Part shown: positions 1 to 64,000 of the stretch, piece by piece
How positions within the stretch are numbered: position 1 is the stretch's first letter
How the letters are laid out: every line of letters begins with the position of its first letter
Assembly (NCBI RefSeq): GCF_001458195.1
Contig: NZ_CYPU01000011.1
Coordinates: 62,001-126,000 of the forward strand
Source: Ruegeria atlantica
Lineage (GTDB): Bacteria > Pseudomonadota > Alphaproteobacteria > Rhodobacterales > Rhodobacteraceae
Direction of reading: 5' to 3'
DNA: 64,000 bases
Program-made: the position numbers and the translations under genes
Notes under the pieces: model-generated
What the model saw: the letters and a program-made list of their open reading frames with translations, nothing else
Database searches by the model: none
Told to the model about the DNA's origin: nothing

Positions 1-229
1 CATTCAGTGTGTCTTGGATCAATGCGCTGCCACGATCTGGTTCGATCTCCATGAATATTTCTTCGCGTATCAAATCCAAGTCATGCTTTTTTGCGTATCT
101 GCGTATCATTTCCTTCTGGTAGCGAATGGTGCGGCTGACCTCAGCGGCTTCATCTACGTCCGACGGCAAATCGACGAAGTGCGCCCAAGTGACTGGGAGC
201 GTCCAATAAAATCCAACCGCCTTTTCCAC
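1..229 (-). CDS. Resolvase-like protein, N-terminal part (runs off left edge)
   Basis: On the minus strand a reading frame opens at a GTG (229-227) and stays open to base 1. A GGAAGG lies about 9 bases upstream of the GTG, and a stop codon precedes it in frame. The 76 visible residues contain the stretches RTIRYQKEMIRRYAKK and LIREEIFMEIEPDRGS. These resemble the segment after the catalytic serine of serine-recombinase catalytic domains, where a query helix is followed by 'E.F.EI.S.R'. The usual N-terminal YxRVS-type motif is replaced by GFYWTLPVTWAHF, so the catalytic serine is not evident and the protein may be a resolvase-fold protein without recombinase activity. Family assignment is by eye and weak; the rest of the gene lies outside the window. 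Confidence 0.45.
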   Translation of the reverse strand, partial: MEKAVGFYWTLPVTWAHFVDLPSDVDEAAEVSRTIRYQKEMIRRYAKKHDLDLIREEIFMEIEPDRGSALIQDTLN

Positions 230-336
230 TCTTTTTTACCTTCCAAGTGACCAAATCCGCAAAATCCCGAGGCATCCGACGCGACTTAATAAGCCGATGT
301 AGATTCCTGGAAATCGAAAAACACGGAGTCTTCCAT

Positions 337-2118
337 ATGAGCAGCGATACTCAATCATTTGCAGCAATTCTTCCTCAAGTCATCACCGCAGTCGAGACTG
401 TTGGTGCCATGATCCGTGCAGAGTTCCACCGCCCAGGCGGACCTCGCGGTACGTCACACAAAGCTGCAGTGGACACCGAAGCAGAGCTCTTTCTGAAGAA
501 TGAACTGATGTCACTCCACCCAGCTTCCTGGCTTGGTGAAGAAACGGATAGCTGCGAGGTCGATTGTTCCGACATCTGGATCGTAGACCCGCACGATGGA
601 ACTGCAGACTTCATGAACGGTCTACGTGGGTCTGCGGTCTCAGTGGCGCTCCTAAGTGAAGGTCGGCCCGTGCTTGGTGTCGTTTACGCACCAACAGCGC
701 CCGATGACAGCGGTGACATGATTTCTTGGGCTTTGGGCGCGGAACTCATCCGAAATGGACGTGCTGTGGAGCCTGAACCAACAAGCGGCAACCCAGTGAT
801 CGCTCTCAATGCCGACGCAGCAAACTATGCGCTTCCAAACCACATCTCATTTGGTGGAGCTCGCGTGCGACCGCTCCCGAGCCCGGCTTATCGGGCAGCC
901 CTGGCTGCCGTGGGCGAGGTCGACGCTGCGATCAGCCTGGTGCAGGGGCTGTCGTCTTGGGACATTGCTGGAGGACATGCGCTGCTTATCGGTGCTGGTA
1001 AAGCCATGGTTCAGTTGGATGGGCAAGAGCTGAACTATGCTTCGAACTGGTTTCAAGGCTTCATTGCGGGCTCGGCTGACATCGTTTGCAGACTGTCATC
1101 GGTCCAAGTGTCTTCCAGCGGAAGAATTGATAGGAAACCGGCTGTTCCAAGCACCAGAACCGGTTCGGCTCCGTTGCTTTCACGCGCTCACGGGACAATG
1201 CTGGGGCAGCTGGCGGGCGATGCACTTGGATCGTTCGTCGAGTTTCTGGACCCTCAAACGATCCTAGATCGCCACCCTGAGGGCGTCGTCGAATTACGCG
1301 ATGGCGGAACGTGGAACCTGATATCGGGTCAGCCCACGGACGACAGTGAAATGGCGCTTGCGCTTGCAAGAAGCATTTGCGCTCGCAAACGATATGTCAG
1401 CAACGACGTAGCTCAGGCCTACATCGACTGGCGAAACTCGGGTCCCTTTGACATCGGTCATACGACATCGAGTGCTATCTCGGCGTTGGAGGCAGGTGAA
1501 CTCGTGCAATCCGAGAGCCAGGCCAATGGCGCTTTGATGCGTGCTTGTCCAATCGGGATTTTTTCCGTTGGCAATCCAAAGCTTGCAGCGCTGCTCGCGC
1601 GCCAGGACGCGTCCTTGACGCACCCCAACAGCATCACGATGGCCGCAAACGCCGCATATGTTGCAGCAATCTCAGTGGGCGTTGCTGGGGGCGAAGAAGA
1701 GGAAATGTGGGCTGCAGCCTACAGCCACGCTGGAGAAGATGAAGGGGCCGACATGGTTCGAAATAGGCTCTTGGCGGCCAGATCGAACCGCCCTCAAGAC
1801 TTCCAACACCAGATGGGTTGGGCACTCACGGCTTTTCAAAATGCATTTTTTTGCTTGATGTCCGAGCAAACGCTGCGGGACGCGGTAGTGGGCACAGTCG
1901 CTTTTGGTGGAGATACCGATACAAATGGTGCAATTTGCGGTGCCCTGTTGGGCGCGCGGCAGGGACGGGACGCCGTGCCGTTGCAATGGCGAAATTCGGT
2001 ATTGTCCTGTCGACCGGTTGCCGCAGTCGGAGTTCATCACCCAAGACCGCAGGCTTATTGGCCGGACAATGTCCTTGAGTTATCTGAAGCGCTATTGGTT
2101 GCGAGGACAATTAAATGA
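337..2118 (+). CDS. Inositol monophosphatase-like / ADP-ribosylglycohydrolase fusion protein
   Basis: This 593-residue protein joins two hydrolases. Residues about 1-265 resemble the inositol monophosphatase/3'(2'),5'-bisphosphate nucleotidase family: a GEE metal-binding motif near 68-70, DPHDGTADF at 84-92 (family form DPIDGTxNF) and WDIAGG near 208. Residues about 285-590 resemble ADP-ribosylglycohydrolases (DraG/ARH fold): a GxLxGDALG-type start, PTDDSEMALALARS, and GGDTDTNGAICGALLGA near the C-terminus, whose Asp residues bind two Mg ions in the family. ATG 337 is chosen because GGAG (325-328) sits 8 bases upstream; a longer GTG form from 247 lacks this. The stop overlaps the next gene by four bases (ATGA). 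The pairing suggests removal of a phosphate and an ADP-ribosyl group from related substrates, such as a nucleotide signal or modified RNA or protein; that role is inference. Confidence 0.85.
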   Translation: MSSDTQSFAAILPQVITAVETVGAMIRAEFHRPGGPRGTSHKAAVDTEAELFLKNELMSLHPASWLGEETDSCEVDCSDIWIVDPHDGTADFMNGLRGSAVSVALLSEGRPVLGVVYAPTAPDDSGDMISWALGAELIRNGRAVEPEPTSGNPVIALNADAANYALPNHISFGGARVRPLPSPAYRAALAAVGEVDAAISLVQGLSSWDIAGGHALLIGAGKAMVQLDGQELNYASNWFQGFIAGSADIVCRLSSVQVSSSGRIDRKPAVPSTRTGSAPLLSRAHGTMLGQLAGDALGSFVEFLDPQTILDRHPEGVVELRDGGTWNLISGQPTDDSEMALALARSICARKRYVSNDVAQAYIDWRNSGPFDIGHTTSSAISALEAGELVQSESQANGALMRACPIGIFSVGNPKLAALLARQDASLTHPNSITMAANAAYVAAISVGVAGGEEEEMWAAAYSHAGEDEGADMVRNRLLAARSNRPQDFQHQMGWALTAFQNAFFCLMSEQTLRDAVVGTVAFGGDTDTNGAICGALLGARQGRDAVPLQWRNSVLSCRPVAAVGVHHPRPQAYWPDNVLELSEALLVARTIK

Positions 2119-2375
2119 GCGACCTCAAAAATTTGAGCAGACAGAGACGGGTTATTCTGCAAATCAAGATCGACGGTCATATCGAGGCCGCGATCTTTGC
2201 TGCTAAGGCCAATGGCATTGGCCTTTCCGAAGCAATTTCTCTAACCTCCAGAGCTTTGGTCAAAGAAATGGCCGCCAACAGCATGGACCGAGATAAGGTG
2301 CACCGTTTTCTATCCAGTGCCCTGAGGAGTGTTTTTGCTGAGTGTGAAGAGAGGTCACCTCGGTATAAAAACTAG
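2115..2375 (+). CDS. Hypothetical protein coupled to the phosphatase/ADP-ribosylglycohydrolase gene
   Basis: The 86-residue product is not recognised. Its ATG sits inside the ATGA overlap with the upstream fusion gene, so the two are probably translated together and function in the same process. It is mainly helical by appearance, with the segment IEAAIFAAKANGIGLSEAI resembling an amphipathic helix pair, and a charged C-terminus (ECEERSPRYKN). No transmembrane segment or signal peptide is visible. It could be an accessory or regulatory subunit of the upstream enzyme. Confidence 0.6.
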   Translation: MSDLKNLSRQRRVILQIKIDGHIEAAIFAAKANGIGLSEAISLTSRALVKEMAANSMDRDKVHRFLSSALRSVFAECEERSPRYKN

Positions 2376-2790
2376 CTGCGTAAGTTCGACCCAACCTAGA
2401 TGTCAGAATTGATAGCGTCCTGATATGTTGGGACGTTGCCTCCCCCTAACCTCACGCGGCTTTGGAAAATGTGCTTAATTCGGTTGAGATGCTCTTAGTC
2501 AAACCATTTAAAGGGCGACGTGCAAAATCCAGCCGTCGCACATGATTCACATTACATGGGTAGGTGGGACCGGTCTTCGCAATCGTCGCTATGAATCGCT
2601 AACCTGTCATCCGAGAAAACAATCTAGAATTCAGCTTCGAGCCCAGTCTCTTCATTCAGAGAATCCGAAGCAACGGTCGCAAGGGGTGTAGGACTCGAGT
2701 CCGATGGCCGACTTCAACTCAACGCGCTGGTTCGCGAGCGTAACCCAGATGGGCGATAATAGCTTGGGGAGATAGACTGGCTAGTTCAAG
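2376..2790. other. Gene-free stretch
   Basis: No convincing coding frame, RNA gene or repeat was seen in these 415 bases. They separate the rightward phosphatase operon from the leftward DUF3127 gene, so any terminators of the two convergent units should lie here, but no strong hairpin with a T-run was recognised. Confidence 0.4.
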
Positions 2791-3144
2791 TTAGAATGGT
2801 ATATCATCATCAAGGTGACTGGCAGCCCCACTTGGTGCGCTTTCAAATGCTGGATAAGAAGCATCTTGTTGATTGTCAGCGCCAGCCCTAGAAATTTTCC
2901 ACGCCTTAACATCTGTGTACCAGCGACCATTATACTCACGGCTTTCCAGGTCTATGGAAACAGTCAGGCTTTCATCTTTCCTAATTTCGAATTGGTCAAT
3001 TTTGTCTCCCCACGCCATGAAGCAAATCTTCTTTGGATATTGGCCGTCAGTTTCCAACACGTACTCTTGCTTCCGCCACGTTCCGTTTGCCGAGGCCCCC
3101 GATTTTTCTGGCAAGATTTCAATTATTTTCCCGCTAATTTCCAT
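2791..3144 (-). CDS. DUF3127 single-stranded DNA-binding-like OB-fold protein
   Basis: The 117-residue protein starts MEISGKIIEILPEKSG and continues with NGTWRKQEYVLET, YPKKICFMAWGDKID and REYNGRWYTDVKAW, which is the pattern of the DUF3127 family, an SSB-related OB-fold group. It ends in HLDDDIPF, which matches the acidic C-terminal tip (DDDIPF) through which bacterial SSB proteins recruit partner enzymes. It probably coats single-stranded DNA and recruits a host or element-encoded enzyme. The family is best known from Bacteroidetes, so its presence here suggests transfer (inference). Two small leftward genes lie just upstream and may form an operon with it. A second, conventional SSB is encoded at 17841-18275. 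Confidence 0.8.
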   Translation of the reverse strand: MEISGKIIEILPEKSGASANGTWRKQEYVLETDGQYPKKICFMAWGDKIDQFEIRKDESLTVSIDLESREYNGRWYTDVKAWKISRAGADNQQDASYPAFESAPSGAASHLDDDIPF

Positions 3145-3192
3145 AGTGAAAGCCTCTATCCAGAAAGTCCAATTTGCCGTGGGTGTTCTGGA

Positions 3193-3441
3193 TTACATCA
3201 TGCAAAAACACAGAATACCATCGAATGTAGCAAGTGAATGGATACTTGGTGGATTTTTTTTGGTGAACTCTTTGCGGCAATGACCAATGCTGTAGTACCC
3301 TATCGCACTCTTTTCTTCGGCAGTGCAGTCGGATTTTGATGCCTCGTGTTCAGCATCTTCTCCTTTTGGATTGGCCCAGCGTATGTCAATTTGTGTTTTG
3401 AAAATTTGAGCAGACTTTAAAGCGCTACTGGGGCTCGGCAA
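3193..3441 (-). CDS. Hypothetical small protein upstream of the DUF3127 gene
   Basis: An 82-residue frame, read from a TTG at 3441, ends 48 bases before the DUF3127 gene. It has a charged middle part (NPKGEDAEHEASKSDC) and a Cys/His-containing second half (IGYYSIGHCRKEF, then ILCFCMM at the C-terminus). No family was recognised and no good ribosome binding site was seen, so the start is uncertain. The codon pattern looks more coding-like than random, but the call rests mainly on position and strand shared with its neighbours. Confidence 0.35.
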   Translation of the reverse strand: MPSPSSALKSAQIFKTQIDIRWANPKGEDAEHEASKSDCTAEEKSAIGYYSIGHCRKEFTKKNPPSIHSLATFDGILCFCMM

Positions 3442-3577
3442 GCATCAGTTCGGCGCATTTTTTGCAAGTCGGTATTGGATTTTCGCTAACCGTTTGCCTA
3501 TAAGTTCTTTGGCCGCATGGCGTCTGATTTGTTGCTCTTTGAGTCTTCCTCAAAATCTCTTCTAGTTCCAATAGCAT
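3425..3577 (-). CDS. Small zinc-ribbon-like protein (about 50 residues)
   Basis: A short minus-strand frame starts at ATG 3577 (or at a TTG two codons later, which has an AGGA about six bases upstream) and stops at 3425. It contains TPCGQRTY and, further on, PTCKKCAELMLAEPQ at the C-terminus. The CxxC pair together with the earlier cysteine suggests a small metal-binding ribbon. It slightly overlaps the following small gene in another frame and leads into the DUF3127 gene, so the three may be a small DNA-binding operon. The IS element at 3643 lies just upstream and may have separated the operon from its promoter. Confidence 0.4.
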   Translation of the reverse strand: MLLELEEILRKTQRATNQTPCGQRTYRQTVSENPIPTCKKCAELMLAEPQ

Positions 3578-3642
3578 CCTGCGTCGGCAACAGGGTTACA
3601 TTCATGTCAATGTGCTTGCCGCAGAATAAGGTGTCCGGTCTA

Positions 3643-3656
3643 GGGTCAGGATGCAT
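3643..3656 (+). repeat. IS left terminal inverted repeat
   Basis: The 14 bases match the right terminal repeat (4461-4474, inverted) at 13 positions; the only difference is a G/T change three bases from the inner end. Confidence 0.8.
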
Positions 3657-3706
3657 TGATTTTTGCTGCGCTGCGTGATTCACGGCTCCCAAAACGGAGC
3701 GGTGAC

Positions 3707-4054
3707 GTGAAAGACCTTTATTGGCTAACCGACGAGCAGATGGCGAAGCTCGCCCCCTTCTTCCCAAAGTCGCACGGCAAGCCTCGGGTTGATGACAAAC
3801 GGGTGTTGAGCGGGATTATCTTCATCAATCGCAATGGGTTGCGCTGGAGAGACGCCCCGGAAGCCTACGGGCCTCACAAGACCCTCTACAGCCGGTGGAA
3901 GCGTTGGAGCGAGAAAGGCATCTTCGCGCGGAGGATGGCCGGTCTCGCCGCCGAGCACAGCGAAAAGAAGACGGTCATGATTGACGCGACCTATCTAAAG
4001 GCACACCGAACCGCGACCAGTATGGCCGCGAAAAAGGGGGGCGTGGCCGCCTGA
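3707..4054 (+). CDS. IS5-family transposase, frame A
   Basis: This frame encodes the N-terminal half of the transposase: the DUF4096-like start KDLYWLTDEQMAKLAPFFP, the GxxW/RDAPEAYGP segment, and the first catalytic Asp in VMIDATYLKAHR. The GTG at 3707 is chosen because GGAG (3696-3699) lies 7 bases upstream. Near its end the run of five A and six G (4031-4041) is a plausible slippery site where a -1 shift moves ribosomes into frame B, giving the full DDE transposase, as in other two-frame IS5 relatives. Without the shift, translation ends at 4054. Confidence 0.85.
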   Translation: MKDLYWLTDEQMAKLAPFFPKSHGKPRVDDKRVLSGIIFINRNGLRWRDAPEAYGPHKTLYSRWKRWSEKGIFARRMAGLAAEHSEKKTVMIDATYLKAHRTATSMAAKKGGVAA

Positions 4055-4074
4055 TCGGCAGAACCAAGGGCGGC

Positions 4075-4464
4075 ATGAATACCAAATTGCACGCCATCTG
4101 TGATAGCAAAAGGCGGCCTTTGAACCTCTTTGTCACCGCTGGCCAGGTTAGTGATTACATCGGTGCTCGGGCTCTGCTCAGCAGCATTCCAAACGCGGAC
4201 TGGCTACTCGGTGATCGTGGCTATGACGCCGATTGGTTCCGAGATGCGTTGAAAGACAAAGGGATACGCGCCTGCATCCCCGGTCGAAAGCAACGCAAGA
4301 CGCCAGTAAAATACGACAAGCGCCGATACAAAAGGCGAAACCGCATCGAGATCATGTTTGGCAGGCTCAAGGATTGGAGGCGCGTCGCGACACGCTACGA
4401 CAGGTGTCTGAAAGTCTTCCTATCAGCCATCGCACTCGCGGCTCTAGTCATTTACTGGTTATGA
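4075..4464 (+). CDS. IS5-family transposase, frame B
   Basis: The frame carries the second catalytic Asp in LLGDRGYDADWF and the catalytic Glu in the RRNRIEIMFGRLKDWRR motif (the Y(2)R(3)E(6)K signature region of IS4/IS5-type transposases). The frame is open leftwards into the slippery run near 4036, where the residues RLIGRTKGGMNTKLHA continue the transposase fold, so the ATG at 4075 is probably only an internal codon of the A-B fusion. Together, A and B are about the normal length for an IS427-group transposase. Confidence 0.85.
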   Translation: MNTKLHAICDSKRRPLNLFVTAGQVSDYIGARALLSSIPNADWLLGDRGYDADWFRDALKDKGIRACIPGRKQRKTPVKYDKRRYKRRNRIEIMFGRLKDWRRVATRYDRCLKVFLSAIALAALVIYWL

Positions 4465-4474
4465 ATCCTGACCC
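4461..4474 (-). repeat. IS right terminal inverted repeat
   Basis: This is the inverted partner of the left terminal repeat; the outermost bases CCC are followed by the flanking TA. Confidence 0.8.
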
Positions 4475-4670
4475 TAGCTCAATTTGACCATTCGACGTTT
4501 TGATCTGAAACTGCCCTTTGCCATGACGGTCTTCTACTGTTCGATAGGGTGAAAGTTGACCCAAAATCAAAAGAAACTGGCAAGAAAAAAATGGTGATAG
4601 TTCCGGCGATTTCTACCTCAATTGCGGAGTAAATACTGAGGTCTGCAACGAGATGAGGGGGGGCGCTAAA

Positions 4671-5048
4671 ATGCTGGGATTTGGGGGGCGCAAAAAGAAA
4701 CATAAAGTTGAATGGGCTGCAAGATTGGCCGCCGACGAACTCTTGGATCAGGCTTTCAGCTTTTCTACGGTGAAAACACATGCATCCAAGCTGTGTTTAG
4801 ATGAAAAACAATCGCCAGAAATGCTGGCCGCTCAAACTGCCCTATGGTTTTTTCGAAATCCGGGTGAGAAATTTGAAGCGCTTTTGAAATCGCAGCTTTC
4901 AGCGAGAAAAATGGTTCTCAAATGGTATGAGGAAGGGCGGCTGCCTTCGATGCTACTCACGGCGTTCGAAAGCTCGCTACACAAAAAATACCATCCGAAT
5001 AACTTGGGAAAAACCAATGCAAGCGAGCAAGCTAAAGAAGCTTCATAA
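4671..5048 (+). CDS. Hypothetical protein, first of a three-gene cluster
   Basis: The 125-residue product starts MLGFGGRKKKHKVEWAARLA. ATG 4671 is preferred over ATG 4653 because a purine-rich AGGGGGG run lies just upstream of 4671. The protein looks soluble and helical, with KTHASKLCLDEKQSPEMLAAQTALWFFRN and a Lys-rich C-terminus; no domain is recognised. Its end overlaps the start of the next gene by 32 bases in another frame. The cluster sits between an IS element and an AraC regulator, in a region rich in accessory genes. Confidence 0.55.
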   Translation: MLGFGGRKKKHKVEWAARLAADELLDQAFSFSTVKTHASKLCLDEKQSPEMLAAQTALWFFRNPGEKFEALLKSQLSARKMVLKWYEEGRLPSMLLTAFESSLHKKYHPNNLGKTNASEQAKEAS

Positions 5049-5298
5049 ATCTCGCGAGTCGCTGCCACGACAATCGCAAAGAGTGATGATTGGTGACATC
5101 AATTTGGTGGCAAAACGCGCAGTTCGCCTGGGACTCTGCCCAGAAGGGTGGTTGCAAGATTCATCAATTACTATCAATCACCCGGATGGTCGAAAATCGA
5201 AGGCGGGATTGACGCGGGCTAGGGTAGTTAAAAACTGGCTGGAGTGCATTGCCCGTGCCGTCCCTACGGCGAAGAACCAGATTACTAGCAGGTGGTAA
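5017..5298 (+). CDS. Hypothetical basic protein
   Basis: A 93-residue basic protein begins MQASKLKKLHKSRESLPRQ and contains GLCPEGWLQD and KSKAGLTRARVVKNWLE. It is not recognised. Starting at ATG 5017 makes it overlap the previous gene by 32 bases, while an earlier start (4927) would overlap far more, so 5017 is preferred, although its ribosome binding site is weak (GGGA). The positive charge would suit nucleic-acid contact, which is only a guess. Confidence 0.45.
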   Translation: MQASKLKKLHKSRESLPRQSQRVMIGDINLVAKRAVRLGLCPEGWLQDSSITINHPDGRKSKAGLTRARVVKNWLECIARAVPTAKNQITSRW

Positions 5299-5310
5299 AT
5301 AGGATAGAAA

Positions 5311-5820
5311 ATGACCTTGGAAGAACTTTTGAAGTCTGACAAGACGACCCAAATCAATTGGTTGAAAAACAAACAACCGGACACTGATCTGGTGGAAATC
5401 TTTGTGCGCTCTTGGGAGGAACCATTGGGTTGCTATTACAATACCGACGCAACCTCATTTGATGACATGGTTTCTTACCCTGATGCCTACGATCTTGGAT
5501 GGGCTTTGCAAGAACGTATCCCGGAGATTTCAGACAATCGAGCCATATCCATAAACGACGGCGCAGTTCTTAATGCGCAGGAAAAATCGGCGACTAGGGA
5601 TATTGCGTTGGAGAAGGAAATGGAAAGCCTCGGCGGCTCGTTTTGTTCGGGTTACTTTGATACATGGAACAAAGACACTCAGCTCTTTGTCGCGTTCGAA
5701 GGGCCGAGCTTGGGGCAAGGTGGAATCAATTACCAATTTGAACGCATTTTTAGGTCAAAGGAAGCTGCAATCGAGCACTTCAAATCCAAGGGAGACCATT
5801 GGGTTGACGAATATCTGTAG
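5311..5820 (+). CDS. Hypothetical acidic protein
   Basis: This 169-residue protein starts at ATG 5311, with AGGA about 7 bases upstream and only 12 bases after the previous gene. It is acidic, with aromatic clusters such as GCYYNTDATSFDDM, SFCSGYFDTWNK and GDHWVDEYL at the C-terminus. No catalytic motif or membrane segment is visible. The alternation of a basic (previous gene) and an acidic protein is the sort of pattern seen in effector/immunity or toxin/antitoxin pairs, but nothing specific supports that here. Confidence 0.55.
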   Translation: MTLEELLKSDKTTQINWLKNKQPDTDLVEIFVRSWEEPLGCYYNTDATSFDDMVSYPDAYDLGWALQERIPEISDNRAISINDGAVLNAQEKSATRDIALEKEMESLGGSFCSGYFDTWNKDTQLFVAFEGPSLGQGGINYQFERIFRSKEAAIEHFKSKGDHWVDEYL

Positions 5821-6137
5821 GGAGTGACGAAGAAACCATCCCTCAGCTTAGGATGCAAATCTAGAAAATGAAATTTGTTTTGAGTGAGGTGACAGATTGG
5901 CGAGTCGCGGGAAACGATCCCAGCTCGTCGCCAATCCATCAGCCTGGCGAACATGATTTCGATCTGGTTGCATCGTTTCTAAGATCGCTTGTCGTACTCA
6001 GCCTACCTCATTTTCTGTTTCCGGCGGGGGGCCAAGCGGTTGCTCGGAGTACCTCATCAGAAACAGAACTCTTCAAAGTCTGTTCCCAGGTCGTCCGATG
6101 AACCCAAGAAGAGCTTGAGGAAATAGTAAGCAGAAGG
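5821..6137. other. Convergent intergenic stretch
   Basis: These 317 bases separate the unknown rightward cluster from the leftward AraC-type gene. A short plus-strand frame (5868-6101) lacks a ribosome binding site and family resemblance, and is not called. No clear terminator was seen. Confidence 0.35.
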
Positions 6138-7145
6138 TCATCCAGCTCGCGATGTAATGCTGAAATCTCTCGGTGCAGTCCCAGTCCAACGTTTGAATGC
6201 TGTGGAGAATGCCGCTTGGTCAGCGTAGCCCAGAGCAAATGATATTTCCGAAAGTGTCATCCCATCTTTCATCAGCGTTTTTGAAAGGTCAAACCTCAAC
6301 TCGTCCACGATCGTTCGAAAACTGGTACCGTCGTCTTTGAGGCGGCGTGCGAAAGTGCTAGCGCTCATGCCAAGGCTGGACGCCACATCATTGGCTGAAA
6401 GCATCTTCGACGGTAGGGACTTCGTGAGCAGTCCTTCTACTTGTGATCGAAGTGCCATTTTGTTCTTAGGACGCTCTGCTAGGAGCCGATCCCCGTATTC
6501 CGTCAGGTGCTCTCTCAACTTCAAATCGTACGTGGGAATGGGTAGATCCAAAGTCGAATGGGACAAAATGATCTCCAGGCTTTCGGCTCCGAAAACGACT
6601 GGAAATCCGGCGAGTTTCTCAAACTCCCGCGCTGAATTTCGCACTTCATGATCAAAACGGAGTTCAATTGGGTAGAAAGCCGATTGAGTAATGTGCCTCA
6701 TTCGAGACAGTACACCAAACAACAAAAATTCTGTGTGTCGGTGATATTTGGAATAGCCAGCGTCCTTCCATGAGACTTCGAAGGATGCTGCGTTGCTGGA
6801 AAGCTTCAAAGCATAGAATACAGCAGGGTCGATGATTTCGTGAAACCTAGAGGTATTTTCGATCGCTGCTCTAAGGTCTTTGGAATACTTACTTATGTAT
6901 CCGGTGACGCTATTCGATACTTTCCAACATAGCCCAGCTTTGGCTCCAAAGGTGATGTCGCCTAATGCGTCGCAGGCCTCCCGAACAATTTTTGCTTCTG
7001 TTTCGTAGTCGAAGAATTTTGCCTGTTCGGCATCGCGACGGGATATTCCACATTTGATAAGGATCTTGTTCACGGTTTCCCGATCACATCCCTCTTTTTC
7101 CATGGCGCTAATCAAATGCCTTAGTCGAGCAGCATCGATTTTCAT
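6138..7145 (-). CDS. AraC-family transcriptional regulator with arabinose-binding-like N-terminal domain
   Basis: The 335-residue protein has the layout of the large AraC/XylS subgroup with an N-terminal Arabinose_bd (PF12625-type) domain. The front part shows SKYSKDLRAAIENTSRFHEII-like and FPIELRFDHEVRN-like stretches. The C-terminal 90 residues form the double helix-turn-helix: LSANDVASSLGMSASTFARRLKDDGTSFRTIVDELR and TLSEISFALGYADQAAFSTAFKRWTGTAPRDF. It binds DNA and probably responds to a small molecule. ATG 7145 has GGTGAG about 9 bases upstream. It stands alone, so its targets cannot be read from an operon; the divergent 560-base spacer to the right is a possible target. Confidence 0.9.
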   Translation of the reverse strand: MKIDAARLRHLISAMEKEGCDRETVNKILIKCGISRRDAEQAKFFDYETEAKIVREACDALGDITFGAKAGLCWKVSNSVTGYISKYSKDLRAAIENTSRFHEIIDPAVFYALKLSSNAASFEVSWKDAGYSKYHRHTEFLLFGVLSRMRHITQSAFYPIELRFDHEVRNSAREFEKLAGFPVVFGAESLEIILSHSTLDLPIPTYDLKLREHLTEYGDRLLAERPKNKMALRSQVEGLLTKSLPSKMLSANDVASSLGMSASTFARRLKDDGTSFRTIVDELRFDLSKTLMKDGMTLSEISFALGYADQAAFSTAFKRWTGTAPRDFSITSRAG

Positions 7146-7703
7146 AGTTGGACACTCACCTTTGAAATCCTGGGAATTTTAATCAGCTGAATCGGGTTTC
7201 GAATGATTATTTGTGATTGCAAACCTTTTAAGTCTGAAGCCGTGTCTTACGTGTCATGACTTGCTAATAGCGTACGCCCAGGCAAGTCCTGCAAGTTCTC
7301 CGATCCAAAGCCTGTCGCAGGAAGGGTGTATGGGCAATTTTATTTGGCAAAGTACGAGCGGTGCCAGAAATTGGTGCCAGAGGCGGGCAAAATGCTCTAA
7401 GAGCCGCCGCTCTCTGAGGGTGAACAAGTCTTTGGAGCGGCTGTCTTCTCGAAATTTCAAGCCCTCTCGGCTAAGCGGACCAAGAAACGTTGTATGGCCA
7501 AAGTCCCCAAATATCTGACACTTTCTCACAAGCGCCCCATACATCGCGAGGTTATTTGCACGACGGCGTGAATAACGCCGTCGAGTGATTATGTGGCGAT
7601 TTGTATTGACTAAGAGTTTGGAGCACGAGCTAGTTATGACGAAAACCCAGGGCCGCCTAGCCTCTCAAATCATCGACCGGCACCCAACACCGAGGACCTG
7701 ACT
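7146..7703. other. Long non-coding spacer
   Basis: The 558 bases between the AraC gene and the nuclease gene hold the AraC promoter at the left and a perfect 9-bp palindrome at 7561-7583. Frames of about 100 codons exist on both strands (7213-7518 and 7254-7544) but neither has a ribosome binding site or family resemblance, so no gene is called; the minus-strand one could be a decayed gene. Confidence 0.4.
7561..7583. repeat. Perfect 9-bp inverted repeat
   Basis: CGACGGCGT and ACGCCGTCG flank a five-base GAATA loop. There is no following T-run on either strand, so an intrinsic terminator is unlikely; a protein-binding site or an RNA hairpin in the nuclease gene leader is more plausible. Confidence 0.5.
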
Positions 7704-8096
7704 TTGTTCAAGAGACTGACTGCCGTCCTGGCACTAGTTGCCACAACCGCCACAGCCGCCGGCGTCCAGGTGCGCGACGCCGATACGATAGTTGTGGATG
7801 GCACGCCCGTACGACTGCAGGGAGTGGATGCACCTGAACTGGGAACTGCGGCCGGACGCGATGCGCGACGTTGGATGGTCAACCACCTTCGCGGAAAAGC
7901 GGTTGAGTGTAAGTTGACCGGTGAGCGGACACACGACCGATACGTAGGAGTTTGCTACGTCGACGGGCAGGATATCGGTGCTGCAGTGATCGCAGCGGGC
8001 CACGCTTTGGACTGTGCACGGTATAGTGGTGGTCGTTATCGAGATTTCGAGACAGCTGCAGCCAGGTCGCGACTGAACCGCGCGCGCTACTGTTGA
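7704..8096 (+). CDS. Exported thermonuclease (SNase-like) family protein
   Basis: The 130-residue protein opens with a signal-peptide-like segment (MFKRLTAVLALVATTATAAG) followed by a compact staphylococcal-nuclease domain: VRDADTIVVDGTPVRLQGVDAPE, with active-site-type residues Arg37, Glu45 and Arg79 (HDRY) in the positions of the SNase Arg35/Glu43/Arg87. It would cut DNA or RNA in the periplasm or outside the cell with Ca2+. The TTG at 7704 is chosen since GAGGA (7692-7696) lies 7 bases upstream and the signal peptide starts there. A very short frame overlaps its stop. It lies upstream of the Zorya operon but is separated by about 430 bases, so a shared role is not shown. Confidence 0.85.
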   Translation: MFKRLTAVLALVATTATAAGVQVRDADTIVVDGTPVRLQGVDAPELGTAAGRDARRWMVNHLRGKAVECKLTGERTHDRYVGVCYVDGQDIGAAVIAAGHALDCARYSGGRYRDFETAAARSRLNRARYC

Positions 8097-8227
8097 ACCG
8101 CTTAGGCGACCTCTTTCTCACCGCCGGCGTGGACAATCGCTTGCTCTTCGAAATGATGCGGATCGAAGCAGACGACATGAAGTATCTAAATGTCCTAGAG
8201 GCGAGCGCTTACACTTTGGTCAACTGA
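8093..8227 (+). CDS. Small open frame coupled to the nuclease gene
   Basis: A 44-codon frame starts at a TTG overlapping the nuclease stop (TGTTGA) and reads LNRLGDLFLTAGVDNRLLFE, then MMRIEADDMKYLNVLEASAYTLVN. Its composition looks protein-like (acidic helices, no internal rare-residue runs). The stop-start overlap would allow coupled translation. It may also be the remnant of a longer gene whose start was lost. No family recognised. Confidence 0.35.
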   Translation: MNRLGDLFLTAGVDNRLLFEMMRIEADDMKYLNVLEASAYTLVN

Positions 8228-8524
8228 TCAGACTTTCAATCATGCCTTGAATGCCTTTTAGCCCCTTTTGCGCAATAAATCGGTTTTCACATCATCATGG
8301 TCAGCCGTCATTGACGCAAATCTGAAAGAATTTGACAAGAAAACACAAGCCAAAGTCTGGCGTCCGAAACACCTAGGAATCAAATAGTATCATATGGTTG
8401 AGTGCCTGGATGTGTTGTGGGTGCAACCTTTGTAAAGCATCCCATGACGTGACGCTTCGTCGTTCGTTGTTGCGTCGGCGACTTCTCGCTAAGGGTGATT
8501 TGCACATGTAGATGGAGTTATGAC

Positions 8525-10570
8525 GTGGAAGAGATCACAGCTGTTGGTAGAACGATCAAAGACCTGATCCTCACAATCGCGGAATATCTGACAGAAGACT
8601 GGACGCCGGGTTTCGTCGCAGGTGTGTTGCTCGCGTCCATGGTCGTTTTTTTGGCCGCATGGTCGTTTCGCGTCGTACGTCGTACCCGTGCAGTTTCTCA
8701 GTTCCAGCGCATCTTCCTGGGTCAAAAAAACGCTGATGATGGAGCCGTGAACTTCGAGGAGCTGTCGGCTCAGATAGAAAGAAACTCGAAGGGGCGGGCT
8801 TCCAGATCGCTTGCAACGGCATGGGGCGAGTACGGCGAAACGATCATTCAATACAAAGGCCTGGCCAGAAACTCTGTACGTCCCTCATACTTTTTCAATG
8901 TAGACGATTTGGCGTTCGGACCAGGGTTCTTCCGAATTCTACCGAACCTCTTTGTCACGATTGGTTTATTCTTCACGTTCTTAGGCTTGATTGCGGCATT
9001 GAATACGATGACCGGGAAAGCAATTGACGATGCTGCAATCAGTGGATTGCTGTCGGTTGCGTCCGCGAAATTCATAATGTCTCTCACAGGGCTATTGTGT
9101 TCGATCGTTTTCACGGTGGCTTTGCGCGTAGGCAACGGAAAGATCGAAGGGGCAGTTCATGCATTGAGCGGCCTCATTGAAGACAACCTGAGTTTCGTGA
9201 GCCAGGAAGAGCTTGCCGTTCGACAACTCAATATCGCGGAGGAACAGCGCGACAACTTGAGAACCGTCGGGATGGAACTCGTCAGCGAACTTACAGCGCA
9301 ATTGAAGGACGGTATCTCTGGCCCGATCGTCGAGTCGATAAACGACAAGATGGATGAAATCGTGACGCGCTTGCAAGATGGGTTGCCCAAAGCACTCGCC
9401 GAGGAAATAGCAGGTAAACTTGAAGGTATCAGTAAGGATATCGGCCGAGCCGGTAGCGATGGCCTAACCGACGTCGTTGAAGGTTTGTCGAAGACTTTGA
9501 CCAGCAACGTGACGGGCGCTTTGCAAGACTCAGGACGGCATCTTTCAGAAGCGGCATTGAAGATTGGTGAGCTGGCAGATCGGCTGGATGATAGTTCCGG
9601 AAAAATGGGCTCTGGCATGGAGAGCGCGATTGGACAAATGACTTCGGCCGTCCAAGATCTTCGGAACTCAGCAGTGTCGTCTGCAGATACGACGAAAGAA
9701 GCTCTGAACCAGGGGGCCGACGCACTCCTGAGCAGGATGAATGACTCGCTTGATCGGATCAGTGACAATACCAAAGAAGGCGCTGCGGCGATGCTGTCAG
9801 CGGCCAACGAGATGAAATCAGCCGCAGAGCAATTCGGAGCAGAACTCAAAACAGCGACGGAAACGGGCGCCGCAACTGCAGAAGCCACGATCAACGAAGC
9901 AAGCGCAGACGCCGCGTCGAAAATTCAGGCTGCGGGAGCGAGTGTCACCGAATTGGTGGAAGAAGGGCGCGACGAGGTTCTTGCTCCGCTGAACGAAATG
10001 GTGAATTCGCTCAAGACGATGACTGAAGAGTTGGGCAGCGGTGCGCAAAAGATGCAGCATATGTCCGATAGTGTCGGTAGAGGTGCCGGCGCCGTTTCTG
10101 AAGCTTCTGACAGCTTCAAAGCGGCTTCCAACGGTCTTCTGGCCGCTGCAGCACCGATCGAAGTTTCGACATCCAAGATCGAAACGGCGACAGCGAACCT
10201 AGATCGCAACGTCGATGCGACTGCTCAAACCGTTTTGAAAGCCGCCAAACAGACTGCCGAGATCGCCAATGAGACAATGGAACGTGCTCGTGACGTCCTA
10301 GATGGAAAGCGTCGTGGCATCGAAGATGCTCTGGAAGGTGTCCAAGCCGTCGTACGAGAAATGACGGGACAGGGCGAACGCTTGGATGACGTCGACGAGA
10401 AACTGGGACGCGCTTTCGAGGTGTACAACCAGAAAGTTGAAGAGGCGCTCGGATCGATCAAGACCTATGTAAGTGAAGTCCAGGGAAAATTCGGCGAAGG
10501 TATCGATCAGCTTCAGGCCGTCGTCGATCAAGCTGAAGACTTCGCTCCGCAAACGCGGAGGGCGTCATGA
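8525..10570 (+). CDS. zorA: ZorA, MotA-like proton-channel subunit of type I Zorya
   Basis: The 681-residue protein has a membrane segment near residues 28-48, then a MotA/TolQ/ExbB-like pair of long hydrophobic helices (ILPNLFVTIGLFFTFLGLIA near 135 and SAKFIMSLTGLLCSIVFTVA near 180), followed by a very long Ala/Glu-rich helical tail (about 400 residues) that fits the cytoplasmic tail of ZorA. In Zorya, ZorA forms the five-subunit stator around a ZorB dimer and senses phage injection at the inner membrane (known for the family). GTG 8525 is chosen because GGAG (8514-8517) lies 7 bases upstream; the longer GTG start at 8495 has no such site. The last four bases overlap zorB. The roughly 300 bases upstream hold no gene and should contain the operon promoter. 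Confidence 0.93.
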   Translation: MEEITAVGRTIKDLILTIAEYLTEDWTPGFVAGVLLASMVVFLAAWSFRVVRRTRAVSQFQRIFLGQKNADDGAVNFEELSAQIERNSKGRASRSLATAWGEYGETIIQYKGLARNSVRPSYFFNVDDLAFGPGFFRILPNLFVTIGLFFTFLGLIAALNTMTGKAIDDAAISGLLSVASAKFIMSLTGLLCSIVFTVALRVGNGKIEGAVHALSGLIEDNLSFVSQEELAVRQLNIAEEQRDNLRTVGMELVSELTAQLKDGISGPIVESINDKMDEIVTRLQDGLPKALAEEIAGKLEGISKDIGRAGSDGLTDVVEGLSKTLTSNVTGALQDSGRHLSEAALKIGELADRLDDSSGKMGSGMESAIGQMTSAVQDLRNSAVSSADTTKEALNQGADALLSRMNDSLDRISDNTKEGAAAMLSAANEMKSAAEQFGAELKTATETGAATAEATINEASADAASKIQAAGASVTELVEEGRDEVLAPLNEMVNSLKTMTEELGSGAQKMQHMSDSVGRGAGAVSEASDSFKAASNGLLAAAAPIEVSTSKIETATANLDRNVDATAQTVLKAAKQTAEIANETMERARDVLDGKRRGIEDALEGVQAVVREMTGQGERLDDVDEKLGRAFEVYNQKVEEALGSIKTYVSEVQGKFGEGIDQLQAVVDQAEDFAPQTRRAS

Positions 10571-11685
10571 AGCACGCTCAAATCAGGCGATCCGTAGCGG
10601 AAGAGGAAGAGTCGGCCTTCGTATCCATGACCGACATGACGGTCAGCGTCTTGTTCATCGTGATCATCCTGCTCGCGTTTTTCGCCCGCTTCTACGGCAA
10701 TCAAGAACCTGATGCGGTTCCTCGATCGACATATGAGATCGTAAAAGACGAAAGAGATACCGCACTCTCTTCGTTGGAACGCGTTCAAGCAGAACTGGAA
10801 CTCGTGACAATCGAGAAGGATCGCATCGCAGCGGAGCTCTCAGACGTTTCGAGAGAGCGCGATGAATTGAGAGCAGAGGTCGATCGCCTCAGCGAAAAGC
10901 TCTTACGCCAGGACGCTTTGATCCGAGAGCTGCGAGACACGCTCAGAGAAAAGGGCCAAAGAATCTCCGATCTGGAGACGAAATTGGCTGATGCATTGGC
11001 AAGAATTGCCAAACTTGAGACACAGCTTGAGATGCTTCGGCGTCAAATGCGGGATCCATTAGAGAATTACATCGCGCAAGCTGACGCGACGCGGATCAAG
11101 GTTCTCAAAGAGATTGAAGCGCGCCTCAAAGTGGACTTCCCCGAGCTCGAAGTGAAAGTGAACGAAAGAAACGGTGCTTTGCAGTTCAAAGGAGAGGGCC
11201 TTTTTGGAAAGGGAGCCCGAGAGCTTCTACCCGCAAAAAGAGCCGTCATGCAGCGTGTGGGAACGATGTTGAACGAAATTCTGCCTTGCTACACATTTGG
11301 CGACAACAGCTCCTGGCAGGAAGGGTGCAATCCTGCCTTCGCCGTTATAGAGGCTATCCAGATCGAAGGGCACACGGATAGCGAGGGCGGCGAGCTATAC
11401 AACTTGCGGCTTTCAAACGATCGGGCGGTTTCGGCATTTTCGACGATGACCTCGGAAGCGCCGGGGTTGATCTCACATCTCAATCTTCGAGAGCAGCCGG
11501 TGATCTCAGTTGCTGGATACGGTGAATATAGACCGATTGCTTCGAACCAGACCCGCGCTGGAGAGGACGAAAACCGACGAATTGATCTTCGGATCATAAT
11601 GTTCTCACCCGCGAGCACGGAACAAATCGATGACTTGAAATCCAGACTTCATTCTGCTGCGGGAGGCGGGGATGAGACTCAGTGA
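10567..11685 (+). CDS. zorB: ZorB, MotB/OmpA-like peptidoglycan-binding subunit of Zorya
   Basis: ZorB has one N-terminal membrane helix preceded by the motif SMTDM; Asp23 sits where the proton-carrying Asp of MotB-type stators is found. A coiled-coil/linker rich in Arg and Glu (about 65-165) leads to a C-terminal OmpA-like domain with the peptidoglycan-binding pattern EGHTDSEGGELYNLRLSNDRA (near residue 262) and GYGEYRPIASN. The 372-residue length suits the family. The ATGA overlap with zorA fits the need for fixed stoichiometry of the A5B2 complex. The end overlaps zorC by 14 bases. Confidence 0.93.
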   Translation: MKHAQIRRSVAEEEESAFVSMTDMTVSVLFIVIILLAFFARFYGNQEPDAVPRSTYEIVKDERDTALSSLERVQAELELVTIEKDRIAAELSDVSRERDELRAEVDRLSEKLLRQDALIRELRDTLREKGQRISDLETKLADALARIAKLETQLEMLRRQMRDPLENYIAQADATRIKVLKEIEARLKVDFPELEVKVNERNGALQFKGEGLFGKGARELLPAKRAVMQRVGTMLNEILPCYTFGDNSSWQEGCNPAFAVIEAIQIEGHTDSEGGELYNLRLSNDRAVSAFSTMTSEAPGLISHLNLREQPVISVAGYGEYRPIASNQTRAGEDENRRIDLRIIMFSPASTEQIDDLKSRLHSAAGGGDETQ

Positions 11686-13021
11686 GATATTCGCGCAGAG
11701 AGTCGAACCGACTTCTGTCGTTCTCCCAGCTCCGAAGCGATTGGAAACTGCCGTAGATCGTGTGCTGAAGCGATGGCCAGATGTATTTGCTGAGCCCTCC
11801 GAGAACGACCGCGAAACCTTGGTCGCAGAATTGAAGCGTAGACTGGATGATTGGTCGTGGAGCGGGGCAAAGATTTCGTTCGTGAACCAAGCAGCCGTAG
11901 CGCTCTTTGATCGTGAGCGGAGGTCTCGGGCGGATCTCGAGCATGTTCGAAAGTTTTACTATGAAGAAGCCGCCACGAACCGCAGTCGGACGTTTTTGGG
12001 AAACGCGGTGCAAGTCTACATTGGAAGCTTCGTCAAAGGAGCAGTTCACACACGTCGACTGTCTGAAGCTCTTACCAACCAAATTCCGCATCTCAGTGGA
12101 CGTTCCAGGAAACTGTTGAAGAGTTTTCCAGCATTCTTCGACTCCAATAGAATTGCTATGGAAGTTGCGTCTCGCATGAAGGATGCAGAGCGTCCTTTCC
12201 AAGAATTGAAGAGCTTAGGCTTCAACAAACCACATGCGCCGGGGTTGCTTGACCACGCGCATCTAGAATTTCTCGAGAAATTGGATCTCAGAACTCATAC
12301 CGATATCGAGAAACTATTCCATTGGCTGCATCCGGATGGCCAGTTGGCGAAACAAAGTGGGGCGTCAGAAGCAATCGAAGCATTGTTGGCGCCTTGGCTC
12401 GATGAAGAGCCCCAAGAAGACGTCAAAAGGTTCCTGATCGACCACCTAACCGAAAGCTACGGCGACATCCGGATCAATCCTGGAAGCGCTTGGATAAACG
12501 TAAGCGAACAAGCAAAGCAAGTACTGCTCCGTTGGTTGACCGGCGAGAGTATGCGGTTTCTCTTCGATGTCCTCACAGACACGCAAGATAGCCATATGTG
12601 GAGCGAAAGAAGGCGTTTCTGGATGGATCAATACGACAGGGGAAATATCTCTGCTGCCTGGGTGGCTTTTGATCCCAGGGGACACAAGCTCGCTCGCAAG
12701 AACCTTGGCCGTGAAAAAAATCTTCCGTTTGGACGCCAGGTGTCTCACGCGAGCGACGACGGGAACAAGTCTTTGCTCATCATGAAGGTAGGCCAAAGGA
12801 TCATCGTCGAAGGAACTTACAATTTCAAAGTCCACATCTATGCAAAAAACGATCCTGAAGCACCGAAGTTGTATCAGCCCAAATACGATTGTGCGGACAT
12901 ACGACACGATAGAAGAAAACGAGTCAGTTCTGGATTTGTCAAAATCGGCCCAGAGGAGCGAAAAATGCACCTCGGTGATTGGCAAGGTTACTTGCGTAGC
13001 CGGTATCCGGAGATGTTTTGA
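11672..13021 (+). CDS. zorC: ZorC, EH_Signature-domain protein of type I Zorya
   Basis: The 449-residue soluble protein follows zorB with a 14-base overlap and matches ZorC in size, position and features: helical N-terminal part, RRFWMDQYDRGNISAAWVAFDP and a basic C-terminal region ending LGDWQGYLRSRYPEMF, in line with the EH_Signature family. ZorC is a cytoplasmic effector that binds DNA and works with ZorD after the ZorAB motor signals invasion (family knowledge). Its stop TGA shares bases with the ATG of zorD. Confidence 0.88.
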   Translation: MRLSEIFAQRVEPTSVVLPAPKRLETAVDRVLKRWPDVFAEPSENDRETLVAELKRRLDDWSWSGAKISFVNQAAVALFDRERRSRADLEHVRKFYYEEAATNRSRTFLGNAVQVYIGSFVKGAVHTRRLSEALTNQIPHLSGRSRKLLKSFPAFFDSNRIAMEVASRMKDAERPFQELKSLGFNKPHAPGLLDHAHLEFLEKLDLRTHTDIEKLFHWLHPDGQLAKQSGASEAIEALLAPWLDEEPQEDVKRFLIDHLTESYGDIRINPGSAWINVSEQAKQVLLRWLTGESMRFLFDVLTDTQDSHMWSERRRFWMDQYDRGNISAAWVAFDPRGHKLARKNLGREKNLPFGRQVSHASDDGNKSLLIMKVGQRIIVEGTYNFKVHIYAKNDPEAPKLYQPKYDCADIRHDRRKRVSSGFVKIGPEERKMHLGDWQGYLRSRYPEMF

Positions 13022-16000
13022 TGGAGTTCGAGTTTTCCCATGATGATGCAAAAGTCATTTTGCGTCCCAAGTCTCAACGCACTGGATTTCTTTCTTTGTT
13101 CGGAAAGAATGCGCCAGTCTCACTGAACCATCTCGACCCAAAAGAGCGGCAGGTCGCCTTTGCTATAGGTGACTTGAGGGCCATAGAGGCTGAATATCCC
13201 GGCTCAATTGTGATCCATGACGATCGTGTGGAGTTGACACATGACGGAGCGGCGCAAGTCGGTGCCAAGTCTGGTCAAATCTTGGGACTTCCACCGCTTG
13301 TAGATCTTGAGCTCCACACCGACGCAGAAGGGATCGTGGGGTCCGAGCATTTTCGGCTTCACTACGAATGGCAATACCAGGGGAGAACAGTCGAACCTAA
13401 ACGAACTGGCGCATTCCTGAATACGGCTCGAGGAATTCAACGAGTTCCCAGTTGGATGCTTGGAGCAATCCGTATCGCTGACTGCTTCGACCCCAATGAG
13501 GACGAGGTCGATCACTGGACGGCTCTTGCACGTTTCAGGAAAGCTCTCGTTCCAGAGGAGGAAATCGGGGCGAACACGGAGATGTCCAACTTTCTTTCTG
13601 GACTAAAAGTGAGTCTGGCTGACAGTTTTTCGATTTCCCCGATTGAGAAAGGTGAGTACTTGGACTTCGCGCCTGTGCCTTTCGCAACTGATACTCTATC
13701 GCAAAGTGAAGGCGATGAAGTGATCGAAGAAGCTGCGTCTGAGCTTGATGAAAGAGAGCTGTCCGTTTTTCAGGATCGTTTCCAAAGATCAGGCGCCCTT
13801 CCTTCCTACAAAACGGGTGACAAGAGTTACCTGGTCGTCGATCCTTCAGCCAAAGTGACGCTCGAAGTGATGGAAGAGAAGAAAAGAGCAACTCCCTTTG
13901 AGAGGGCGGAGTTCGTCAAAAACCCCAAGCCAGCGATCACCGCGGCGATTCAGGAAGACCTCGAAAAGCGAGGGGCATTGGCGGGGTTGAATGATGCGCA
14001 AGTTCAAGAGGCAATCGAAACCGCGACGGGTGCGACTTTCGTGGAGACGCGTGAGTATTCAGAGCGTGTGATCGGCATCGGCAAGTGGAAGCGACCGGAG
14101 CTCGGGGATGACTGGTCGAATGGCACTGAATGGATGCCGGAGGGACTGTCTCGGAGTGTCGTGGACCGTATTCTGGAAAAAAACCTGAAGCAGACAGAAT
14201 CCGTTCTCGAAGAGATGAAAGCAGCTGCAGCCAGGGGAGACGCAAAGATAGACGTCGACGGGCAAGCGGTTCCAGTTAACTCGTCGACGATCAAGTCGAT
14301 CGAAAGCAGGGTGGAGCAGCTTCGCAAAGAACAAGAGAAGACAGACGGATCAGGTGAGGATGAGGGAAACCGCGACCAAATCACGTCAGCCACTGACCGC
14401 GATCCAATCGTCGTTCAAACCAAGCACAATTTCGAGAATATCGAATGGCGCCCAGATAGGAACAAACGTGGCGCCTTTGTAGAGAAACGCGTTCCTGACC
14501 TCATATCCACACCATTGAAAGAGCATCAGACGAAGAGTTTCGAATGGTCTCTGGAGGCTTGGAGTGAAGGTCTTCCAGGTATTCTGAATGCCGATGAACA
14601 AGGGTTGGGAAAAACGCTTCAAACGCTTTCATTTCTAACTTGGCTCAAGACTAACATGGCGCACCGGGACAACAAGGCGCGTCTGCCCATTTTGGTGGTT
14701 GCGCCAACGTCACTTCTGGAAAACTGGGAAGAAGAGGTTTCCAAGCATATCGGTGGTGATGGGCTCGGTTTCATTTACAGACTTTACGGCAATTCCATCG
14801 CTGGGTTTAAGAGGAAATCAGGCTCTGGAAAAGACACCGACAAGGGGCAGGACACTCTCAATTTCGATGCCCTCCATGAAGCCATAGAGGATGGTAGAGG
14901 CGACAGAGTATGGATTCTGACGACCTACACGACGATGACGAACTATCAGCACTCTTTGGCGAAGATACCGTTCTCGTGCGCCGTATTCGATGAAATCCAG
15001 AATATCAAAAACCCCGGCACCTTGGCCGCCGCATCAGCGCGCGCAATTCGCGCGGATTTTCGGATCGGATTGACTGGGACACCGATCGAAAACGTGAGTG
15101 GAGACCTGTGGTCAATCATGGATCAGCTCGTTCCAGGTGCCTTGGGTAGTCTTCGCGAATTCAACGATGTCTTTGGCTCTCCAAACGAAGAAAACATGAG
15201 CCAACTTCATCAACTGGTGTTCAAGCAGCAGGACGATGGCAATGGGGCGCCGGTTCCACCGATGGCGATACGCAGGGTCAAGGAAGAAGCGGCAAAGGAT
15301 TTGCCGAGCAAAACTCGGATGCTCCACCCACGTCTGATGCCGGAGCTTCAGGCAACAGTCTACGATGCCGCTCGTTTGAACCTCGCGAAAGGTGGACTCG
15401 GAGCCAGGCTCGCAATGATACATCACATACGGACCGTATCGGTGCATCCCAATATCGAAGGCAACGAAACAGGAGAGAGTTTTGTAAATTCTTCGGCGAG
15501 ACTGGAGGCAACTTTTGAGATCCTGGATCGGCTTGCATCGAAAGGTGAACGAGCATTGGTTTTCATCGAAAACATCAAGATGCAGTATCGTTTCGTCGAA
15601 CTGATCAAACAAAGGTATCAGCTGCCCCGCGTAGATATCATCAACGGAAAAACGCCGATCAAGCAACGCCAGGTCATCGTAAATCGTTTTCAACGCCATC
15701 TCGTCGACGACAAAGGCTTCGACTTGTTGGTATTGGGGCCAAAGGCGGCAGGAACCGGCCTGACTTTGACCGCGGCTACGCATGTCATTCATTTGTCGCG
15801 TTGGTGGAACCCTGCTGTAGAAGAGCAATGCAACGACAGAGTTCACAGGATCGGGCAAACCAAACCAGTTGAGATCCATGTGGCCATGGCAATCCATCCG
15901 GGCTACCGAGAAGGCTCATTCGACTGCCTCTTGCATAGTCTCATGCAACGAAAGCGAAAGCTGGCGAGTTCCGCCCTTTGGCCGCTTGCGGATAGTAGAG

Positions 16001-16149
16001 GCGATGCGGCTTTGCTTCAAAGCGGGTTGACCGAGATCGAGATCAATACTGGCGGTGAGCCTTTGGAGAGTGCTATGGCTGCGATGTTCGAAAGAGACGG
16101 AGCTTCACTCCCTCAAGCAAAGCCCGATGGGTCTTTAGTGTTTTCTTGA
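13021..16149 (+). CDS. zorD: ZorD, SNF2-type helicase/nuclease effector of Zorya
   Basis: The 1042-residue protein has a family-specific N-terminal half and a C-terminal SNF2 ATPase: NADEQGLGKTLQTL (motif I, near 521), the Walker B box VFDEIQNIKN (near 656), LTGTPIEN (motif III, near 682) and VHRIGQTKPVEIH (motif VI, near 940). Residues such as Lys in GLGKT and Arg in HRIGQ are intact, so it should be active. In type I Zorya, ZorD is the large DNA-degrading effector; its presence with zorC (rather than the HNH protein ZorE) marks type I. ATG 13021 has CCGGAG nine bases upstream and overlaps the zorC stop. Confidence 0.93.
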   Translation: MEFEFSHDDAKVILRPKSQRTGFLSLFGKNAPVSLNHLDPKERQVAFAIGDLRAIEAEYPGSIVIHDDRVELTHDGAAQVGAKSGQILGLPPLVDLELHTDAEGIVGSEHFRLHYEWQYQGRTVEPKRTGAFLNTARGIQRVPSWMLGAIRIADCFDPNEDEVDHWTALARFRKALVPEEEIGANTEMSNFLSGLKVSLADSFSISPIEKGEYLDFAPVPFATDTLSQSEGDEVIEEAASELDERELSVFQDRFQRSGALPSYKTGDKSYLVVDPSAKVTLEVMEEKKRATPFERAEFVKNPKPAITAAIQEDLEKRGALAGLNDAQVQEAIETATGATFVETREYSERVIGIGKWKRPELGDDWSNGTEWMPEGLSRSVVDRILEKNLKQTESVLEEMKAAAARGDAKIDVDGQAVPVNSSTIKSIESRVEQLRKEQEKTDGSGEDEGNRDQITSATDRDPIVVQTKHNFENIEWRPDRNKRGAFVEKRVPDLISTPLKEHQTKSFEWSLEAWSEGLPGILNADEQGLGKTLQTLSFLTWLKTNMAHRDNKARLPILVVAPTSLLENWEEEVSKHIGGDGLGFIYRLYGNSIAGFKRKSGSGKDTDKGQDTLNFDALHEAIEDGRGDRVWILTTYTTMTNYQHSLAKIPFSCAVFDEIQNIKNPGTLAAASARAIRADFRIGLTGTPIENVSGDLWSIMDQLVPGALGSLREFNDVFGSPNEENMSQLHQLVFKQQDDGNGAPVPPMAIRRVKEEAAKDLPSKTRMLHPRLMPELQATVYDAARLNLAKGGLGARLAMIHHIRTVSVHPNIEGNETGESFVNSSARLEATFEILDRLASKGERALVFIENIKMQYRFVELIKQRYQLPRVDIINGKTPIKQRQVIVNRFQRHLVDDKGFDLLVLGPKAAGTGLTLTAATHVIHLSRWWNPAVEEQCNDRVHRIGQTKPVEIHVAMAIHPGYREGSFDCLLHSLMQRKRKLASSALWPLADSRGDAALLQSGLTEIEINTGGEPLESAMAAMFERDGASLPQAKPDGSLVFS

Positions 16150-16283
16150 AAGCGGGCTGCCTCGTTGCGGCGCGGGAGATAAGCTTCGCCGGCAACTGAA
16201 AGTCGGTTTCAGGGGCGAACTTGGTGAACGAATCAGCTTGATCTGCAGTTCCGTGGGATACAACACGGCAGCGTATCTTTTTT

Positions 16284-16435
16284 GAAATTGGCATGAAATT
16301 TGGCATAATTTTTTCGAAATCTGTCCGTTTTGGCCTTAATATGTCCTATAAAGTCGAAAACATGCCATAAATTGTCATCTTATTTTGGCAATAAAATTTG
16401 ACTATCTTTCACCCAGATCAATGAAAGGTGAAACG
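16284..16435. promoter_or_regulatory. AT-rich control region with repeated TTGGCA boxes
   Basis: Between zorD and the XRE-type gene the sequence becomes AT-rich and holds TTGGCAT at 16288-16294, TTTGGCATAA at 16299-16308, the inverted form ATGCCATAA at 16362-16370, and TTTTGGCAATAA near 16384. The boxes are plausible operator sites for the XRE-type protein encoded directly downstream, which may autoregulate. No exact -35/-10 pair is assigned. Confidence 0.4.
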
Positions 16436-17413
16436 ATGGCTTTCGACAAAAAAAAGCTGAAAGCGGCAATGAAGAAGAAGGGTGTTTCGCAAGCAAGACT
16501 TGCGGAACTACTGGGTAAAGGGGAGCGAACCGTAGCTCGCTGGCTTTCGTCCAAGTCACGCCTGAAGCAAGACCAAATAGAGAGTATTTGCGAGGTTCTG
16601 GCTATAGCGCCCGAAGAGATCGACGAAGATTGGAAAGGTGAGGTGGAAAGCTCGCGGAAGGTGGCAGTCGGTGCAAGGATTACCACGTCTTCGAGCAATG
16701 GGTACTACTTGCTCAAACAGCGTTACGGGGTAACGCAAACACAACTAATAGAGTTGGCGCCACTCATGTTTGCCATTTTGGCAAAGCTTGCTTTGCAGAG
16801 ACCCGAGCAAAGGTTGGTCGAGTTGCACCACGCTTATGAACAAGCCGATAAGCCTTTCAGCCCGATGATTGACAATTACGAGCAGGAACGTTTGGCCGCC
16901 GAAATAAAAGTGGCCGCGACACAGGATATTTTTGAACCCGTTCCCGATCCGATGATTGATATCAGTGATCTCGATCAGTCAGACATGCCCAATCTACTCT
17001 GTTTGCTGTTGAGACACCTTGCTGAAGGAACTGGAATAGACCTGCCACGAGAGTGGGGTGTTGGATCGCGATGCCCCAACAGCCAGGGTATAGATTTCGA
17101 TCGAATGGCGATCAGCGAGCTTACGATGGGCGACGACGCGTTGAATGCGTCGATCATCAATGGCGACGTGAAACTAGATCAAATGGATCAGCATCTAGAA
17201 CTGTCAGAACTGGCAGACGAGCGAATAGTTTGGCTCAGAGAAAAGGCTGAGGCGGCGAATGAACTCCGGCGGCTTGAAAAGGAAAAGCGGCGGAAGGAAC
17301 GTGAAGCTTGGCTGCGGGCCAATCCAAAAGAGGCTAAAAAAGCTGCGAAGGAACGCGCCGAACGCGAAGAGCGGATCAAGTCACTTTTCAAAAAGCTTGG
17401 GATTGAAAGATGA
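16436..17413 (+). CDS. XRE-family HTH protein with long C-terminal region
   Basis: A cro/CI-type helix-turn-helix occupies about residues 4-62 (KLKAAMKKKGVSQARLAELL, then GERTVARWLSS and IESICEVLAIAPEEI). The remaining 260 residues have an unrecognised helical domain and a strongly charged Lys/Glu/Arg-rich tail (KEKRRKEREAW, AKKAAKERAEREERIKSLFKK). ATG 16436 is preferred, with AAGGTG about 6 bases upstream; an ATG at 16421 is also possible. Its stop overlaps the next gene (ATGA). It probably controls itself and the following small genes, perhaps also Zorya expression; the latter is inference from position. Confidence 0.8.
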   Translation: MAFDKKKLKAAMKKKGVSQARLAELLGKGERTVARWLSSKSRLKQDQIESICEVLAIAPEEIDEDWKGEVESSRKVAVGARITTSSSNGYYLLKQRYGVTQTQLIELAPLMFAILAKLALQRPEQRLVELHHAYEQADKPFSPMIDNYEQERLAAEIKVAATQDIFEPVPDPMIDISDLDQSDMPNLLCLLLRHLAEGTGIDLPREWGVGSRCPNSQGIDFDRMAISELTMGDDALNASIINGDVKLDQMDQHLELSELADERIVWLREKAEAANELRRLEKEKRRKEREAWLRANPKEAKKAAKERAEREERIKSLFKKLGIER

Positions 17414-17751
17414 GGGGCGTAGCACACGGTCTTTCATCTCTGGGGATGACGAAGCACGCACTAGAGCGCGCCGCTCAAAGGGGTGTTTCTCAGCAAGATC
17501 TCAAATTGTTGATCACTTATGCAAAGTACAATGATGCGGGAGCGGGCTGCAGCCGGTTGTACCTCAATGATCAAGCTGTCCAAGAGTTGATCGCAGACGG
17601 GTTGCCATTGGAGGTCGTTGAAAGCGCTCAAAAGTCCGAAGCCATCGTCACATCAGATGGTCGCGTGGTTACTTGTTACCGGCGGACTCGAGGCGATCGG
17701 AGACGTCGGGTGTTTCCCGACCGGCGCCTGGTCCGCCTTCGGCGGCGATAG
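17410..17751 (+). CDS. DUF4258-like small protein
   Basis: The 113-residue product shows MTKHALERAAQRGVSQQDLKLLI near its start and AIVTSDGRVVTCYRRTR toward the end, the pattern of DUF4258/RelE-like small basic domains that often act as toxins or toxin-like partners. The last 20 residues are extremely Arg-rich and may be a neutral extension. The ATGA overlap with the upstream XRE-type gene resembles an antitoxin-toxin order, with the HTH protein as the possible antitoxin. Function is inferred from this arrangement only. Confidence 0.6.
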   Translation: MRGVAHGLSSLGMTKHALERAAQRGVSQQDLKLLITYAKYNDAGAGCSRLYLNDQAVQELIADGLPLEVVESAQKSEAIVTSDGRVVTCYRRTRGDRRRRVFPDRRLVRLRRR

Positions 17752-17840
17752 CAAAAAAAGCAACAAAACTCAAAAGAACATGAGACCTACTCCTGTCGGG
17801 AAACGGAGTCGAGTTTCTATTTCTGGATGGAGAAAAGGGC

Positions 17841-18275
17841 ATGGTTACGAGCGTAAACAAAGTAATACTCATAGGGCGAATGGGGACTAACCCAGAAATC
17901 AGACGCTTCGATAAAAGTGATCGTATTTGCTACTTTTCTCTTGCCACGAACGAGGGTTGGAAGGATCGCAAAACCGGCGAATGGGTGGAAATCACGCAGT
18001 GGCACAAAATCGTCGTACGTGTCGACCAGATCATTTCCTTTTGTGAGGTCAGTATCTGCAAAGGCGATCTCGTTTTTGTCGAAGGTTCGCTTGAAACCAG
18101 AAACTGGAGCGACGACGACAGTCAAAACCGGTATGCGACTGAAGTCGTCCTTCGCCCGTTCAAAGGCCAATTGAGGCTCCTGAAAAAATCCGAACAGGGT
18201 CGGCTCCAGGCTGCGCCTAAGTCAGACGGCGTGAGCTTGCGAGAAACTGTCGATATCACAGACCCTCCATTTTGA
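17841..18275 (+). CDS. ssb: Single-stranded DNA-binding protein
   Basis: The protein (144 residues) begins MVTSVNKVILIGRMGTNPE and has YFSLATNEGWKDRKTGEWVE with ITQWHKIVV, GDLVFVEGSLETRNW and the conserved beta strands of the SSB OB fold (residues 4-110). It ends in DITDPPF, a shortened version of the acidic DDDIPF tip that recruits DNA-processing enzymes. A GGAG and an AAGGG lie just upstream of ATG 17841. It is shorter than chromosomal SSBs, typical of element-borne copies. Its place between the HTH/DUF4258 pair and two unknown genes suggests a role in DNA metabolism of the element or its defence cargo. Confidence 0.85.
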   Translation: MVTSVNKVILIGRMGTNPEIRRFDKSDRICYFSLATNEGWKDRKTGEWVEITQWHKIVVRVDQIISFCEVSICKGDLVFVEGSLETRNWSDDDSQNRYATEVVLRPFKGQLRLLKKSEQGRLQAAPKSDGVSLRETVDITDPPF

Positions 18276-18303
18276 AAGCTGCAACGACGGGGAGTAATGC
18301 AAC

Positions 18304-18579
18304 ATGCAGATCGAACACACTTCAACCGATTTCTATGGCAAGTTTGAGTGCGGTGAGAACAGTAAGGACTATATCGATACGAGAACCGAAGACGGCGACT
18401 GGGCGCAAGACCCTAGTCTATATTTGGGCTATGTATCAAGTTCGCCGGTATGCACTGAAGAAGTCTTGAAGGCATTGGCAGAACAGGATCAGGCTGCGCG
18501 CAAGGTACGCAAGACCTTCAAGAGGACGGTTCCCCGGACGACATTCGCGGACAATCACTACGATGACCATCATTGGTGA
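18304..18579 (+). CDS. Hypothetical protein following ssb
   Basis: A 91-residue frame starts at ATG 18304 with GGGGAG about 9 bases upstream and only 28 bases after ssb. The product is acidic in its first half (ECGENSKDYIDTRTEDGDW) and ends FADNHYDDHHW, a His/Asp-rich tail that could bind metal. No family recognised. Same strand and short spacing suggest the ssb transcript continues into it. Confidence 0.55.
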   Translation: MQIEHTSTDFYGKFECGENSKDYIDTRTEDGDWAQDPSLYLGYVSSSPVCTEEVLKALAEQDQAARKVRKTFKRTVPRTTFADNHYDDHHW

Positions 18580-18631
18580 GCTTGTTAGGTTTGATACACT
18601 TGAAACTGCAAAAGACTAAAGGCAACTTCGC

Positions 18632-19120
18632 ATGAAGGTACTCAAGCGAATTCCAGACATGGATGACAATGCGCTTTCCAGACTGTTCTTCAACGCGCAG
18701 GTCCAGCTTCAAGACGACAAGCTGCATGAGGCTGCCGCATCAGTTCTCGAAGCAATCGAGCGTGAATGGCAGAAGCGGTTGGCTGCTTACGAAGCAGGTA
18801 ATCACAAAGCAGCAACACCAACAGAGGGTGTTTTGAGCAAGGTAGGCTACAAAGTTGGTGCTGACGGCCTCAAGGAGCCGGTGAGGAGGCGTATATTGGA
18901 TTATGTGTTGACTGGAACGTTGCCGCCTGTCGGATCTCCTGCTCACATGGCGGAATGGGGTGAGCCAAAGTCCAGGCAGCGATTTCGAAAGTTACATCGT
19001 GTCATCAGGGTGCTCGCGTCGAGCGGCAACACACTCGGTACGATGGATAAAGCAGTGGCTGAATGGGAAGACGACTTGAATTATTTGGATCGAGAATGGA
19101 AATCAAAATGCATCTCATAG
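18632..19120 (+). CDS. Hypothetical helical protein
   Basis: The 162-residue product is helical and charged (LSRLFFNAQVQLQDDKLHEAA, then AVAEWEDDLNYLDREWKSK). It contains GVLSKVGYKVGADGLKEPVRRRILDYVLTG, which is reminiscent of the short DNA- or nucleotide-binding modules of unknown proteins in element cargo, but no family could be named. AGGC lies about 10 bases upstream of ATG 18632. It closes the XRE-DUF4258-ssb cluster; the next gene is on the opposite strand. Confidence 0.55.
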   Translation: MKVLKRIPDMDDNALSRLFFNAQVQLQDDKLHEAAASVLEAIEREWQKRLAAYEAGNHKAATPTEGVLSKVGYKVGADGLKEPVRRRILDYVLTGTLPPVGSPAHMAEWGEPKSRQRFRKLHRVIRVLASSGNTLGTMDKAVAEWEDDLNYLDREWKSKCIS

Positions 19121-19227
19121 CAGCTCAACTTGTCTGACATATAGAGGTTCGGAGCAATTCAAACTCCCTGATCAGTGACTTTGCCGCCGACCATCGATGG
19201 TTGGCATTACGGATTTCTAAAATCACG

Positions 19228-19929
19228 CTAAGGCATTGGAACTTTCGAAAGGCAGTCGAGCAAACGGCCACCATCGCGCTCGTCCTTCCACGCCGACATG
19301 AGATCCCTCCGGATTTCGAGCATGACCGCGTCCTGCGCTCCCACATCGATCACACCCGAATACGGAGTGTTCAGGCCGACTTCGTAACCGAACGCTTCGA
19401 AATGAATTTTCAAAGAGGCTAGCCAGGCTTCTGAGGTGACACCGTCCGAAAACCCCAAGTCTATTTCAGGTCTAGGAGCGTCGCGATCCGCCTCTACCGC
19501 CCATGCTGACAATGGGTAGCTGTGAAAGTCGATGAGGTAACCCGACTTCGCTGCTGTTCTGAGCGCGTCCCAATGGGGGTCGTAAAATTGCTTCTTTAGG
19601 TCCAATCGGGTTTCGGGGCTCAGATCTTTGCGCATCCTTTGACCGTCGTGGGTGTGGGTATAGATCATGCCGCGACCGACACTTGCCATGACTTCCAGCG
19701 CGTCGTCGGCATATCTCTCCACGTCCAAAACGATGCGCGAGACTTTCGCTTCGATGATCGTGGCAGCAGGGAATGCAGCAGCAGCTAATTCGTCTGTCCA
19801 TAAATCAGCAGACTCCGCCGCCTCTGCAAAGAGTTGCTCATCCCTCAACAAGTATTGCGACTTCACCTCAGTAGGTATGGCCAGCGATGCATGCGGAACG
19901 TGAATTATGAGATTAGGGGACTGTTGCAT
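19228..19929 (-). CDS. N-formylglutamate amidohydrolase family protein
   Basis: The 233-residue protein shows family motifs: IIHVPHAS near the start, VSRIVLDVERYADD, MIYTHTHDG and GYLIDFHSYP, and an NTPYSGV motif. The family hydrolyses N-formylglutamate in histidine breakdown or related N-acyl amino acids, using a zinc ion bound by His/Asp/Glu residues such as those in HVPH and DFHS. No hut genes are nearby, so its physiological substrate is open. It lies between the Zorya-associated cluster and an RHH-type gene on the same strand, 23 bases downstream of the latter, so the two may be co-transcribed. Confidence 0.85.
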   Translation of the reverse strand: MQQSPNLIIHVPHASLAIPTEVKSQYLLRDEQLFAEAAESADLWTDELAAAAFPAATIIEAKVSRIVLDVERYADDALEVMASVGRGMIYTHTHDGQRMRKDLSPETRLDLKKQFYDPHWDALRTAAKSGYLIDFHSYPLSAWAVEADRDAPRPEIDLGFSDGVTSEAWLASLKIHFEAFGYEVGLNTPYSGVIDVGAQDAVMLEIRRDLMSAWKDERDGGRLLDCLSKVPMP

Positions 19930-19952
19930 CGGTTCGAAATCCCTTGGAGCTC

Positions 19953-20231
19953 TTATTTGGACTGTGAAGGCTGCTCTAGCCGAGCAATGATCTCTTCAAG
20001 ACGTTTCACGCGCTCTGAAAGAGTGGGACGGGTATGTGCCATTGGCGCGTCGTCATCTATACCTTTGGCGACAGGGGGTGGTGGCGACCAGTACCCCGTT
20101 TCCTTGAGATATGATTCGACAGCTCCTGCGATTACACCGTTTCTGGTCTCGTCCGGGTTTTCAGAAAGATAGTGTTCGAGCGCTTGTAGTCGGCGTGCTC
20201 CAAGCCGGATCGATATGGGTTTGTCTTCCAT
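19953..20231 (-). CDS. Ribbon-helix-helix-like small regulator
   Basis: The 92-residue protein starts MEDKPISIRLGARRLQALEHY, a beta strand followed by a helix as in ribbon-helix-helix (CopG/Arc-like) DNA-binding proteins, then NGVIAGAVESYLKETGYW as the second helix. The C-terminal half is a helix (SERVKRLEEIIARLEQ). A cluster of palindromic GTATTAC/GTAATAC sequences starts 19 bases upstream of the ATG, which fits autoregulation. It precedes the formylglutamate amidohydrolase gene. Confidence 0.7.
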   Translation of the reverse strand: MEDKPISIRLGARRLQALEHYLSENPDETRNGVIAGAVESYLKETGYWSPPPPVAKGIDDDAPMAHTRPTLSERVKRLEEIIARLEQPSQSK

Positions 20232-20249
20232 TTCAAGGCCTTACTCAGT

Positions 20250-20309
20250 GTAATACAAATTTCTTGTACACGTATTACATTTTCTCTTGCAATACGTATT
20301 ACGTAATAC
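20250..20309. promoter_or_regulatory. Palindromic operator candidates GTATTAC/GTAATAC
   Basis: The motif occurs at 20250-20256 (GTAATAC), 20272-20278 (GTATTAC) and 20296-20309, where both halves join as the perfect 14-base palindrome GTATTACGTAATAC; AATACGTATT (20291-20300) is a further overlapping palindrome. The sites lie in the promoter region of the leftward RHH-like gene, and the spacing (about 22-24 bases between copies) suits cooperative binding of small dimeric repressors. Confidence 0.6.
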
Positions 20310-20680
20310 TATCTTTATGTCATCCGGGCAATGGTGCTGCTGCATCTGGCGGTGCATTGGATGCAACGGCCTGGTGATCCAAAGAAACAGCATTGCGGGG
20401 CCACTCGTGATCCAATTGCCTGAGAGCAATAGGGATTGGACGAGTTGCGACTGCAATTGACGAATTGGAGCCCGGACGCGGGTTCTTAGGCCGTGCGCCG
20501 AACAACCGTTTGCATGGGACGGTAAGGCGGCTGCAGAGCCATGGTGGCTCGTTGGGGGTCGTGTAAGGCGGCTTCCGAGTGTCGGGGTAACTCTAACCCG
20601 GCTGCAGGTTCCCTCGCTGGCACGAGGGTTGTGGGTGATCCTTAGTCCCACCGGTCGCCATAATTTGGCAGGACAAAGAA
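20310..20680. other. Leader region rich in hairpins (possible structured RNA)
   Basis: No gene is convincing in these 371 bases. Several compact inverted repeats occur: ATTGC/GCAAT, GAGCC ATGGT GGCTC, CCCTCG CTGGC ACGAGGG. The 11-base GTAAGGCGGCT appears twice (20522-20532 and 20563-20573). A GGGTAACTC motif occurs near 20585 and again at about 21070 after the small basic gene. This may be a structured leader or small RNA; no known class was recognised. Confidence 0.35.
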
Positions 20681-20959
20681 ATGAAACTTGAAAGCCTTGT
20701 GCAATTCACCAAACGACGTAGCCGCGTCGCCAAACATAACCGGTCAATGATGTCGAAGGCGTATTTGACCAAACGTAAGAAACGGCTGGCAAGGACCCGA
20801 GCGCGCAACTCAAGATGCCAACTAAATGCCTTGTGCACTGGTCGACTGGGATATCGTCCGTTGCGGCAACGCAAGTTGGAGCGTGAATCGGACAACAGTC
20901 TTTTGAAGCTGCTCATGCAGGTCGCGAAAGAAGAAACAAGGAACAAGCCGAGGGGCTGA
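20681..20959 (+). CDS. Small very basic protein
   Basis: A 92-residue frame starts at ATG 20681 with AGGA about 8 bases upstream. The product is highly positive (KRRSRVAKHNR, TKRKKRLARTRARNSR) and has no hydrophobic core motif, in the manner of nucleic-acid-binding small proteins of phages or elements. It is flanked on both sides by hairpin-rich sequence sharing a GGGTAACTC motif. Function unknown; the frame could be fortuitous, but the ribosome site and steady codon pattern favour a real gene. Confidence 0.45.
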   Translation: MKLESLVQFTKRRSRVAKHNRSMMSKAYLTKRKKRLARTRARNSRCQLNALCTGRLGYRPLRQRKLERESDNSLLKLLMQVAKEETRNKPRG

Positions 20960-21184
20960 TCCCCTCTCGGTTGCGGTGCATCGAACGGCGGCATGCCAGT
21001 GCCGTAAGATGGCTGTGGGTCGTCGTGACCCTGTCTACGTGGTTAATCACCATGGCGACAAGCCCATGGGTAACTCCATGGTGCAGGCTCCGGGTACGCG
21101 AGGCAAGGACCAGCGCCCGGTTGAGGGTAACCATTCCCTCCCGCATTCAATTTAATGAAATCGAAGTTTTCAAGGAGTGAGTAC

Positions 21185-21415
21185 ATGTCGAGCAATACCC
21201 CAATCGGACTTGCAACGATTATCATCATGGGAGACGGAAAAAGAGACGAAGCCGTAGAGGCAATCATTCAAGCCTTTCCCAAACTTTCGGAGGAAGAAGC
21301 CCATGACGCAGTTTCCGCCGCCCAAAGAGGTTTTCTAGGTCAGTTGAAAATAACCGAAATCTCCGGTGACACCGTTTTTCAAGGTGCCCAATCCGGAGAC
21401 TGCCCTTTTGATTGA
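21185..21415 (+). CDS. Hypothetical small protein
   Basis: The 76-residue protein starts at ATG 21185, chosen because GGAG (21174-21177) lies 7 bases upstream; an ATG at 21155 lacks this. The sequence contains IGLATIIIMGDGKRDEAVEA and FPKLSEEEAHDAVSAAQRGFLG, a mixed strand/helix fold, and ends QSGDCPFD, an acidic hydrophobic tip reminiscent of SSB-type tails. No family recognised. Confidence 0.55.
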   Translation: MSSNTPIGLATIIIMGDGKRDEAVEAIIQAFPKLSEEEAHDAVSAAQRGFLGQLKITEISGDTVFQGAQSGDCPFD

Positions 21416-21672
21416 ACCGGTGCATTAGACTTGTCAGTAGGAACTTCGATCTCATGTTCTCGCAGAACCTCGAGCGCATGGTATGAAGCCTCATTTGCGA
21501 AACTGGATTTCGTACGAGTCGCGGTCCTCTAGCCTTCGTCCGGTGAGGTAAACGCCTCGATTACTTGTTGATGGTCAGTGGAAACAGGTTCAGCGAACAA
21601 ACCTGAACTATCAGCAAAATACTTGGTCCTGACAATTTTCAGCAATCGATTGGGGAAATCTCAAAAGTCGCA

Positions 21673-22758
21673 ATGCGCGTCGAACACCATTTTGCAAGAG
21701 AGGTTCTTGTTCACGGCCGTAGGCTCATTTTCATCAATCGAAATTTCCACGCCATGGAACTGTTTCGTTCGCGATCGCAGCGTGATCAACCGAAGAAGAT
21801 AAGGAGAATTCCTATCGTCAATGAGACAATTCTTGCTTACGCGTTTCTAGATGCAAGTTATCGCAAATGCGGTGCCGAATTCCGGCTTTGGCACGAGTTT
21901 TATAAGGGTGACGTCAAGCAACACCTCATCACCGCCAAACTCTTTGCTTCGAACCCAGAAATGACCCCTAATGAAACGCATGGAGCCTGGGTGGAACGCC
22001 GGCTTGCCGATGGTTGGAGCCAAGGAGAAGTGGTCGATGCAGAGCAGAAAACGCACACTCAGCTGGTTGCGTTTGAGAAGTTGCCTGCGCTTGCACAAGA
22101 GGCAGAAATAGCTGGCGTAGACGCCATGAGGCTCGCCCTGCCACATGCAGAGAAAAACGTATTGCCGCCAAACCTTGAATTCGAGATGATGAAACGTATC
22201 GCGGTAAGCAATGCCAATTTCTACTTGGAAGCTGGAGAGGCCTTGGGTCTCGATCCAAACGATCAGCCGTCTTGCATGCTTTTGTGGGGCTCTCTGGCAA
22301 ACGCGCGCCATCATCTTCAGTTGCTAGAAGCGGGATCAAGCCTGAATGAACAACACATTGGTGTCTTGGATGAAGGCTTGAAAGAGCTGAACAGAGTTCG
22401 TTCTGAAACGTCTGAATTGCCAATGGCGAAACCCGGTTGCCGCAGGGATCGAGGTCCCTTCGAGTGTAAAGAAGACGATTTGGAGCACGGGTTGATAAGC
22501 AATGCTGCTGCCTACACGGGGAACGTTTTGGAGATCGCTTTCAAGGAGGCAAATGACAAGGGCTATTGTGACAGATGTCTTGCCGCTTCTCAGGTTGGAA
22601 GTTCACTTTCAGTACTCATTTCTGGCGCGCGTAACGAAGGTATGAATGATGCTGAAATCATGACCGTTATCAGTGACTTGATTCTGCACGGCTTCAAACA
22701 AGCCGATGCCGGAGAGCCGGTGCCTCATGACGGGCCCAGGTCCGAGACGCTACAATAA
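21673..22758 (+). CDS. RyR-domain protein
   Basis: Residues about 95-145 match the RyR domain found in ryanodine receptors and in many bacterial proteins: NETHGAWVERRLADGWSQGE followed by DAEQKTHTQLVAFEKLPALAQ. In bacteria such domains often occur in predicted nucleotide-signal or effector systems. The remaining 215 residues are helical with Cys-containing stretches (GPFECKEDDLEHGL, GYCDRCLAASQ) and no recognised enzyme. The true start is uncertain: ATG 21673 gives 361 residues, whereas the best ribosome site (AAGGAG at about 21810) lies before a non-standard codon near PIVNETIL. A metallophosphatase gene follows 126 bases downstream. Confidence 0.75.
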   Translation: MRVEHHFAREVLVHGRRLIFINRNFHAMELFRSRSQRDQPKKIRRIPIVNETILAYAFLDASYRKCGAEFRLWHEFYKGDVKQHLITAKLFASNPEMTPNETHGAWVERRLADGWSQGEVVDAEQKTHTQLVAFEKLPALAQEAEIAGVDAMRLALPHAEKNVLPPNLEFEMMKRIAVSNANFYLEAGEALGLDPNDQPSCMLLWGSLANARHHLQLLEAGSSLNEQHIGVLDEGLKELNRVRSETSELPMAKPGCRRDRGPFECKEDDLEHGLISNAAAYTGNVLEIAFKEANDKGYCDRCLAASQVGSSLSVLISGARNEGMNDAEIMTVISDLILHGFKQADAGEPVPHDGPRSETLQ

Positions 22759-22884
22759 AACCGAGTTCCGAAGAAAAACGAACGCGCCTAGGACAGTCAA
22801 ATCACGGTGTTTCGTCTAAGTTGGAATCACGCGTCGAGCGAATTGATTGAAAAGGCCTATAAGTGGGTCTGATAGAGAAATGAA

Positions 22885-23832
22885 ATGTATCACATAATAC
22901 CAGACATACACGGTCAAGCCGACAAACTAGATGGACTACTCGAACACTTGGGGTGGCGACAAAAACCCAGTGGGTGGATTGGGCCGTCACCTGAGCAACG
23001 TATCATGTTCTTGGGCGACTTCATCGATAGGGGACCGGACAACCGTCGTGTAATCGACACCGTTCGCTCGCTTATCGATGGTGGGAAGGCCCTTGCGATC
23101 ATGGGCAACCACGAGTTCAACGCGATTCACTACCACACGCAGAAGCAGCCCATCGAAGCCACTGAAAACGTTCGCAGTACAAACTATTTGAGGCGCCATA
23201 GTGAGAAAAACGAACGGCAGCATAGGACGTTCTTGAATGAGTTCCCCGTCGGCGCGAGTGAGACGCAAGAAGTCATCAAGTGGATGACAACCTTGCCGTT
23301 GTTTTTGGAGGTCGATGGGTTTCGCGCCGTTCATGCCTGCTGGGCGCATGACTGTATCGACATCGTTAGAAAGAGGTTACCCGGGGCCAAAATCGGACTC
23401 GAAATGCTCCAGCAGGACAAGTGGAAAAGCGGCGAGCTGTGGGACGCGATGCAAGTGCTCACGTCCGGCGTCGAAGTGGAACTGCCCCAAGGCCATACCT
23501 TTTTAGACAAAGATGGAAACCCGCGACATCATGTTCGGATTGGGTGGTGGCTCAGTGGAGCGAATACTTGGAGAGAAATCGCCCAAAGTGTTCCAAACCC
23601 ATCCCAGCTTCCCAAAGGCGCGCTTTCGGACAGTGTTCAATCCTACCAATACAAAGATGAAACACCCGTGTTCTTTGGACACTATTGGCTTACAGGAAAC
23701 CCAGTCAAAGAAGCTGAACATGCCATTTGTCTGGACTATTCGGCGGGAACGGATGGCCCGCTGATTGCATACGAATTTCACAGTGGAGACAATAGTGTCG
23801 AACTCGAAAGGATCGTCACTGTTCCAGCATGA
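22885..23832 (+). CDS. Calcineurin-like metallophosphoesterase
   Basis: The 315-residue protein carries the metallophosphatase motifs in order: DIHG (Asp7, His9), FLGDFIDRGP (near 47), MGNHEFNA (near 72) and FFGHYW (near 255). These bind two metal ions and mark the PPP-type phosphatases (Ser/Thr phosphatase or diadenosine tetraphosphatase-like). It probably removes phosphate from a protein or cuts a nucleotide. It sits right after the RyR gene and overlaps or abuts the next gene, which suggests a three-gene unit possibly using a nucleotide signal (inference). Confidence 0.88.
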   Translation: MYHIIPDIHGQADKLDGLLEHLGWRQKPSGWIGPSPEQRIMFLGDFIDRGPDNRRVIDTVRSLIDGGKALAIMGNHEFNAIHYHTQKQPIEATENVRSTNYLRRHSEKNERQHRTFLNEFPVGASETQEVIKWMTTLPLFLEVDGFRAVHACWAHDCIDIVRKRLPGAKIGLEMLQQDKWKSGELWDAMQVLTSGVEVELPQGHTFLDKDGNPRHHVRIGWWLSGANTWREIAQSVPNPSQLPKGALSDSVQSYQYKDETPVFFGHYWLTGNPVKEAEHAICLDYSAGTDGPLIAYEFHSGDNSVELERIVTVPA

Positions 23833-23866
23833 AGAAATCCGATTTACGCTCAAGGGGCATGCACCG

Positions 23867-24298
23867 ATGCGGATACTCGAGAAGAAAGAAGAACCTGAAT
23901 TAGTAGATATTCTCACGGCAACCGTCGATGAAGATGACGCGGAGGGGCCGCGTTGGGAATTGGAAGAACTGGAGCTCAATAGATTGCCCCAGGGAACTTT
24001 TGAAGTCGCTCGAGATGACTACCTTGTCAACCACAGTCCCGGATTGACTTGGGAAATAGAATGGAGCTGGCACGTCGTAGACTTGGCGGATGAAAAGGGA
24101 ACATTCGCACTCTTGCAATTGTACTGGGACGACAATTGGGAAAGGTGGGATTGGAGCCTAGAGGCCGCAGTCACCAATTGCTCTGGAAAGGATGAAGCAA
24201 GAGCTGTTCTCATAGGTTTGGTTGCCAATACCCACCTTTCCTATGGAGTTGAGGAAGCCGAAGCTTACCTAAAGTCGCTATTGCCCGGCCACGATTGA
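23867..24298 (+). CDS. Hypothetical acidic protein after the phosphatase gene
   Basis: The protein (143 residues from ATG 23867, with AAGGGG about 9 bases upstream) is acidic and Trp-rich: PRWELEELELNRL, LTWEIEWSWHVV, YWDDNWERWDWSLEAAVTN. A longer TTG start at 23765 would overlap the phosphatase gene. No catalytic motif or membrane segment is visible. It might be an inhibitor or partner of the upstream enzyme, but this is only suggested by proximity. Confidence 0.55.
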   Translation: MRILEKKEEPELVDILTATVDEDDAEGPRWELEELELNRLPQGTFEVARDDYLVNHSPGLTWEIEWSWHVVDLADEKGTFALLQLYWDDNWERWDWSLEAAVTNCSGKDEARAVLIGLVANTHLSYGVEEAEAYLKSLLPGHD

Positions 24299-24365
24299 CG
24301 TGACCTAGAAAATTCGCCGTTTTCAAGTTCATGGCGAGACTTGCAAACACTTCGATCGACAGACG

Positions 24366-26459
24366 CTAGCTGCTGCTGGCAATGGAATGAGCTAGCTGAA
24401 GTGCAGGAAAGATCTCATCGATTTCGCCTTCGTTTTCTACTCGGCAAACCGTACCGCCGGAGTATTCCGAATACATTATGAATGTCCGATCATTGGCATC
24501 GAACATCAACTCCGAAACAGCAGCGCTTTCGCTGTAGTCCAAATCGATCACCAGGCTTAGGCCAGACTTTCTCGGGATCACCTCCAAGAAGAAACGGGGA
24601 TCGTGATAGCTGATCGATTTGGAACCTGGAAGTTCGACAAGCTCGGGAAAGCGTGATCTCAAGCGAGCTGAAAGGTTCGAGAACAAAGCCCTCGACGCTT
24701 TGCTCATCTGAATGTCATCCGGATCTCTCTTGCCTGCGAGCGATTTCTTCTCTTCGAGCTCGACCCTTTCGATCAATTCAAGATCCACGGATAAGCCCGG
24801 CCAGACCTGCAATGCCTTCTCCGCCAAGATCACCCCCCTTTGTTCGATTGCTGATACGTCCCAATGGGAACGCTCGCGAATGTCCTTGTTCAACCGTACG
24901 GAACTTTCGGAGAAGCCACCCTTGATCGACTTCTTTTCCTCAAAAGACCTATCGCTATAGGTGCTATTGTAGGCGGTAAGCGTCAGGTTCCCCAACCGAT
25001 GAACCCATGTTTGCTGTTCGTCTTCCCAGTTCTCTCCAAGTGCTTCGCGCCACACGGCGATGAGCTTCGGGTTTTGAGGAAGCACGTGTTCTATTGTGTA
25101 ATTCTTGGTTGGCGAAGGTTCCTTGGAGCCACTGTTTTCCAAACCCTCTAGGAGGTGAAAGCAAACCCGCTTATAATAGACATCGGTCTCCAACAAAGCA
25201 GACCTGAACTCTTTGTCGGATGGGAAAGCGTAGGTCTCCGGCATCCTTGCGAGGTAAACGAGGAAGTTCTCGAAAGGTGTCTCATCGTCGATGCTATAGG
25301 CCAATTTGGCGAATTCCATCCCATAGCCCCTGGTTTGCAAGCCGATGAGGGATCTTCTGAGCATGTAGCTTTCGAGTAGATCCAATGCTTCGCAGAACTC
25401 GTTTTCGGAAAGAGAACCCAAGCGATCGTAGCAATCGAAGAGCTTCATCACGACAATGGAGAGTACATCGCCAAAGCCGCGCAGGTTCGCCGCCTTGCGG
25501 CCGATCCTATCGTTTGGCGTGCCAATCGATTGAGCGGCGTAATACTTGGCCATTCGGTGCAGATCTGACAGCAGGGCTTCGAGTTCCTCTAAGTTCCTTT
25601 GCGCACTGCGAAAACGTTGACGAAACGTGAAATAGACCTGATCGGACTTCAGAAGTTTCTTCGTTTGTGAGAGCAATGCCAAATAGTCACGAATGAAGTT
25701 GTCGAATGTTCTTTCCGACCCTCGGAAGAGCTCTTCGATCTTTGCCCAATAGTCTTTGTACAAACGGGTCTGGTCTGCTTCTTTTTGCCCCATGAGTACG
25801 AAATTTCGGATCAAATCCGATTGACTGAGATCGACACCGGTTGAGTTTAGGCTTTCGAAGATCAGTTGTGGGTCGTCGATGCCTCTTTCGAGTGTCACGT
25901 CGACGACGATCAAACGGTTCAATCCTGTATAGACGACATCCGGATCCACGGTCCCCAGCTGGTCTCTGAAAAACTCATAGTTTTCCTTGATGAGTGTCGA
26001 GTGATCGGCGGGCAGCTCGTCTCCAGCAAGTAAGGCCTTCAGTGTTTCATCGTCCCGACGACGCAAAACGAGCTTTGCTTCGCGAGCGCCTTCTTCTTGA
26101 AGGTTCTTCAAGAAATATGCCTCGATCCGTTTGACCGTTGGGCCGTCCTCGGAGCTGGAAGAACCGACGTTCTGGAGGTGATCACGGAGTGCGATTAAGA
26201 GAAGCGTAAGTGTCGTGACGCGCTGCTGCCCGTCGATGAGTAACCATCGCGTGAAACCTGCCGCCGTGTCACCGGTCGCGATGTAGACGACGGATCCGAT
26301 GAAGTGGCCCGCGAATTCGTCGTCAGCTGCAGCCAGAATGTCATTCCAGAGCTGCTGACAGTTCTCCTCAGACCAACTGTAGTTTCGCTGAAAAACGGGA
26401 ACCACGAATTGCGTTGCTCCATTTATGATCTTTGCAAACGGCCTGTCGATTGCTTTCAT
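24366..26459 (-). CDS. GmrSD-like type IV restriction protein (DUF262-DUF1524)
   Basis: The 697-residue protein has the fused GmrS/GmrD layout. The DUF262 (ParB-like) part holds FVVPVFQRNYSWSEENCQQL and LLIDGQQRVTTL (DGQQR at 76-80), which uses NTP energy. The DUF1524 (HNH-like) nuclease part holds TIEHVLPQN (near 450) and WVHRLGNLTLTAYNSTYSDRSFEEKK. A C-terminal domain of about 130 residues resembles DUF5655. GmrSD enzymes cut DNA with modified, usually glucosylated hydroxymethyl, cytosines. It is the last gene of a leftward set after a NERD-helicase (76-base gap) and a small basic protein. Confidence 0.9.
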   Translation of the reverse strand: MKAIDRPFAKIINGATQFVVPVFQRNYSWSEENCQQLWNDILAAADDEFAGHFIGSVVYIATGDTAAGFTRWLLIDGQQRVTTLTLLLIALRDHLQNVGSSSSEDGPTVKRIEAYFLKNLQEEGAREAKLVLRRRDDETLKALLAGDELPADHSTLIKENYEFFRDQLGTVDPDVVYTGLNRLIVVDVTLERGIDDPQLIFESLNSTGVDLSQSDLIRNFVLMGQKEADQTRLYKDYWAKIEELFRGSERTFDNFIRDYLALLSQTKKLLKSDQVYFTFRQRFRSAQRNLEELEALLSDLHRMAKYYAAQSIGTPNDRIGRKAANLRGFGDVLSIVVMKLFDCYDRLGSLSENEFCEALDLLESYMLRRSLIGLQTRGYGMEFAKLAYSIDDETPFENFLVYLARMPETYAFPSDKEFRSALLETDVYYKRVCFHLLEGLENSGSKEPSPTKNYTIEHVLPQNPKLIAVWREALGENWEDEQQTWVHRLGNLTLTAYNSTYSDRSFEEKKSIKGGFSESSVRLNKDIRERSHWDVSAIEQRGVILAEKALQVWPGLSVDLELIERVELEEKKSLAGKRDPDDIQMSKASRALFSNLSARLRSRFPELVELPGSKSISYHDPRFFLEVIPRKSGLSLVIDLDYSESAAVSELMFDANDRTFIMYSEYSGGTVCRVENEGEIDEIFPALQLAHSIASSS

Positions 26460-26535
26460 TTTTCATTCCTTGCTTGCGCTTACGCGGTGAATGGCGGTTT
26501 TTCGAAACGTCACTGAAGTGGTGGGGCCGTCACCT

Positions 26536-28251
26536 TCATCCAATGGAAAGGACTTCATCACAGGAGCTCTCCAACCCACATAACACAAGGTGAGATTTCG
26601 CTCGTGAGGACCCGACATAGAAAGTGCTTTTCTTTTCGTCTTCTGGCAGGTCGTCCAAGCCCCAGAGAACCAAGACGTCCGCTTCAAGGCCCTTGAAGCG
26701 AGCGACCGACTCCAAGACGACGTCACGGTCACCTGTGCCATCGACGTTTTTCCAGTTCGAGCCGCCTGGTAGTTTGAATTTGTTCAGCGAAGTCTCATAA
26801 TCTTTTCGTTTTCGTCGGTTCCCTATGAGAACGGCGATATCCTTGGGCTCCACCTTTTCGTTGACCATGAGTTTGGAGACGAATTGGTGGATTTCTTTTG
26901 CCTGGCGATCGATGTCAGGAGCGTGAATTCTTTCGATGTCGCGACCTTGTAGTTCTGGCGGATCGACGGGGCTACCTGAGTAGAATCGATAGGCAACATC
27001 GTGGATCTGAAGTGTGTTGCGGCAATTGGTGGACAGCGTAATCGGTGCGGCATCAGTGGGAAAAGTGCTGGCCCTGTCGTAGACGTTCTGGTTTTCGTCA
27101 TGAAAGATGTAGAGAGGTGACTTGGTGCCGTCGGTCAACATCATTTCAATTGGAAGCCAGAATTCCTCTCCGAAATCCTGACCTTCGTCGATGACGATTG
27201 CATCGTATCGCCGATCCACGATTTCGAGAGCGTAGGCCAGAGCGATTGGATAGTGATCGTCCCAGAGGTCTTTGCCTGGCTCGTCTGCCTTGACTTCGGC
27301 TAGGATATCCCTTCCGCTTACCGCATTCGCTTCATCGACGATGCTTTTGCAGAGCTTGTGGAAGCCGAAGACGTCCAAGTTGTCGTTTCCAGCGCAGATT
27401 TCTTCGAGGTGCCGAGCGAGTGGGACGTTGTAGCAGGTCAGCAATGTCTTGAAGCCTTCATCAGCGAGGCGCCGCGCTTTCTCCGTTGCCAGAACCGTTT
27501 TTCCGGTCCCTGCGCCACCGCTGATGGATACGCGGCGCTGACGTGAAAGCAAGTCCAAGATCTGAAGTTGCCTCTCGGTGAGTTCCAAGCGTTTGCGTTC
27601 GTCCTCTGAAATCTGAGCCGAAAAGAGTGGACGTGCCTCGACGACGCGCGCGAGCGTCTTTTCGACAAGCCGGATCCCTCCCGGCCCCAAGGGATCCACT
27701 CTTGCACCTTCCTCCCCGGCCGCCCAGAAATCGAATGATTTCAAAAGCCAGTCTTCCAGATGCACGATGTCGCTGCGATCGCCGATGATATCTACCGGCG
27801 CAGCTGGTCCTTGTAGGCGCCGCGCATCGTCGACGTCTGGAAAGAACGCTGCATGACCTGCTGCGACACGTTTCAGGCCGAGGCGGCCCCAGTCTCGATT
27901 TTCTTTCAGTTTGGAGAGAATGTTGTATTTCGCGTTCGTTGCTTGCTTGAAGGGATCTTTGATCGGGTTTCGCTTGCCGTTTCTATCTATCGAGATCCAA
28001 GTCCCACTCGAATAATCGGCTTCAATTCGCCCACCCTTGACTTCGACCACCAGAAAACCCCGGTCGGGGTGACAGATCAGAAAATCGGCTTCCCCGTCAC
28101 GTGCAACTCCACCCGAACGTGAGATCCAAGCTACGGAATGAAAGACGTGAAAGTCATCCGGCAGTCGAGAGCAGGCTTCGTAGAACTTGACCTCTGCAGC
28201 GGAGGTGATGCTTCGAAAATCACCTCGATAATCTGGGTATAGAACCGCCAT
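26536..28251 (-). CDS. NERD-domain superfamily 1 helicase
   Basis: Residues about 10-130 form a NERD (nuclease-related) domain with EVKFYEACSRLPDDFHVFHS, GEADFLICHPDRGFLVVEVKGG, the D...ExK pattern of PD-(D/E)xK-like nucleases. Residues about 230-560 form a UvrD-type helicase core: ISGGAGTGKTVLA (Walker A near 240), AIVIDEGQDF (near 352), LSTNCRN, and FKGLEADVLVLWGLDDL. The length of 571 matches NERD-helicase fusions. It likely unwinds and cuts DNA. Shared strand and close spacing with GmrSD and the 74-residue gene suggest one defence operon (inference). Confidence 0.88.
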   Translation of the reverse strand: MAVLYPDYRGDFRSITSAAEVKFYEACSRLPDDFHVFHSVAWISRSGGVARDGEADFLICHPDRGFLVVEVKGGRIEADYSSGTWISIDRNGKRNPIKDPFKQATNAKYNILSKLKENRDWGRLGLKRVAAGHAAFFPDVDDARRLQGPAAPVDIIGDRSDIVHLEDWLLKSFDFWAAGEEGARVDPLGPGGIRLVEKTLARVVEARPLFSAQISEDERKRLELTERQLQILDLLSRQRRVSISGGAGTGKTVLATEKARRLADEGFKTLLTCYNVPLARHLEEICAGNDNLDVFGFHKLCKSIVDEANAVSGRDILAEVKADEPGKDLWDDHYPIALAYALEIVDRRYDAIVIDEGQDFGEEFWLPIEMMLTDGTKSPLYIFHDENQNVYDRASTFPTDAAPITLSTNCRNTLQIHDVAYRFYSGSPVDPPELQGRDIERIHAPDIDRQAKEIHQFVSKLMVNEKVEPKDIAVLIGNRRKRKDYETSLNKFKLPGGSNWKNVDGTGDRDVVLESVARFKGLEADVLVLWGLDDLPEDEKKSTFYVGSSRAKSHLVLCGLESSCDEVLSIG

Positions 28252-28321
28252 TTGTTTGACCTCTCATTTTTCCAAACAATGCTGCGCGACAAAAAAATAC
28301 GCATCAGATCGTGTTTGATAA

Positions 28322-28546
28322 TCAAGTGTTGGACCAATCGACTTGCTTCAGTTCTTCTTTGCTGAACCCTAAAGGTGTTTCTGGAAGAGGATTGGGTTCA
28401 TACTTTCTTCGCCCATTTTTGCGATTGCGTTTCTTTTCAAGTTCGTACGCCAAGCGATCTTGCGGAGACAATTTTTGTTTGAACTCCGACATGATCTTTC
28501 GGCGTTGTTTCCTCGTAGAACCTTTTGGAAATGTCGGAAATTTCAT
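28322..28546 (-). CDS. Small basic protein leading the NERD/GmrSD operon
   Basis: The 74-residue protein starts at ATG 28546 with GGAG about 7 bases upstream. It begins MKFPTFPKGSTRKQRRKIM and continues with DRLAYELEKKRNRKNGRRKYEP, strongly basic, with an acidic C-terminus (SKEELKQVDWSNT). It resembles small nucleic-acid-binding accessory proteins. It is the first gene before the NERD-helicase (70-base gap). No family recognised. Confidence 0.6.
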   Translation of the reverse strand: MKFPTFPKGSTRKQRRKIMSEFKQKLSPQDRLAYELEKKRNRKNGRRKYEPNPLPETPLGFSKEELKQVDWSNT

Positions 28547-28796
28547 TCGCTACTCCTCTCACGGCAAGTGCGCCATTCTCGACATATCCAATGCGTCGGA
28601 CATCTAGATACGTATGTAACGGCGACATCTTTCACTCGCTTTATGAGGATATCGGATGTGAAGGAACGTGTCGTTTTCGATTATCCGTCATTCTCTTGCC
28701 ACTTTTTGTCATTTCCATCCAAAATTGATCCAAATCACTTCAAACCAAAATCAGAAGAAGTATCTGTTTGTAAACGTCATTCATTGGAAACCAAAA

Positions 28797-29885
28797 ATGT
28801 GGAAAGATCTCAAGAAAATTTGTGAACTTCAACCAAATTACTCGTCCAAGAATACACCTCGGATGCAACTCAGAGGTGAGGTGTTGCGCGGCCCAGTCAA
28901 GGACGCCATCGAGGATCTGGAAACCGTGTTGGCTCCCAAATTGGGGCGTTTCGGGGGCTCCTTCCATGTCGATGCTTCCGACGGTGTCGGTCGTAAGACG
29001 GAACTTCCTTGGGTTCGGTTCTGTTCGTCCGAGATGTCACCTCGACCAACTGAAGGTTTCTACTGTGTCATTCACTTCTCTACGGATGGGAGCGCTGTGC
29101 ACGTGACGCTCAGCTGCGGGTCATCGCGGTTCAAAGGGGGCGAATTCGTCATCTTGCCTGATCGCGAGATCGATGCGCAGACGTCTTGGGCGAGGGCGAT
29201 CGTCGCCAACGAATTTGGTTCCTTGGAGCCATTCGTCGACGATGCAGAATTCGGTGCTACGAGGCCTTTGCCCAAGGCATTCCAACGCGCAGTAGCGATA
29301 TCGAAACGCGTCGCATACGAGGATTTGGAAGTGACTGACTTTCCAGATCTCTTCGCCTCTGCGGCTGAGAGGCTCAAAGCCATTTACGATGCGCAATCCA
29401 CGGGTCGAGATCTCGCACCGGCCGATATGGACGAGGCTGATCTAGAGAAGGCGATCAGCCCAATGAAAATTGGGGGCCGACGTCAGGGGTATGGCCTGCC
29501 TGCCGCTGCCAGAAAGGCCGTCGAGCTGCGAGCGATGGACGTGGCTCGGATCGACTTGGAAGGCCGAGGATTCGAGGTAATCGATCGCTCCGCAAATCAT
29601 TCTTACGACTTCGAGGCCAAGAGACATGGCCTAGTCATGAAAGTCGAGGTCAAGGGCACGACGAGTGATCGAGCCGATGCAATCTTGATGACGCGTAACG
29701 AAGTTGAACTGCACAGGACTGAGAAAGGAACGACGAGCCTGATGATCGTCTCGGGAATACGCTTGGACAGAGTAGGGGGCGAGTATTCGGCCAGCGGAGG
29801 CACGTTGGAGGCATTGGACAGCTGGGACGTGGATGAGTGGATGCTGGAAGCGACTGCATTCAGAGTTTCGAGAAAGCTCGATTGA
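28797..29885 (+). CDS. MrcB_N (DUF3578)-DUF3883 protein
   Basis: The 362-residue protein from ATG 28797 has an N-terminal part resembling the MrcB N-terminal (DUF3578) domain: LKKICELQPNYSS, LPWVRFCSSEMSPRPTEGFY, VIHFSTDGSAVHVTLSCGSS. The C-terminal part is DUF3883, a predicted PD-(D/E)xK-type nuclease: SYDFEAKRHGLVMKVEVKGT and AILMTRNEVELH. MrcB_N domains recognise modified DNA in several restriction systems, so the protein likely cuts modified or foreign DNA by itself. A longer start at 28668 adds 43 residues without homology. It is divergent from the NERD/GmrSD operon, with a 250-base shared promoter region. Confidence 0.8.
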   Translation: MWKDLKKICELQPNYSSKNTPRMQLRGEVLRGPVKDAIEDLETVLAPKLGRFGGSFHVDASDGVGRKTELPWVRFCSSEMSPRPTEGFYCVIHFSTDGSAVHVTLSCGSSRFKGGEFVILPDREIDAQTSWARAIVANEFGSLEPFVDDAEFGATRPLPKAFQRAVAISKRVAYEDLEVTDFPDLFASAAERLKAIYDAQSTGRDLAPADMDEADLEKAISPMKIGGRRQGYGLPAAARKAVELRAMDVARIDLEGRGFEVIDRSANHSYDFEAKRHGLVMKVEVKGTTSDRADAILMTRNEVELHRTEKGTTSLMIVSGIRLDRVGGEYSASGGTLEALDSWDVDEWMLEATAFRVSRKLD

Positions 29886-30063
29886 TGGCAGTGACTGGGG
29901 CAAGATAGCAATCAAAACAATGAGTTGGGTTCTTCTTGGGTGTTTGGGTAAGTTGTTGATTGCCGGGGTTGAAACCGGTAGTTTCACTGTAGGTCGTCCG
30001 GATGCGGAGAAATCAATCTGAACTCGACATGGGCGCAGAAAAAGAACGACGAGACGAGGATGG

Positions 30064-31155
30064 GTGACAGAATTGAAGATGCTGGGCGCGATTGATCTCT
30101 TTTGTGGTGCTGGTGGGTTGACGTGTGGGCTGAGACGCTCGGGCGTCGACGTGCTCGCTGGCGTCGATGTCGACGAAAAATGTCGGCACGCGTTCGAGGT
30201 CAACAACGGCGCCGAGTTCCTCCTGGAAGACGTCAGCCAGCTTTCTGCGGCGAAGTTGCATGAGTTGTTCGACGGTACGTCCATTCGCATTTTGGCAGGC
30301 TGCGCGCCTTGCCAACCGTTTTCGACTTATTCACACCGTTACGAAACCGTCGGCACGCCGCGGTGGGGTCTACTCTATCACTTCGCCAGGTTGGTACGGG
30401 CGGTAAGGCCTGAAATCGTGACGATGGAAAACGTTCCCTCCGTATCGAAACACCAAGTCTATCATGACTTCGTAGCGACGCTCGAAGACCTGGGCTATCA
30501 GGTTTGGAATGCTGTCGTAGACTGCCGTGACCATGATCTTCCTCAGATGAGAAAGAGAACAGTGTTGATGGCGTCTCTATTGGGTCCGATCCAGATTTCC
30601 GACCAGAGTGCGCTCGCTCACAAGACCGTGCGCGATGCGATATACGATCTACCCCCACTGGAAAATGGCCAATCAGACGACAAAGACCGATTGCATGTTG
30701 CGGCCAAGTTGTCGCCTCTCAATCTTGAACGTATGAGAGTTTCGAAGCCGGGAGGGACATGGCGGGATTGGCCGGAGGAATTGGTGGCGGCTTGCCATCG
30801 CAAATCCTCTGGTAAGACCTATCCTGGCGTCTACGCGCGCATGGAATGGGATAAACCTTCTCCAACACTGACGACGCAATTCTTCGGATTTGGAAATGGT
30901 CGTTTTGGACATCCAGAGCAGGATAGAGCCATTTCTCTCAGGGAAGGCGCAATCCTTCAAGGTTTCCCACCGAGTTACTCTTTCCTACCTGGAGATGAGC
31001 ACGTTCAATTCAAAACACTAGGTCGCCTCATCGGCAACGCCGTGCCAGTTGCGCTCGGAGAAACGATCGGTCGCAGCATCTTACAATCCTTGCAACTCGA
31101 AGGCGAAGACAATCATGACCAAGCGAAAGAGCCTGGTCGTACCCTCGTCGCCTGA
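30064..31155 (+). CDS. C5-cytosine DNA methyltransferase at the head of the DISARM operon
   Basis: The 363-residue protein has the C5-methyltransferase motifs: IDLFCGAGGLTCGL (motif I), AGCAPCQPFSTYS (catalytic Cys of PCQ, motif IV), MENVPS (motif VI), QMRKRTVLMAS (motif VIII region) and LGRLIGNAVPVALG (motif X). It methylates cytosines in a short sequence that cannot be read from the protein. GTG 30064 sits close after a GAGG; ATG 30079 is an alternative. It corresponds to the methylase role of DrmMII in class 2 DISARM but sits before class 1 genes here, and overlaps the Vsr gene by 41 bases. Confidence 0.9.
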   Translation: MTELKMLGAIDLFCGAGGLTCGLRRSGVDVLAGVDVDEKCRHAFEVNNGAEFLLEDVSQLSAAKLHELFDGTSIRILAGCAPCQPFSTYSHRYETVGTPRWGLLYHFARLVRAVRPEIVTMENVPSVSKHQVYHDFVATLEDLGYQVWNAVVDCRDHDLPQMRKRTVLMASLLGPIQISDQSALAHKTVRDAIYDLPPLENGQSDDKDRLHVAAKLSPLNLERMRVSKPGGTWRDWPEELVAACHRKSSGKTYPGVYARMEWDKPSPTLTTQFFGFGNGRFGHPEQDRAISLREGAILQGFPPSYSFLPGDEHVQFKTLGRLIGNAVPVALGETIGRSILQSLQLEGEDNHDQAKEPGRTLVA

Positions 31156-31552
31156 AGCGTCTGAAAGGCTCTCCAGGGTGCGGCAAAGGGATACGTCCGC
31201 GGAATTAAGTCTCAGAAAGACACTGCATGCTCGGGGTCTCAGATACCGGGTCGGGGTCAAACTCATCGACAAGCCTCGCCGCGTCGCCGACATAGTGTTT
31301 CGGCTCAAGCGCGTCGCTGTGTTCGTAGATGGGTGTTTCTGGCACGGTTGTCCGGAGCACGGATCGACTTCGAAGAGCAACGCGGAGTTCTGGAAGTCGA
31401 AGATCGAAGCCAACGTCGCAAGGGACTCAGATACGAACGAGCGGCTCACGCGAGCAGGCTGGAAAGTGATCCGTGTCTGGGAACACGAAGACCCAAACGA
31501 AGCGGCCGATAAGATATGCCGCGAATTGGAGAAGACGAATGAATACGATTGA
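31115..31552 (+). CDS. vsr: Vsr-family very short patch repair endonuclease
   Basis: The 145-residue protein from ATG 31115 carries the family motifs DTSAELSLRKTLHARGLRYR, RVADIVFRLKRVAVFVDGCFWHGCPEH (metal-binding Asp and His cluster), FWKSKIEANVARD and GWKVIRVWEHE. Vsr nicks DNA next to T:G mismatches caused by deamination of 5-methylcytosine, so pairing with the upstream C5 methyltransferase is functional sense. It overlaps the methylase gene by 41 bases and drmD by 14 bases, so all belong to one transcript. Confidence 0.9.
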   Translation: MTKRKSLVVPSSPEASERLSRVRQRDTSAELSLRKTLHARGLRYRVGVKLIDKPRRVADIVFRLKRVAVFVDGCFWHGCPEHGSTSKSNAEFWKSKIEANVARDSDTNERLTRAGWKVIRVWEHEDPNEAADKICRELEKTNEYD

Positions 31553-34500
31553 AACGATCACCCCTGAAAACTCGCTGCGCCGAGACTTACCGGAGGTGGG
31601 GCAACTCGTGAATGTTCGTCGCAGACAGTGGATCGTAGCCGATGTCGACGTTCGACCGAGTTCCAAGGGTCGCGCACAGCAGAGTCTCGTGAACTTGTCC
31701 TCCATAGATGAAGATGCCCTCGGTGAGGAGTTGAACGTCGTCTGGGAATTGGAGCCGGGTGCTGGGGTGATCGAAGGGGCCGGACTACCTCGTTTCAGTA
31801 ATAAGGTGGACGACGCCGAGACTTTGAACGCGTTCCTGGATGCAGTCAGGTGGGGGGCGGCGACGAACGTCGATCGCGGCTATCTTCAATCACCTTTCAG
31901 AAGCGGCGCAAGTATCGAGGACTTTCAACTCGATCCTTTGGTTCGCGCCATCGACATGCCCAGAACGAACCTGCTGATTGCCGATGACGTAGGTCTTGGA
32001 AAGACCATCGAAGCTGGGTTGATCATTCAAGAGATGCTCATACGCCACCGCGCGAGGACGATGCTCGTTCTGTGTCCAGCGTCACTGCAAGAAAAGTGGC
32101 GCATGGAGATGCAAGAGAAGTTTGGCCTCGAGTTCAGGATCGTGGACTCGGCCTATGTCTCCAAGCTCCGTCGGGAGCAAGGTTTGCACGCTAACCCATG
32201 GACGTCGTACCCGCGCTTGATCACATCCATCGACTGGGTGAAGCAGGGCGAGGGTTTGCGGCTGTTCAGAGATGCATTGCCGTCCCGCGTCCAACACCCA
32301 AGAAAATTCGATCTACTGGTCATCGATGAAGCACATAACGTTTCTCCGAGGGTCGGGCGCTATGCGGTAGAGAGCCTCAGAACGCGGTTGGTTCGGACGA
32401 TTGCCCCGCATTTCCAACACAAGCTCTTCCTGACTGCGACGCCACACGATGGCTATACGGAGTCGTTCACGGCTCTATTAGAATTGCTCGACGATCAACG
32501 CTTCGCTCGCAACGTCTTGCCCTCGGAATCTCAGCTTTCTCGAGTGATGGTTCGCCGGCTCAAAAGTGACCTCGTGGATGCAGAGGGAAACAAGATCTAC
32601 CCCGTCCGCAAGCTGGAGGCGCTCAAGGTCGATTACTCCGATGACGAACGCAAAATCAGAAACGTCTTGGACGCATATATAGATGAGCGTGTTCGAGGCG
32701 ATGGAGGATCGGGAAAGTCGGGTTCATTCGTATACCAGCTGCTCAAGAAACGTCTCTCTTCCTCTCCCGCGGCTTTTTCTGCGACGATCCATCGTCACAT
32801 TGATACGCTGGAGGGCCGCGTTCGGAAGGACGTGAAACGCGGCAAGTTGGAAGACAGAATCCTGAGGCGCGCAATCGCCAAGTCGATGGAGGATTACGAC
32901 GACGACGATTTGAGAGACGAAGCGGAGATGAGTGCCATCGACGCGGAGGGGCGGCGCATGCGACCTGCGTCCGACGAAGAGCAAATTTTGCTGAACAAGA
33001 TGCGCGCCTGGGCTGAAGAAGCGCGCAATCAAACCGACGCAAAGGCGGATGCCATACTCGACTGGCTGGATGCGAACCTCAGGAAAAACGGCGATTGGAC
33101 GAATGAAAGGGTCATTCTCTTCACGGAATATCGAGCGACGCAGGCTTGGCTCCAAGAAATCTTGGTGACCCGTGGCTTTGGCGGCGATCGCCTCGGTCTC
33201 ATCTACGGCGGCATGGACGACGACGAAAGAGAGACGGTAAAGGCGGCGTTCCAAGCGGATCCGAAGGATTCGCCCATCCGAATATTGCTGGCGACTGACG
33301 CAGCCTCCGAGGGTATCGACCTACAGAACCACTGCCGAATGATGATCCACCTCGAAATTCCTTACAATCCCAACGTCATGGAACAGAGGAATGGTCGGAT
33401 CGATCGACATGGTCAAAAAGCAAAGGAAGTCTTCATCTGGCATCCAGTGGATGGCGACGGGCGTCATGGCGACGACATCATCATGGCACTGCGCAAGCTG
33501 GATCAGATGCGATCCGATATGGGGAGCGTGAACCCGGTGATTTCTCCTCAAGTCCCCGATCTTCTCGAAGGGCGGCTCTCCGACTTCGACTTAACGGAGG
33601 CGAAAGCCCGCATTCAGAGCACCAGAAAATACGTCAAAGTCGAAGCAGACATAGCCGTACGCGTGAATAAGCTGCACGAGAGGCTTTCTGAAACGCGATC
33701 CGAGCAGAATTTCGAGCCAGAAAACGTTGAACGCGTAGTGCGCACCGCGCTTGCGCTGGCTGAAATGCCCGATCTCGAACCCAAGGCCTTGGATGGGGCA
33801 CCCATTGGCAGCGTCTTCTTGATGCCGGCTTTGTCAGGTTCTTGGAACCGATGCCTAGAGGGCCTCGAGCATCCTTATACTGGAGAGATGCGGCCAATTA
33901 CCTTCGATCACGAGATATCCAAGGGCAGAGATGACGTCGTTCTCGTCCACTTGAACCACCGCCTCGTTCAGATGAGTTTGCGCCTTCTCCGAGCCCAGAT
34001 ATGGACTCAAGAACAGACGGAACGGTCTTTGTCGCGTGTCGCGGTAAGATCTCTGCCCGATGCGGAGCTTGCGAAACCTGCTGCAATCGTCGTGTCTCGC
34101 CTCGTCGTCGTTGGTGGAAATCACCACCGGTTACACGAGGAACTGACCGAGTCGGGAGGTCAATTGAGCGACCGAGGGTATCGTCGAATAGAGCGCGTAT
34201 CAGATGTCAGATCGATGCTCGATCGATCGAAGCCAGTTGCGCTGGATGACGCGGAATTGACGAGGTTGAGTAGGCAATTCGATGACGTCAGGGACTCGAT
34301 CACTGCAACCGTCGAGGCGAGATCCAGAGACAGGGTGCGCAACTTGACCAACACGATCGATAATAGACGAAAGAAAGAAATCTCGGACACCGAGACGCTA
34401 CTTTCTGAGTTACAGAACTCTCTCGAGATGGAGCTAAAAAAAGACAACGAACCGCAGCAGTTGTCGCTCTTCACCGAAGACGAGCGTTTTCAGCTCACAC

Positions 34501-34664
34501 GTGACAGAGAGGCGTTGGAACAGCGTCTTTCTCGGATCCCTGAAGAACTAGAGGCCGAGACCATGGCGATCGACGCACGACATTCCAACATCACCGACCA
34601 CACGTTCCCCGTCGCCGTGGTGCTGCTCGTTCCGGAGAGCATGGCCAAAGGAGAAATTCGATGA
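31539..34664 (+). CDS. drmD: DrmD, SNF2-type helicase of class 1 DISARM
   Basis: The 1041-residue protein has SNF2 ATPase motifs ADDVGLGKTIEAG (149-160), VIDEAHN (near 262), LTATPHDG, and EQRNGRIDRHGQKAKEVFIWH (motif VI). The C-terminal 400 residues are charged and helical. DrmD is the defining extra helicase of class 1 DISARM, the methylation-dependent defence that lets self DNA pass and blocks phage DNA. ATG 31539 is chosen for GGAG about 8 bases upstream. It overlaps the next gene by four bases (ATGA). Confidence 0.9.
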   Translation: MNTIETITPENSLRRDLPEVGQLVNVRRRQWIVADVDVRPSSKGRAQQSLVNLSSIDEDALGEELNVVWELEPGAGVIEGAGLPRFSNKVDDAETLNAFLDAVRWGAATNVDRGYLQSPFRSGASIEDFQLDPLVRAIDMPRTNLLIADDVGLGKTIEAGLIIQEMLIRHRARTMLVLCPASLQEKWRMEMQEKFGLEFRIVDSAYVSKLRREQGLHANPWTSYPRLITSIDWVKQGEGLRLFRDALPSRVQHPRKFDLLVIDEAHNVSPRVGRYAVESLRTRLVRTIAPHFQHKLFLTATPHDGYTESFTALLELLDDQRFARNVLPSESQLSRVMVRRLKSDLVDAEGNKIYPVRKLEALKVDYSDDERKIRNVLDAYIDERVRGDGGSGKSGSFVYQLLKKRLSSSPAAFSATIHRHIDTLEGRVRKDVKRGKLEDRILRRAIAKSMEDYDDDDLRDEAEMSAIDAEGRRMRPASDEEQILLNKMRAWAEEARNQTDAKADAILDWLDANLRKNGDWTNERVILFTEYRATQAWLQEILVTRGFGGDRLGLIYGGMDDDERETVKAAFQADPKDSPIRILLATDAASEGIDLQNHCRMMIHLEIPYNPNVMEQRNGRIDRHGQKAKEVFIWHPVDGDGRHGDDIIMALRKLDQMRSDMGSVNPVISPQVPDLLEGRLSDFDLTEAKARIQSTRKYVKVEADIAVRVNKLHERLSETRSEQNFEPENVERVVRTALALAEMPDLEPKALDGAPIGSVFLMPALSGSWNRCLEGLEHPYTGEMRPITFDHEISKGRDDVVLVHLNHRLVQMSLRLLRAQIWTQEQTERSLSRVAVRSLPDAELAKPAAIVVSRLVVVGGNHHRLHEELTESGGQLSDRGYRRIERVSDVRSMLDRSKPVALDDAELTRLSRQFDDVRDSITATVEARSRDRVRNLTNTIDNRRKKEISDTETLLSELQNSLEMELKKDNEPQQLSLFTEDERFQLTRDREALEQRLSRIPEELEAETMAIDARHSNITDHTFPVAVVLLVPESMAKGEIR

Positions 34665-37600
34665 GCATTAGATTTGACTGGTTGAACCTCATCGAACTGT
34701 CCGGGCCATTTCTAGCCGAGCCGGTTTTGAATCAAGCCATGCCAGACGGTTTGGACGCGCTCGAGCGAAACGTCGGTCCTCGATTGAGGTCAGCTTACAT
34801 AGAATGGCGTGACGCCGTAGATGCTTCCGACCCGCTTCTGGATGCGATCCATTCTGCATGGATCGACGAAGTACTGACGAATGGATTGGACTACGATGAG
34901 CAGACGCTTCTGCGAGGCGAAGAGGGCTTAATTGGACCAATTTTGAAGCTCAGCGCGGACAAGTCCAGTCGACTGCCGGACATGGTTCTCGTCGACCCTT
35001 CCAAGCCAACTGAGCCTCTATTGCTGATCGGCGTTCATGAACCAGACCTGGATCTGGATGTGACCCAAAAAAAGGACGGGAACATCGCGACGCCAAAAGA
35101 GGCGATGGTCAACGCATTACGGAAGTCCGGTTGTCCCCTCGGTTTGGTCACGAACGGAGAGGCATGGACCTTGGTTCACGCCCCTGAAGGAGAAATCGCC
35201 AGTTTTGCAACTTGGTATGCCAGAATGTTCGGCCTGGAACGTGACACGCTTAGAGCATTCGTCAGCCTGCTCGAATTGTCGAGGTTCACAGGGCCAGCTT
35301 CGGAAAGCCTGCCGGAATTGTTCAACACTTCAAAAGCCCATCAAGGCGACGTCACCGAAGCCCTTGGTGATCAAGTCGCCGATGCCATCGAAGTCTTGAT
35401 GCGGGCTCTCGATCGTGCAGACCAGGATCGCAACCGCGACCTACTTGCTGACGTCGAGCCGACCACACTCTATGAGGCCGGACTGACATTGATGATGCGC
35501 CTCGTGGTGATCTTGTCGGCGGAAGAGCGGGATCTCCTTTTACTCGGAGATCCGATTTACGACGCCAACTACGCCATCTCCAGCTTGCGCGCGCAGCTTT
35601 CGGCGACGGACCCGGAAATCCTCGAACGCAGAAACTCGGCGTGGTCCAGGTTGCTGGCCACGTTCAGGCTCGTCCATGCTGGTGTCGATCACCCGGATCT
35701 CCGCCTTCCTGCATTGGGCGGCTCGCTTTTCCATCCCGACAGGTTCCCCTTCTTAGAGGGTCGCAAGCGAGGGTCGACCTGGCAATCCGAAGCGGCGGAA
35801 CCCCTTCCGATCGACGATCGGACCGTTCTGCTTCTTCTCGAAGCCATTCAGAGGTTTCGGGGTCGGACACTGTCCTACCGAGCATTGGATGTCGAGCAAA
35901 TCGGGCATGTATATGAAGGTTTGCTCGATCAGACAGCGGATCGCGTAACCGGCCTGACCCTGCAGCTCAAAGGTGCGTCCAAGGCAAAGACACCACTCGT
36001 CAAACTCGAGAAACTGGAGCGGCTGAACGGGTCCGAACGCATCAAACATCTCGTCGAGGTCACTGAACGATCGGAAGGCGCAATCAAGTCGGACCTCGAG
36101 AAATCGCCAGATGCTAGCGATCAGGCAAGGTTGCTGACGAGTTGTCGTGCTGACGCCGACTTGAGGGACCGCATCCTGCCCTACGTACATCTCATCGACG
36201 TGGATCCTTGGGGTATGCCCATCGTTCACCATGACGGGGCCATCGTAATCGTTCGGGGCACGGATCGTAGAGAAAGCGGCTCTCACTACACGCCCAAGAG
36301 CCTGACCGAGAAAATCGTCGAGGAGACACTGACACCCGTCGTCTATCGCGGGCCGGCCGAGGGGGTCGACGAGGCTGATTGGGAGCTCAAGTCTCCAGCC
36401 GAAATCTTGGATCTCAAGATCTGTGACCCTGCCATGGGGTCGGGGGCTTTCCTGGTTCAAGTTTGCCGTTGGCTGTCTGTCAAATTGGTAGAAGCATGGG
36501 GTAATGCAGAAGAGCGTGGAGGGTTCGTGGACGCAGAAGGCGCCGTTCACGAAAGCCAGGACACCGTCAAAGATCCGTTGCCGTTGGATATCGAAGAGCG
36601 GACGATTGAGGCGCGGCGTCTGATCGCTGAAAAGTGCCTCTATGGGGTCGACATGAACCCCATGGCTGTCGAGCTGGCGAAACTATCTCTTTGGTTGACC
36701 ACTGTTGCGAAGGGTCGGCCATTTGGGTTCCTGGACCACAATCTTAGATCTGGTGACAGCTTGCTCGGCATCGACGACATCAATCAGGTCATCGAGTTGA
36801 ATATGAAACCGAAACGCGGCGATCAGCTCAACCTATTCGGTCGCAGTATTCGTTCCGCTGTCGATCAAGCCATCGAGCTCCGAAAGCAACTTAGAGCAAC
36901 GCCAATTCGAGATGTCGAAGACGTCAAAGCCATGGAACGGTTGGACCAAGAGTCTCGTAGATTACTCGATCTTCCCTTGTTGATTTCAGACGCTTTTGTC
37001 GGCTGTATTCTGGCAAAGAAAAAGGGTTCCGCTCTATCGGAGGAGCTTGGTGAAATAGGGGCTCATGCTGACGAGGCAGTTGGTGCAAACCCAGAAGCAG
37101 TTGATTTACTCTCGCTATCTTCTCGCCGAGATCTGTCTGTAGATGCTTCAAATCGCAAGCCAAGGATGCCATTTCACTGGCCGCTAGAGTTTCCAGAAGT
37201 TTTTGAGCGCGAAGACGGCGGATTCGATGCGTTTATAGGAAACCCTCCGTTTCTTGGCGGACAACGGATAACGGGAATAATGGGAACCGTATACCGCGAT
37301 TGGCTGGTAGCATTTATTGCTGAAGGACGAAGAGGATCGGCGGATCTAGTTTCGTATTTCTTTCTTAGGGTTGCGGCTTTGCTCCGTGATGAAGGAAGTT
37401 TTGGACTGCTGGCGGTGAATACGATCTCTGAAGGGGACACTCGCGAAGTTGGTTTGGATGCGATTCTAGGCCAGGGATTTACGATTTATGCCGCTTATCC
37501 GAATGAAAAGTGGCCTGGATCGGCAGCAGTTGTAACTAGTAGGGTACACGCCCGAAAAGGGGACTGGAATGCAAATGCGATCTTACTTGGAAAAGAAACG

Positions 37601-38986
37601 CCATATATTTCAGCGCAATTATCGGACGATACGAATTGGACGCCTGTTCCACTGAAGTCCAATCAAAGTCTAGCGTTTCAGGGGTGTTGTACGCGAAGTA
37701 CAGGTTTTATCATCCCGGAAGACCTAGCGAGAGAAATGCTCTCTAGCGACCCAAAAAACTGTGATGTAGTTTTTCCTTATCTGAATGGTCGTGATCTTAA
37801 TTCCGATCCATTTCAGAAAGCAACTCGTTGGGCAATTAACTTTTGGGACTGGTCTGAGGAGCGTGCAAGTAAATATGAAGTACCTTTCAGTTATGTTGCT
37901 GAAAATGCAAAGCCAGATAGATTTCGAAAGAAGGCGAATGGGCAGTTCGCATGCGCAGAACCACTCAGGAGAGAGTGGTGGCTGTACGAGGGCAAGAGAT
38001 CAGGCTTGTTTCATGCTATCGGTCGCGGTCATCATTTCGAGAAGCATCCCGAAGGATGGGTGCCAACTAGCAATAAACTTGATAGAGTTCTAGCGCTTAC
38101 CCGAGTGAGCAAAACACTGGCTTTTTGCTTGGTCGACGCGAGGTCTGTTTATTCAGACCAAACGATCATTTTTGCTACTGATGATCATGCTACCCTTTCA
38201 CTCCTGCAGTCTTCTATACATTCAGTCTATGCTTGGCAGCATTCTTCCAAACTAAAGAATGATCTTAGATACTCGCGATCTGATGTCTTGGAAACTTTTC
38301 CATTTCCGCGTCATGTCGTTGCAAATGACATGAGAGACTTGGGAGCGGCGCTGGAAAAAGAGCGCAACTCCATAATGGTTTCACAGGAAATTGGGCTGAC
38401 TAAATTATATAACTCCATGCACAGTCAGGACAAAAATAGTGTTCGTCTTCAAGACATGCGAGACCTACACGCCTCAATAGACCAGGCTGTTTTGGCATCC
38501 TACGACTGGTCAGATATTGAACTGGAGCACGATTTTCATGCGGTTCCCTACCTTCCCGAGAGCGACCGAATTCGCTTTACAATTTCAGAAGGGGCGCGTC
38601 GCGAAATTCTCCGACGCCTCGCAGAACTAAATCGCGAACGATATCAAGAAGAAGTCGAGCAGGGATTGCATGGCGAAGCGAAAGAGAAAAAGAAATCTTC
38701 GCCAAAACGCTCCAAAGCCGTTGCAACACCCGCCGAACCGACGCTGCCTCTAGATGCGCCAGAACCTTCGGCCAAGAAAAGCCCACCGAAACGAGATGCC
38801 ATATTGTCGTTTTTGAAGAACCGACCCGGGCGCCACGGCAAGGCCAACATCTTTCAATCGGTTCGTATGACCTCATCCGAATGGAAAGAGGCCATCGACG
38901 AGTTGGTTTCGGAAGGACTGGTCTCTCAACAGGGCACGGCCCCCAATTTCAGCTACTCGATTTCGGAAGCTCAGAAGAATGACTGA
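34661..38986 (+). CDS. drmMI: DrmMI, adenine DNA methyltransferase of DISARM
   Basis: The 1441-residue protein is a large N6-adenine methyltransferase: CDPAMGSGAFLVQV (SAM-binding motif I, near 588) and IGNPPFLGG (catalytic NPPF motif IV, near 860), with a target-recognition region behind it and a Lys/Pro-rich linker followed by a winged-helix-like C-terminus (KANIFQSVRMTSSEWKEAIDELVSEGLV). It marks host DNA for DISARM. Base composition changes inside the gene: from about 37.1 to 38.5 kb the DNA is clearly richer in A and T and in codons such as ATA, AGG and TTA, suggesting replacement of the target-recognition part. The gene overlaps drmD by 4 and drmA by 8 bases. Confidence 0.9.
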   Translation: MSIRFDWLNLIELSGPFLAEPVLNQAMPDGLDALERNVGPRLRSAYIEWRDAVDASDPLLDAIHSAWIDEVLTNGLDYDEQTLLRGEEGLIGPILKLSADKSSRLPDMVLVDPSKPTEPLLLIGVHEPDLDLDVTQKKDGNIATPKEAMVNALRKSGCPLGLVTNGEAWTLVHAPEGEIASFATWYARMFGLERDTLRAFVSLLELSRFTGPASESLPELFNTSKAHQGDVTEALGDQVADAIEVLMRALDRADQDRNRDLLADVEPTTLYEAGLTLMMRLVVILSAEERDLLLLGDPIYDANYAISSLRAQLSATDPEILERRNSAWSRLLATFRLVHAGVDHPDLRLPALGGSLFHPDRFPFLEGRKRGSTWQSEAAEPLPIDDRTVLLLLEAIQRFRGRTLSYRALDVEQIGHVYEGLLDQTADRVTGLTLQLKGASKAKTPLVKLEKLERLNGSERIKHLVEVTERSEGAIKSDLEKSPDASDQARLLTSCRADADLRDRILPYVHLIDVDPWGMPIVHHDGAIVIVRGTDRRESGSHYTPKSLTEKIVEETLTPVVYRGPAEGVDEADWELKSPAEILDLKICDPAMGSGAFLVQVCRWLSVKLVEAWGNAEERGGFVDAEGAVHESQDTVKDPLPLDIEERTIEARRLIAEKCLYGVDMNPMAVELAKLSLWLTTVAKGRPFGFLDHNLRSGDSLLGIDDINQVIELNMKPKRGDQLNLFGRSIRSAVDQAIELRKQLRATPIRDVEDVKAMERLDQESRRLLDLPLLISDAFVGCILAKKKGSALSEELGEIGAHADEAVGANPEAVDLLSLSSRRDLSVDASNRKPRMPFHWPLEFPEVFEREDGGFDAFIGNPPFLGGQRITGIMGTVYRDWLVAFIAEGRRGSADLVSYFFLRVAALLRDEGSFGLLAVNTISEGDTREVGLDAILGQGFTIYAAYPNEKWPGSAAVVTSRVHARKGDWNANAILLGKETPYISAQLSDDTNWTPVPLKSNQSLAFQGCCTRSTGFIIPEDLAREMLSSDPKNCDVVFPYLNGRDLNSDPFQKATRWAINFWDWSEERASKYEVPFSYVAENAKPDRFRKKANGQFACAEPLRREWWLYEGKRSGLFHAIGRGHHFEKHPEGWVPTSNKLDRVLALTRVSKTLAFCLVDARSVYSDQTIIFATDDHATLSLLQSSIHSVYAWQHSSKLKNDLRYSRSDVLETFPFPRHVVANDMRDLGAALEKERNSIMVSQEIGLTKLYNSMHSQDKNSVRLQDMRDLHASIDQAVLASYDWSDIELEHDFHAVPYLPESDRIRFTISEGARREILRRLAELNRERYQEEVEQGLHGEAKEKKKSSPKRSKAVATPAEPTLPLDAPEPSAKKSPPKRDAILSFLKNRPGRHGKANIFQSVRMTSSEWKEAIDELVSEGLVSQQGTAPNFSYSISEAQKND

Positions 38987-41900
38987 TTCAACGAAACCAA
39001 ACTCACGTACACCCTCGGCTTGGCTTCTCTCTGGTGCGGATGCCCAATCCACGGAATTCACTTACCGCTTTGACCTTCCAGCTGGGGGAAGGTCAGCCAT
39101 CGACGATGGCGACTGGGTTCTCGTACTTGATGGTGCGCGGATACGCCAGATTGGCCGGATCGCTCGTGTTCGACGAAATCGTGAGGGGATCACCATTCAT
39201 CTCGACCGAAGCGCCAAAACCGATAGCGGACCGGATGTGACGTCGCTTGGTCTTACTGTGCCGACGGCCCCACTTACTCGGACAAATTGGGAGGACATGC
39301 AAAACAGTCTCAAAGCATTTGGTCTGGACGACTGGCGCAAAGTTCCAAAGATCGAAGACCACATACATGTTCGAGACGTGCTCGAAGGATCGGTGCGAGA
39401 CGATCTACTGGGACCGGCGGGGGGTCCAGAAGAGTTCATCGTCGACATGAGTGTGCGCGATCGCTACCTCGTCGGCAAACTTGCTCCGATGACGCAGCTT
39501 CCCTCTAGCAAGGATAGACCAGAACCGACCAGTGCGTCCGATGAAGTACCCGACCTCGAGGAGGAGCGTTACGAAGAAAGGCGCCACGAGCCAGGTGCTG
39601 ACTTTGCTTCCGTTTCCGGTCGGGTGGACGGTGAAGAGGATGCGTTAGACGAAGTCGACACGTCCAACAATCAGTCATTGATACCTTCGAGCCTCGGCAT
39701 GACGTTCTGCGTTGCACCTGGTGTCGAGCGGATCGTCGTGGAAGCGCATTGGGGCCGGTACGAGCGCCTTTCGAGCGATGAACACGACTACGTCAAAAAA
39801 AGAAAGAACCAAGAGACGGGTGCCGATGAGGAAGTTCCTGCTCGGGTTTGGGGCAGAACTCAGTGCGGTGGAAACAAAGAACTCGACTTGATAGACGGCT
39901 CCATTCAGCCCTACGAAGTGGATCCAGTAAACGGGGATGTTCGGATCCAGGGCACCATCCGAACGAATGAAGCTGGAGAACGTCTGGTCACTCTGTTTTT
40001 GGTCAACGCTCAAACGGAGCCAGAGCAAAACAAAGATGAAGCGTGGATCTTCCAGCCTGAGCTGATCGTTCGAGGACCGGAAAACTCTGACGAAGGCTCC
40101 GTTTTTCGTCGCCGCCCCGCCACTGAAAACCTAGGTGACGACCCAGAGCGCGATCGACTCTCATTGATCTATCGGAACCGGCTGGAATTCGCGGTCGGGC
40201 ATGGCGTTTCCGTGCATGTCGATGTCGACGATCTCGATAGAGCGCGTGCTTCGCGCATTCAAACCGAGGTCATTCCGCGGCAAGAAATCGAGGTTACGGA
40301 CACTCCAGGGCTCGACCCTGACGATCGGCCAGCCATGCGACGCATGATCGACGAAGGTTGGCTCGACATGAACAACCTCGCAACGATGAGCGAGGACGAT
40401 CTCAGAACAGCGTTGTCTTGTCTCTTGGACGATCATGCAGCTTGGATCCGCGAACAAGAGGGTCGGCTTGGCACTGAGATCCAGGGTTTCGACCAACCGG
40501 GCAGAGATGTCTTGGATCGCTGCGAGGAAACCAACGCTCGTTTGCGAGAAGGTATGGAACACCTCTTCAAAGATTCCAAAGCTCTGGAGGCCTTTCGTTT
40601 CGCCAATCTAGCGATGGCGAAACAACGTGTGCACAGCATCTACGCAAGAGAGCGACGGCGGGATGCAAAAACGCAGCTCCAACCTCTGGATGTTCCCAAA
40701 AACCGTTCCTGGCGCGCGTTTCAGCTCGCGTTCCTGCTTCTTTCGATACCTTCACTGGCAGACCCCAAGCATCAAGACCGCACGAAGCCATCTGCGGCTT
40801 TTGCCGACCTTCTTTGGTTCCCAACGGGTGGTGGTAAGACGGAGGCCTATCTCGGCGTGGCAGCATTTGCGATGTCGATCCGCAGACTGAAATCCGATCT
40901 CGGCGGCTTAGATGGGTCACGTGGCTTATCGGTGATCATGCGCTACACTCTGCGCCTTTTGACGCTGCAGCAATTCCAGAGGGCAACGGCGCTCTTGTGC
41001 GCTATGGAGACCATTCGACTGAATGATACGCAGAAATGGGGCGTCGAACCTTTCACACTAGGTCTTTGGGTTGGTAATCGCGTGACGCCTGGGACCACGA
41101 CTGCGTCCAAAGATGCCGTTCAGAAACTCAAGACTGAAGGGGCCAATACAGCAGGTCTCAGCTCCCCAGCTCAATTGACCAGTTGCCCGTGGTGCGGTTC
41201 CGATATCGTGCCAGGAAAGCACCTCGAAGTGGATGCCGATTTGGGTCGGACCACGATCTACTGCGGTGACAAGTACAATCAATGTGACTTTTCCAAAGGT
41301 AAGTCCCACAATCGCGACCATCCGGGATTGCCGGTGAAAGTGGTCGACGAAGAAATTTATCACAGACCACCCACGATGATGATCGCGACAGTGGACAAGT
41401 TTGCGATGATGGCATGGAAGCCCGAAGTGGGGAACTTGTTCGGGAAAGCCGACCAGGAATGCGAACGGCACGGCCTCTTGTGGCCTGGTCATGATTGCGG
41501 AACAGGGCATACCAAGAAGGGCAAACTGCCCAAGGCGCGAGTGATGCCCGTCACGAGGCTCCGTCCTCCGGATCTCATCATTCAGGACGAATTCCACCTC
41601 ATCAGCGGTCCCTTGGGAACGATGGTTGGGCTCTATGAAGCTGCGGTCGACGAATTGAGTACTTGGACGCTCGATGGCGAAACGGTCCGCCCCAAAATCG
41701 TCGCCTCGACCGCGACGGTTCGCCGAGCGGAAGAACAGGTTCGCAACGTGTTCATGCGGCGCGTCTCCATTTTTCCGCCGACTGGCCTAGACGTAGAGGA
41801 CAACTTTTTCTCTGTTCAACGTTCGATTTCAGAGAGAGCGGGACGTCGTTACATCGGATTGTGCGCACCTGGCGCGTCGCGCCCGGCGGTTCTTATTCGC

Positions 41901-42977
41901 GTCTACACGGCATTCCTCACTGCATCGGAGTGGTGTTTCGAACGGTTCGGCGAAGTCGCCGACCCCTACATGACGCTTGTCGGTTATTTCAACTCGCTTA
42001 GAGAACTAGGTGGGATGCGCAGGCTGGCTGAAGACGACGTCAAGACACGTGCATTTCGTGTTTCGATGAGCCTCGTCGAACGACCGGGGCTCACACAGCG
42101 TTCGCTGAGAGAGCCAAGTGAACTGACGTCTCGTGTCTCCAGCCAAGACATCCCAAAATACCTCGACAACCTTGATCTGACCTTCAAGGCTGTGTTCGAC
42201 GACAAGGAGGACAAATGGAAGCGTCATCGTTTGGACGGTGAAGACTACCCCACGGATCTAGTATTGGCGACGAACATGCTCTCGGTTGGTGTCGATGTCG
42301 ACCGGCTTGGTCTGATGGTGGTGAATGGTCAGCCCAAAGGTACTGCGGAATACATTCAGGCTAGCTCGCGCGTCGGTCGTTCGTTTCCTGGATTGGTCGC
42401 GACGGTTTTGACCTGGGCAAGACCCAGGGACTTGTCGCACTACGAGAGCTTCGAACACTTCCATTCGTCTTTCTATCAATATGTCGAAGCACAATCCGTT
42501 ACCCCTTATTCTCCTCGTGCAATGGACCGCGGATTGACGGGGGCGATGTTGTCGATGCTGCGCCAGGGGCATGTCGACTTGCGTGCCAACGACGCGGCTG
42601 GATCCATGACCACGTCTTCGAAGCCGGAAATGGTGGAGGTATCGAACGCGATCAGTGAACGCGTTTGGGAGGTCACCGAGAACAAACTGCGCATGAAGGA
42701 AAGCCAGAAGGAATTAAGAAAGCGTGCGGACGAATGGGTGAAAGAAGCCGGCGTCGCAGGGCGAACCCTCGTTTACAAGAAAAAGAAATCTGGCGGCACC
42801 GATTATGAAATCCTCGATGAACCAGGAAAAGCAGCATGGGGTAGGTGGACGGTGCCTATGTCGATGCGAGAAGTAGAGCCGAGCGTCGGGCTGATCATGA
42901 CCGACGGCAAATCTCATACTGACCCGGATTGGGTCCCTCAAAAGAAGACCTCTGACCAAGGGGGAGAGAACCCATGA
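38979..42977 (+). CDS. drmA: DrmA, helicase core subunit of DISARM
   Basis: The 1332-residue protein has a divergent superfamily 2 helicase: FPTGGGKTEAYLGVAAF (Walker A near 612), IIQDEFHLISGPLG (DEFH box near 866), and ATNMLSVGVDVDRLG with QASSRVGRSFPGL (motifs V-VI, near 1100-1130). A zinc-binding insertion (SCPWCGSD and later YNQCDFS) lies near 735-770. DrmA with DrmB forms the core DNA-sensing complex of DISARM, which loads on DNA with single-stranded 5' ends (family knowledge). It overlaps both neighbours by a few bases, in one transcript. Confidence 0.92.
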   Translation: MTDSTKPNSRTPSAWLLSGADAQSTEFTYRFDLPAGGRSAIDDGDWVLVLDGARIRQIGRIARVRRNREGITIHLDRSAKTDSGPDVTSLGLTVPTAPLTRTNWEDMQNSLKAFGLDDWRKVPKIEDHIHVRDVLEGSVRDDLLGPAGGPEEFIVDMSVRDRYLVGKLAPMTQLPSSKDRPEPTSASDEVPDLEEERYEERRHEPGADFASVSGRVDGEEDALDEVDTSNNQSLIPSSLGMTFCVAPGVERIVVEAHWGRYERLSSDEHDYVKKRKNQETGADEEVPARVWGRTQCGGNKELDLIDGSIQPYEVDPVNGDVRIQGTIRTNEAGERLVTLFLVNAQTEPEQNKDEAWIFQPELIVRGPENSDEGSVFRRRPATENLGDDPERDRLSLIYRNRLEFAVGHGVSVHVDVDDLDRARASRIQTEVIPRQEIEVTDTPGLDPDDRPAMRRMIDEGWLDMNNLATMSEDDLRTALSCLLDDHAAWIREQEGRLGTEIQGFDQPGRDVLDRCEETNARLREGMEHLFKDSKALEAFRFANLAMAKQRVHSIYARERRRDAKTQLQPLDVPKNRSWRAFQLAFLLLSIPSLADPKHQDRTKPSAAFADLLWFPTGGGKTEAYLGVAAFAMSIRRLKSDLGGLDGSRGLSVIMRYTLRLLTLQQFQRATALLCAMETIRLNDTQKWGVEPFTLGLWVGNRVTPGTTTASKDAVQKLKTEGANTAGLSSPAQLTSCPWCGSDIVPGKHLEVDADLGRTTIYCGDKYNQCDFSKGKSHNRDHPGLPVKVVDEEIYHRPPTMMIATVDKFAMMAWKPEVGNLFGKADQECERHGLLWPGHDCGTGHTKKGKLPKARVMPVTRLRPPDLIIQDEFHLISGPLGTMVGLYEAAVDELSTWTLDGETVRPKIVASTATVRRAEEQVRNVFMRRVSIFPPTGLDVEDNFFSVQRSISERAGRRYIGLCAPGASRPAVLIRVYTAFLTASEWCFERFGEVADPYMTLVGYFNSLRELGGMRRLAEDDVKTRAFRVSMSLVERPGLTQRSLREPSELTSRVSSQDIPKYLDNLDLTFKAVFDDKEDKWKRHRLDGEDYPTDLVLATNMLSVGVDVDRLGLMVVNGQPKGTAEYIQASSRVGRSFPGLVATVLTWARPRDLSHYESFEHFHSSFYQYVEAQSVTPYSPRAMDRGLTGAMLSMLRQGHVDLRANDAAGSMTTSSKPEMVEVSNAISERVWEVTENKLRMKESQKELRKRADEWVKEAGVAGRTLVYKKKKSGGTDYEILDEPGKAAWGRWTVPMSMREVEPSVGLIMTDGKSHTDPDWVPQKKTSDQGGENP

Positions 42978-44815
42978 ACAAAACGAGAGTTGGTGAGATC
43001 CGCCCTAGTCAATTGCTCTGGACATATGGCCCTGGCGCTTTGATCGACTTGCCCAATATGTCGGTGATCACACTGGGTATCGATCAATGGGACGAAACGC
43101 GTTGTGAGGAAGTGCGTGAAAGTAGGCTGCTTTCAGCTGTGACCAAGGTGATGGGACCTCAAGTCGAAAGCCTCAAAAAGCCTCCCATGACAGACGAAGA
43201 ACCGACGAGCCCGATGCATGCCGCTGCTTTGGTAGGTGTGCCCGTGAAACCCTTTCCACGGTGGCTTCGTTGCGTCAAATGCGGGTTGCTATCCCCCTAC
43301 GATGCAGGGCTGTTCGACCTCAAAAAGTCTCCCTACCGGCCGGAGGCAACACGTTTCGTTCATAAGGGGTGTACGGGCTCCAGGGGGAACCTGAACCCGA
43401 CGGACGCGGACGCAGTCCCGGCAAGGTTCCTGCTCGCCTGCCGTGCTGGTCATCTCGACGATTTCCCCTGGCACTGGTTCGTGCATGGCGGTCCAAGTTC
43501 ATGCAAAGGCACGCTCAGGTTCTACGAAAGCGGAGCTTCACTCCAAACGGAGAACCTCTGGGTCAAATGTGATACGTGTGGTGCCTCCAGGAACATGGCT
43601 CAAGCGAGCGGCGAAATCGGTCGTCAGAACCTACCGGCATGCCGCGGGCGTCACCCACACCTAGATACATTCGAGGGCTCTTGCGACGAGGCACCCCGAG
43701 CGATCAACCTCGGTGCAACGAACGGATGGTTTGCCGTTTCCCTTTCCGTCTTGGCGATACCGAAGAAAGGCGACTCGCTGGGTCAGCTGATCCAGGATGG
43801 ATGGAAGGTCTTCGAGAAGTGTAAAAACGAGATCGAGCTCGAAATACGGGTCGACACGTTGAAAGACATGGGCACTTTACCGGGCATCGAGAATTACTCC
43901 ATGGGCGAGATCTGGAAGGCGATAGAAGCACTCCGATCTGGTGGCGACAGTGAAGACCAAAGCGACCTGAAGCACCCCGAATGGGAGGTTTTCACAGCCG
44001 ATGAGATTCCTGAGGGTGCGAATTTTCTGGCCGAAAAGGTGGGCGTGCCCTCGCAGTTCAACAAGGCTATCGAACGAACCGTCTTGTTGAAGAGATTGCG
44101 TGAGGTCAACGCCTTGTTGGGTTTCACGAGGGTGGAGGCGCCTGAAGAAGGCGCAGGAAGCTCTGCTGCTCCGAGAGCGCCGTTGGGGAAAGGCGCTCCG
44201 ACTTGGGTGCCGGCCTTCGAAGTGCATGGTGAAGGGATCTTTCTCAAATTCGATACCAAAGCATTGGAGGCATGGGAGGCCAAAGATGCGGTCAAGCGCC
44301 TCGATGAGCGCATGCAAAAAGGCTACCGGGGTTGGCGTCAGAAACGTGACCTTGATCCAGATGAGGGGTATTTGGGTGTGCGCCACGCAATGCTTCATAC
44401 ACTGTCGCATCTCTTGATCAGAGAACTGGCTCTAGAATGCGGTTACAACGCCGCCAGCATTCGCGAACGCATATACGCGGACACGGAGGACGGTCGCGAC
44501 CAAGCGGGGATTTTGATTTACACTGCAGCAGCGGACTCGGACGGAACCCTTGGCGGCCTGGTCGACTTAGGACAACCGGCGCGCCTAGGTCCCATTTTGG
44601 ACCAAGCGCTCCGCAGAGCTCAGATCTGTGCATCCGACCCCCTTTGTTCGGAACACGACCCTTCCAAGGACCAATCCCTTCACGGTGCTGCATGCCATGC
44701 GTGTTGCCTCGTGTCGGAAACGTCCTGTGAGGTGGGCAACCGCAACCTCGACCGTGCATTGGTGGTTCCAACTCTGGAAAACCAAGATGCCGCATTTTTT
44801 GGTGACAGCCTGTGA
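42974..44815 (+). CDS. drmB: DrmB, DUF1998-domain subunit of DISARM
   Basis: The 613-residue protein starts MNKTRVGEIRPSQLLWTYGPG, the usual opening of DrmB, and has several zinc-binding pairs (LRCVKCGLLSPY near 99, VKCDTCGASRN near 198) and a C-terminal DUF1998-type end with Cys pairs (HAACHACCLVSETSCEVGN) before LVVPTL. DrmB partners DrmA and regulates its DNA access. The ATG lies in an ATGA overlap with drmA, and the stop overlaps drmC. Confidence 0.92.
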   Translation: MNKTRVGEIRPSQLLWTYGPGALIDLPNMSVITLGIDQWDETRCEEVRESRLLSAVTKVMGPQVESLKKPPMTDEEPTSPMHAAALVGVPVKPFPRWLRCVKCGLLSPYDAGLFDLKKSPYRPEATRFVHKGCTGSRGNLNPTDADAVPARFLLACRAGHLDDFPWHWFVHGGPSSCKGTLRFYESGASLQTENLWVKCDTCGASRNMAQASGEIGRQNLPACRGRHPHLDTFEGSCDEAPRAINLGATNGWFAVSLSVLAIPKKGDSLGQLIQDGWKVFEKCKNEIELEIRVDTLKDMGTLPGIENYSMGEIWKAIEALRSGGDSEDQSDLKHPEWEVFTADEIPEGANFLAEKVGVPSQFNKAIERTVLLKRLREVNALLGFTRVEAPEEGAGSSAAPRAPLGKGAPTWVPAFEVHGEGIFLKFDTKALEAWEAKDAVKRLDERMQKGYRGWRQKRDLDPDEGYLGVRHAMLHTLSHLLIRELALECGYNAASIRERIYADTEDGRDQAGILIYTAAADSDGTLGGLVDLGQPARLGPILDQALRRAQICASDPLCSEHDPSKDQSLHGAACHACCLVSETSCEVGNRNLDRALVVPTLENQDAAFFGDSL

Positions 44816-45573
44816 CCAAACTCGAAGATGCGACCGCGGTATTCGTTGAGCTTTTGCCTCCAGCGAAGCTTCGTGTGATTGCCGATGCAATCGCCAAGGC
44901 CGCGGTCGATCCCAAGACCCATGCGGTCATGTCTTTGGTGGAAACGGCCAAAGCAAAGTCTGCGTTGGGGCGCTTTCTCGATGCGCTCAAAACCAGTGGA
45001 CTGGATGGCAACGCCGGATCGTTACTATTGAAGTGCGCGAGTCACGTAAGGAGCTCGACCGAGAACGAGCAAAAACTCGAGCTGGCTATGACAGGGCCGG
45101 ATAGTAACGCCGTGGCGACGCGACGAACGGAGCAGGTCTTGCTGGATATGATCCATGAGGCCAAAAACGAGATCGTATTGGTGGCCTTCGTTGCGCAAGA
45201 CAGACCAAAGTTGATTTCCGCATTGAAAGAGGCTGCGGCAAAGGGCACCGAGATCAAGATTTTGCTGGAAGCGGCAAAAGAGCATGGCGGAACGCTGGAC
45301 GAAGACCAAACCGCCATACTCAAACGTGAGTTGCCAGAAGCCCGATTTCACCGATGGAACGTCGAAGGCACGAAATTCCAAGGTGGCAAGGTGCACGCAA
45401 AAGTCGCGGTCGTCGATGGTAGAGTTGCCTTCGTGACGAGTGCGAATTTGACTGGACACGCCATGGAATTGAACCTCGAAGCTGGTGTCCTCGTGCGCGG
45501 GGGTGACATCCCGAGAGACTTGCTTCGCCATCTGGGAGGACTCCTGGATGCAGGCTTCATCGACCAGATTTGA
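44812..45573 (+). CDS. drmC: DrmC, phospholipase D-like nuclease of DISARM
   Basis: The 253-residue protein has a single HKD motif, HAKVAVVDGRVAFVTSANLT (His and Lys near residue 193-195), as in PLD-superfamily nucleases that work as dimers, plus EIVLVAFVAQDRPKLISALK in the first half. It is the accessory nuclease of DISARM. GTG 44812 overlaps the drmB stop (GTGA). It ends the operon; the next gene is on the other strand. Confidence 0.9.
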   Translation: MTKLEDATAVFVELLPPAKLRVIADAIAKAAVDPKTHAVMSLVETAKAKSALGRFLDALKTSGLDGNAGSLLLKCASHVRSSTENEQKLELAMTGPDSNAVATRRTEQVLLDMIHEAKNEIVLVAFVAQDRPKLISALKEAAAKGTEIKILLEAAKEHGGTLDEDQTAILKRELPEARFHRWNVEGTKFQGGKVHAKVAVVDGRVAFVTSANLTGHAMELNLEAGVLVRGGDIPRDLLRHLGGLLDAGFIDQI

Positions 45574-45633
45574 TGATGTCGGCTGATAGGGGTGCCTGGC
45601 CCAAGCAAAGAACTGGACAGAAACACTCTGGTG

Positions 45634-46188
45634 TCATTTCGCGAGCGCGGTTCCCCACGCAAATCCGAGTTCTTTCATACGTCGTTCAGGTGTTCGATCG
45701 GAAACCGAAGCCGTGCCATTTCTGATGAAGGTGTCGAGGTCGCGCCTGAGTTCTTCCAATTCGAGAGTTCCCCGCATTCCCCCTACTTTCGTGATGAGAT
45801 CGACGAAACTGTGCGCGTCTCCGAGGGGTATTTCGCCACGGCCGACGGCTGACAGGACTTGCTCTCCTAGAGACACGAGATCTTTGGGATCCGTTGGGTT
45901 TTGAGGCAGCTCCACTTCCATGAAGCCCAATTTTTTGTCGCCCCGAACACGATCGATCAACCAGGCTGCTATTCGTGTGTCGCCAGACTCGAGGCCTGTT
46001 TCGATGGTCGAAATGGCTTGTCCGACCAGACGCTCCAATTCTTCACTGGCGAGCTTGGCAGCGCGCGCCTTCAGGCCATTTGGACCGGGAGGGCGTCCCG
46101 GGGATCGAGGAGGTTTGTGACCTTTGACGAAGCGACCACTTTCATCCCTTTTTTCATTTGGTGTATCGATGGGGGACATAACCGTCAT
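45634..46188 (-). CDS. DUF5681-like protein of the integrative element
   Basis: The 184-residue protein has SGRFVKGHKPPRSPGRPPGP near its start, the basic Pro/Gly-rich patch typical of DUF5681 proteins, which are often found near phage terminase or packaging genes. The rest is helical and acidic (ASEELERLVGQAISTIE, LELEELRRDLDTFIRNG). ATG 46188 or 46179 may be the start; a longer frame to 46362 reads through non-protein-like sequence. It lies downstream of the RepA-like gene and a 17-bp hairpin. A second DUF5681 protein, encoded at 56262-56717, is adjacent to a terminase. Confidence 0.65.
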   Translation of the reverse strand: MTVMSPIDTPNEKRDESGRFVKGHKPPRSPGRPPGPNGLKARAAKLASEELERLVGQAISTIETGLESGDTRIAAWLIDRVRGDKKLGFMEVELPQNPTDPKDLVSLGEQVLSAVGRGEIPLGDAHSFVDLITKVGGMRGTLELEELRRDLDTFIRNGTASVSDRTPERRMKELGFAWGTALAK

Positions 46189-46338
46189 TTCCCACTTATT
46201 TGCCTCTTTGGCGAAGCGATTGTGCGTCGGAAGATTTCGGCTGGAAGTGTCGCAGAATCTAATGGGGTGGGTCCACACCACATACACCATGAAGCCCACG
46301 TTTGCGGCGTTCGTGGTGCTCGAATTTCGCCCAATAGC

Positions 46339-46381
46339 CCCACGAAGCCCACAACTACCCAAGGGTTGTGGGCTTCGTGGG
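46339..46381 (-). repeat. Perfect 17-bp hairpin between element genes
   Basis: CCCACGAAGCCCACAAC (46339-46355) and its exact complement (46365-46381) flank a nine-base loop. A third GAAGCCCA lies nearby at about 46290. The hairpin begins 12 bases after the stop of the leftward RepA-like gene. It could terminate or stabilise that transcript, though no strong T-run follows, or be a protein-binding or replication-control site. Confidence 0.6.
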
Positions 46382-46392
46382 TGACCAATCGA

Positions 46393-47736
46393 TTATTTTT
46401 TTCTTTTTCGATTGGGGTTCCAGACCATTCCTTGGTTCTGGCAGAGCTTACCTTGGGCAATCAGGTCCTTCAGTGCCCGGACGACGCTGTCGCGGCGCCT
46501 GTCGTCCTTGCCGTCTTCCGGAGGGGGGAGCTTCCCTTTGGCCAAATTCAGCAGCTCGTTGGCGTCAATCACCGTGAACGACCCTTCCTCGGGCCACCCC
46601 GGTCCACTTGGGTTCGTGTCTTGGCTGGGTTCTGCCGCCAATATTTGAAGACTATCCATCACGATCACTTGGTTCTTACCTAGGCCCTTGGTTTCTTTTT
46701 TTGGGGTGACCTCATGGATTTCGAGATGGCGAGCGAATGGCGCCGAGATATTCTTTCCGCTTCGTGAAGTGCCGACCTCGATCGCAGAAACGTCGAAGGC
46801 GAATTCAATTCCAGTTTCTCCGTCACGTTGCTTCGTTGCTTCGATGCGACGGCCACCTTCCGCCTTGGAACATTTAAGCTCCGTATCTACGGCCCCGAGT
46901 AGCGAGGAATGACCTCGCATTCCTCTGTCCGCGTCTTTCCCGGAGTGGTGCACAAGGACGACGAGACAATCGGTTTCGTTGATGATCTCGTCCAGACTTG
47001 AGACGAGTTGTCCCATGTCGCCAGGCTCGTTTTCGTTTCCTCCGCCAAAGGCCCTGTTCAACGTATCGATGACTATGGCTCTCAGTGGAAAACCGAGTTC
47101 GCGGGTGAGATCTAGGGCTAGATCGATCATAGACTTTCGGTCCGAACCACTGCTACGCAGGTCGATGCCTACATTGAGGGAAACGAAGAGTGCGAGATCA
47201 TCGACGCCGAATTCATTATGCTTTGCCGCGGCAACGATCCGGTTTCGAAACTTTTTGCCACCTTCGAGAGCGGCATATATGACGATGCCCCTTTGCACAG
47301 GCTTTTCTCGCCACGGTTTGCCGCTTGCTACGTGGAGCATCATATCGGTCACGATCACAGACTTCCCTGACCCTGGGGACCCATAGACTGCGGCGATTCC
47401 AGATAGGGGTAACACGTCATCGATCGACCAAGCTTCATCCAAATAGGGGTCCAGGTTGTCGCGTCCGATTACAGGCTTCAAGCGATTATAGGCGTCGCTT
47501 GGTAGTGGGTCCGGAACGTATGTCGCGCCTTCACGTTTGAACCTGAAGCGCTCGGCTCCATCCTGGACGACCAAAAAGCCGTCGCTCACTCGGACTTCGC
47601 CACCTTCTGTTTCGATTGCCGCTCTGACATCGGCTTCAAAGGATCCGTCGCTGTATGGGACCTTTGATATGACACGGAGCCAGTAGAGTGCTCGGTCCTC
47701 GCCCTCACGGGCATTGTTCGAGAACGGGTCAACCAA
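46393..47736 (-). CDS. RepA-like AAA ATPase (helicase-like replication protein)
   Basis: The 447-residue protein has a RecA/RepA-type ATPase domain: VYGSPGSGKSVIVTDM (Walker A, 119-126), VIDTLNRAFGGG (Walker B area) and VLVHHSGKD, followed by RMRGHSSLLG-like sequence, as in AAA_25/RepA helicases of plasmids and phage satellites. A winged-helix-like C-terminus ends CQNQGMVWNPNRKRKK. The TTG at 47736 is used because GGAG lies 8 bases upstream and it overlaps the end of the primase-like gene by 8 bases. It probably unwinds the element's origin. Confidence 0.8.
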   Translation of the reverse strand: MVDPFSNNAREGEDRALYWLRVISKVPYSDGSFEADVRAAIETEGGEVRVSDGFLVVQDGAERFRFKREGATYVPDPLPSDAYNRLKPVIGRDNLDPYLDEAWSIDDVLPLSGIAAVYGSPGSGKSVIVTDMMLHVASGKPWREKPVQRGIVIYAALEGGKKFRNRIVAAAKHNEFGVDDLALFVSLNVGIDLRSSGSDRKSMIDLALDLTRELGFPLRAIVIDTLNRAFGGGNENEPGDMGQLVSSLDEIINETDCLVVLVHHSGKDADRGMRGHSSLLGAVDTELKCSKAEGGRRIEATKQRDGETGIEFAFDVSAIEVGTSRSGKNISAPFARHLEIHEVTPKKETKGLGKNQVIVMDSLQILAAEPSQDTNPSGPGWPEEGSFTVIDANELLNLAKGKLPPPEDGKDDRRRDSVVRALKDLIAQGKLCQNQGMVWNPNRKRKK

Positions 47737-49093
47737 CTTGCCACTCCCGCTTTATCCATCTCAGCGCGTTCGATCTTTGAGCAGGTGGAAGTGAACGTGC
47801 CAGAGCCATGAACCTTTGAGCCATGAGTTCATCGCGTGTTTCATTCAGTTCTTCCTCGCCACGTCGAAAAGCATCAGCCAGCGTTCGCATGCGCTCCGTT
47901 TCCTTCGCATGCGTGATCAGCTCGGCTGTGATTTCGTACCATCTTGCGCGTTCGGCCGTCAGTATTTCAAAAATCACGGACTCGGGGATTTCGGCAGAAC
48001 GCCCGATTGCTTTGATCAGATGATCCGTCGCCATGTCACCGGCTCCGAGATCATTGAGCAGTGTGCGCGCCAATCGCCTCAAGTGTTCCTCGCTACCACT
48101 CGATGCCGCCAGTAGTGACCGTTCCATCGGGAAAATCGGCGGAACTCTACGATCGCGTCCTGCCCACCCCAGATCCCGTGCGAGGTACCAGAAGGTGCCA
48201 GATGATATCTCGCGGACGTCGCGAAAGCTGCGCCAGGCTCGTTCAGGGCTGTCTGGACGACCGCTGCAGCCATGGGCCTCACCCTTTTTTGACCAAGTGA
48301 TCCAAGCCTCCTCGATCTCAGCAGCAAGGGCAAGGTCTTCGCTATGATCTGCGATGACGCGAAGCGACATTCCCATTCTGATCCACTCCTCGCGACCGCG
48401 GCCAGGGTTGGGGAGATCTACCAATATGGATGGAACATCGGATATGCTCGCCTGGTCCTCGGCGAGTATCGGTAGACGCACTGGGTGTATTTTGCGTCTG
48501 AGCTTGCGAAACCACCGTCGTATCGGATGAGCGGGCCCGATTTTCAGGGGGCTACTCAGATCCGGAACAAACTGGACGACCAATCCTCTCATGGGTTTCG
48601 AGTAGAAACCCAACCCATCGCGTTCACCGTTTAGATTTTCATCAGAAACGAGGCGCTCAGCCCACATCCTCACGCCAGTTCCAGATATCGACGACTCCCA
48701 GTAGGTGTCAGACTCTTTGATGAGTTCAAGGAGTTCAGGAGCGAGATCTCCAGTATCAGCTGATCTGCAATCATCGAGATCGATTCCAACGAGCGCTGAG
48801 CCGGCTCGGCAGAGATACCCGATTTCGAAACTCGAAACTTCAGGCTTGCCGTCTTCTGAGCGTATCGCATTGATGACCGTTTTCCGCGAATTCAAATCGT
48901 CGACGGCCTCCAGGACGCTTTCGAGGGTGTGCATTGCCGCTTGCTCAGATGCGATCGGCGAATGTCCGTTCCAGGCGTTGGCAGGGTGCTTTTCGAGTTT
49001 TCCAGCAGGTGATCTGCTGATCGCAAAGGCGAGCCAATTTCGCTCGCGCGCGGCCTTCTGAAAAATCGGGTCAGTGGGAAACCTGCGTACCAT
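47729..49093 (-). CDS. Primase-like protein with PriCT_2-type domain
   Basis: The 454-residue protein resembles element-encoded primase-polymerases: an N-terminal part with LVGIDLDDCR (acidic triad like the GxDxD of AEP primases, 103-109) and SISGTGVRMW, and a middle PriCT_2-like section (GRGREEWIRMGMSLRVIA, then IEEAWITWSKKG and AWRSFRD). It likely makes primers for replication of the excised element together with the overlapping RepA-like gene. No complete polymerase motif set could be verified by eye. Confidence 0.75.
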   Translation of the reverse strand: MVRRFPTDPIFQKAARERNWLAFAISRSPAGKLEKHPANAWNGHSPIASEQAAMHTLESVLEAVDDLNSRKTVINAIRSEDGKPEVSSFEIGYLCRAGSALVGIDLDDCRSADTGDLAPELLELIKESDTYWESSISGTGVRMWAERLVSDENLNGERDGLGFYSKPMRGLVVQFVPDLSSPLKIGPAHPIRRWFRKLRRKIHPVRLPILAEDQASISDVPSILVDLPNPGRGREEWIRMGMSLRVIADHSEDLALAAEIEEAWITWSKKGEAHGCSGRPDSPERAWRSFRDVREISSGTFWYLARDLGWAGRDRRVPPIFPMERSLLAASSGSEEHLRRLARTLLNDLGAGDMATDHLIKAIGRSAEIPESVIFEILTAERARWYEITAELITHAKETERMRTLADAFRRGEEELNETRDELMAQRFMALARSLPPAQRSNALRWIKREWQVG

Positions 49094-49105
49094 CTTCGAT
49101 AGGTT

Positions 49106-49348
49106 TCAGCTTTGATCACGCGCCGGGGAGACGCGACGGCGATCATTCAATGCCGCTCGGATTACTTCGTCGACTGGCCAAACCCTCTGACCGCCGACCA
49201 ATCTGGACTTGACCGCCAGAACCTCTACGAAGCGTGGCCCGATACTAGCGCCCAGTTCGTGAGACAAGATCGTCTGAAGCGTCAACCGATTGGCACGGCG
49301 GGGAAGGGGATCGCCGGGGCACCACAGTGACTTGAGAGGAGCCGTCAT
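49106..49348 (-). CDS. Small hypothetical protein of the element
   Basis: The 80-residue protein starts at ATG 49348 within a 4-base overlap with the upstream AlpA-like gene and ends 12 bases before the primase gene. It is basic with RPRFVEVLAVKS-like and VWPVDEVIRAALNDRRRV sequence, which may be another small DNA-binding fold. No family recognised; its position argues for a role in element regulation or replication. Confidence 0.55.
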   Translation of the reverse strand: MTAPLKSLWCPGDPLPRRANRLTLQTILSHELGASIGPRFVEVLAVKSRLVGGQRVWPVDEVIRAALNDRRRVSPARDQS

Positions 49349-49566
49349 ATCGTTTCCTCCGAACGGTCAATGCGTCCATTTACGGCATCTAACAATCTAC
49401 TGCCTGGGATCCGACGTTCACCGTTCGGCAACATGAACACGCCGAGGTCTAGGTGACCTTCGTACAGCCACGAGTCGAGGGTAGACGGATCTACTCCTAG
49501 GTGACGCGCCGCAGTTGCTGGCGCGTAAGCATGATCGATACGAATACGGTCGCTGCGAAGAAACAT
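49345..49566 (-). CDS. AlpA/excisionase-like HTH protein
   Basis: The 73-residue protein has APATAARHLGVDPSTLDSWLYEG followed by FMLPNGERRIPGSRLL, the helix-turn-helix and wing of the MerR-like/AlpA (HTH_17) excisionase group. A strong GGAGG lies 7 bases before ATG 49566. Such proteins direct excision or switch element genes on. It lies between the integrase side genes and the primase operon, where satellites and small integrative elements carry it. Confidence 0.75.
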   Translation of the reverse strand: MFLRSDRIRIDHAYAPATAARHLGVDPSTLDSWLYEGHLDLGVFMLPNGERRIPGSRLLDAVNGRIDRSEETI

Positions 49567-49646
49567 GATGTGCCTCCAATTTTGGCTTCACCTCATGCAT
49601 TGCGCAGTTCGAGTGTTCTCAGCAAATCGACTACCAGAACACCTAA

Positions 49647-50216
49647 TTAGGGGCTGTCGTAGTATTCCTTGATAAAGACCTCGACGTCGCATCCCGATTT
49701 TTCAGCGCCTTCGATAAGCAAGAGGAACTGGTCGATCAGTTGCTCGAGTACCAAAGATCCACGACTGATTGGCTCTCCTTGCAAACCATTGGCGGCACTT
49801 TTGCTTTTTAGCCACTGAACCTCCCAGCGTTTGATCTGATCCGCACCCTTCTTTAAATCTGGATTCAACTGCAAAATCCGAGCTATCCGCTTGCGTGCTT
49901 CGCGTATACCGCGCTGATCTCCTTGGGATGAAAAATACCTTACAGCTGCTACGGCAAAGCAACGGCGCTCGATTTCCCGGCGCGGTTTTCGCTTATTGCG
50001 CCCTTCGAGTTCCCGATCCCGCTCTTCGCGAAGCTTGCCCAGCAAATCATGTCCGTCTGCAAGGTCGACGTCATCGGGAATCAGGCCTTCCATCAAACTC
50101 AATGCGGCATTCAGAATCAGTATTCCTCTATCTTCCGACGAGATCGCCGAGGATCGTCGAATCTTATCGGCTACCAGCAAGACTGCGAGTCTGAGTTCCG
50201 GCAGCTCTTCATCCAT
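49647..50216 (-). CDS. Hypothetical helical protein next to the integrase
   Basis: The 189-residue protein is fully helical by appearance (LPELRLAVLLVADKIRRS, EARKRIARILQLNPDLKK, LEQLIDQFLLLIEGAEK) with no recognised domain. Its ATG overlaps the end of the integrase gene by 8 bases in a compact leftward set, so it is likely translated with the integrase. It might be a recombination or regulatory factor. Confidence 0.6.
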   Translation of the reverse strand: MDEELPELRLAVLLVADKIRRSSAISSEDRGILILNAALSLMEGLIPDDVDLADGHDLLGKLREERDRELEGRNKRKPRREIERRCFAVAAVRYFSSQGDQRGIREARKRIARILQLNPDLKKGADQIKRWEVQWLKSKSAANGLQGEPISRGSLVLEQLIDQFLLLIEGAEKSGCDVEVFIKEYYDSP

Positions 50217-51501
50217 GATCGAACCACACTACGTTTTCCGGTAAAGTCTCCGACTCCCTAGGCCAAGAGCCATGTTCCACTGCATAGGCCACCAAGTTGG
50301 CCCAGGCTTCCATTACCTCGGTTTTCCGCCTTCTTCTCCGCGCCTGCAAATATGCCGCTCGAACTCCGTACCGGGTTTCGGATTGCCGATGGTTCAACAG
50401 TGAGTCCGCAAGATCTGGATCTCCGATGTCGTGTTCGGCGAGTTCGGATACGAACAATTTGCGCAAGGAGTGAAAATGAAACCGTTCGACCCCGCTCACT
50501 TTGCGAACTTGACCTGAAAAGCCTTTTCTCGCGTTGAAGGATCCTCGTCTTGCCAATTGGAAGACTCTTGCGTCGGTGTCAGGATCGAACAAGCACAAGT
50601 AAGCTCGAGGGATCGGCAAAGAAAAGTCGTCGCCATTTTTCGTACGCTTCCCGCTCAGCGTGACTTGGCCGCAAGAAACCTCACATGGTTCGAGCCCCGC
50701 CATTTCGGAAAGGCGTAGTGGAAGGAGTATCATTGCCTTCAAGAATCGACCGCGTGTTCCACCGATGGCATCGGCAGCTTGCCACAGTGCTTGCAGTTCT
50801 AGTGCGCTGGGCTTCCAAGTTCGTGGCGGGGGAGGAGCCGGGAGCCTGTCGATATGCGCGCAGGGGTTCGAAGTAACCATGTCCCGCGCCAGCAACCATT
50901 TGTAGAGGCGGTTCAAAGCACCATATCTCTGTCGGGCAGTGGCTGGTTTGGAGCGATGCTGATCTATGAGATCCATCACATGACGTTTGGTAATTGAGTT
51001 GATCCTTGCATCCTCGATGCCAATGTCCCGAGCCGATAAGATCAGCTGCATCCTTTCACTGGCCAATGACGAAGGCCGGCACGTCTTTTGAGCCAGATAG
51101 CGTTCTATGGCATCGACAAGCGAAAGGTTCATCAAGGCCTCCTCCGCTCGCCTTGCTGCTTCCTCTCGCTCGGCGACTTCTTTTTCGGCGAGCGGGTCTC
51201 GGCCCGAGGCGACCATTTCTTTTAGAAGCCTGACTTCCTTGCGCGCCGTATCGATGGGAGTTTCTTCCACGCCGCCGATCCTCACCCACTTTTGAGGATG
51301 CCTCTTGCCTTTGTTGTCTTTGCCTCGTTTTCGATAGGCATAGACCCAGCGACCATCACCAGTTGGACCGACGATGAGTGTCAATCCGCGGACCGGAAGA
51401 TCTCGACTGCCGCTGCCATCGACGTCTCTCAATGTTATCTTACGATTGGATCTAACGGCAGTGGCGCGTGTTTCTTCGATGTCCGATCGCGTAATAGCCA
51501 T
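50209..51501 (-). CDS. Tyrosine recombinase (integrase)
   Basis: The 430-residue protein has the layout of P4-type integrases: an N-terminal arm-binding domain with GLTLIVGPTGDGRWVYAYRKRG, a core-binding domain (SLVDAIERYLAQKT), and a catalytic domain with the Arg in LLPLRLSEMAGL (near 262), HFHSLRKLFVSEL (HxLR, near 337), LLNHRQ and the nucleophile Tyr in the last helix (VRAAYL, near 378). It catalyses site-specific insertion, here probably into the 3' end of a tRNA gene whose fragment lies about 230 bases to its right. It faces leftwards, away from the att site, with the element behind it. Confidence 0.92.
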   Translation of the reverse strand: MAITRSDIEETRATAVRSNRKITLRDVDGSGSRDLPVRGLTLIVGPTGDGRWVYAYRKRGKDNKGKRHPQKWVRIGGVEETPIDTARKEVRLLKEMVASGRDPLAEKEVAEREEAARRAEEALMNLSLVDAIERYLAQKTCRPSSLASERMQLILSARDIGIEDARINSITKRHVMDLIDQHRSKPATARQRYGALNRLYKWLLARDMVTSNPCAHIDRLPAPPPPRTWKPSALELQALWQAADAIGGTRGRFLKAMILLPLRLSEMAGLEPCEVSCGQVTLSGKRTKNGDDFSLPIPRAYLCLFDPDTDARVFQLARRGSFNARKGFSGQVRKVSGVERFHFHSLRKLFVSELAEHDIGDPDLADSLLNHRQSETRYGVRAAYLQARRRRRKTEVMEAWANLVAYAVEHGSWPRESETLPENVVWFDHG

Positions 51502-51732
51502 TCAAGCCCCTCCCAATCATCATTTGGAACTTTCGGCCCAATCGCCGCCAAATGAGACCCAAGTGAGACAAATATTTACGTTTTCGAGAATTTGCACAAC
51601 TATCTGCAGCAGAGTGCTGCAGAGTAAAACAGAGTCAACCATATGTTTTTATTTTAATAAACTTAGGAAAGAAAAAATTATGCTGTGTTTAGAGTCAATT
51701 AATGACAAGTCTGGTCAATCTACGAATCAAGG

Positions 51733-51764
51733 GGTCGGGGGTTCGAATCCTCCTCGGTCCGCCA
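51733..51764 (+). other. tRNA 3'-end fragment, probable attR site
   Basis: The stretch has a T-stem/loop (GGGGG-TTCGAAT-CCTCC), the 3' acceptor strand TCGGTCC, discriminator G and CCA. No matching 5' half (GGACCGA) lies upstream, so it is not a complete tRNA gene. The discriminator G is usual for tRNA-Ser (inference). Next to an integrase, this is expected for the end of an element where only the tRNA 3' end was duplicated. The intact tRNA gene should lie at the other, unseen end. Confidence 0.75.
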
Positions 51765-51940
51765 CCCACCCCTGTCTCATTTTCCCATGTCCGTTTTGGC
51801 TGGAATTCCCGCGTGTATTCCGTCGGTTGCGAGGTGCCGTTTTGCCCTGAGACGGACCGTGCTGCCGTTTCATCCGCAGCAATCTCCCTTTGTCTCAGTT
51901 GCCTGACTTCGCCGGTCCGTTTTCCCTGATAACAGCCAAT

Positions 51941-52112
51941 TAACAGGGAAATTCCTGCATTTTGGTCGATTTCGAGGCTCTGCGGGTGGTTTTACGGGAG
52001 TAATAACAGTCGCTTACAAGGAAATTCCCTAGAGCACATAACAGGGAATTTATTCCGACTATCAGGGAATTCAGAGCGACCTATCAGGGAATGCAATTCG
52101 CTGAGCAGGGAA
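51941..52112. repeat. Degenerate CAGGGAATT repeats beside a serine recombinase
   Basis: About six imperfect copies of the core CAGGGAA(TT) occur at 51943, 52018 (as CAAGGAA), 52031, 52063, 52085 and 52106, spaced roughly 20-70 bases, several followed by TTC. They lie just beyond the 3' end of the large serine recombinase gene. Such arrays next to a recombinase may be its binding or crossover sites; this is inference. Confidence 0.55.
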
Positions 52113-52114
52113 GG

Positions 52115-53785
52115 TCAGGAATGGGTTCCAAAGAGATGATCCTGATGGGCCCAATTGAGAGGAATGTTCCCGCGGACCAGTGTCTCGAGATTGAGATGTG
52201 CAGGTTGCGTGCCTTCCAGGATCGCTGTTTGCAATCCAGGCGACAGGGAGATCAAGGATGTGACGCGTCTGATGTAGCGTTCGGAATGTCCGACGCGCTG
52301 GGCGAGGTGCTTCAGCGGCTCGCCGGACTTCAGAGCCTCTGCCCAATCGTGCGCATTGCGCAACCCGCGGATCAGGGTTTGATCTGGGTCGGGGCAGCGA
52401 TCGCCCGCGACAATACGTGTCTCCACACCTCGGCGTTTGCACGTGAAGGGTGTCGAGATTTCACAAAGCGCGGCGTTCAGTGAGGAGGCCTGCAGGTCTA
52501 TTGCGTCGGCTACCGCGTGGGGATCGAGATCAATGGATAGCGTGTCTGGGTCGAGTGCGATCGCCCGGATCAGAGGGGCCGTGCGTTTGCAGCCATCTGC
52601 CTCCAGAGTATCGGCCAGTCCAAAAACGGCCGTAGCCGTGGCGTCCAATTTGCTCACGTCACAATTGTCCAGAACGGTATGTCGTTTTGCATGCTCGCGC
52701 AGATGGTCCGTGATGGCTTTAACGACAGCTGTCTCAAAACCTTTGGCCGGGAGGCGCCATCCCGTTGGATCGGTCCCGCCTGAAATCAGCCGATTGGAGA
52801 CATAGTACCTCTGCCGCTTTCCATGGCGGGTCGTATGTGTGGGTGTCAGAACATCACCGGTCTCATCGCGCACTTTCCCTTTGAGTGGCGCATCCGAATT
52901 TGATGACTGGCCTGCAGGTGCACCGCGGCGTCGTGCGCTGGCAGATTTGAGGTGCCGCTGCACACTGTCCCAAAGAGGCTGATCGATGATCGCAGGGTGC
53001 TGGCCATCAAATGTCTGATCCTTGTGCCGGATCAACCCGAGATACACTGGGTTCGTCAGCAGGTGATAGATCTGGCCTCGACTGAAGGGTGTGCCGCCCT
53101 GGGTTCGGCCGGTTGCAAAGACATGGTGCTTGGAGCGTATCCCTAGCTCTTCGGCAGTTCGTACAACCGCATTAAGACAGCGGTGTGTCTCATAAAGCTG
53201 GAAGATTTGCCGAACCACTTCGGCTTCGTTTTCATTCACGACCAACTCGCGCCGGGTCTTGTCGGGGTGCGGATCATATCCCAGCGGTGGAATACCGCCC
53301 ATCCACAATCCCTTCTTCTTGGACGCCGCAATCTTGTCGCGGATCCGCTCAGCGGTGACCTCGCGCTCGAACTGGGCGAAGGACAACAGCACGTTCAGTG
53401 TCAACCGCCCCATGGACGAAGATGTGTTGAAAGCCTGCGTGACAGACACAAAAGAACAATCAGCTTTCTCCAGCCGCTCCACCAGTTTGGCAAAGTCGGC
53501 CAGAGACCGCGTCAGCCGGTCGATCTTGTAGACCACCACCATGTCGATGCGTCCGGCATCGATGTCCGCCATCAGCTGCTGCAAGGCAGGGCGCTCGAGT
53601 GTCCCACCTGAAATACCGCCATCGTCGTAGCGCGCAGGAAGCATCTTCCAGCCTTCGTGCTTTTGGCTCGCGATATAGGCGGCGCAGGCTTCATGTTGTG
53701 CATCCAGCGAGTTGAAGTCCTGATCCAGACCTTCTTCAGTCGACTTGCGGGTATAGATCGCACAGCGGATTTTTGGCGAGCTCAT
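52115..53785 (-). CDS. Large serine recombinase
   Basis: The 556-residue protein begins MSSPKIRCAIYTRKSTEEGL, with the catalytic Ser in YTRKS, then SLDAQHEACAAYIASQ, YDDGGISGGTLERPAL, IDRLTRSLADFAKLVE and FAQFEREVTAERIRDKIAASK. A recombinase domain follows (GYDPHPDKTRRELVVNE, TNPVYLGLIRHK) and a zinc-ribbon-like/coiled region. It is a complete member of the large serine recombinases and can move or invert the neighbouring DNA. ATG 53785 overlaps the DUF2924 gene. The cassette recombinase-DUF2924-DUF3489 recurs in alphaproteobacteria, mostly Rhodobacterales (known pattern). Confidence 0.92.
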   Translation of the reverse strand: MSSPKIRCAIYTRKSTEEGLDQDFNSLDAQHEACAAYIASQKHEGWKMLPARYDDGGISGGTLERPALQQLMADIDAGRIDMVVVYKIDRLTRSLADFAKLVERLEKADCSFVSVTQAFNTSSSMGRLTLNVLLSFAQFEREVTAERIRDKIAASKKKGLWMGGIPPLGYDPHPDKTRRELVVNENEAEVVRQIFQLYETHRCLNAVVRTAEELGIRSKHHVFATGRTQGGTPFSRGQIYHLLTNPVYLGLIRHKDQTFDGQHPAIIDQPLWDSVQRHLKSASARRRGAPAGQSSNSDAPLKGKVRDETGDVLTPTHTTRHGKRQRYYVSNRLISGGTDPTGWRLPAKGFETAVVKAITDHLREHAKRHTVLDNCDVSKLDATATAVFGLADTLEADGCKRTAPLIRAIALDPDTLSIDLDPHAVADAIDLQASSLNAALCEISTPFTCKRRGVETRIVAGDRCPDPDQTLIRGLRNAHDWAEALKSGEPLKHLAQRVGHSERYIRRVTSLISLSPGLQTAILEGTQPAHLNLETLVRGNIPLNWAHQDHLFGTHS

Positions 53786-54186
53786 GATTTCGCCGCTCCG
53801 TTCAGGCCGAAGAACCGCGGCCCCGACCAATGGGTGCCGGTGATCTCGCGGGCGATCCGGGAGAGGGAGCGGTATCTGGTCTCTTTCCATACAAACCCGT
53901 CGTCGGTTACGTCGACCACATGCGTTACTCCGTTCCATTCGCGCAGCAGACGGCCGCCGGGTTGTAACCCTGGGCTTTGGCGCCGGGCTGTCTGATCCGA
54001 GGGTTTGCGCAGCGCGGTTTTGGTCTTCTTGGACAAGCCGCCCATCTGCCGTGTCTGTATCTCAATGGCGAGAAAGCGGCGCATCAGGACCTTGCTTAGA
54101 CCTTTGGGGACCGGGGTGCGAAAGATGTCAGACCAGGCGGCAACGAGGGCCGCTCGATCCATGCCTTCAATCTCTGCGACCGTCAT
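53782..54186 (-). CDS. DUF2924 protein, recombinase partner
   Basis: The 134-residue protein starts MTVAEIEGMDRAALVAAWSDIF and contains LMRRFLAIEIQTRQMGGL, GGRLLREWNGVTHVVDVTDDGFVWKETRYRSLSRIAREITGTHWSGP cut into the typical DUF2924 blocks (RLLREWNG...V and YRSLSxIAxxITG). It always accompanies the large serine recombinase in this cassette and may bind the recombination sites. Overlaps with both neighbours (ATGA at 53782-53785) indicate coupled translation. Confidence 0.85.
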   Translation of the reverse strand: MTVAEIEGMDRAALVAAWSDIFRTPVPKGLSKVLMRRFLAIEIQTRQMGGLSKKTKTALRKPSDQTARRQSPGLQPGGRLLREWNGVTHVVDVTDDGFVWKETRYRSLSRIAREITGTHWSGPRFFGLNGAAKS

Positions 54187-54413
54187 GAGCGTGTCTCTGC
54201 CGTCTTGACGATACGGTACACCGTCTTGCCGGCCTTTCGTTCATCATCGGTGCGCTTGATAACGTGCCCCGCCTTTCGCAGCCCAGTCAACGCTGCCCGT
54301 ACCGAATGGGCCTGCCAGCCCGTGGCTTTACACAAAGCCTCGACTGTCGCGCCTGACGGGCGCTCCAGCATGCCCTGCACTCTGGCGATCTTTGTCTGTT
54401 TGGGTTTGGTCAT
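54183..54413 (-). CDS. DUF3489 protein
   Basis: A 76-residue protein starts at ATG 54413 with GAGGAG about 7 bases upstream. It has KIARVQGMLERPSGATVEAL, then WQAHSVRAALTGLRKAGHVI, the winged-helix pattern of DUF3489. A longer frame to 54494 lacks a ribosome site. It is the first gene of the recombinase cassette and is likely its DNA-binding regulator. Confidence 0.85.
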   Translation of the reverse strand: MTKPKQTKIARVQGMLERPSGATVEALCKATGWQAHSVRAALTGLRKAGHVIKRTDDERKAGKTVYRIVKTAETRS

Positions 54414-54868
54414 GTCCGTCTCCTCATTTTGAGGCCCGCAGATTGCAGGCCCGGTACTGAGGAGCGCCCGACAGTGCGTCGGGCGTGGGGGCACTGATGC
54501 GTGCTTTGCAGCACTAGTCCAGTGGTTTCTGGTGGTGTTTCAAACGAGCTTGAGAACTGCGCCGTGTGCCATACCCCCGTTTTTTGTCAACGATACCAGA
54601 ACGTTAAAATTGAACCACCATCCGTGGAGGGTTGTGCGATGTGTCGTGATGCGCTATATGAAACTTGTCCTTCCCAACGAGGGGCGCTTCTGCCCCCACA
54701 GGCAGCACTCATTCGGTTCGGGATTAGTCCAGACCAGCAGAGAGCATTCGAAGGGGCAACTTCCCGGATCCTTTGGTCCGGAGAGTTGCTTTCTATGCTC
54801 TCTCCGTTTTTCCACAGCGATCCATTTCTGAGGTGACCGTAAGGTGCCTCGTAGTAATGGAGGCAGTG
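54414..54868. other. Divergent promoter region
   Basis: These 455 bases lie between the leftward recombinase cassette and the rightward methyltransferase-terminase genes, and should carry both promoters. Small open frames exist but no ribosome site or family supports them. Confidence 0.4.
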
Positions 54869-56269
54869 ATGCCAGCAAAATCGAATACACCACCCGAACA
54901 CGGTCGCAACAGGCCCGTCTGGACGAGCGGCAGGATCGAACAGACACCGATCTCTGATCTCAAACCTTATCCCAACAATGCACGCACTCACACGGAAAAG
55001 AGCATTGGCCGTCTGGCGGACTCAATCTCCGAGTTTGGCTTTGTTGTACCAGCCATCATCGACAGCGAGAACTCGGTCATCGCAGGCCACGGGCGGATAG
55101 AGGCAGCGAAACGCCTTATGCTTAATACTATCCCGACGATCTGCGCGGATCATCTGACGCCGGCGCAGGTAAAGGCTTTCCGGATAGCGGACAACAAGCT
55201 CGCTGAGCTTTCGGACTGGAATGAAGATGCGCTCCGGATTGAGCTGGGTGAGTTGATGGATCTCAGCCTTGCGGGTGAGCTTGACTTCAGTCTCGACATC
55301 ACCGGCTTCGAAATCCCCGAAATTGACATCATTATCGGTGGCGCAGGTGAAGAAACTGCAGAAGACGCCGAGACCGTCGAAACACCGGATCCTGCCAAGC
55401 CGGTAGTGACCCGCCCAGGAGATCTCTGGCTGCTCGGCGACCACAAGATCCTCTGTGGCAACTCCCTCGAGACGCAAAGTTACCAGCGGGTGCTAGACGG
55501 AGAACCCTGCGGGATGGTCTTTACCGATCCGCCTTACAATGTCCCCGTGAACGGACATGTTCGCAGCGGTAACGGTGGTGACCATCGCGAGTTCGCAATG
55601 GCCTCGGGCGAGATGACAGATAGTGAGTTCCGTGCATTCTTGGCAGACGTTACAGCGAAGTTGTTTAACCAGCTAACCGATGGCGGCATCGGCATGGCCT
55701 GCATGGACTGGCGCCACATCGAAGAATTGATTGCCGCCGGTAAGGCTGCCGGTTTTGAACTCATCAATCTGTGTATCTGGAACAAGAGCAATGGCGGCAT
55801 GGGCAGTCTCTATCGCTCCAAGCATGAGATGGTCGCCGTCTTCAAGAAACCCGGCGGTGCGCACATCAACAATGTCGAGCTCGGCAAGCATGGACGTAAC
55901 CGGACCAATGTCTGGGACTATGCGGGTGTAAATACTTTCGGGGCAGGGCGCGAGGCGGATCTCGCGGATCACCCGACGGTGAAACCCACGGCCCTTGTGG
56001 CTGACGCGCTCATGGATGTCAGCCATCGCGGGGACGTCGTGCTGGATGCCTTCGGCGGGTCGGGTGCCACGCTTTTGGCGGCCGAGAAGACCGGACGGCG
56101 CGCCCGGCTCATCGAACTGGACCCGGCCTATGTCGATGTCGCCATCCGGCGATGGCAGGAGTTGACTGGAAAAGATGCCGTCCTAGCCGCCACCGACGAG
56201 ACCTTTGCCGTCCGGGCGCGGGCCGTCTCGGTGCCTGTCTCCGACGAGAAGGAGATGGATCATGTCTGA
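54869..56269 (+). CDS. ParB-domain/DNA methyltransferase fusion (phage-type)
   Basis: The 466-residue protein has an N-terminal ParB/Srx-like domain (ISDLKPYPNNARTH, SENSVIAGHGRIEAAKRL) and a C-terminal N4/N6 DNA methyltransferase with VFTDPPYNVPVN (catalytic DPPY) and VLDAFGGSGATLLAAE (SAM motif I). This fusion is common in prophages and gene-transfer-agent relatives of alphaproteobacteria, where it methylates the element's DNA. ATG 54869 has GGAGG five bases upstream. It overlaps the DUF5681 gene by 8 bases. Confidence 0.9.
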   Translation: MPAKSNTPPEHGRNRPVWTSGRIEQTPISDLKPYPNNARTHTEKSIGRLADSISEFGFVVPAIIDSENSVIAGHGRIEAAKRLMLNTIPTICADHLTPAQVKAFRIADNKLAELSDWNEDALRIELGELMDLSLAGELDFSLDITGFEIPEIDIIIGGAGEETAEDAETVETPDPAKPVVTRPGDLWLLGDHKILCGNSLETQSYQRVLDGEPCGMVFTDPPYNVPVNGHVRSGNGGDHREFAMASGEMTDSEFRAFLADVTAKLFNQLTDGGIGMACMDWRHIEELIAAGKAAGFELINLCIWNKSNGGMGSLYRSKHEMVAVFKKPGGAHINNVELGKHGRNRTNVWDYAGVNTFGAGREADLADHPTVKPTALVADALMDVSHRGDVVLDAFGGSGATLLAAEKTGRRARLIELDPAYVDVAIRRWQELTGKDAVLAATDETFAVRARAVSVPVSDEKEMDHV

Positions 56270-56717
56270 TGATATCAAAGATGATGACTATGAAGTCGGC
56301 TATGGCAAACCGCCGAAAGCGACGCAGTTCAAAAGGGGTCGGTCGGGTAACCCGAAGGGCCGACCGAAGGCGTCGAAGAATGTCGGGAAAATTCTGGAAG
56401 ATACATTCTTTCAAAAGGTTCCGATCACTGAAAACGGTGTTCGCCGCGAAGCGACAATGCTCGAGGCTATTGTCCGCCAAGTTGCAAATGGCGCGGCTAA
56501 AGGGGATATGCGAAATGTCGACCGGGTTCTGAAACTTCTGCCACAGCTGCAGGATGCACTTACATCGGCGGAAACCGCCTCCGAGAGCACCGCGCAGACT
56601 GACCCGCAATCGGATGTCGCGGTGCTGGAAGCTCTTGCTGATATGTTTGGCAGTGATCCGGAAGATCTCTTTGCCACAGTTCAAGAAGGTGTCGGCAATG
56701 ACTGTCCAGAGTCTTGA
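56262..56717 (+). CDS. DUF5681 protein next to the terminase
   Basis: The 151-residue protein has YGKPPKATQFKRGRSGNPKG followed by RPKASKNVG, the conserved start of DUF5681, and a helical acidic remainder. DUF5681 genes regularly precede phage terminase genes and may be small-terminase-like adaptors (inference). AAGGAG lies 8 bases before ATG 56262. It overlaps both the methyltransferase end and the terminase start. Confidence 0.85.
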   Translation: MSDDIKDDDYEVGYGKPPKATQFKRGRSGNPKGRPKASKNVGKILEDTFFQKVPITENGVRREATMLEAIVRQVANGAAKGDMRNVDRVLKLLPQLQDALTSAETASESTAQTDPQSDVAVLEALADMFGSDPEDLFATVQEGVGNDCPES

Positions 56718-58188
56718 TACACACAAGGAAGTTGCTGACGCGCTCACGCGTGAGAACCTCTATGCCTTTCTGGTTGGTGCGTTTCCAATCCTTTGCCCGG
56801 GCGAAAAACTTGCCCGGGCCCTGTATCTCGAGGCCATGTGCTACGCGCTGCAACGCGTGGCTACGAGTCAGTGCCTTCGGTTGATGATCTCGATCGCGCC
56901 GCGCCACCTAAAATCCATCTGCGGGTCGGTGCTTTTGCCGGCGTTTGTATTGGGCCGGGATCCAACGCAGAAGATCGTCGTTGTCAGCTACGGCAAGGAT
57001 CTCGCGCGTGAGCATGCCGAGCTGTTCCGCCGCCTGGTGACGAGCCGGTATTATCAGCGTCTCTTTCCGCGGATGAAGCTGGATCCAAAACACAACCGGT
57101 TTGATCATATGAAAACGACAGCAGGGGGTGGGCGAAAGTCGTCCTCCATCGGTGGTGGCATCACCGGGTTTGGTGCGAACCTCATCATCATTGACGATTT
57201 GGGCAAACCTTCAGAGATGCGCCATGACAGTTATCGTCAGGAGTTGCGCGACTATTTTGATCAGACCCTGTTCTCGCGGCTGAACGACAAACGGACCGAT
57301 CGGATTGTGTCTATTCAGCAGCGCCTGCATCCCGATGACTTCTCCGCTTACCTGCTCGAGAAGGAGACATTTGAGCACTTGTGCCTGCCGTCGATCGCCG
57401 AGATTCCTGAGGACATTCTCCTCTATAACAATCGCTATTGGGCTCGGCGTCCGGGCGATCTGCTCAGCCCGAATAGGGAACCACGGGAGGTTCTGGATCA
57501 GATCAAAGCGGATATTGGCAACTATGCGTTTCAGGCTCAATACCAGCAAAACCCGAGCGACGCTGAAAACGAATATCTCAGTATGGATGACCTTCATCTG
57601 GTCGATACGCTGCCCGATGAGGCGCTCTTCACGCGCAGGGTCCAAAGCTGGGACACGGCAGCAAAAGGTGGTCCGAAATGCGATTATTCGGTGGGCCTGA
57701 CCTTCGGGTGGCATGATTTCGAAGAGCGCTGGTATCTGTTGGATGTCTATCGCAAACGGACAAACATCACTGAGCTCAAGGCCGCCATTCTTCGCGAGCG
57801 CAAGAAATGGTATGCTGATCGAGTTTTGATTGAAGACTCTGCCATGGGGTCGTCCATCCTGCAGGAATTCCGAAAGGCGACGGCGGGCGTCTACATGGGT
57901 ATCAACGTCGTTTCCAGTAAACTGGACCGGTTCATCCCGCACACAGACTGGATTAAGTCGGGCAAACTGGTCATCCCGACTGACAAGCCTTGGTTTGACA
58001 AGTTCCGTCGCGAATTATTGGCGTTCCCGGACGCAACAAATGACGACCAAGTGGACGCACTAACCCAGTTCGCGGAGTATATGAAACGCTCGCAAAATGC
58101 TTATCTCGACACCGATGTCGAAACAGGCAGGCGCATGGGGCTGTACCATCGATCTCGCCCACGGCGCGAGGACAGGATGCGGTTTTGA
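56698..58188 (+). CDS. terL: Phage terminase large subunit
   Basis: The 496-residue protein has the terminase motifs: APRHLKSICGSVLLPAFVLG (adenine/Walker A-like region with RHLKS), LIIIDDLGKP (Walker B, acidic pair) and the nuclease domain VQSWDTAAKGGPKCDYSVG, LIEDSAMGSSI and FPDATNDDQVDALTQF, with the acidic metal-binding residues intact. It would cut and package DNA. ATG 56698 has a GAAGGTG upstream. No portal, capsid or tail gene follows in this window, so it is an isolated packaging module. Confidence 0.92.
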   Translation: MTVQSLDTHKEVADALTRENLYAFLVGAFPILCPGEKLARALYLEAMCYALQRVATSQCLRLMISIAPRHLKSICGSVLLPAFVLGRDPTQKIVVVSYGKDLAREHAELFRRLVTSRYYQRLFPRMKLDPKHNRFDHMKTTAGGGRKSSSIGGGITGFGANLIIIDDLGKPSEMRHDSYRQELRDYFDQTLFSRLNDKRTDRIVSIQQRLHPDDFSAYLLEKETFEHLCLPSIAEIPEDILLYNNRYWARRPGDLLSPNREPREVLDQIKADIGNYAFQAQYQQNPSDAENEYLSMDDLHLVDTLPDEALFTRRVQSWDTAAKGGPKCDYSVGLTFGWHDFEERWYLLDVYRKRTNITELKAAILRERKKWYADRVLIEDSAMGSSILQEFRKATAGVYMGINVVSSKLDRFIPHTDWIKSGKLVIPTDKPWFDKFRRELLAFPDATNDDQVDALTQFAEYMKRSQNAYLDTDVETGRRMGLYHRSRPRREDRMRF

Positions 58189-58357
58189 AAGGAACGGATC
58201 AAGGGAAGTACCCAAGGTTCGAATACCCGCCGCTCCGAGACGAGTTCGAATTGGTCTGACAGCACCTCCCAAGTTGCGTTTGGCGCAAAACACGCTGCCA
58301 GTGATTCCAAATCTAATGGCAGGCAACGCGGCAATTTGGTCAGATCGCGCCAAAACA

Positions 58358-58385
58358 AAGGGCCGGAGAGATTTCTCCGGCCCTT
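58358..58385. terminator. Strong hairpin terminator (12-bp stem)
   Basis: AAGGGCCGGAGA and its complement flank a GATT loop. On the minus strand the hairpin is followed by TTTGTTTT, so it best ends the leftward transcript of the DUF1214 fragment. On the plus strand it lies about 170 bases after the terminase and may act in both directions. Confidence 0.7.
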
Positions 58386-58411
58386 GTTCACTTGGTCACT
58401 TGGTCACGCGG

Positions 58412-58590
58412 TCACTCGACCAGTTCGATCTCGCTGGGCCGCCATGTCCGGTCGAACCAGCTTTGCTCTGGTCCATAAAGGCGGAACAACATGTACCACC
58501 CCATGTCCGGTACGGTCTGGATCCAGTTCGCCTCTCGCCCGTCCGGCGCTTTCGGGCCTTGGCGTTGGACCGGCTGTGAGCCAGCCGATC
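58412..58590 (-). pseudogene. DUF1214 C-terminal fragment (remnant)
   Basis: Without a start codon or N-terminal domain, the frame reads GPKAPDGREANWIQTVPD, then MGWYMLFRLYGPEQSWFDRTWRPS and stops at 58412. This matches the C-terminal end of the DUF1254/DUF1214 protein encoded next door (NHVQTLPGRGWFPYLRMYGAEES). It is the tail of a lost paralogue, separated from the intact gene by a terminator hairpin. Confidence 0.7.
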
Positions 58591-58633
58591 CAAAAAGTGG
58601 TTCGAAGCGGGCACAGTCAGCACCCGCTTCGAA
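58591..58633 (-). terminator. Intrinsic terminator of the DUF1254 gene
   Basis: TTCGAAGCGGG and its exact complement form an 11-bp stem around an 11-base loop (58601-58633); on the minus strand it is followed by CCACTTTTTGG. It lies directly after the stop of the intact DUF1254/DUF1214 gene. Confidence 0.75.
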
Positions 58634-58637
58634 TTCG

Positions 58638-60203
58638 CTACTCTATGTAGTCCGAGAAATCCATGACCTTGTTGACGGTCGGGAACTTGTACTCATCGTT
58701 GAAAGCCGATTCTTCAGCGCCGTACATGCGCAAGTAAGGAAACCAGCCGCGCCCCGGCAGGGTCTGCACGTGGTTGGCTTCCCAGCCCTCAGGCGGAGCA
58801 TCGGGACCGAGCAGCACATAGAAGGACCCATCGGCGTTCATCCGGATGCCCTCGGTCTTGCTGCCCGCCGTTGCCTTGCCTCCGGCTGCACCTTCCCGGT
58901 TGTCGATGATGGTGCGCGTGTCCGTGTCGTAGACCACTATCGACCAGAACAGATTCGCGGGCACATCCTTTTCGACGCGGATCACATAATTATTTCCGCC
59001 CTGCAAGCGCTGGCCATCTTCGTCCTCGAACTTGCCAATGTAGAGCTGCGCTTTGCCCGGCTTTGGCATGGTCATGGCAGGCGACGTGGTGATCGCCTCG
59101 TAGGTGTAGCGGGCGCGGGGGTCGATTGCATCCCAGTACTTCATCCGGTTGGTGTATTTCTGGCCGTCGCCCCATGTGCCACCGAGGATCATGCGCCAGT
59201 TGTTCTGGCGCAGAACCCCTTCCATCCTCTCGTTGTACACGAGGGCCTTGGCCATCAGTTCACCGGTCTCTGCACCGTCAATCAGTATTTCTTTCTGACG
59301 CTCGGTGGGGTTGAAGGGCTTGCCTTTTTCGATGCCAAGCTGTCTCAGCCAGTACATGAAGAAACGGTCACGATCCTGGACCACCTCCCGGTTGATCGCC
59401 GTATGCAGCATTTCCCAGTAGGCCAGGCCGCGCGGCTGGTATTCGGCCGTGAACTTGTCCTCGCCCGGGATGATGTCAACGGGGGCAGCCTCATCTCCAT
59501 AATTGTAGATCTTCAACTTGCTGGTAAACGCATCGACTTCGTCCGACGTGCCGATCAACCGAAACAGCCAGTAAGTCTGATCAGTGCCGATTTCCATGAT
59601 CCGCAAATCGTCGGTTTGCTCTGGCACCATATCCGCCGGGGTATTGGGCCCCACAACTGCAATCAGATCGCCTGTGCCGTTATTCGGGCCGAATATGCCA
59701 TAGTCGCCCGGACTCTGCTCCCACATGTCATTGATCATGCCCACTGCTACGCCGGGCGGAATCTCCAGAATCACGGCGCTTTCCCGGGTATTTCCGAAAC
59801 CCCAGAAATAGTCCGTGGTCTCGTTAGCCGTAAGTATGCCTCTGCGTTCGTTGAAGCTCTTGACTGCGACGATCTTGTTGTAATCGTAGTCCGGGTAATT
59901 CTCCAGATAGCCCAGATGCCAGCGTGTCATGCCCACGATCGGCAGGCCCCAGAGATAGAGCTGTGACGCCCGCTGGTGGTCCATGAGGTCGTAGATCTTG
60001 TCAGCCTCGCCAGGGGCAGGAAAGCTGTGGTCAAGCTCGAAATCACCGGCCATGGTTTCGACCGTGCCCGTGATCGGCATAAGGCTCTGGAATTCCTCTT
60101 CGGTCTGCTGCCGGGGAAGCTCGCCCTGTGCCCAAGCACTACTCATCATGCTTGCGACCATCAGGCCGAGTCCAAGCACTCTTATTCGTTGTTTCGTTTG
60201 CAT
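58638..60203 (-). CDS. Exported DUF1254/DUF1214 protein
   Basis: The 521-residue protein begins with a signal peptide (RIRVLGLGLMVASMMSSAWA, cut after AWA-Q). The DUF1254 domain (about 80-220) contains YLWGLPIVGMTRW and ETTDYFWGFGNTRESAVILE; the DUF1214 domain (about 400-520) contains NYVIRVEKDVPANLFWSI, then YDTDTRTIIDN, NADGSFYVLLGPDAPPEGWE and LPGRGWFPYLRMYG. The family is secreted and of unknown function. A coiled-coil gene lies 42 bases upstream on the same strand. Truncated paralogues of its C-terminus flank it on both sides. Confidence 0.9.
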   Translation of the reverse strand: MQTKQRIRVLGLGLMVASMMSSAWAQGELPRQQTEEEFQSLMPITGTVETMAGDFELDHSFPAPGEADKIYDLMDHQRASQLYLWGLPIVGMTRWHLGYLENYPDYDYNKIVAVKSFNERRGILTANETTDYFWGFGNTRESAVILEIPPGVAVGMINDMWEQSPGDYGIFGPNNGTGDLIAVVGPNTPADMVPEQTDDLRIMEIGTDQTYWLFRLIGTSDEVDAFTSKLKIYNYGDEAAPVDIIPGEDKFTAEYQPRGLAYWEMLHTAINREVVQDRDRFFMYWLRQLGIEKGKPFNPTERQKEILIDGAETGELMAKALVYNERMEGVLRQNNWRMILGGTWGDGQKYTNRMKYWDAIDPRARYTYEAITTSPAMTMPKPGKAQLYIGKFEDEDGQRLQGGNNYVIRVEKDVPANLFWSIVVYDTDTRTIIDNREGAAGGKATAGSKTEGIRMNADGSFYVLLGPDAPPEGWEANHVQTLPGRGWFPYLRMYGAEESAFNDEYKFPTVNKVMDFSDYIE

Positions 60204-60245
60204 TATTCTTTCTTTCGTTCATTTTGGGTTGTGGGGCTGGACCGG

Positions 60246-60668
60246 CTATGCGCCCTTCAGGTCTTCCGCATGGGCACGGGCTCCGACGGCTTCCATCGCA
60301 ATGGCCTGCGCCTCTTCGGAAACAAGCTGGGCGTAGGCAATCGCAACAGCGGCATCCGCCTCTGCGTTCTCTGCGTTCCTCTCGGCCTTCGCCAGATCGC
60401 GTTCCGCTTTCCAGGCGTCCCATTTGGCTTTCTGCTCGGCTTTGTGGTTTTCGTAGTTCGACTGGATGCCGGACCACCACGCATTCATGCTGCTGTCGAC
60501 CTCGGCAACGGCGCTGTTCCAGTCCTGCTCGGCCTTTGCGTATTCCGCGCTCCACTTTTCCTTGAGCGCATCGCGTTTGGCTCGTTCCTCACGGGTATAC
60601 TCGTCAACGCGTGTTTCGACGTCTTTCGCTTTTTCGGCAAGTGCGGCAAGTCCGTCAGAGAGTTTCAT
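60246..60668 (-). CDS. Coiled-coil hypothetical protein
   Basis: The 140-residue protein is almost entirely a charged, Ala-rich helix (AALAEKAKDVETRVDEYTRE, AKAEQDWNSAVAEV, DAAVAIAYAQLVSEEAQAIA). AGGAG lies about 8 bases before ATG 60668. No membrane segment. It precedes the DUF1254 gene and probably shares its transcript. Function unknown. Confidence 0.7.
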   Translation of the reverse strand: MKLSDGLAALAEKAKDVETRVDEYTREERAKRDALKEKWSAEYAKAEQDWNSAVAEVDSSMNAWWSGIQSNYENHKAEQKAKWDAWKAERDLAKAERNAENAEADAAVAIAYAQLVSEEAQAIAMEAVGARAHAEDLKGA

Positions 60669-60776
60669 TGGTGTTCTCCTATATTAAGTTGAATGATTGC
60701 GAATTATCCCATTCGCCGGGGTTTCGTTTTGGTCCGATTACGACAGGCAGGCAGGATTTTAGCCTGCCGGGCTGAG

Positions 60777-60797
60777 CCGCCAGCAAAGGGCTGGCGG
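60777..60797 (-). terminator. Hairpin after DUF1214 fragment
   Basis: CCGCCAGC and GCTGGCGG form an 8-bp stem around AAAGG, 17 bases beyond the stop of the leftward fragment at 60814. A second hairpin (GCAGGC/GCCTGC, about 60750-60766) follows. No clear T-run is seen, so termination strength is uncertain. Confidence 0.5.
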
Positions 60798-60813
60798 TCT
60801 CAACCCTGTGGCC

Positions 60814-61038
60814 CTATTCGCTGACCACTTCGACCTCGCCGGGCTGCCATTCGCCATCGTACCAAGCCTGTTCGGGGCCATAGATGCGCCACAGCATGTT
60901 CCAGCCTTTGCCGGGAATGGTTTGAATCCAGTTGTCCGCACCGTCCGGACGTTCCGGACCGAAAAAGACATCCCAGGAGCCATCGTCATTCTGCACGACG
61001 GCCTTATCGATGCTGGTGACAGCGGGGTAAGGGGCCAT
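60814..61038 (-). pseudogene. Truncated DUF1214 paralogue
   Basis: A 74-residue frame from ATG 61038 reads AVVQNDDGSWDVFFGPERPD, then WIQTIPGKGWNMLWRIYGPEQAWYD and ends EVVSE. This aligns with about the last 70 residues of the DUF1214 domain of the neighbouring intact protein; the N-terminal 80% is missing and a stop codon precedes the ATG. It is best read as the remnant of a second DUF1254/1214 gene, though the short frame itself is open. Confidence 0.7.
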
Positions 61039-61081
61039 GGACTACACCGACTGGGTCAATTACTGACGCCTTCTGTCGTTG

Positions 61082-61660
61082 CTAGAGGTATTCGATGTCA
61101 GCGCGGGCCTGAGCCGCCAGTTTCGACAGGCCGTGTCGGGTTAGATCGAGAAGAAACTCGGACGGGGACATCGCTGGGTTGTCGTACCTTTTGCGGACGC
61201 TGCGCAACGCGCGAGCGCCACCCGAAGGAAACAAGTCGTATGTGTTGGCGAGCATGTCATCCGCACCAAGCGTCTCAACGCCATACTCGTCCAGAACTTC
61301 GCTTGGAAAGTCCTTATGATTTTCTGTCACGATGACTTGGGCGGAGCAACGGATCGCCGCCGCGAGGACGTGACGGTCATCCGGGTCCGGTAGCTTCAAT
61401 CCGGCCATCAAAGGCCGGTGGCCCGATACGAAGCATTCTTCAAACGTGCTTCTGATCACCGCTTCTTGCTGGCGAACGCTCTTCTCGAGATGCGGTTTGA
61501 GCCTGATCAGGTTGCGCGTCCATTCGTCGAGGATCTCGTCGGTCACCCGCGCCCTGAACAGGCCTTCCTGCGTAAACGTCAGCAGGACGTCGCGAACGCG
61601 GAACGGGAACAGGACGTTCGCATCAAGGACAACCACGAAGGGGTTGGCCACAAAACTCAT
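61082..61660 (-). CDS. PIN-domain toxin-like protein
   Basis: The 192-residue protein starts MSFVANPFVVVLDANVLFPF, with the first PIN acidic residue in LDANVL, and shows EILDEWTRNL, LPDPDDRHVLAAAIR and VIVTENHKDFP, the further acidic residues of PIN ribonucleases. The upstream HTH gene overlaps it by 4 bases, an antitoxin-toxin order as in VapBC-like pairs. It probably cuts RNA when free of the antitoxin. Confidence 0.88.
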   Translation of the reverse strand: MSFVANPFVVVLDANVLFPFRVRDVLLTFTQEGLFRARVTDEILDEWTRNLIRLKPHLEKSVRQQEAVIRSTFEECFVSGHRPLMAGLKLPDPDDRHVLAAAIRCSAQVIVTENHKDFPSEVLDEYGVETLGADDMLANTYDLFPSGGARALRSVRKRYDNPAMSPSEFLLDLTRHGLSKLAAQARADIEYL

Positions 61661-62121
61661 GCCTTATCGAATTCCTGACCCAGTCGTGCCAAGTCCCGCA
61701 TCGCCTGTTCCTGGCGCTGCGCCTTCTCTTCGCGATGCTCCATGAGCGCCTTCAATGGCACGCGCCGATGCTTGCCGACTTCCTCAAATCGGATCTGTCC
61801 TTCCTTGAGGAGTTTCGTGAGGTGCGGGCGGGACACATTCAGCATGTCTGCCGCCTCTTGGGTCGTGAGCATTGTGCCGACCGGAACCAGCGTGACCATA
61901 TTTCCATTGCTGACGTGACCCAGCAGTTCGATGATCAGCTTTCCGACAGCCGGAGCGATGCTGACAGGATCACCGTTCTCTCCGGACACCTTCAAGCCGC
62001 CGTCCAATTCCATCGCGACCGCGATCGCCGTCGCGGCATGCGCGGCGCTATCGATTTCCTCGGCGGTCGGCGGACGCTCCATGAGCCCACTCTGAGCCGG
62101 TTTTTCTGCTGTATCGACCAC
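61657..62121 (-). CDS. HTH_17 (excisionase-type) antitoxin
   Basis: The 154-residue protein has a C-terminal AlpA/excisionase HTH: MLTTQEAADMLNVSRPHLTK, LLKEGQIRFEEVGKHRRVPL, followed by a helix that likely binds the PIN toxin. The N-terminal half has a dimer-like helical region. GTG 62121 is preferred because AGGAGG lies 6 bases upstream; a GTG at 62154 is weaker. It should repress the pair's own promoter. Confidence 0.85.
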   Translation of the reverse strand: MVDTAEKPAQSGLMERPPTAEEIDSAAHAATAIAVAMELDGGLKVSGENGDPVSIAPAVGKLIIELLGHVSNGNMVTLVPVGTMLTTQEAADMLNVSRPHLTKLLKEGQIRFEEVGKHRRVPLKALMEHREEKAQRQEQAMRDLARLGQEFDKA

Positions 62122-62279
62122 GATTTCCCTCCTGCTTTTAGCCTCTAGATGCACCTCGCGCCGCTCACTTACAAGAGAAATAACCGGAATAAGTGAAATA
62201 AGCGTAACGATTCCGATAGACGCAGGCAGGTGGCTGGTGTAAACAAAACAGGAACATATTCGATTTTCGGAGCAGTCTC

Positions 62280-62528
62280 ATGGGAAAGAATACGAAACGC
62301 ACTTCTAGCAAACTGGCCTCTCAGGCAGCGGCAACTCTCAGTGACCCCAACGCCTCTGCGACGGCCAAGAGTCTGGCGGCCTCGGCACTGGCGCAGTCCG
62401 GCACAGGCAAACAAACTGGCGCTGCCATGGAAGACAAGGCGTCCAAAGTCCTGCAAAGCGACAAGTACAGTGACGATACCAAGTCTTTGGCCGGGACGGT
62501 TCTCGCGCAGTCGAACAAGGCGCGCTAA
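62280..62528 (+). CDS. Small Ala/Ser-rich conserved-looking protein
   Basis: The 82-residue protein starts at ATG 62280 with GGAG about 8 bases upstream. It contains KLASQAAATLSDPNASATAK, then SLAASALAQSGTGKQ and a similar second half (KSLAGTVLAQSNKAR), an internal repeat. Resembles a group of short proteobacterial proteins with the 'ASQAxxTLxDPxASxxxKSLAxSALAQ' pattern that are mostly uncharacterised. Confidence 0.7.
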   Translation: MGKNTKRTSSKLASQAAATLSDPNASATAKSLAASALAQSGTGKQTGAAMEDKASKVLQSDKYSDDTKSLAGTVLAQSNKAR

Positions 62529-62539
62529 CCCGCGTCGCG

Positions 62540-62728
62540 CTAAGAGTGGTCCAGGTCGATGTCGCGTTCCACAATTCTCATGGCACGGCCGTCTTCGGGC
62601 GGCACGAACCATGCTCGCGTCCGTTTCCCAGTGTTCCACAGGTGTTCTTGCCAGACGACAAGCTCGCGGCCATCCACGATCGCGATACCTTCGCGCACGG
62701 GAACACCCTTCGTGAGCCGGTCATCCAC
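62540..62728 (-). CDS. Hypothetical small protein
   Basis: The 62-residue frame from ATG 62728 reads DGRELVVWQEHLWNTGKRTR, then AWFVPPEDGRAM and ends DIDLDHS. It lies 33 bases after the XRE-like gene on the same strand. No family recognised; no strong ribosome site seen. Confidence 0.4.
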   Translation of the reverse strand: MDDRLTKGVPVREGIAIVDGRELVVWQEHLWNTGKRTRAWFVPPEDGRAMRIVERDIDLDHS

Positions 62729-62761
62729 GGGCCGTCCCGGAGCAGGATGTCGGCCGGCCTC

Positions 62762-62974
62762 CTAGCTGCGGGGTTTCAGTAACTCTGAGGGATCGATGTT
62801 GAGGGCGCGCGCGATCTTTTCGAGTGTCGTGAGAGAGGCGGAATACTTGGCATTCTCGATTTTGCCGACATAGCCGCGGTTCACATTCGCACGGTGCGCC
62901 AACTCTTCTTGGCTGACGCCCTTGGCACGCCGGGCGTCTTGGAGATTCAGTCCTACTCGTTCCTTCAGATTCAT
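62762..62974 (-). CDS. XRE-family HTH regulator
   Basis: The 70-residue protein is a single cro/CI-type HTH: NLQDARRAKGVSQEELAHRA, NVNRGYVGKIENAKYSASLT and LEKIARALNIDPSELL. Its ATG lies before an AT-rich stretch (63000-63030) that should hold its promoter. It could regulate itself and the downstream small gene. Confidence 0.85.
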   Translation of the reverse strand: MNLKERVGLNLQDARRAKGVSQEELAHRANVNRGYVGKIENAKYSASLTTLEKIARALNIDPSELLKPRS

Positions 62975-63189
62975 GACCGAAGATCGGCCACGATGTGGTG
63001 TATTTAACCACGCAATATACTATACATTCGACAGTGAAGCGGCTGATACTGTGAGATTTTCCGGTTTCGAAGGTGTCGATCAAGCTCGCCATGTGATTGA
63101 AGAAGATAGCATGACCACGTGTGGTAGCGAGTTTGGATCGAAATTTGGGCGAGGTGCCGTCTCTCTGCCAATGCTGTCCACTCTGTTGC

Positions 63190-64000
63190 TCATTCACCAG
63201 ATCCTTCAGTGTCGAGACCGAGATGACAAAGTTGCTCTTCAATCTCCTTAAGGCGCAGCCGAACTGACGCCCGATCAGACATCGGGCCACGGGACGCGCG
63301 GTGATCCGGAGCGCCGGATAGCAAGGCGATTAAATCGTCGCGCTCATCCTCTAGCGCGACCAACTGCTCCGCGCGGTTTCGTTCAGACTCGCTTTTCGAC
63401 AGGCGTTCCCTGGCCTCACTGTCTTGCCTCAGACTTTGCTCCACCGCGTCAAGTTCTTGTTGGATCTCCGGATGATGCTCGGCGGCGATCCGTATGAAGT
63501 TGCCAAACTCGTAGATGTGAAAAGCCTGATCGCTTTCGCGCTTGAACTCCTCGACCAGTTCCGGCCGCGGTCCAAGCTTTTTGCCCTTGTGGATCCACCA
63601 CCAGTCCTCCTTGACGTCATCGGATATGAAAATGATCGGTCGTTTCTCCACTTTCGCCTTCTCGATCATGTCTTTCCATATGATCAAGTCTCCGTACTTG
63701 CGGTACTCGTCACCATCCTTTTTCGCGTCGAGGTATCCTGGGGGAACTTTGGCCGCATATCGGGTCTCGCCCTCTTTCTTGATCTTCCCGAGTTCTGCTT
63801 CCGGCCAGCGTTCGCCGACACGATCCTCCAAGAGCTCTGTCAGGCGGTCTACCACCGTCCCGATCTCCGCCTCGGGGTGCGCGTTCCGCGCGGCATCGAT
63901 CCTGCCTTTGAAATCCGCCAGATGGACGTCAAGTGCCGAGACCTCGCGTTCGATATCGATCGTGGGGTGCGCCCTTAACTGTCTCAGTTGGTCGCGAGCC
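63190..64000 (-). CDS. PIN-like (PIN_8/DUF4935-type) protein, cut by the right edge
   Basis: The minus-strand frame is open to the window end and stops at 63190; 269 residues are visible. It contains AAKVPPGYLDAKKDGDEYRK, YGDLIIWKDMIEKAKVEKRPIIFISDDVKEDWWW and LGPRPELVEEFKRES, the pattern of PIN_8 proteins with acidic residues in GDLIIWK and SDDxKEDWW. The C-terminus is a long coiled coil. The family is linked to RNA cleavage in stress or defence islands. The N-terminal part, with the first PIN residues, lies outside the window. Confidence 0.8.
   Translation of the reverse strand, partial: ARDQLRQLRAHPTIDIEREVSALDVHLADFKGRIDAARNAHPEAEIGTVVDRLTELLEDRVGERWPEAELGKIKKEGETRYAAKVPPGYLDAKKDGDEYRKYGDLIIWKDMIEKAKVEKRPIIFISDDVKEDWWWIHKGKKLGPRPELVEEFKRESDQAFHIYEFGNFIRIAAEHHPEIQQELDAVEQSLRQDSEARERLSKSESERNRAEQLVALEDERDDLIALLSGAPDHRASRGPMSDRASVRLRLKEIEEQLCHLGLDTEGSGE

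Follow-up and report, generated by a model that had tools for sequence, protein, structure and literature searches.

Organization of the operon

The window, a 64,000-nucleotide stretch of Ruegeria atlantica contig NZ_CYPU01000011.1 (positions 62,001 to 126,000), contains seven plus-strand genes in the order dcm, vsr, drmD, drmMI, drmA, drmB and drmC (30064-45573). Each gene overlaps the next, by 41 bp (dcm/vsr), 14 bp (vsr/drmD), 4 bp (drmD/drmMI), 8 bp (drmMI/drmA), 4 bp (drmA/drmB) and 4 bp (drmB/drmC). With motifs and overlaps confirmed, an earlier note's description of two methylases and a Vsr enzyme in one overlapping operon is borne out. DrmA, DrmB, DrmC, DrmD and DrmMI were all found, which makes the operon class 1 DISARM by the PADLOC definition.

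The leading gene, dcm (30064-31155, GTG start), encodes a 363-aa cytosine-C5 DNA methyltransferase (PF00145, 8.9e-49; TIGR00675, 117 bits, cut-off 101) with intact PCQPFS, ENV, QMRKR and GNAV motifs. It is followed by vsr (31115-31552), which matches TIGR00632 (119 bits, cut-off 98) and PF03852, and by drmD (31539-34664), which encodes a 1041-aa SNF2-like helicase with GLGKT and DEAH motifs (NF038317, 1314 bits, cut-off 610). For the latter two genes we prefer ATG starts lying 66 bases inside the longest ORFs, at 31115 instead of TTG 31049 for vsr and at 31539 instead of GTG 31473 for drmD. The PADLOC model PDLC02572, labelled DrmA, spans the full DrmD (31473-34664) with the top score of all models and is possibly mislabelled. 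The second methylase gene, drmMI (34661-38986), encodes a 1441-aa MmeI/PglX-like adenine methyltransferase (PADLOC PDLC02643 (DrmMI), 1701 bits) with Eco57I and MmeI_TRD domains and an NPPF motif at residue 861. The product of drmA (38979-42977) is a 1332-aa YprA-family helicase with GGGKT and DEFH motifs, whose residues 131-1307 match NF038325 (1418 bits, cut-off 950). Its 613-aa DUF1998/MZB partner is encoded by drmB (42974-44815; NF038324, 740 bits, cut-off 240), and drmC (44812-45573; NF038319, 213 bits, cut-off 133) encodes a 253-aa phospholipase-D-type nuclease with the motif HAKVAVVD. Five of the proteins (Vsr, DrmD, DrmA, DrmB and DrmC) pass their own curated NCBIfam cut-offs. The operon vsr is the sole Vsr match genome-wide, and one further C5 methylase gene lies elsewhere in the genome, outside the window. 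Positions 28100-31700 hold one promoter-like and one terminator-like site, no excess over shuffled sequences.

Genomic neighbourhood

Upstream of the operon, the minus strand carries genes for a GmrSD-like (DUF262/DUF1524) protein and a NERD-UvrD helicase (PADLOC RTasNERD-Hel, 1.4e-72) at 24366-28251, and because these precede DISARM the region looks like a defence island. Farther upstream (8495-16149) lies a Zorya type I-like set comprising a ZorA-like protein (165 bits, under the cut-off of 190), an OmpA-domain protein, an EH_Signature protein and a ZorD-like SNF2 helicase (299 bits, far under the cut-off of 1500). The genes after drmC (46393-53938), encoding AAA_25 and PriCT-2 primase-like proteins, a tyrosine integrase and a large serine recombinase, suggest an integrative element.

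Between the putative defence genes and dcm, a plus-strand gene (28668-29885) encodes a protein with MrcB_N (PF12102) and NOV_C (PF13020) domains and a D...ExK-type motif. The MrcB_N domain is linked to methyl-DNA binding in McrB. Judging by its sequence the protein could be a nuclease, and we place it outside the system.

Distribution of dcm and vsr among DISARM loci

The earlier note had proposed surveying class 1 operons for dcm-vsr. We collected loci from genome contigs, 385 genomes of the class, 398 genomes of the phylum, plasmids and viral contigs. Fifteen plasmids were looked at among 28 records with a DrmD match covering 80% of the query, and 18 of the 21 places in the class genomes gave weaker partial matches, taken for other SNF2 helicases. 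The loci whose DrmD is at least 54% identical number 24, window included, with L005, L010, L087 and L090 admitted by part of DrmD only, L043 and L012 treated as the single locus they are, L082 and L083 each counted although 93% identical over 13 kb, and L092 and L093 outside the count. L013 was covered for only 1.5 kb upstream of drmD, by tblastn only.

A strong Dcm homologue is present in 22 of the 24 loci, the exceptions being L008, which lacks Dcm, and L090, where the drmD match is cut and the only C5 methylase is a distant one. In 21 of the 22 it lies just upstream of drmD, with or without an intervening vsr; in the Deinococcus locus L034 it lies downstream of drmC. Vsr occurs in 16/24 loci and sits between dcm and drmD in 14 of these. 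By contrast, none of the 19 loci with drmD below 50% has a strong Dcm or Vsr homologue in the stretch covered; in one of them, L094, the C5 methylase found downstream is a distant one (E 8e-6). The search of a phage collection returned one relative (36%), the Citrobacter drmD DNA had no match in E. coli genomes, and the viral contigs contained no relative of DrmA from L076 or L062.

Among the viral-contig loci, whose aligned DNA is 87-93% identical, L082 and L083 have vsr and L081, L084, L085 and L088 lack it, with 21-70 bases between the dcm and drmD ORFs in the latter four. In these loci vsr is thus gained or lost cleanly, as a unit. Other insertions were seen farther along the operon. In the Microvirga plasmid locus L033, genes for an ATP-binding protein and an O-methyltransferase (23202-25616) lie between drmMI and drmA; two other large genes occupy the same place in L008 (12881-16984), and L006, L007 and L086 also have gaps there.

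The window Vsr aligns to E. coli Vsr (1cw0, 4e-13) and matches the family, but it reads VDGCFWH where 1cw0 has THGCFWH. The first His of the E. coli motif is catalytic. Every one of the 15 DISARM-linked Vsr proteins that yielded the motif reads VDGCFWH (none was recovered from L034), and three Vsr proteins from the non-DISARM loci L052, L054 and L055 have VHGCFWH. In the DISARM proteins an Asp thus takes the place of an active-site His.

Ancestry of the DISARM-linked Dcm

Over the 22 loci the pairwise identities of Dcm and DrmD are concordant (Mantel r 0.90, with 0 of 5000 permutations as high), a value that includes near-copies and is raised by both these and clade structure. In the Dcm tree, built without L090 and the second Dcm of L054, the DISARM-linked enzymes fall into two clades. 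The first (9 rows, support 100/100) includes the window, Gluconacetobacter, Ruegeria and Microvirga, and the second (11 rows, support 97/98) Lelliottia, Citrobacter, Alcanivorax and Formivibrio. In the best tree a single branch sets off all 20 rows, but this branch is unsupported (44/4), and L034 and L089 stand apart; L053 was labelled 'other' despite the DrmA/DrmB-like pair that precedes its Dcm. The two clades and the agreement between Dcm and DrmD identities indicate that DISARM recruited Dcm long ago, in one event or more, and that the genes were then inherited jointly.

Of 29 plasmid records with Dcm relatives, 10 were inspected, and two further ones are DISARM loci already in the survey. 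Dcm lies beside a MAE_28990 HEPN-like nuclease and a DUF262 protein in L049, L050, L051 and L055, beside an 'ATP-binding protein' in L052, L054, L056 and L058, and behind a DrmA/DrmB-like pair in L053/L100; L057 (Listeria) is unannotated. In L045 and L046 the neighbour is a protein that is GHKL-like by eye. A vsr gene occurs near L052, L055 and L053/L100 among the inspected relatives. The HEPN-nuclease/DUF262 systems, the ATP-binding-protein systems and DISARM share one Dcm family, whose specificity region is largely constant. The Roseomonas plasmid L100 (2288-9818) carries, one after another, genes for a sigma-factor-like protein, a DrmA-like helicase of 1012 aa, a DrmB-like protein and a member of this Dcm family, with vsr on the opposite strand. 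At a distance of 12 kb is another such Dcm, accompanied by a HEPN-like nuclease and a DUF262 protein.

An EVE-like domain at the N-terminus of DrmA

The N-terminus of DrmA (about residues 1-120; 38979-39340), which lies outside the NCBIfam DrmA model, has an EVE/PUA-superfamily fold. EVE domains are readers of modified bases. YTH domains, which read m6A, match the EVE-like model almost as well as EVE domains do.

The domain was scored with a leave-one-out HMM in 30 loci, of which 26 were scorable; L060 and L077 (edge), L093 (cut DrmA) and L096 (no DrmA in the stretch) were left out of the count. Thirteen of the 26 are positive and 13 negative. Among positive loci with the flanks covered, dcm is present in 11 of 12, L008 having the domain without Dcm; in L092, also positive, the contig ends short of the dcm position. 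The EVE-negative class 1 systems, most of which have DrmMI, contain a close Dcm in 0 of 13. This correlation amounts to nearly one evolutionary event. Outside these systems, the DrmA-like protein of L100 lacks the domain and stands beside a Dcm. We rejected the idea that any N-terminal extension of DrmA is a reader, as the cyanobacterial extension (LP...LDW) of L035, L059 and L060/L099 is another sequence; the N-terminus of L060, read in L099, is of this kind and was unscored.

Constant and exchanged specificity regions

The sequence specificity of C5 methylases is expected to lie between motifs VIII and IX. Across ten Dcm proteins this span has a mean pairwise identity of 0.70, compared with 0.63 for residues 6-160; within it, residues 166-210 reach 0.52 and residues 211-290 reach 0.80, the highest of the stretches compared. 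The conserved part is also kept in relatives without DISARM.

The specificity half of DrmMI (about residues 780-1300; 37000-38560) shows the opposite pattern, combining low GC3 with high variability. Residues 961-1260, in the part that bears the MmeI-type specificity domain, have the lowest mean pairwise identity among eleven DrmMI proteins (0.30-0.37) bar the C-terminal tail, and GC3 of the window drmMI is 0.30-0.48 over residues 781-1320 versus 0.55-0.77 over residues 1-720. The DrmMI proteins of L033 and L075 are 0.91 identical over residues 1-720 and 0.23 identical over 961-1260; for L075 and L086 the values are 0.68 and 0.71. These comparisons show a DrmMI specificity half that is swapped and compositionally foreign, and a Dcm specificity region no less conserved than the remainder of that protein. 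A literature search, in the text it made available, gave no published account of such an exchange.

The Lelliottia Dcm (L009), our proxy for the enzyme of Serratia sp. SCBI, shares 76% of residues 223-290 with the window Dcm. We infer that the Dcm enzymes of the clade probably share one target, close to that of Serratia, YMT(mC)GAKR. The window contains 33 YMTCGAKR and 31 YMTTGAKR sites, counts taken without a control and from which nothing is claimed.

For BREX, site binding by PglX is reported, in the available part of the source, to be required in defence as well as in methylation (PMC11842806). DrmMI may, by analogy, determine the specificity of these two activities, and a swap of its specificity half would then be harmless. 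Dcm is a separate protein without such a tie to the effector, and with a fixed reader its target would have to stay fixed. Against this explanation of the constancy, the same part of Dcm is conserved in the non-DISARM relatives too.

Possible roles of the two methylases and Vsr

Our best explanation, to which we give somewhat less than an even chance, is that Dcm writes a fixed 5mC self-mark sensed by the EVE-like domain of DrmA, that DrmMI adds an exchangeable m6A mark, and that Vsr serves upkeep. DrmMI would place m6A on host DNA at a target set by its exchangeable specificity half, and Dcm would place 5mC at a target that is probably constant in the clade. An effector of DrmA-DrmB and DrmD, perhaps with DrmC, would attack DNA without the marks, and DrmA would probably sense 5mC through its N-terminal domain so that its ATPase is damped on self DNA. 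Proteins of the Vsr family repair deaminated 5mC; the window Vsr would probably nick T:G mismatches arising from deaminated 5-methylcytosine and let the host keep its marked sites, a best guess from family knowledge that the altered motif tempers. The linkage of dcm to drmD, the matching identities, the EVE-like domain and the 5mC sensitivity of Serratia DrmAB are compatible with two marks. On the other side, the dcm/EVE association carries the weight of little more than a single event, L008 has the domain without dcm, and L100 pairs a DrmA/DrmB-like couple and Dcm without the domain.

A stricter version would make the two marks two keys. Dcm would write an invariant 5mC key that the DrmA EVE-like domain reads and Vsr maintains, and DrmMI an m6A key whose specificity recombination swaps. 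If true, the fixed key would block self-attack whatever the DrmMI specificity, making exchange of the specificity half safe; we hold it doubtful, and the Roseomonas locus L100 weakens it. We consider it unlikely that the EVE-like domain instead reads something else, such as m6A placed by DrmMI or modified bases of phage, with Dcm acting alone. The near-equal match of m6A-reading YTH domains and the two loci, L008 and L100, in which domain and Dcm occur apart fit such a reader, but the domain persists through exchanges of the DrmMI specificity half, and DrmMI is mostly present in the 13 domain-less systems all the same. About as unlikely, in our judgement, is a role of the Dcm marks outside DISARM, in which a constant-target methylase immunises the DNA of its element against other restriction systems of the same target and DISARM merely carries it. 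Plasmid relatives that keep the conserved specificity part beside HEPN-like/DUF262, ATP-binding or GHKL-like proteins would fit this, yet dcm lies within the operon and overlaps its neighbour, the distant class 1 systems tested have no close Dcm, Dcm tracks DrmD identity, and 5mC is reported, in the accessible part of the account, to alter DrmAB activity (PMC9142583).

The earlier note had also raised a newer, joined restriction module. Here dcm-vsr would be separate and recently acquired, with the upstream MrcB_N/NOV_C protein as its nuclease, a part to which the D...ExK-type motif and MrcB_N domain would suit it. We regard this as very improbable. A gap of 178 bp separates the protein's gene from dcm, and tblastn (1e-4) matched the protein to none of the related DISARM loci searched. 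The 384 other class genomes and the viral contigs gave no match either, and plasmids gave only 5 partial ones, none covering 80% of the query. Dcm, meanwhile, is present in 22 of the 24 related loci. No linked cognate endonuclease recurs with dcm in the related loci searched. With Dcm widespread in the clade and no endonuclease travelling with it, an imported dcm-vsr module is largely refuted, and we reject it.

Should the favoured reading hold, in which DrmA senses a fixed 5mC mark, it would bear on how DISARM discriminates self from phage. Pairing an unchanging mark with an exchangeable one would also account for a defence system that alters its specificity without killing the host.

Comparison with known systems

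Class 2 DISARM shares with the window operon a C5 methylase, and the PADLOC model scoring best on the window Dcm is DrmMII (5.5e-87). That class needs DrmE and DrmMII by the PADLOC definition, whereas the window has DrmD and DrmMI, and DrmE is not among the matches listed for the 16 proteins scanned (operon and flanks). Type II dcm-vsr restriction-modification modules likewise have a methylase followed by Vsr, but here no linked endonuclease recurs and the Vsr motif is VDGCFWH, compared with VHGCFWH in the three non-DISARM Vsr proteins. In ARMADA, as described in the available part of the report, the Vsr-type nuclease is a C-terminal domain of a helicase (Bell et al. 2025, PMC12458937); the window Vsr is a separate gene after dcm.

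The closest known system is the class 1 DISARM of Serratia sp. SCBI, whose published account, in the portion available, already places N6-adenine and C5-cytosine methylases in one operon (Bravo et al. 2022, PMC9142583), so that the earlier note's surprise at a C5 methylase in class 1, on the ground that it is typical of class 2, does not stand. The same portion gives both methylation motifs, with YMT(mC)GAKR for the C5 enzyme, and reports that DrmAB has no sequence preference yet responds to methylation, its ATPase being lowered by 5mC DNA (PMC9142583). Serratia DrmA (7s9v), the sole solved relative found, aligns with the window DrmA over its full length, N-terminal domain included (1640 bits), and its proposed sensor residue V1296 is retained as V1299. 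A C5 methylase in one operon with DrmMI, the DrmA N-terminal domain and V1296 are thus common to both systems. By DrmA, the two loci nearest Serratia are those of Lelliottia (L009, 2875 bits, with dcm directly before drmD) and Citrobacter, and both are without vsr. The available part of the Serratia account names no Vsr (PMC9142583), and the literature search on Vsr and DISARM returned, in the texts available, no published description of a vsr-bearing DISARM operon. With vsr as an addition, the operon belongs to the Serratia SCBI type of class 1 DISARM, and its conserved two-methylase arrangement had already been published; what is new is the link of dcm to a candidate reader domain in DrmA, the pairing of a probably constant with a putatively swapped mark, and the vsr-bearing version itself.
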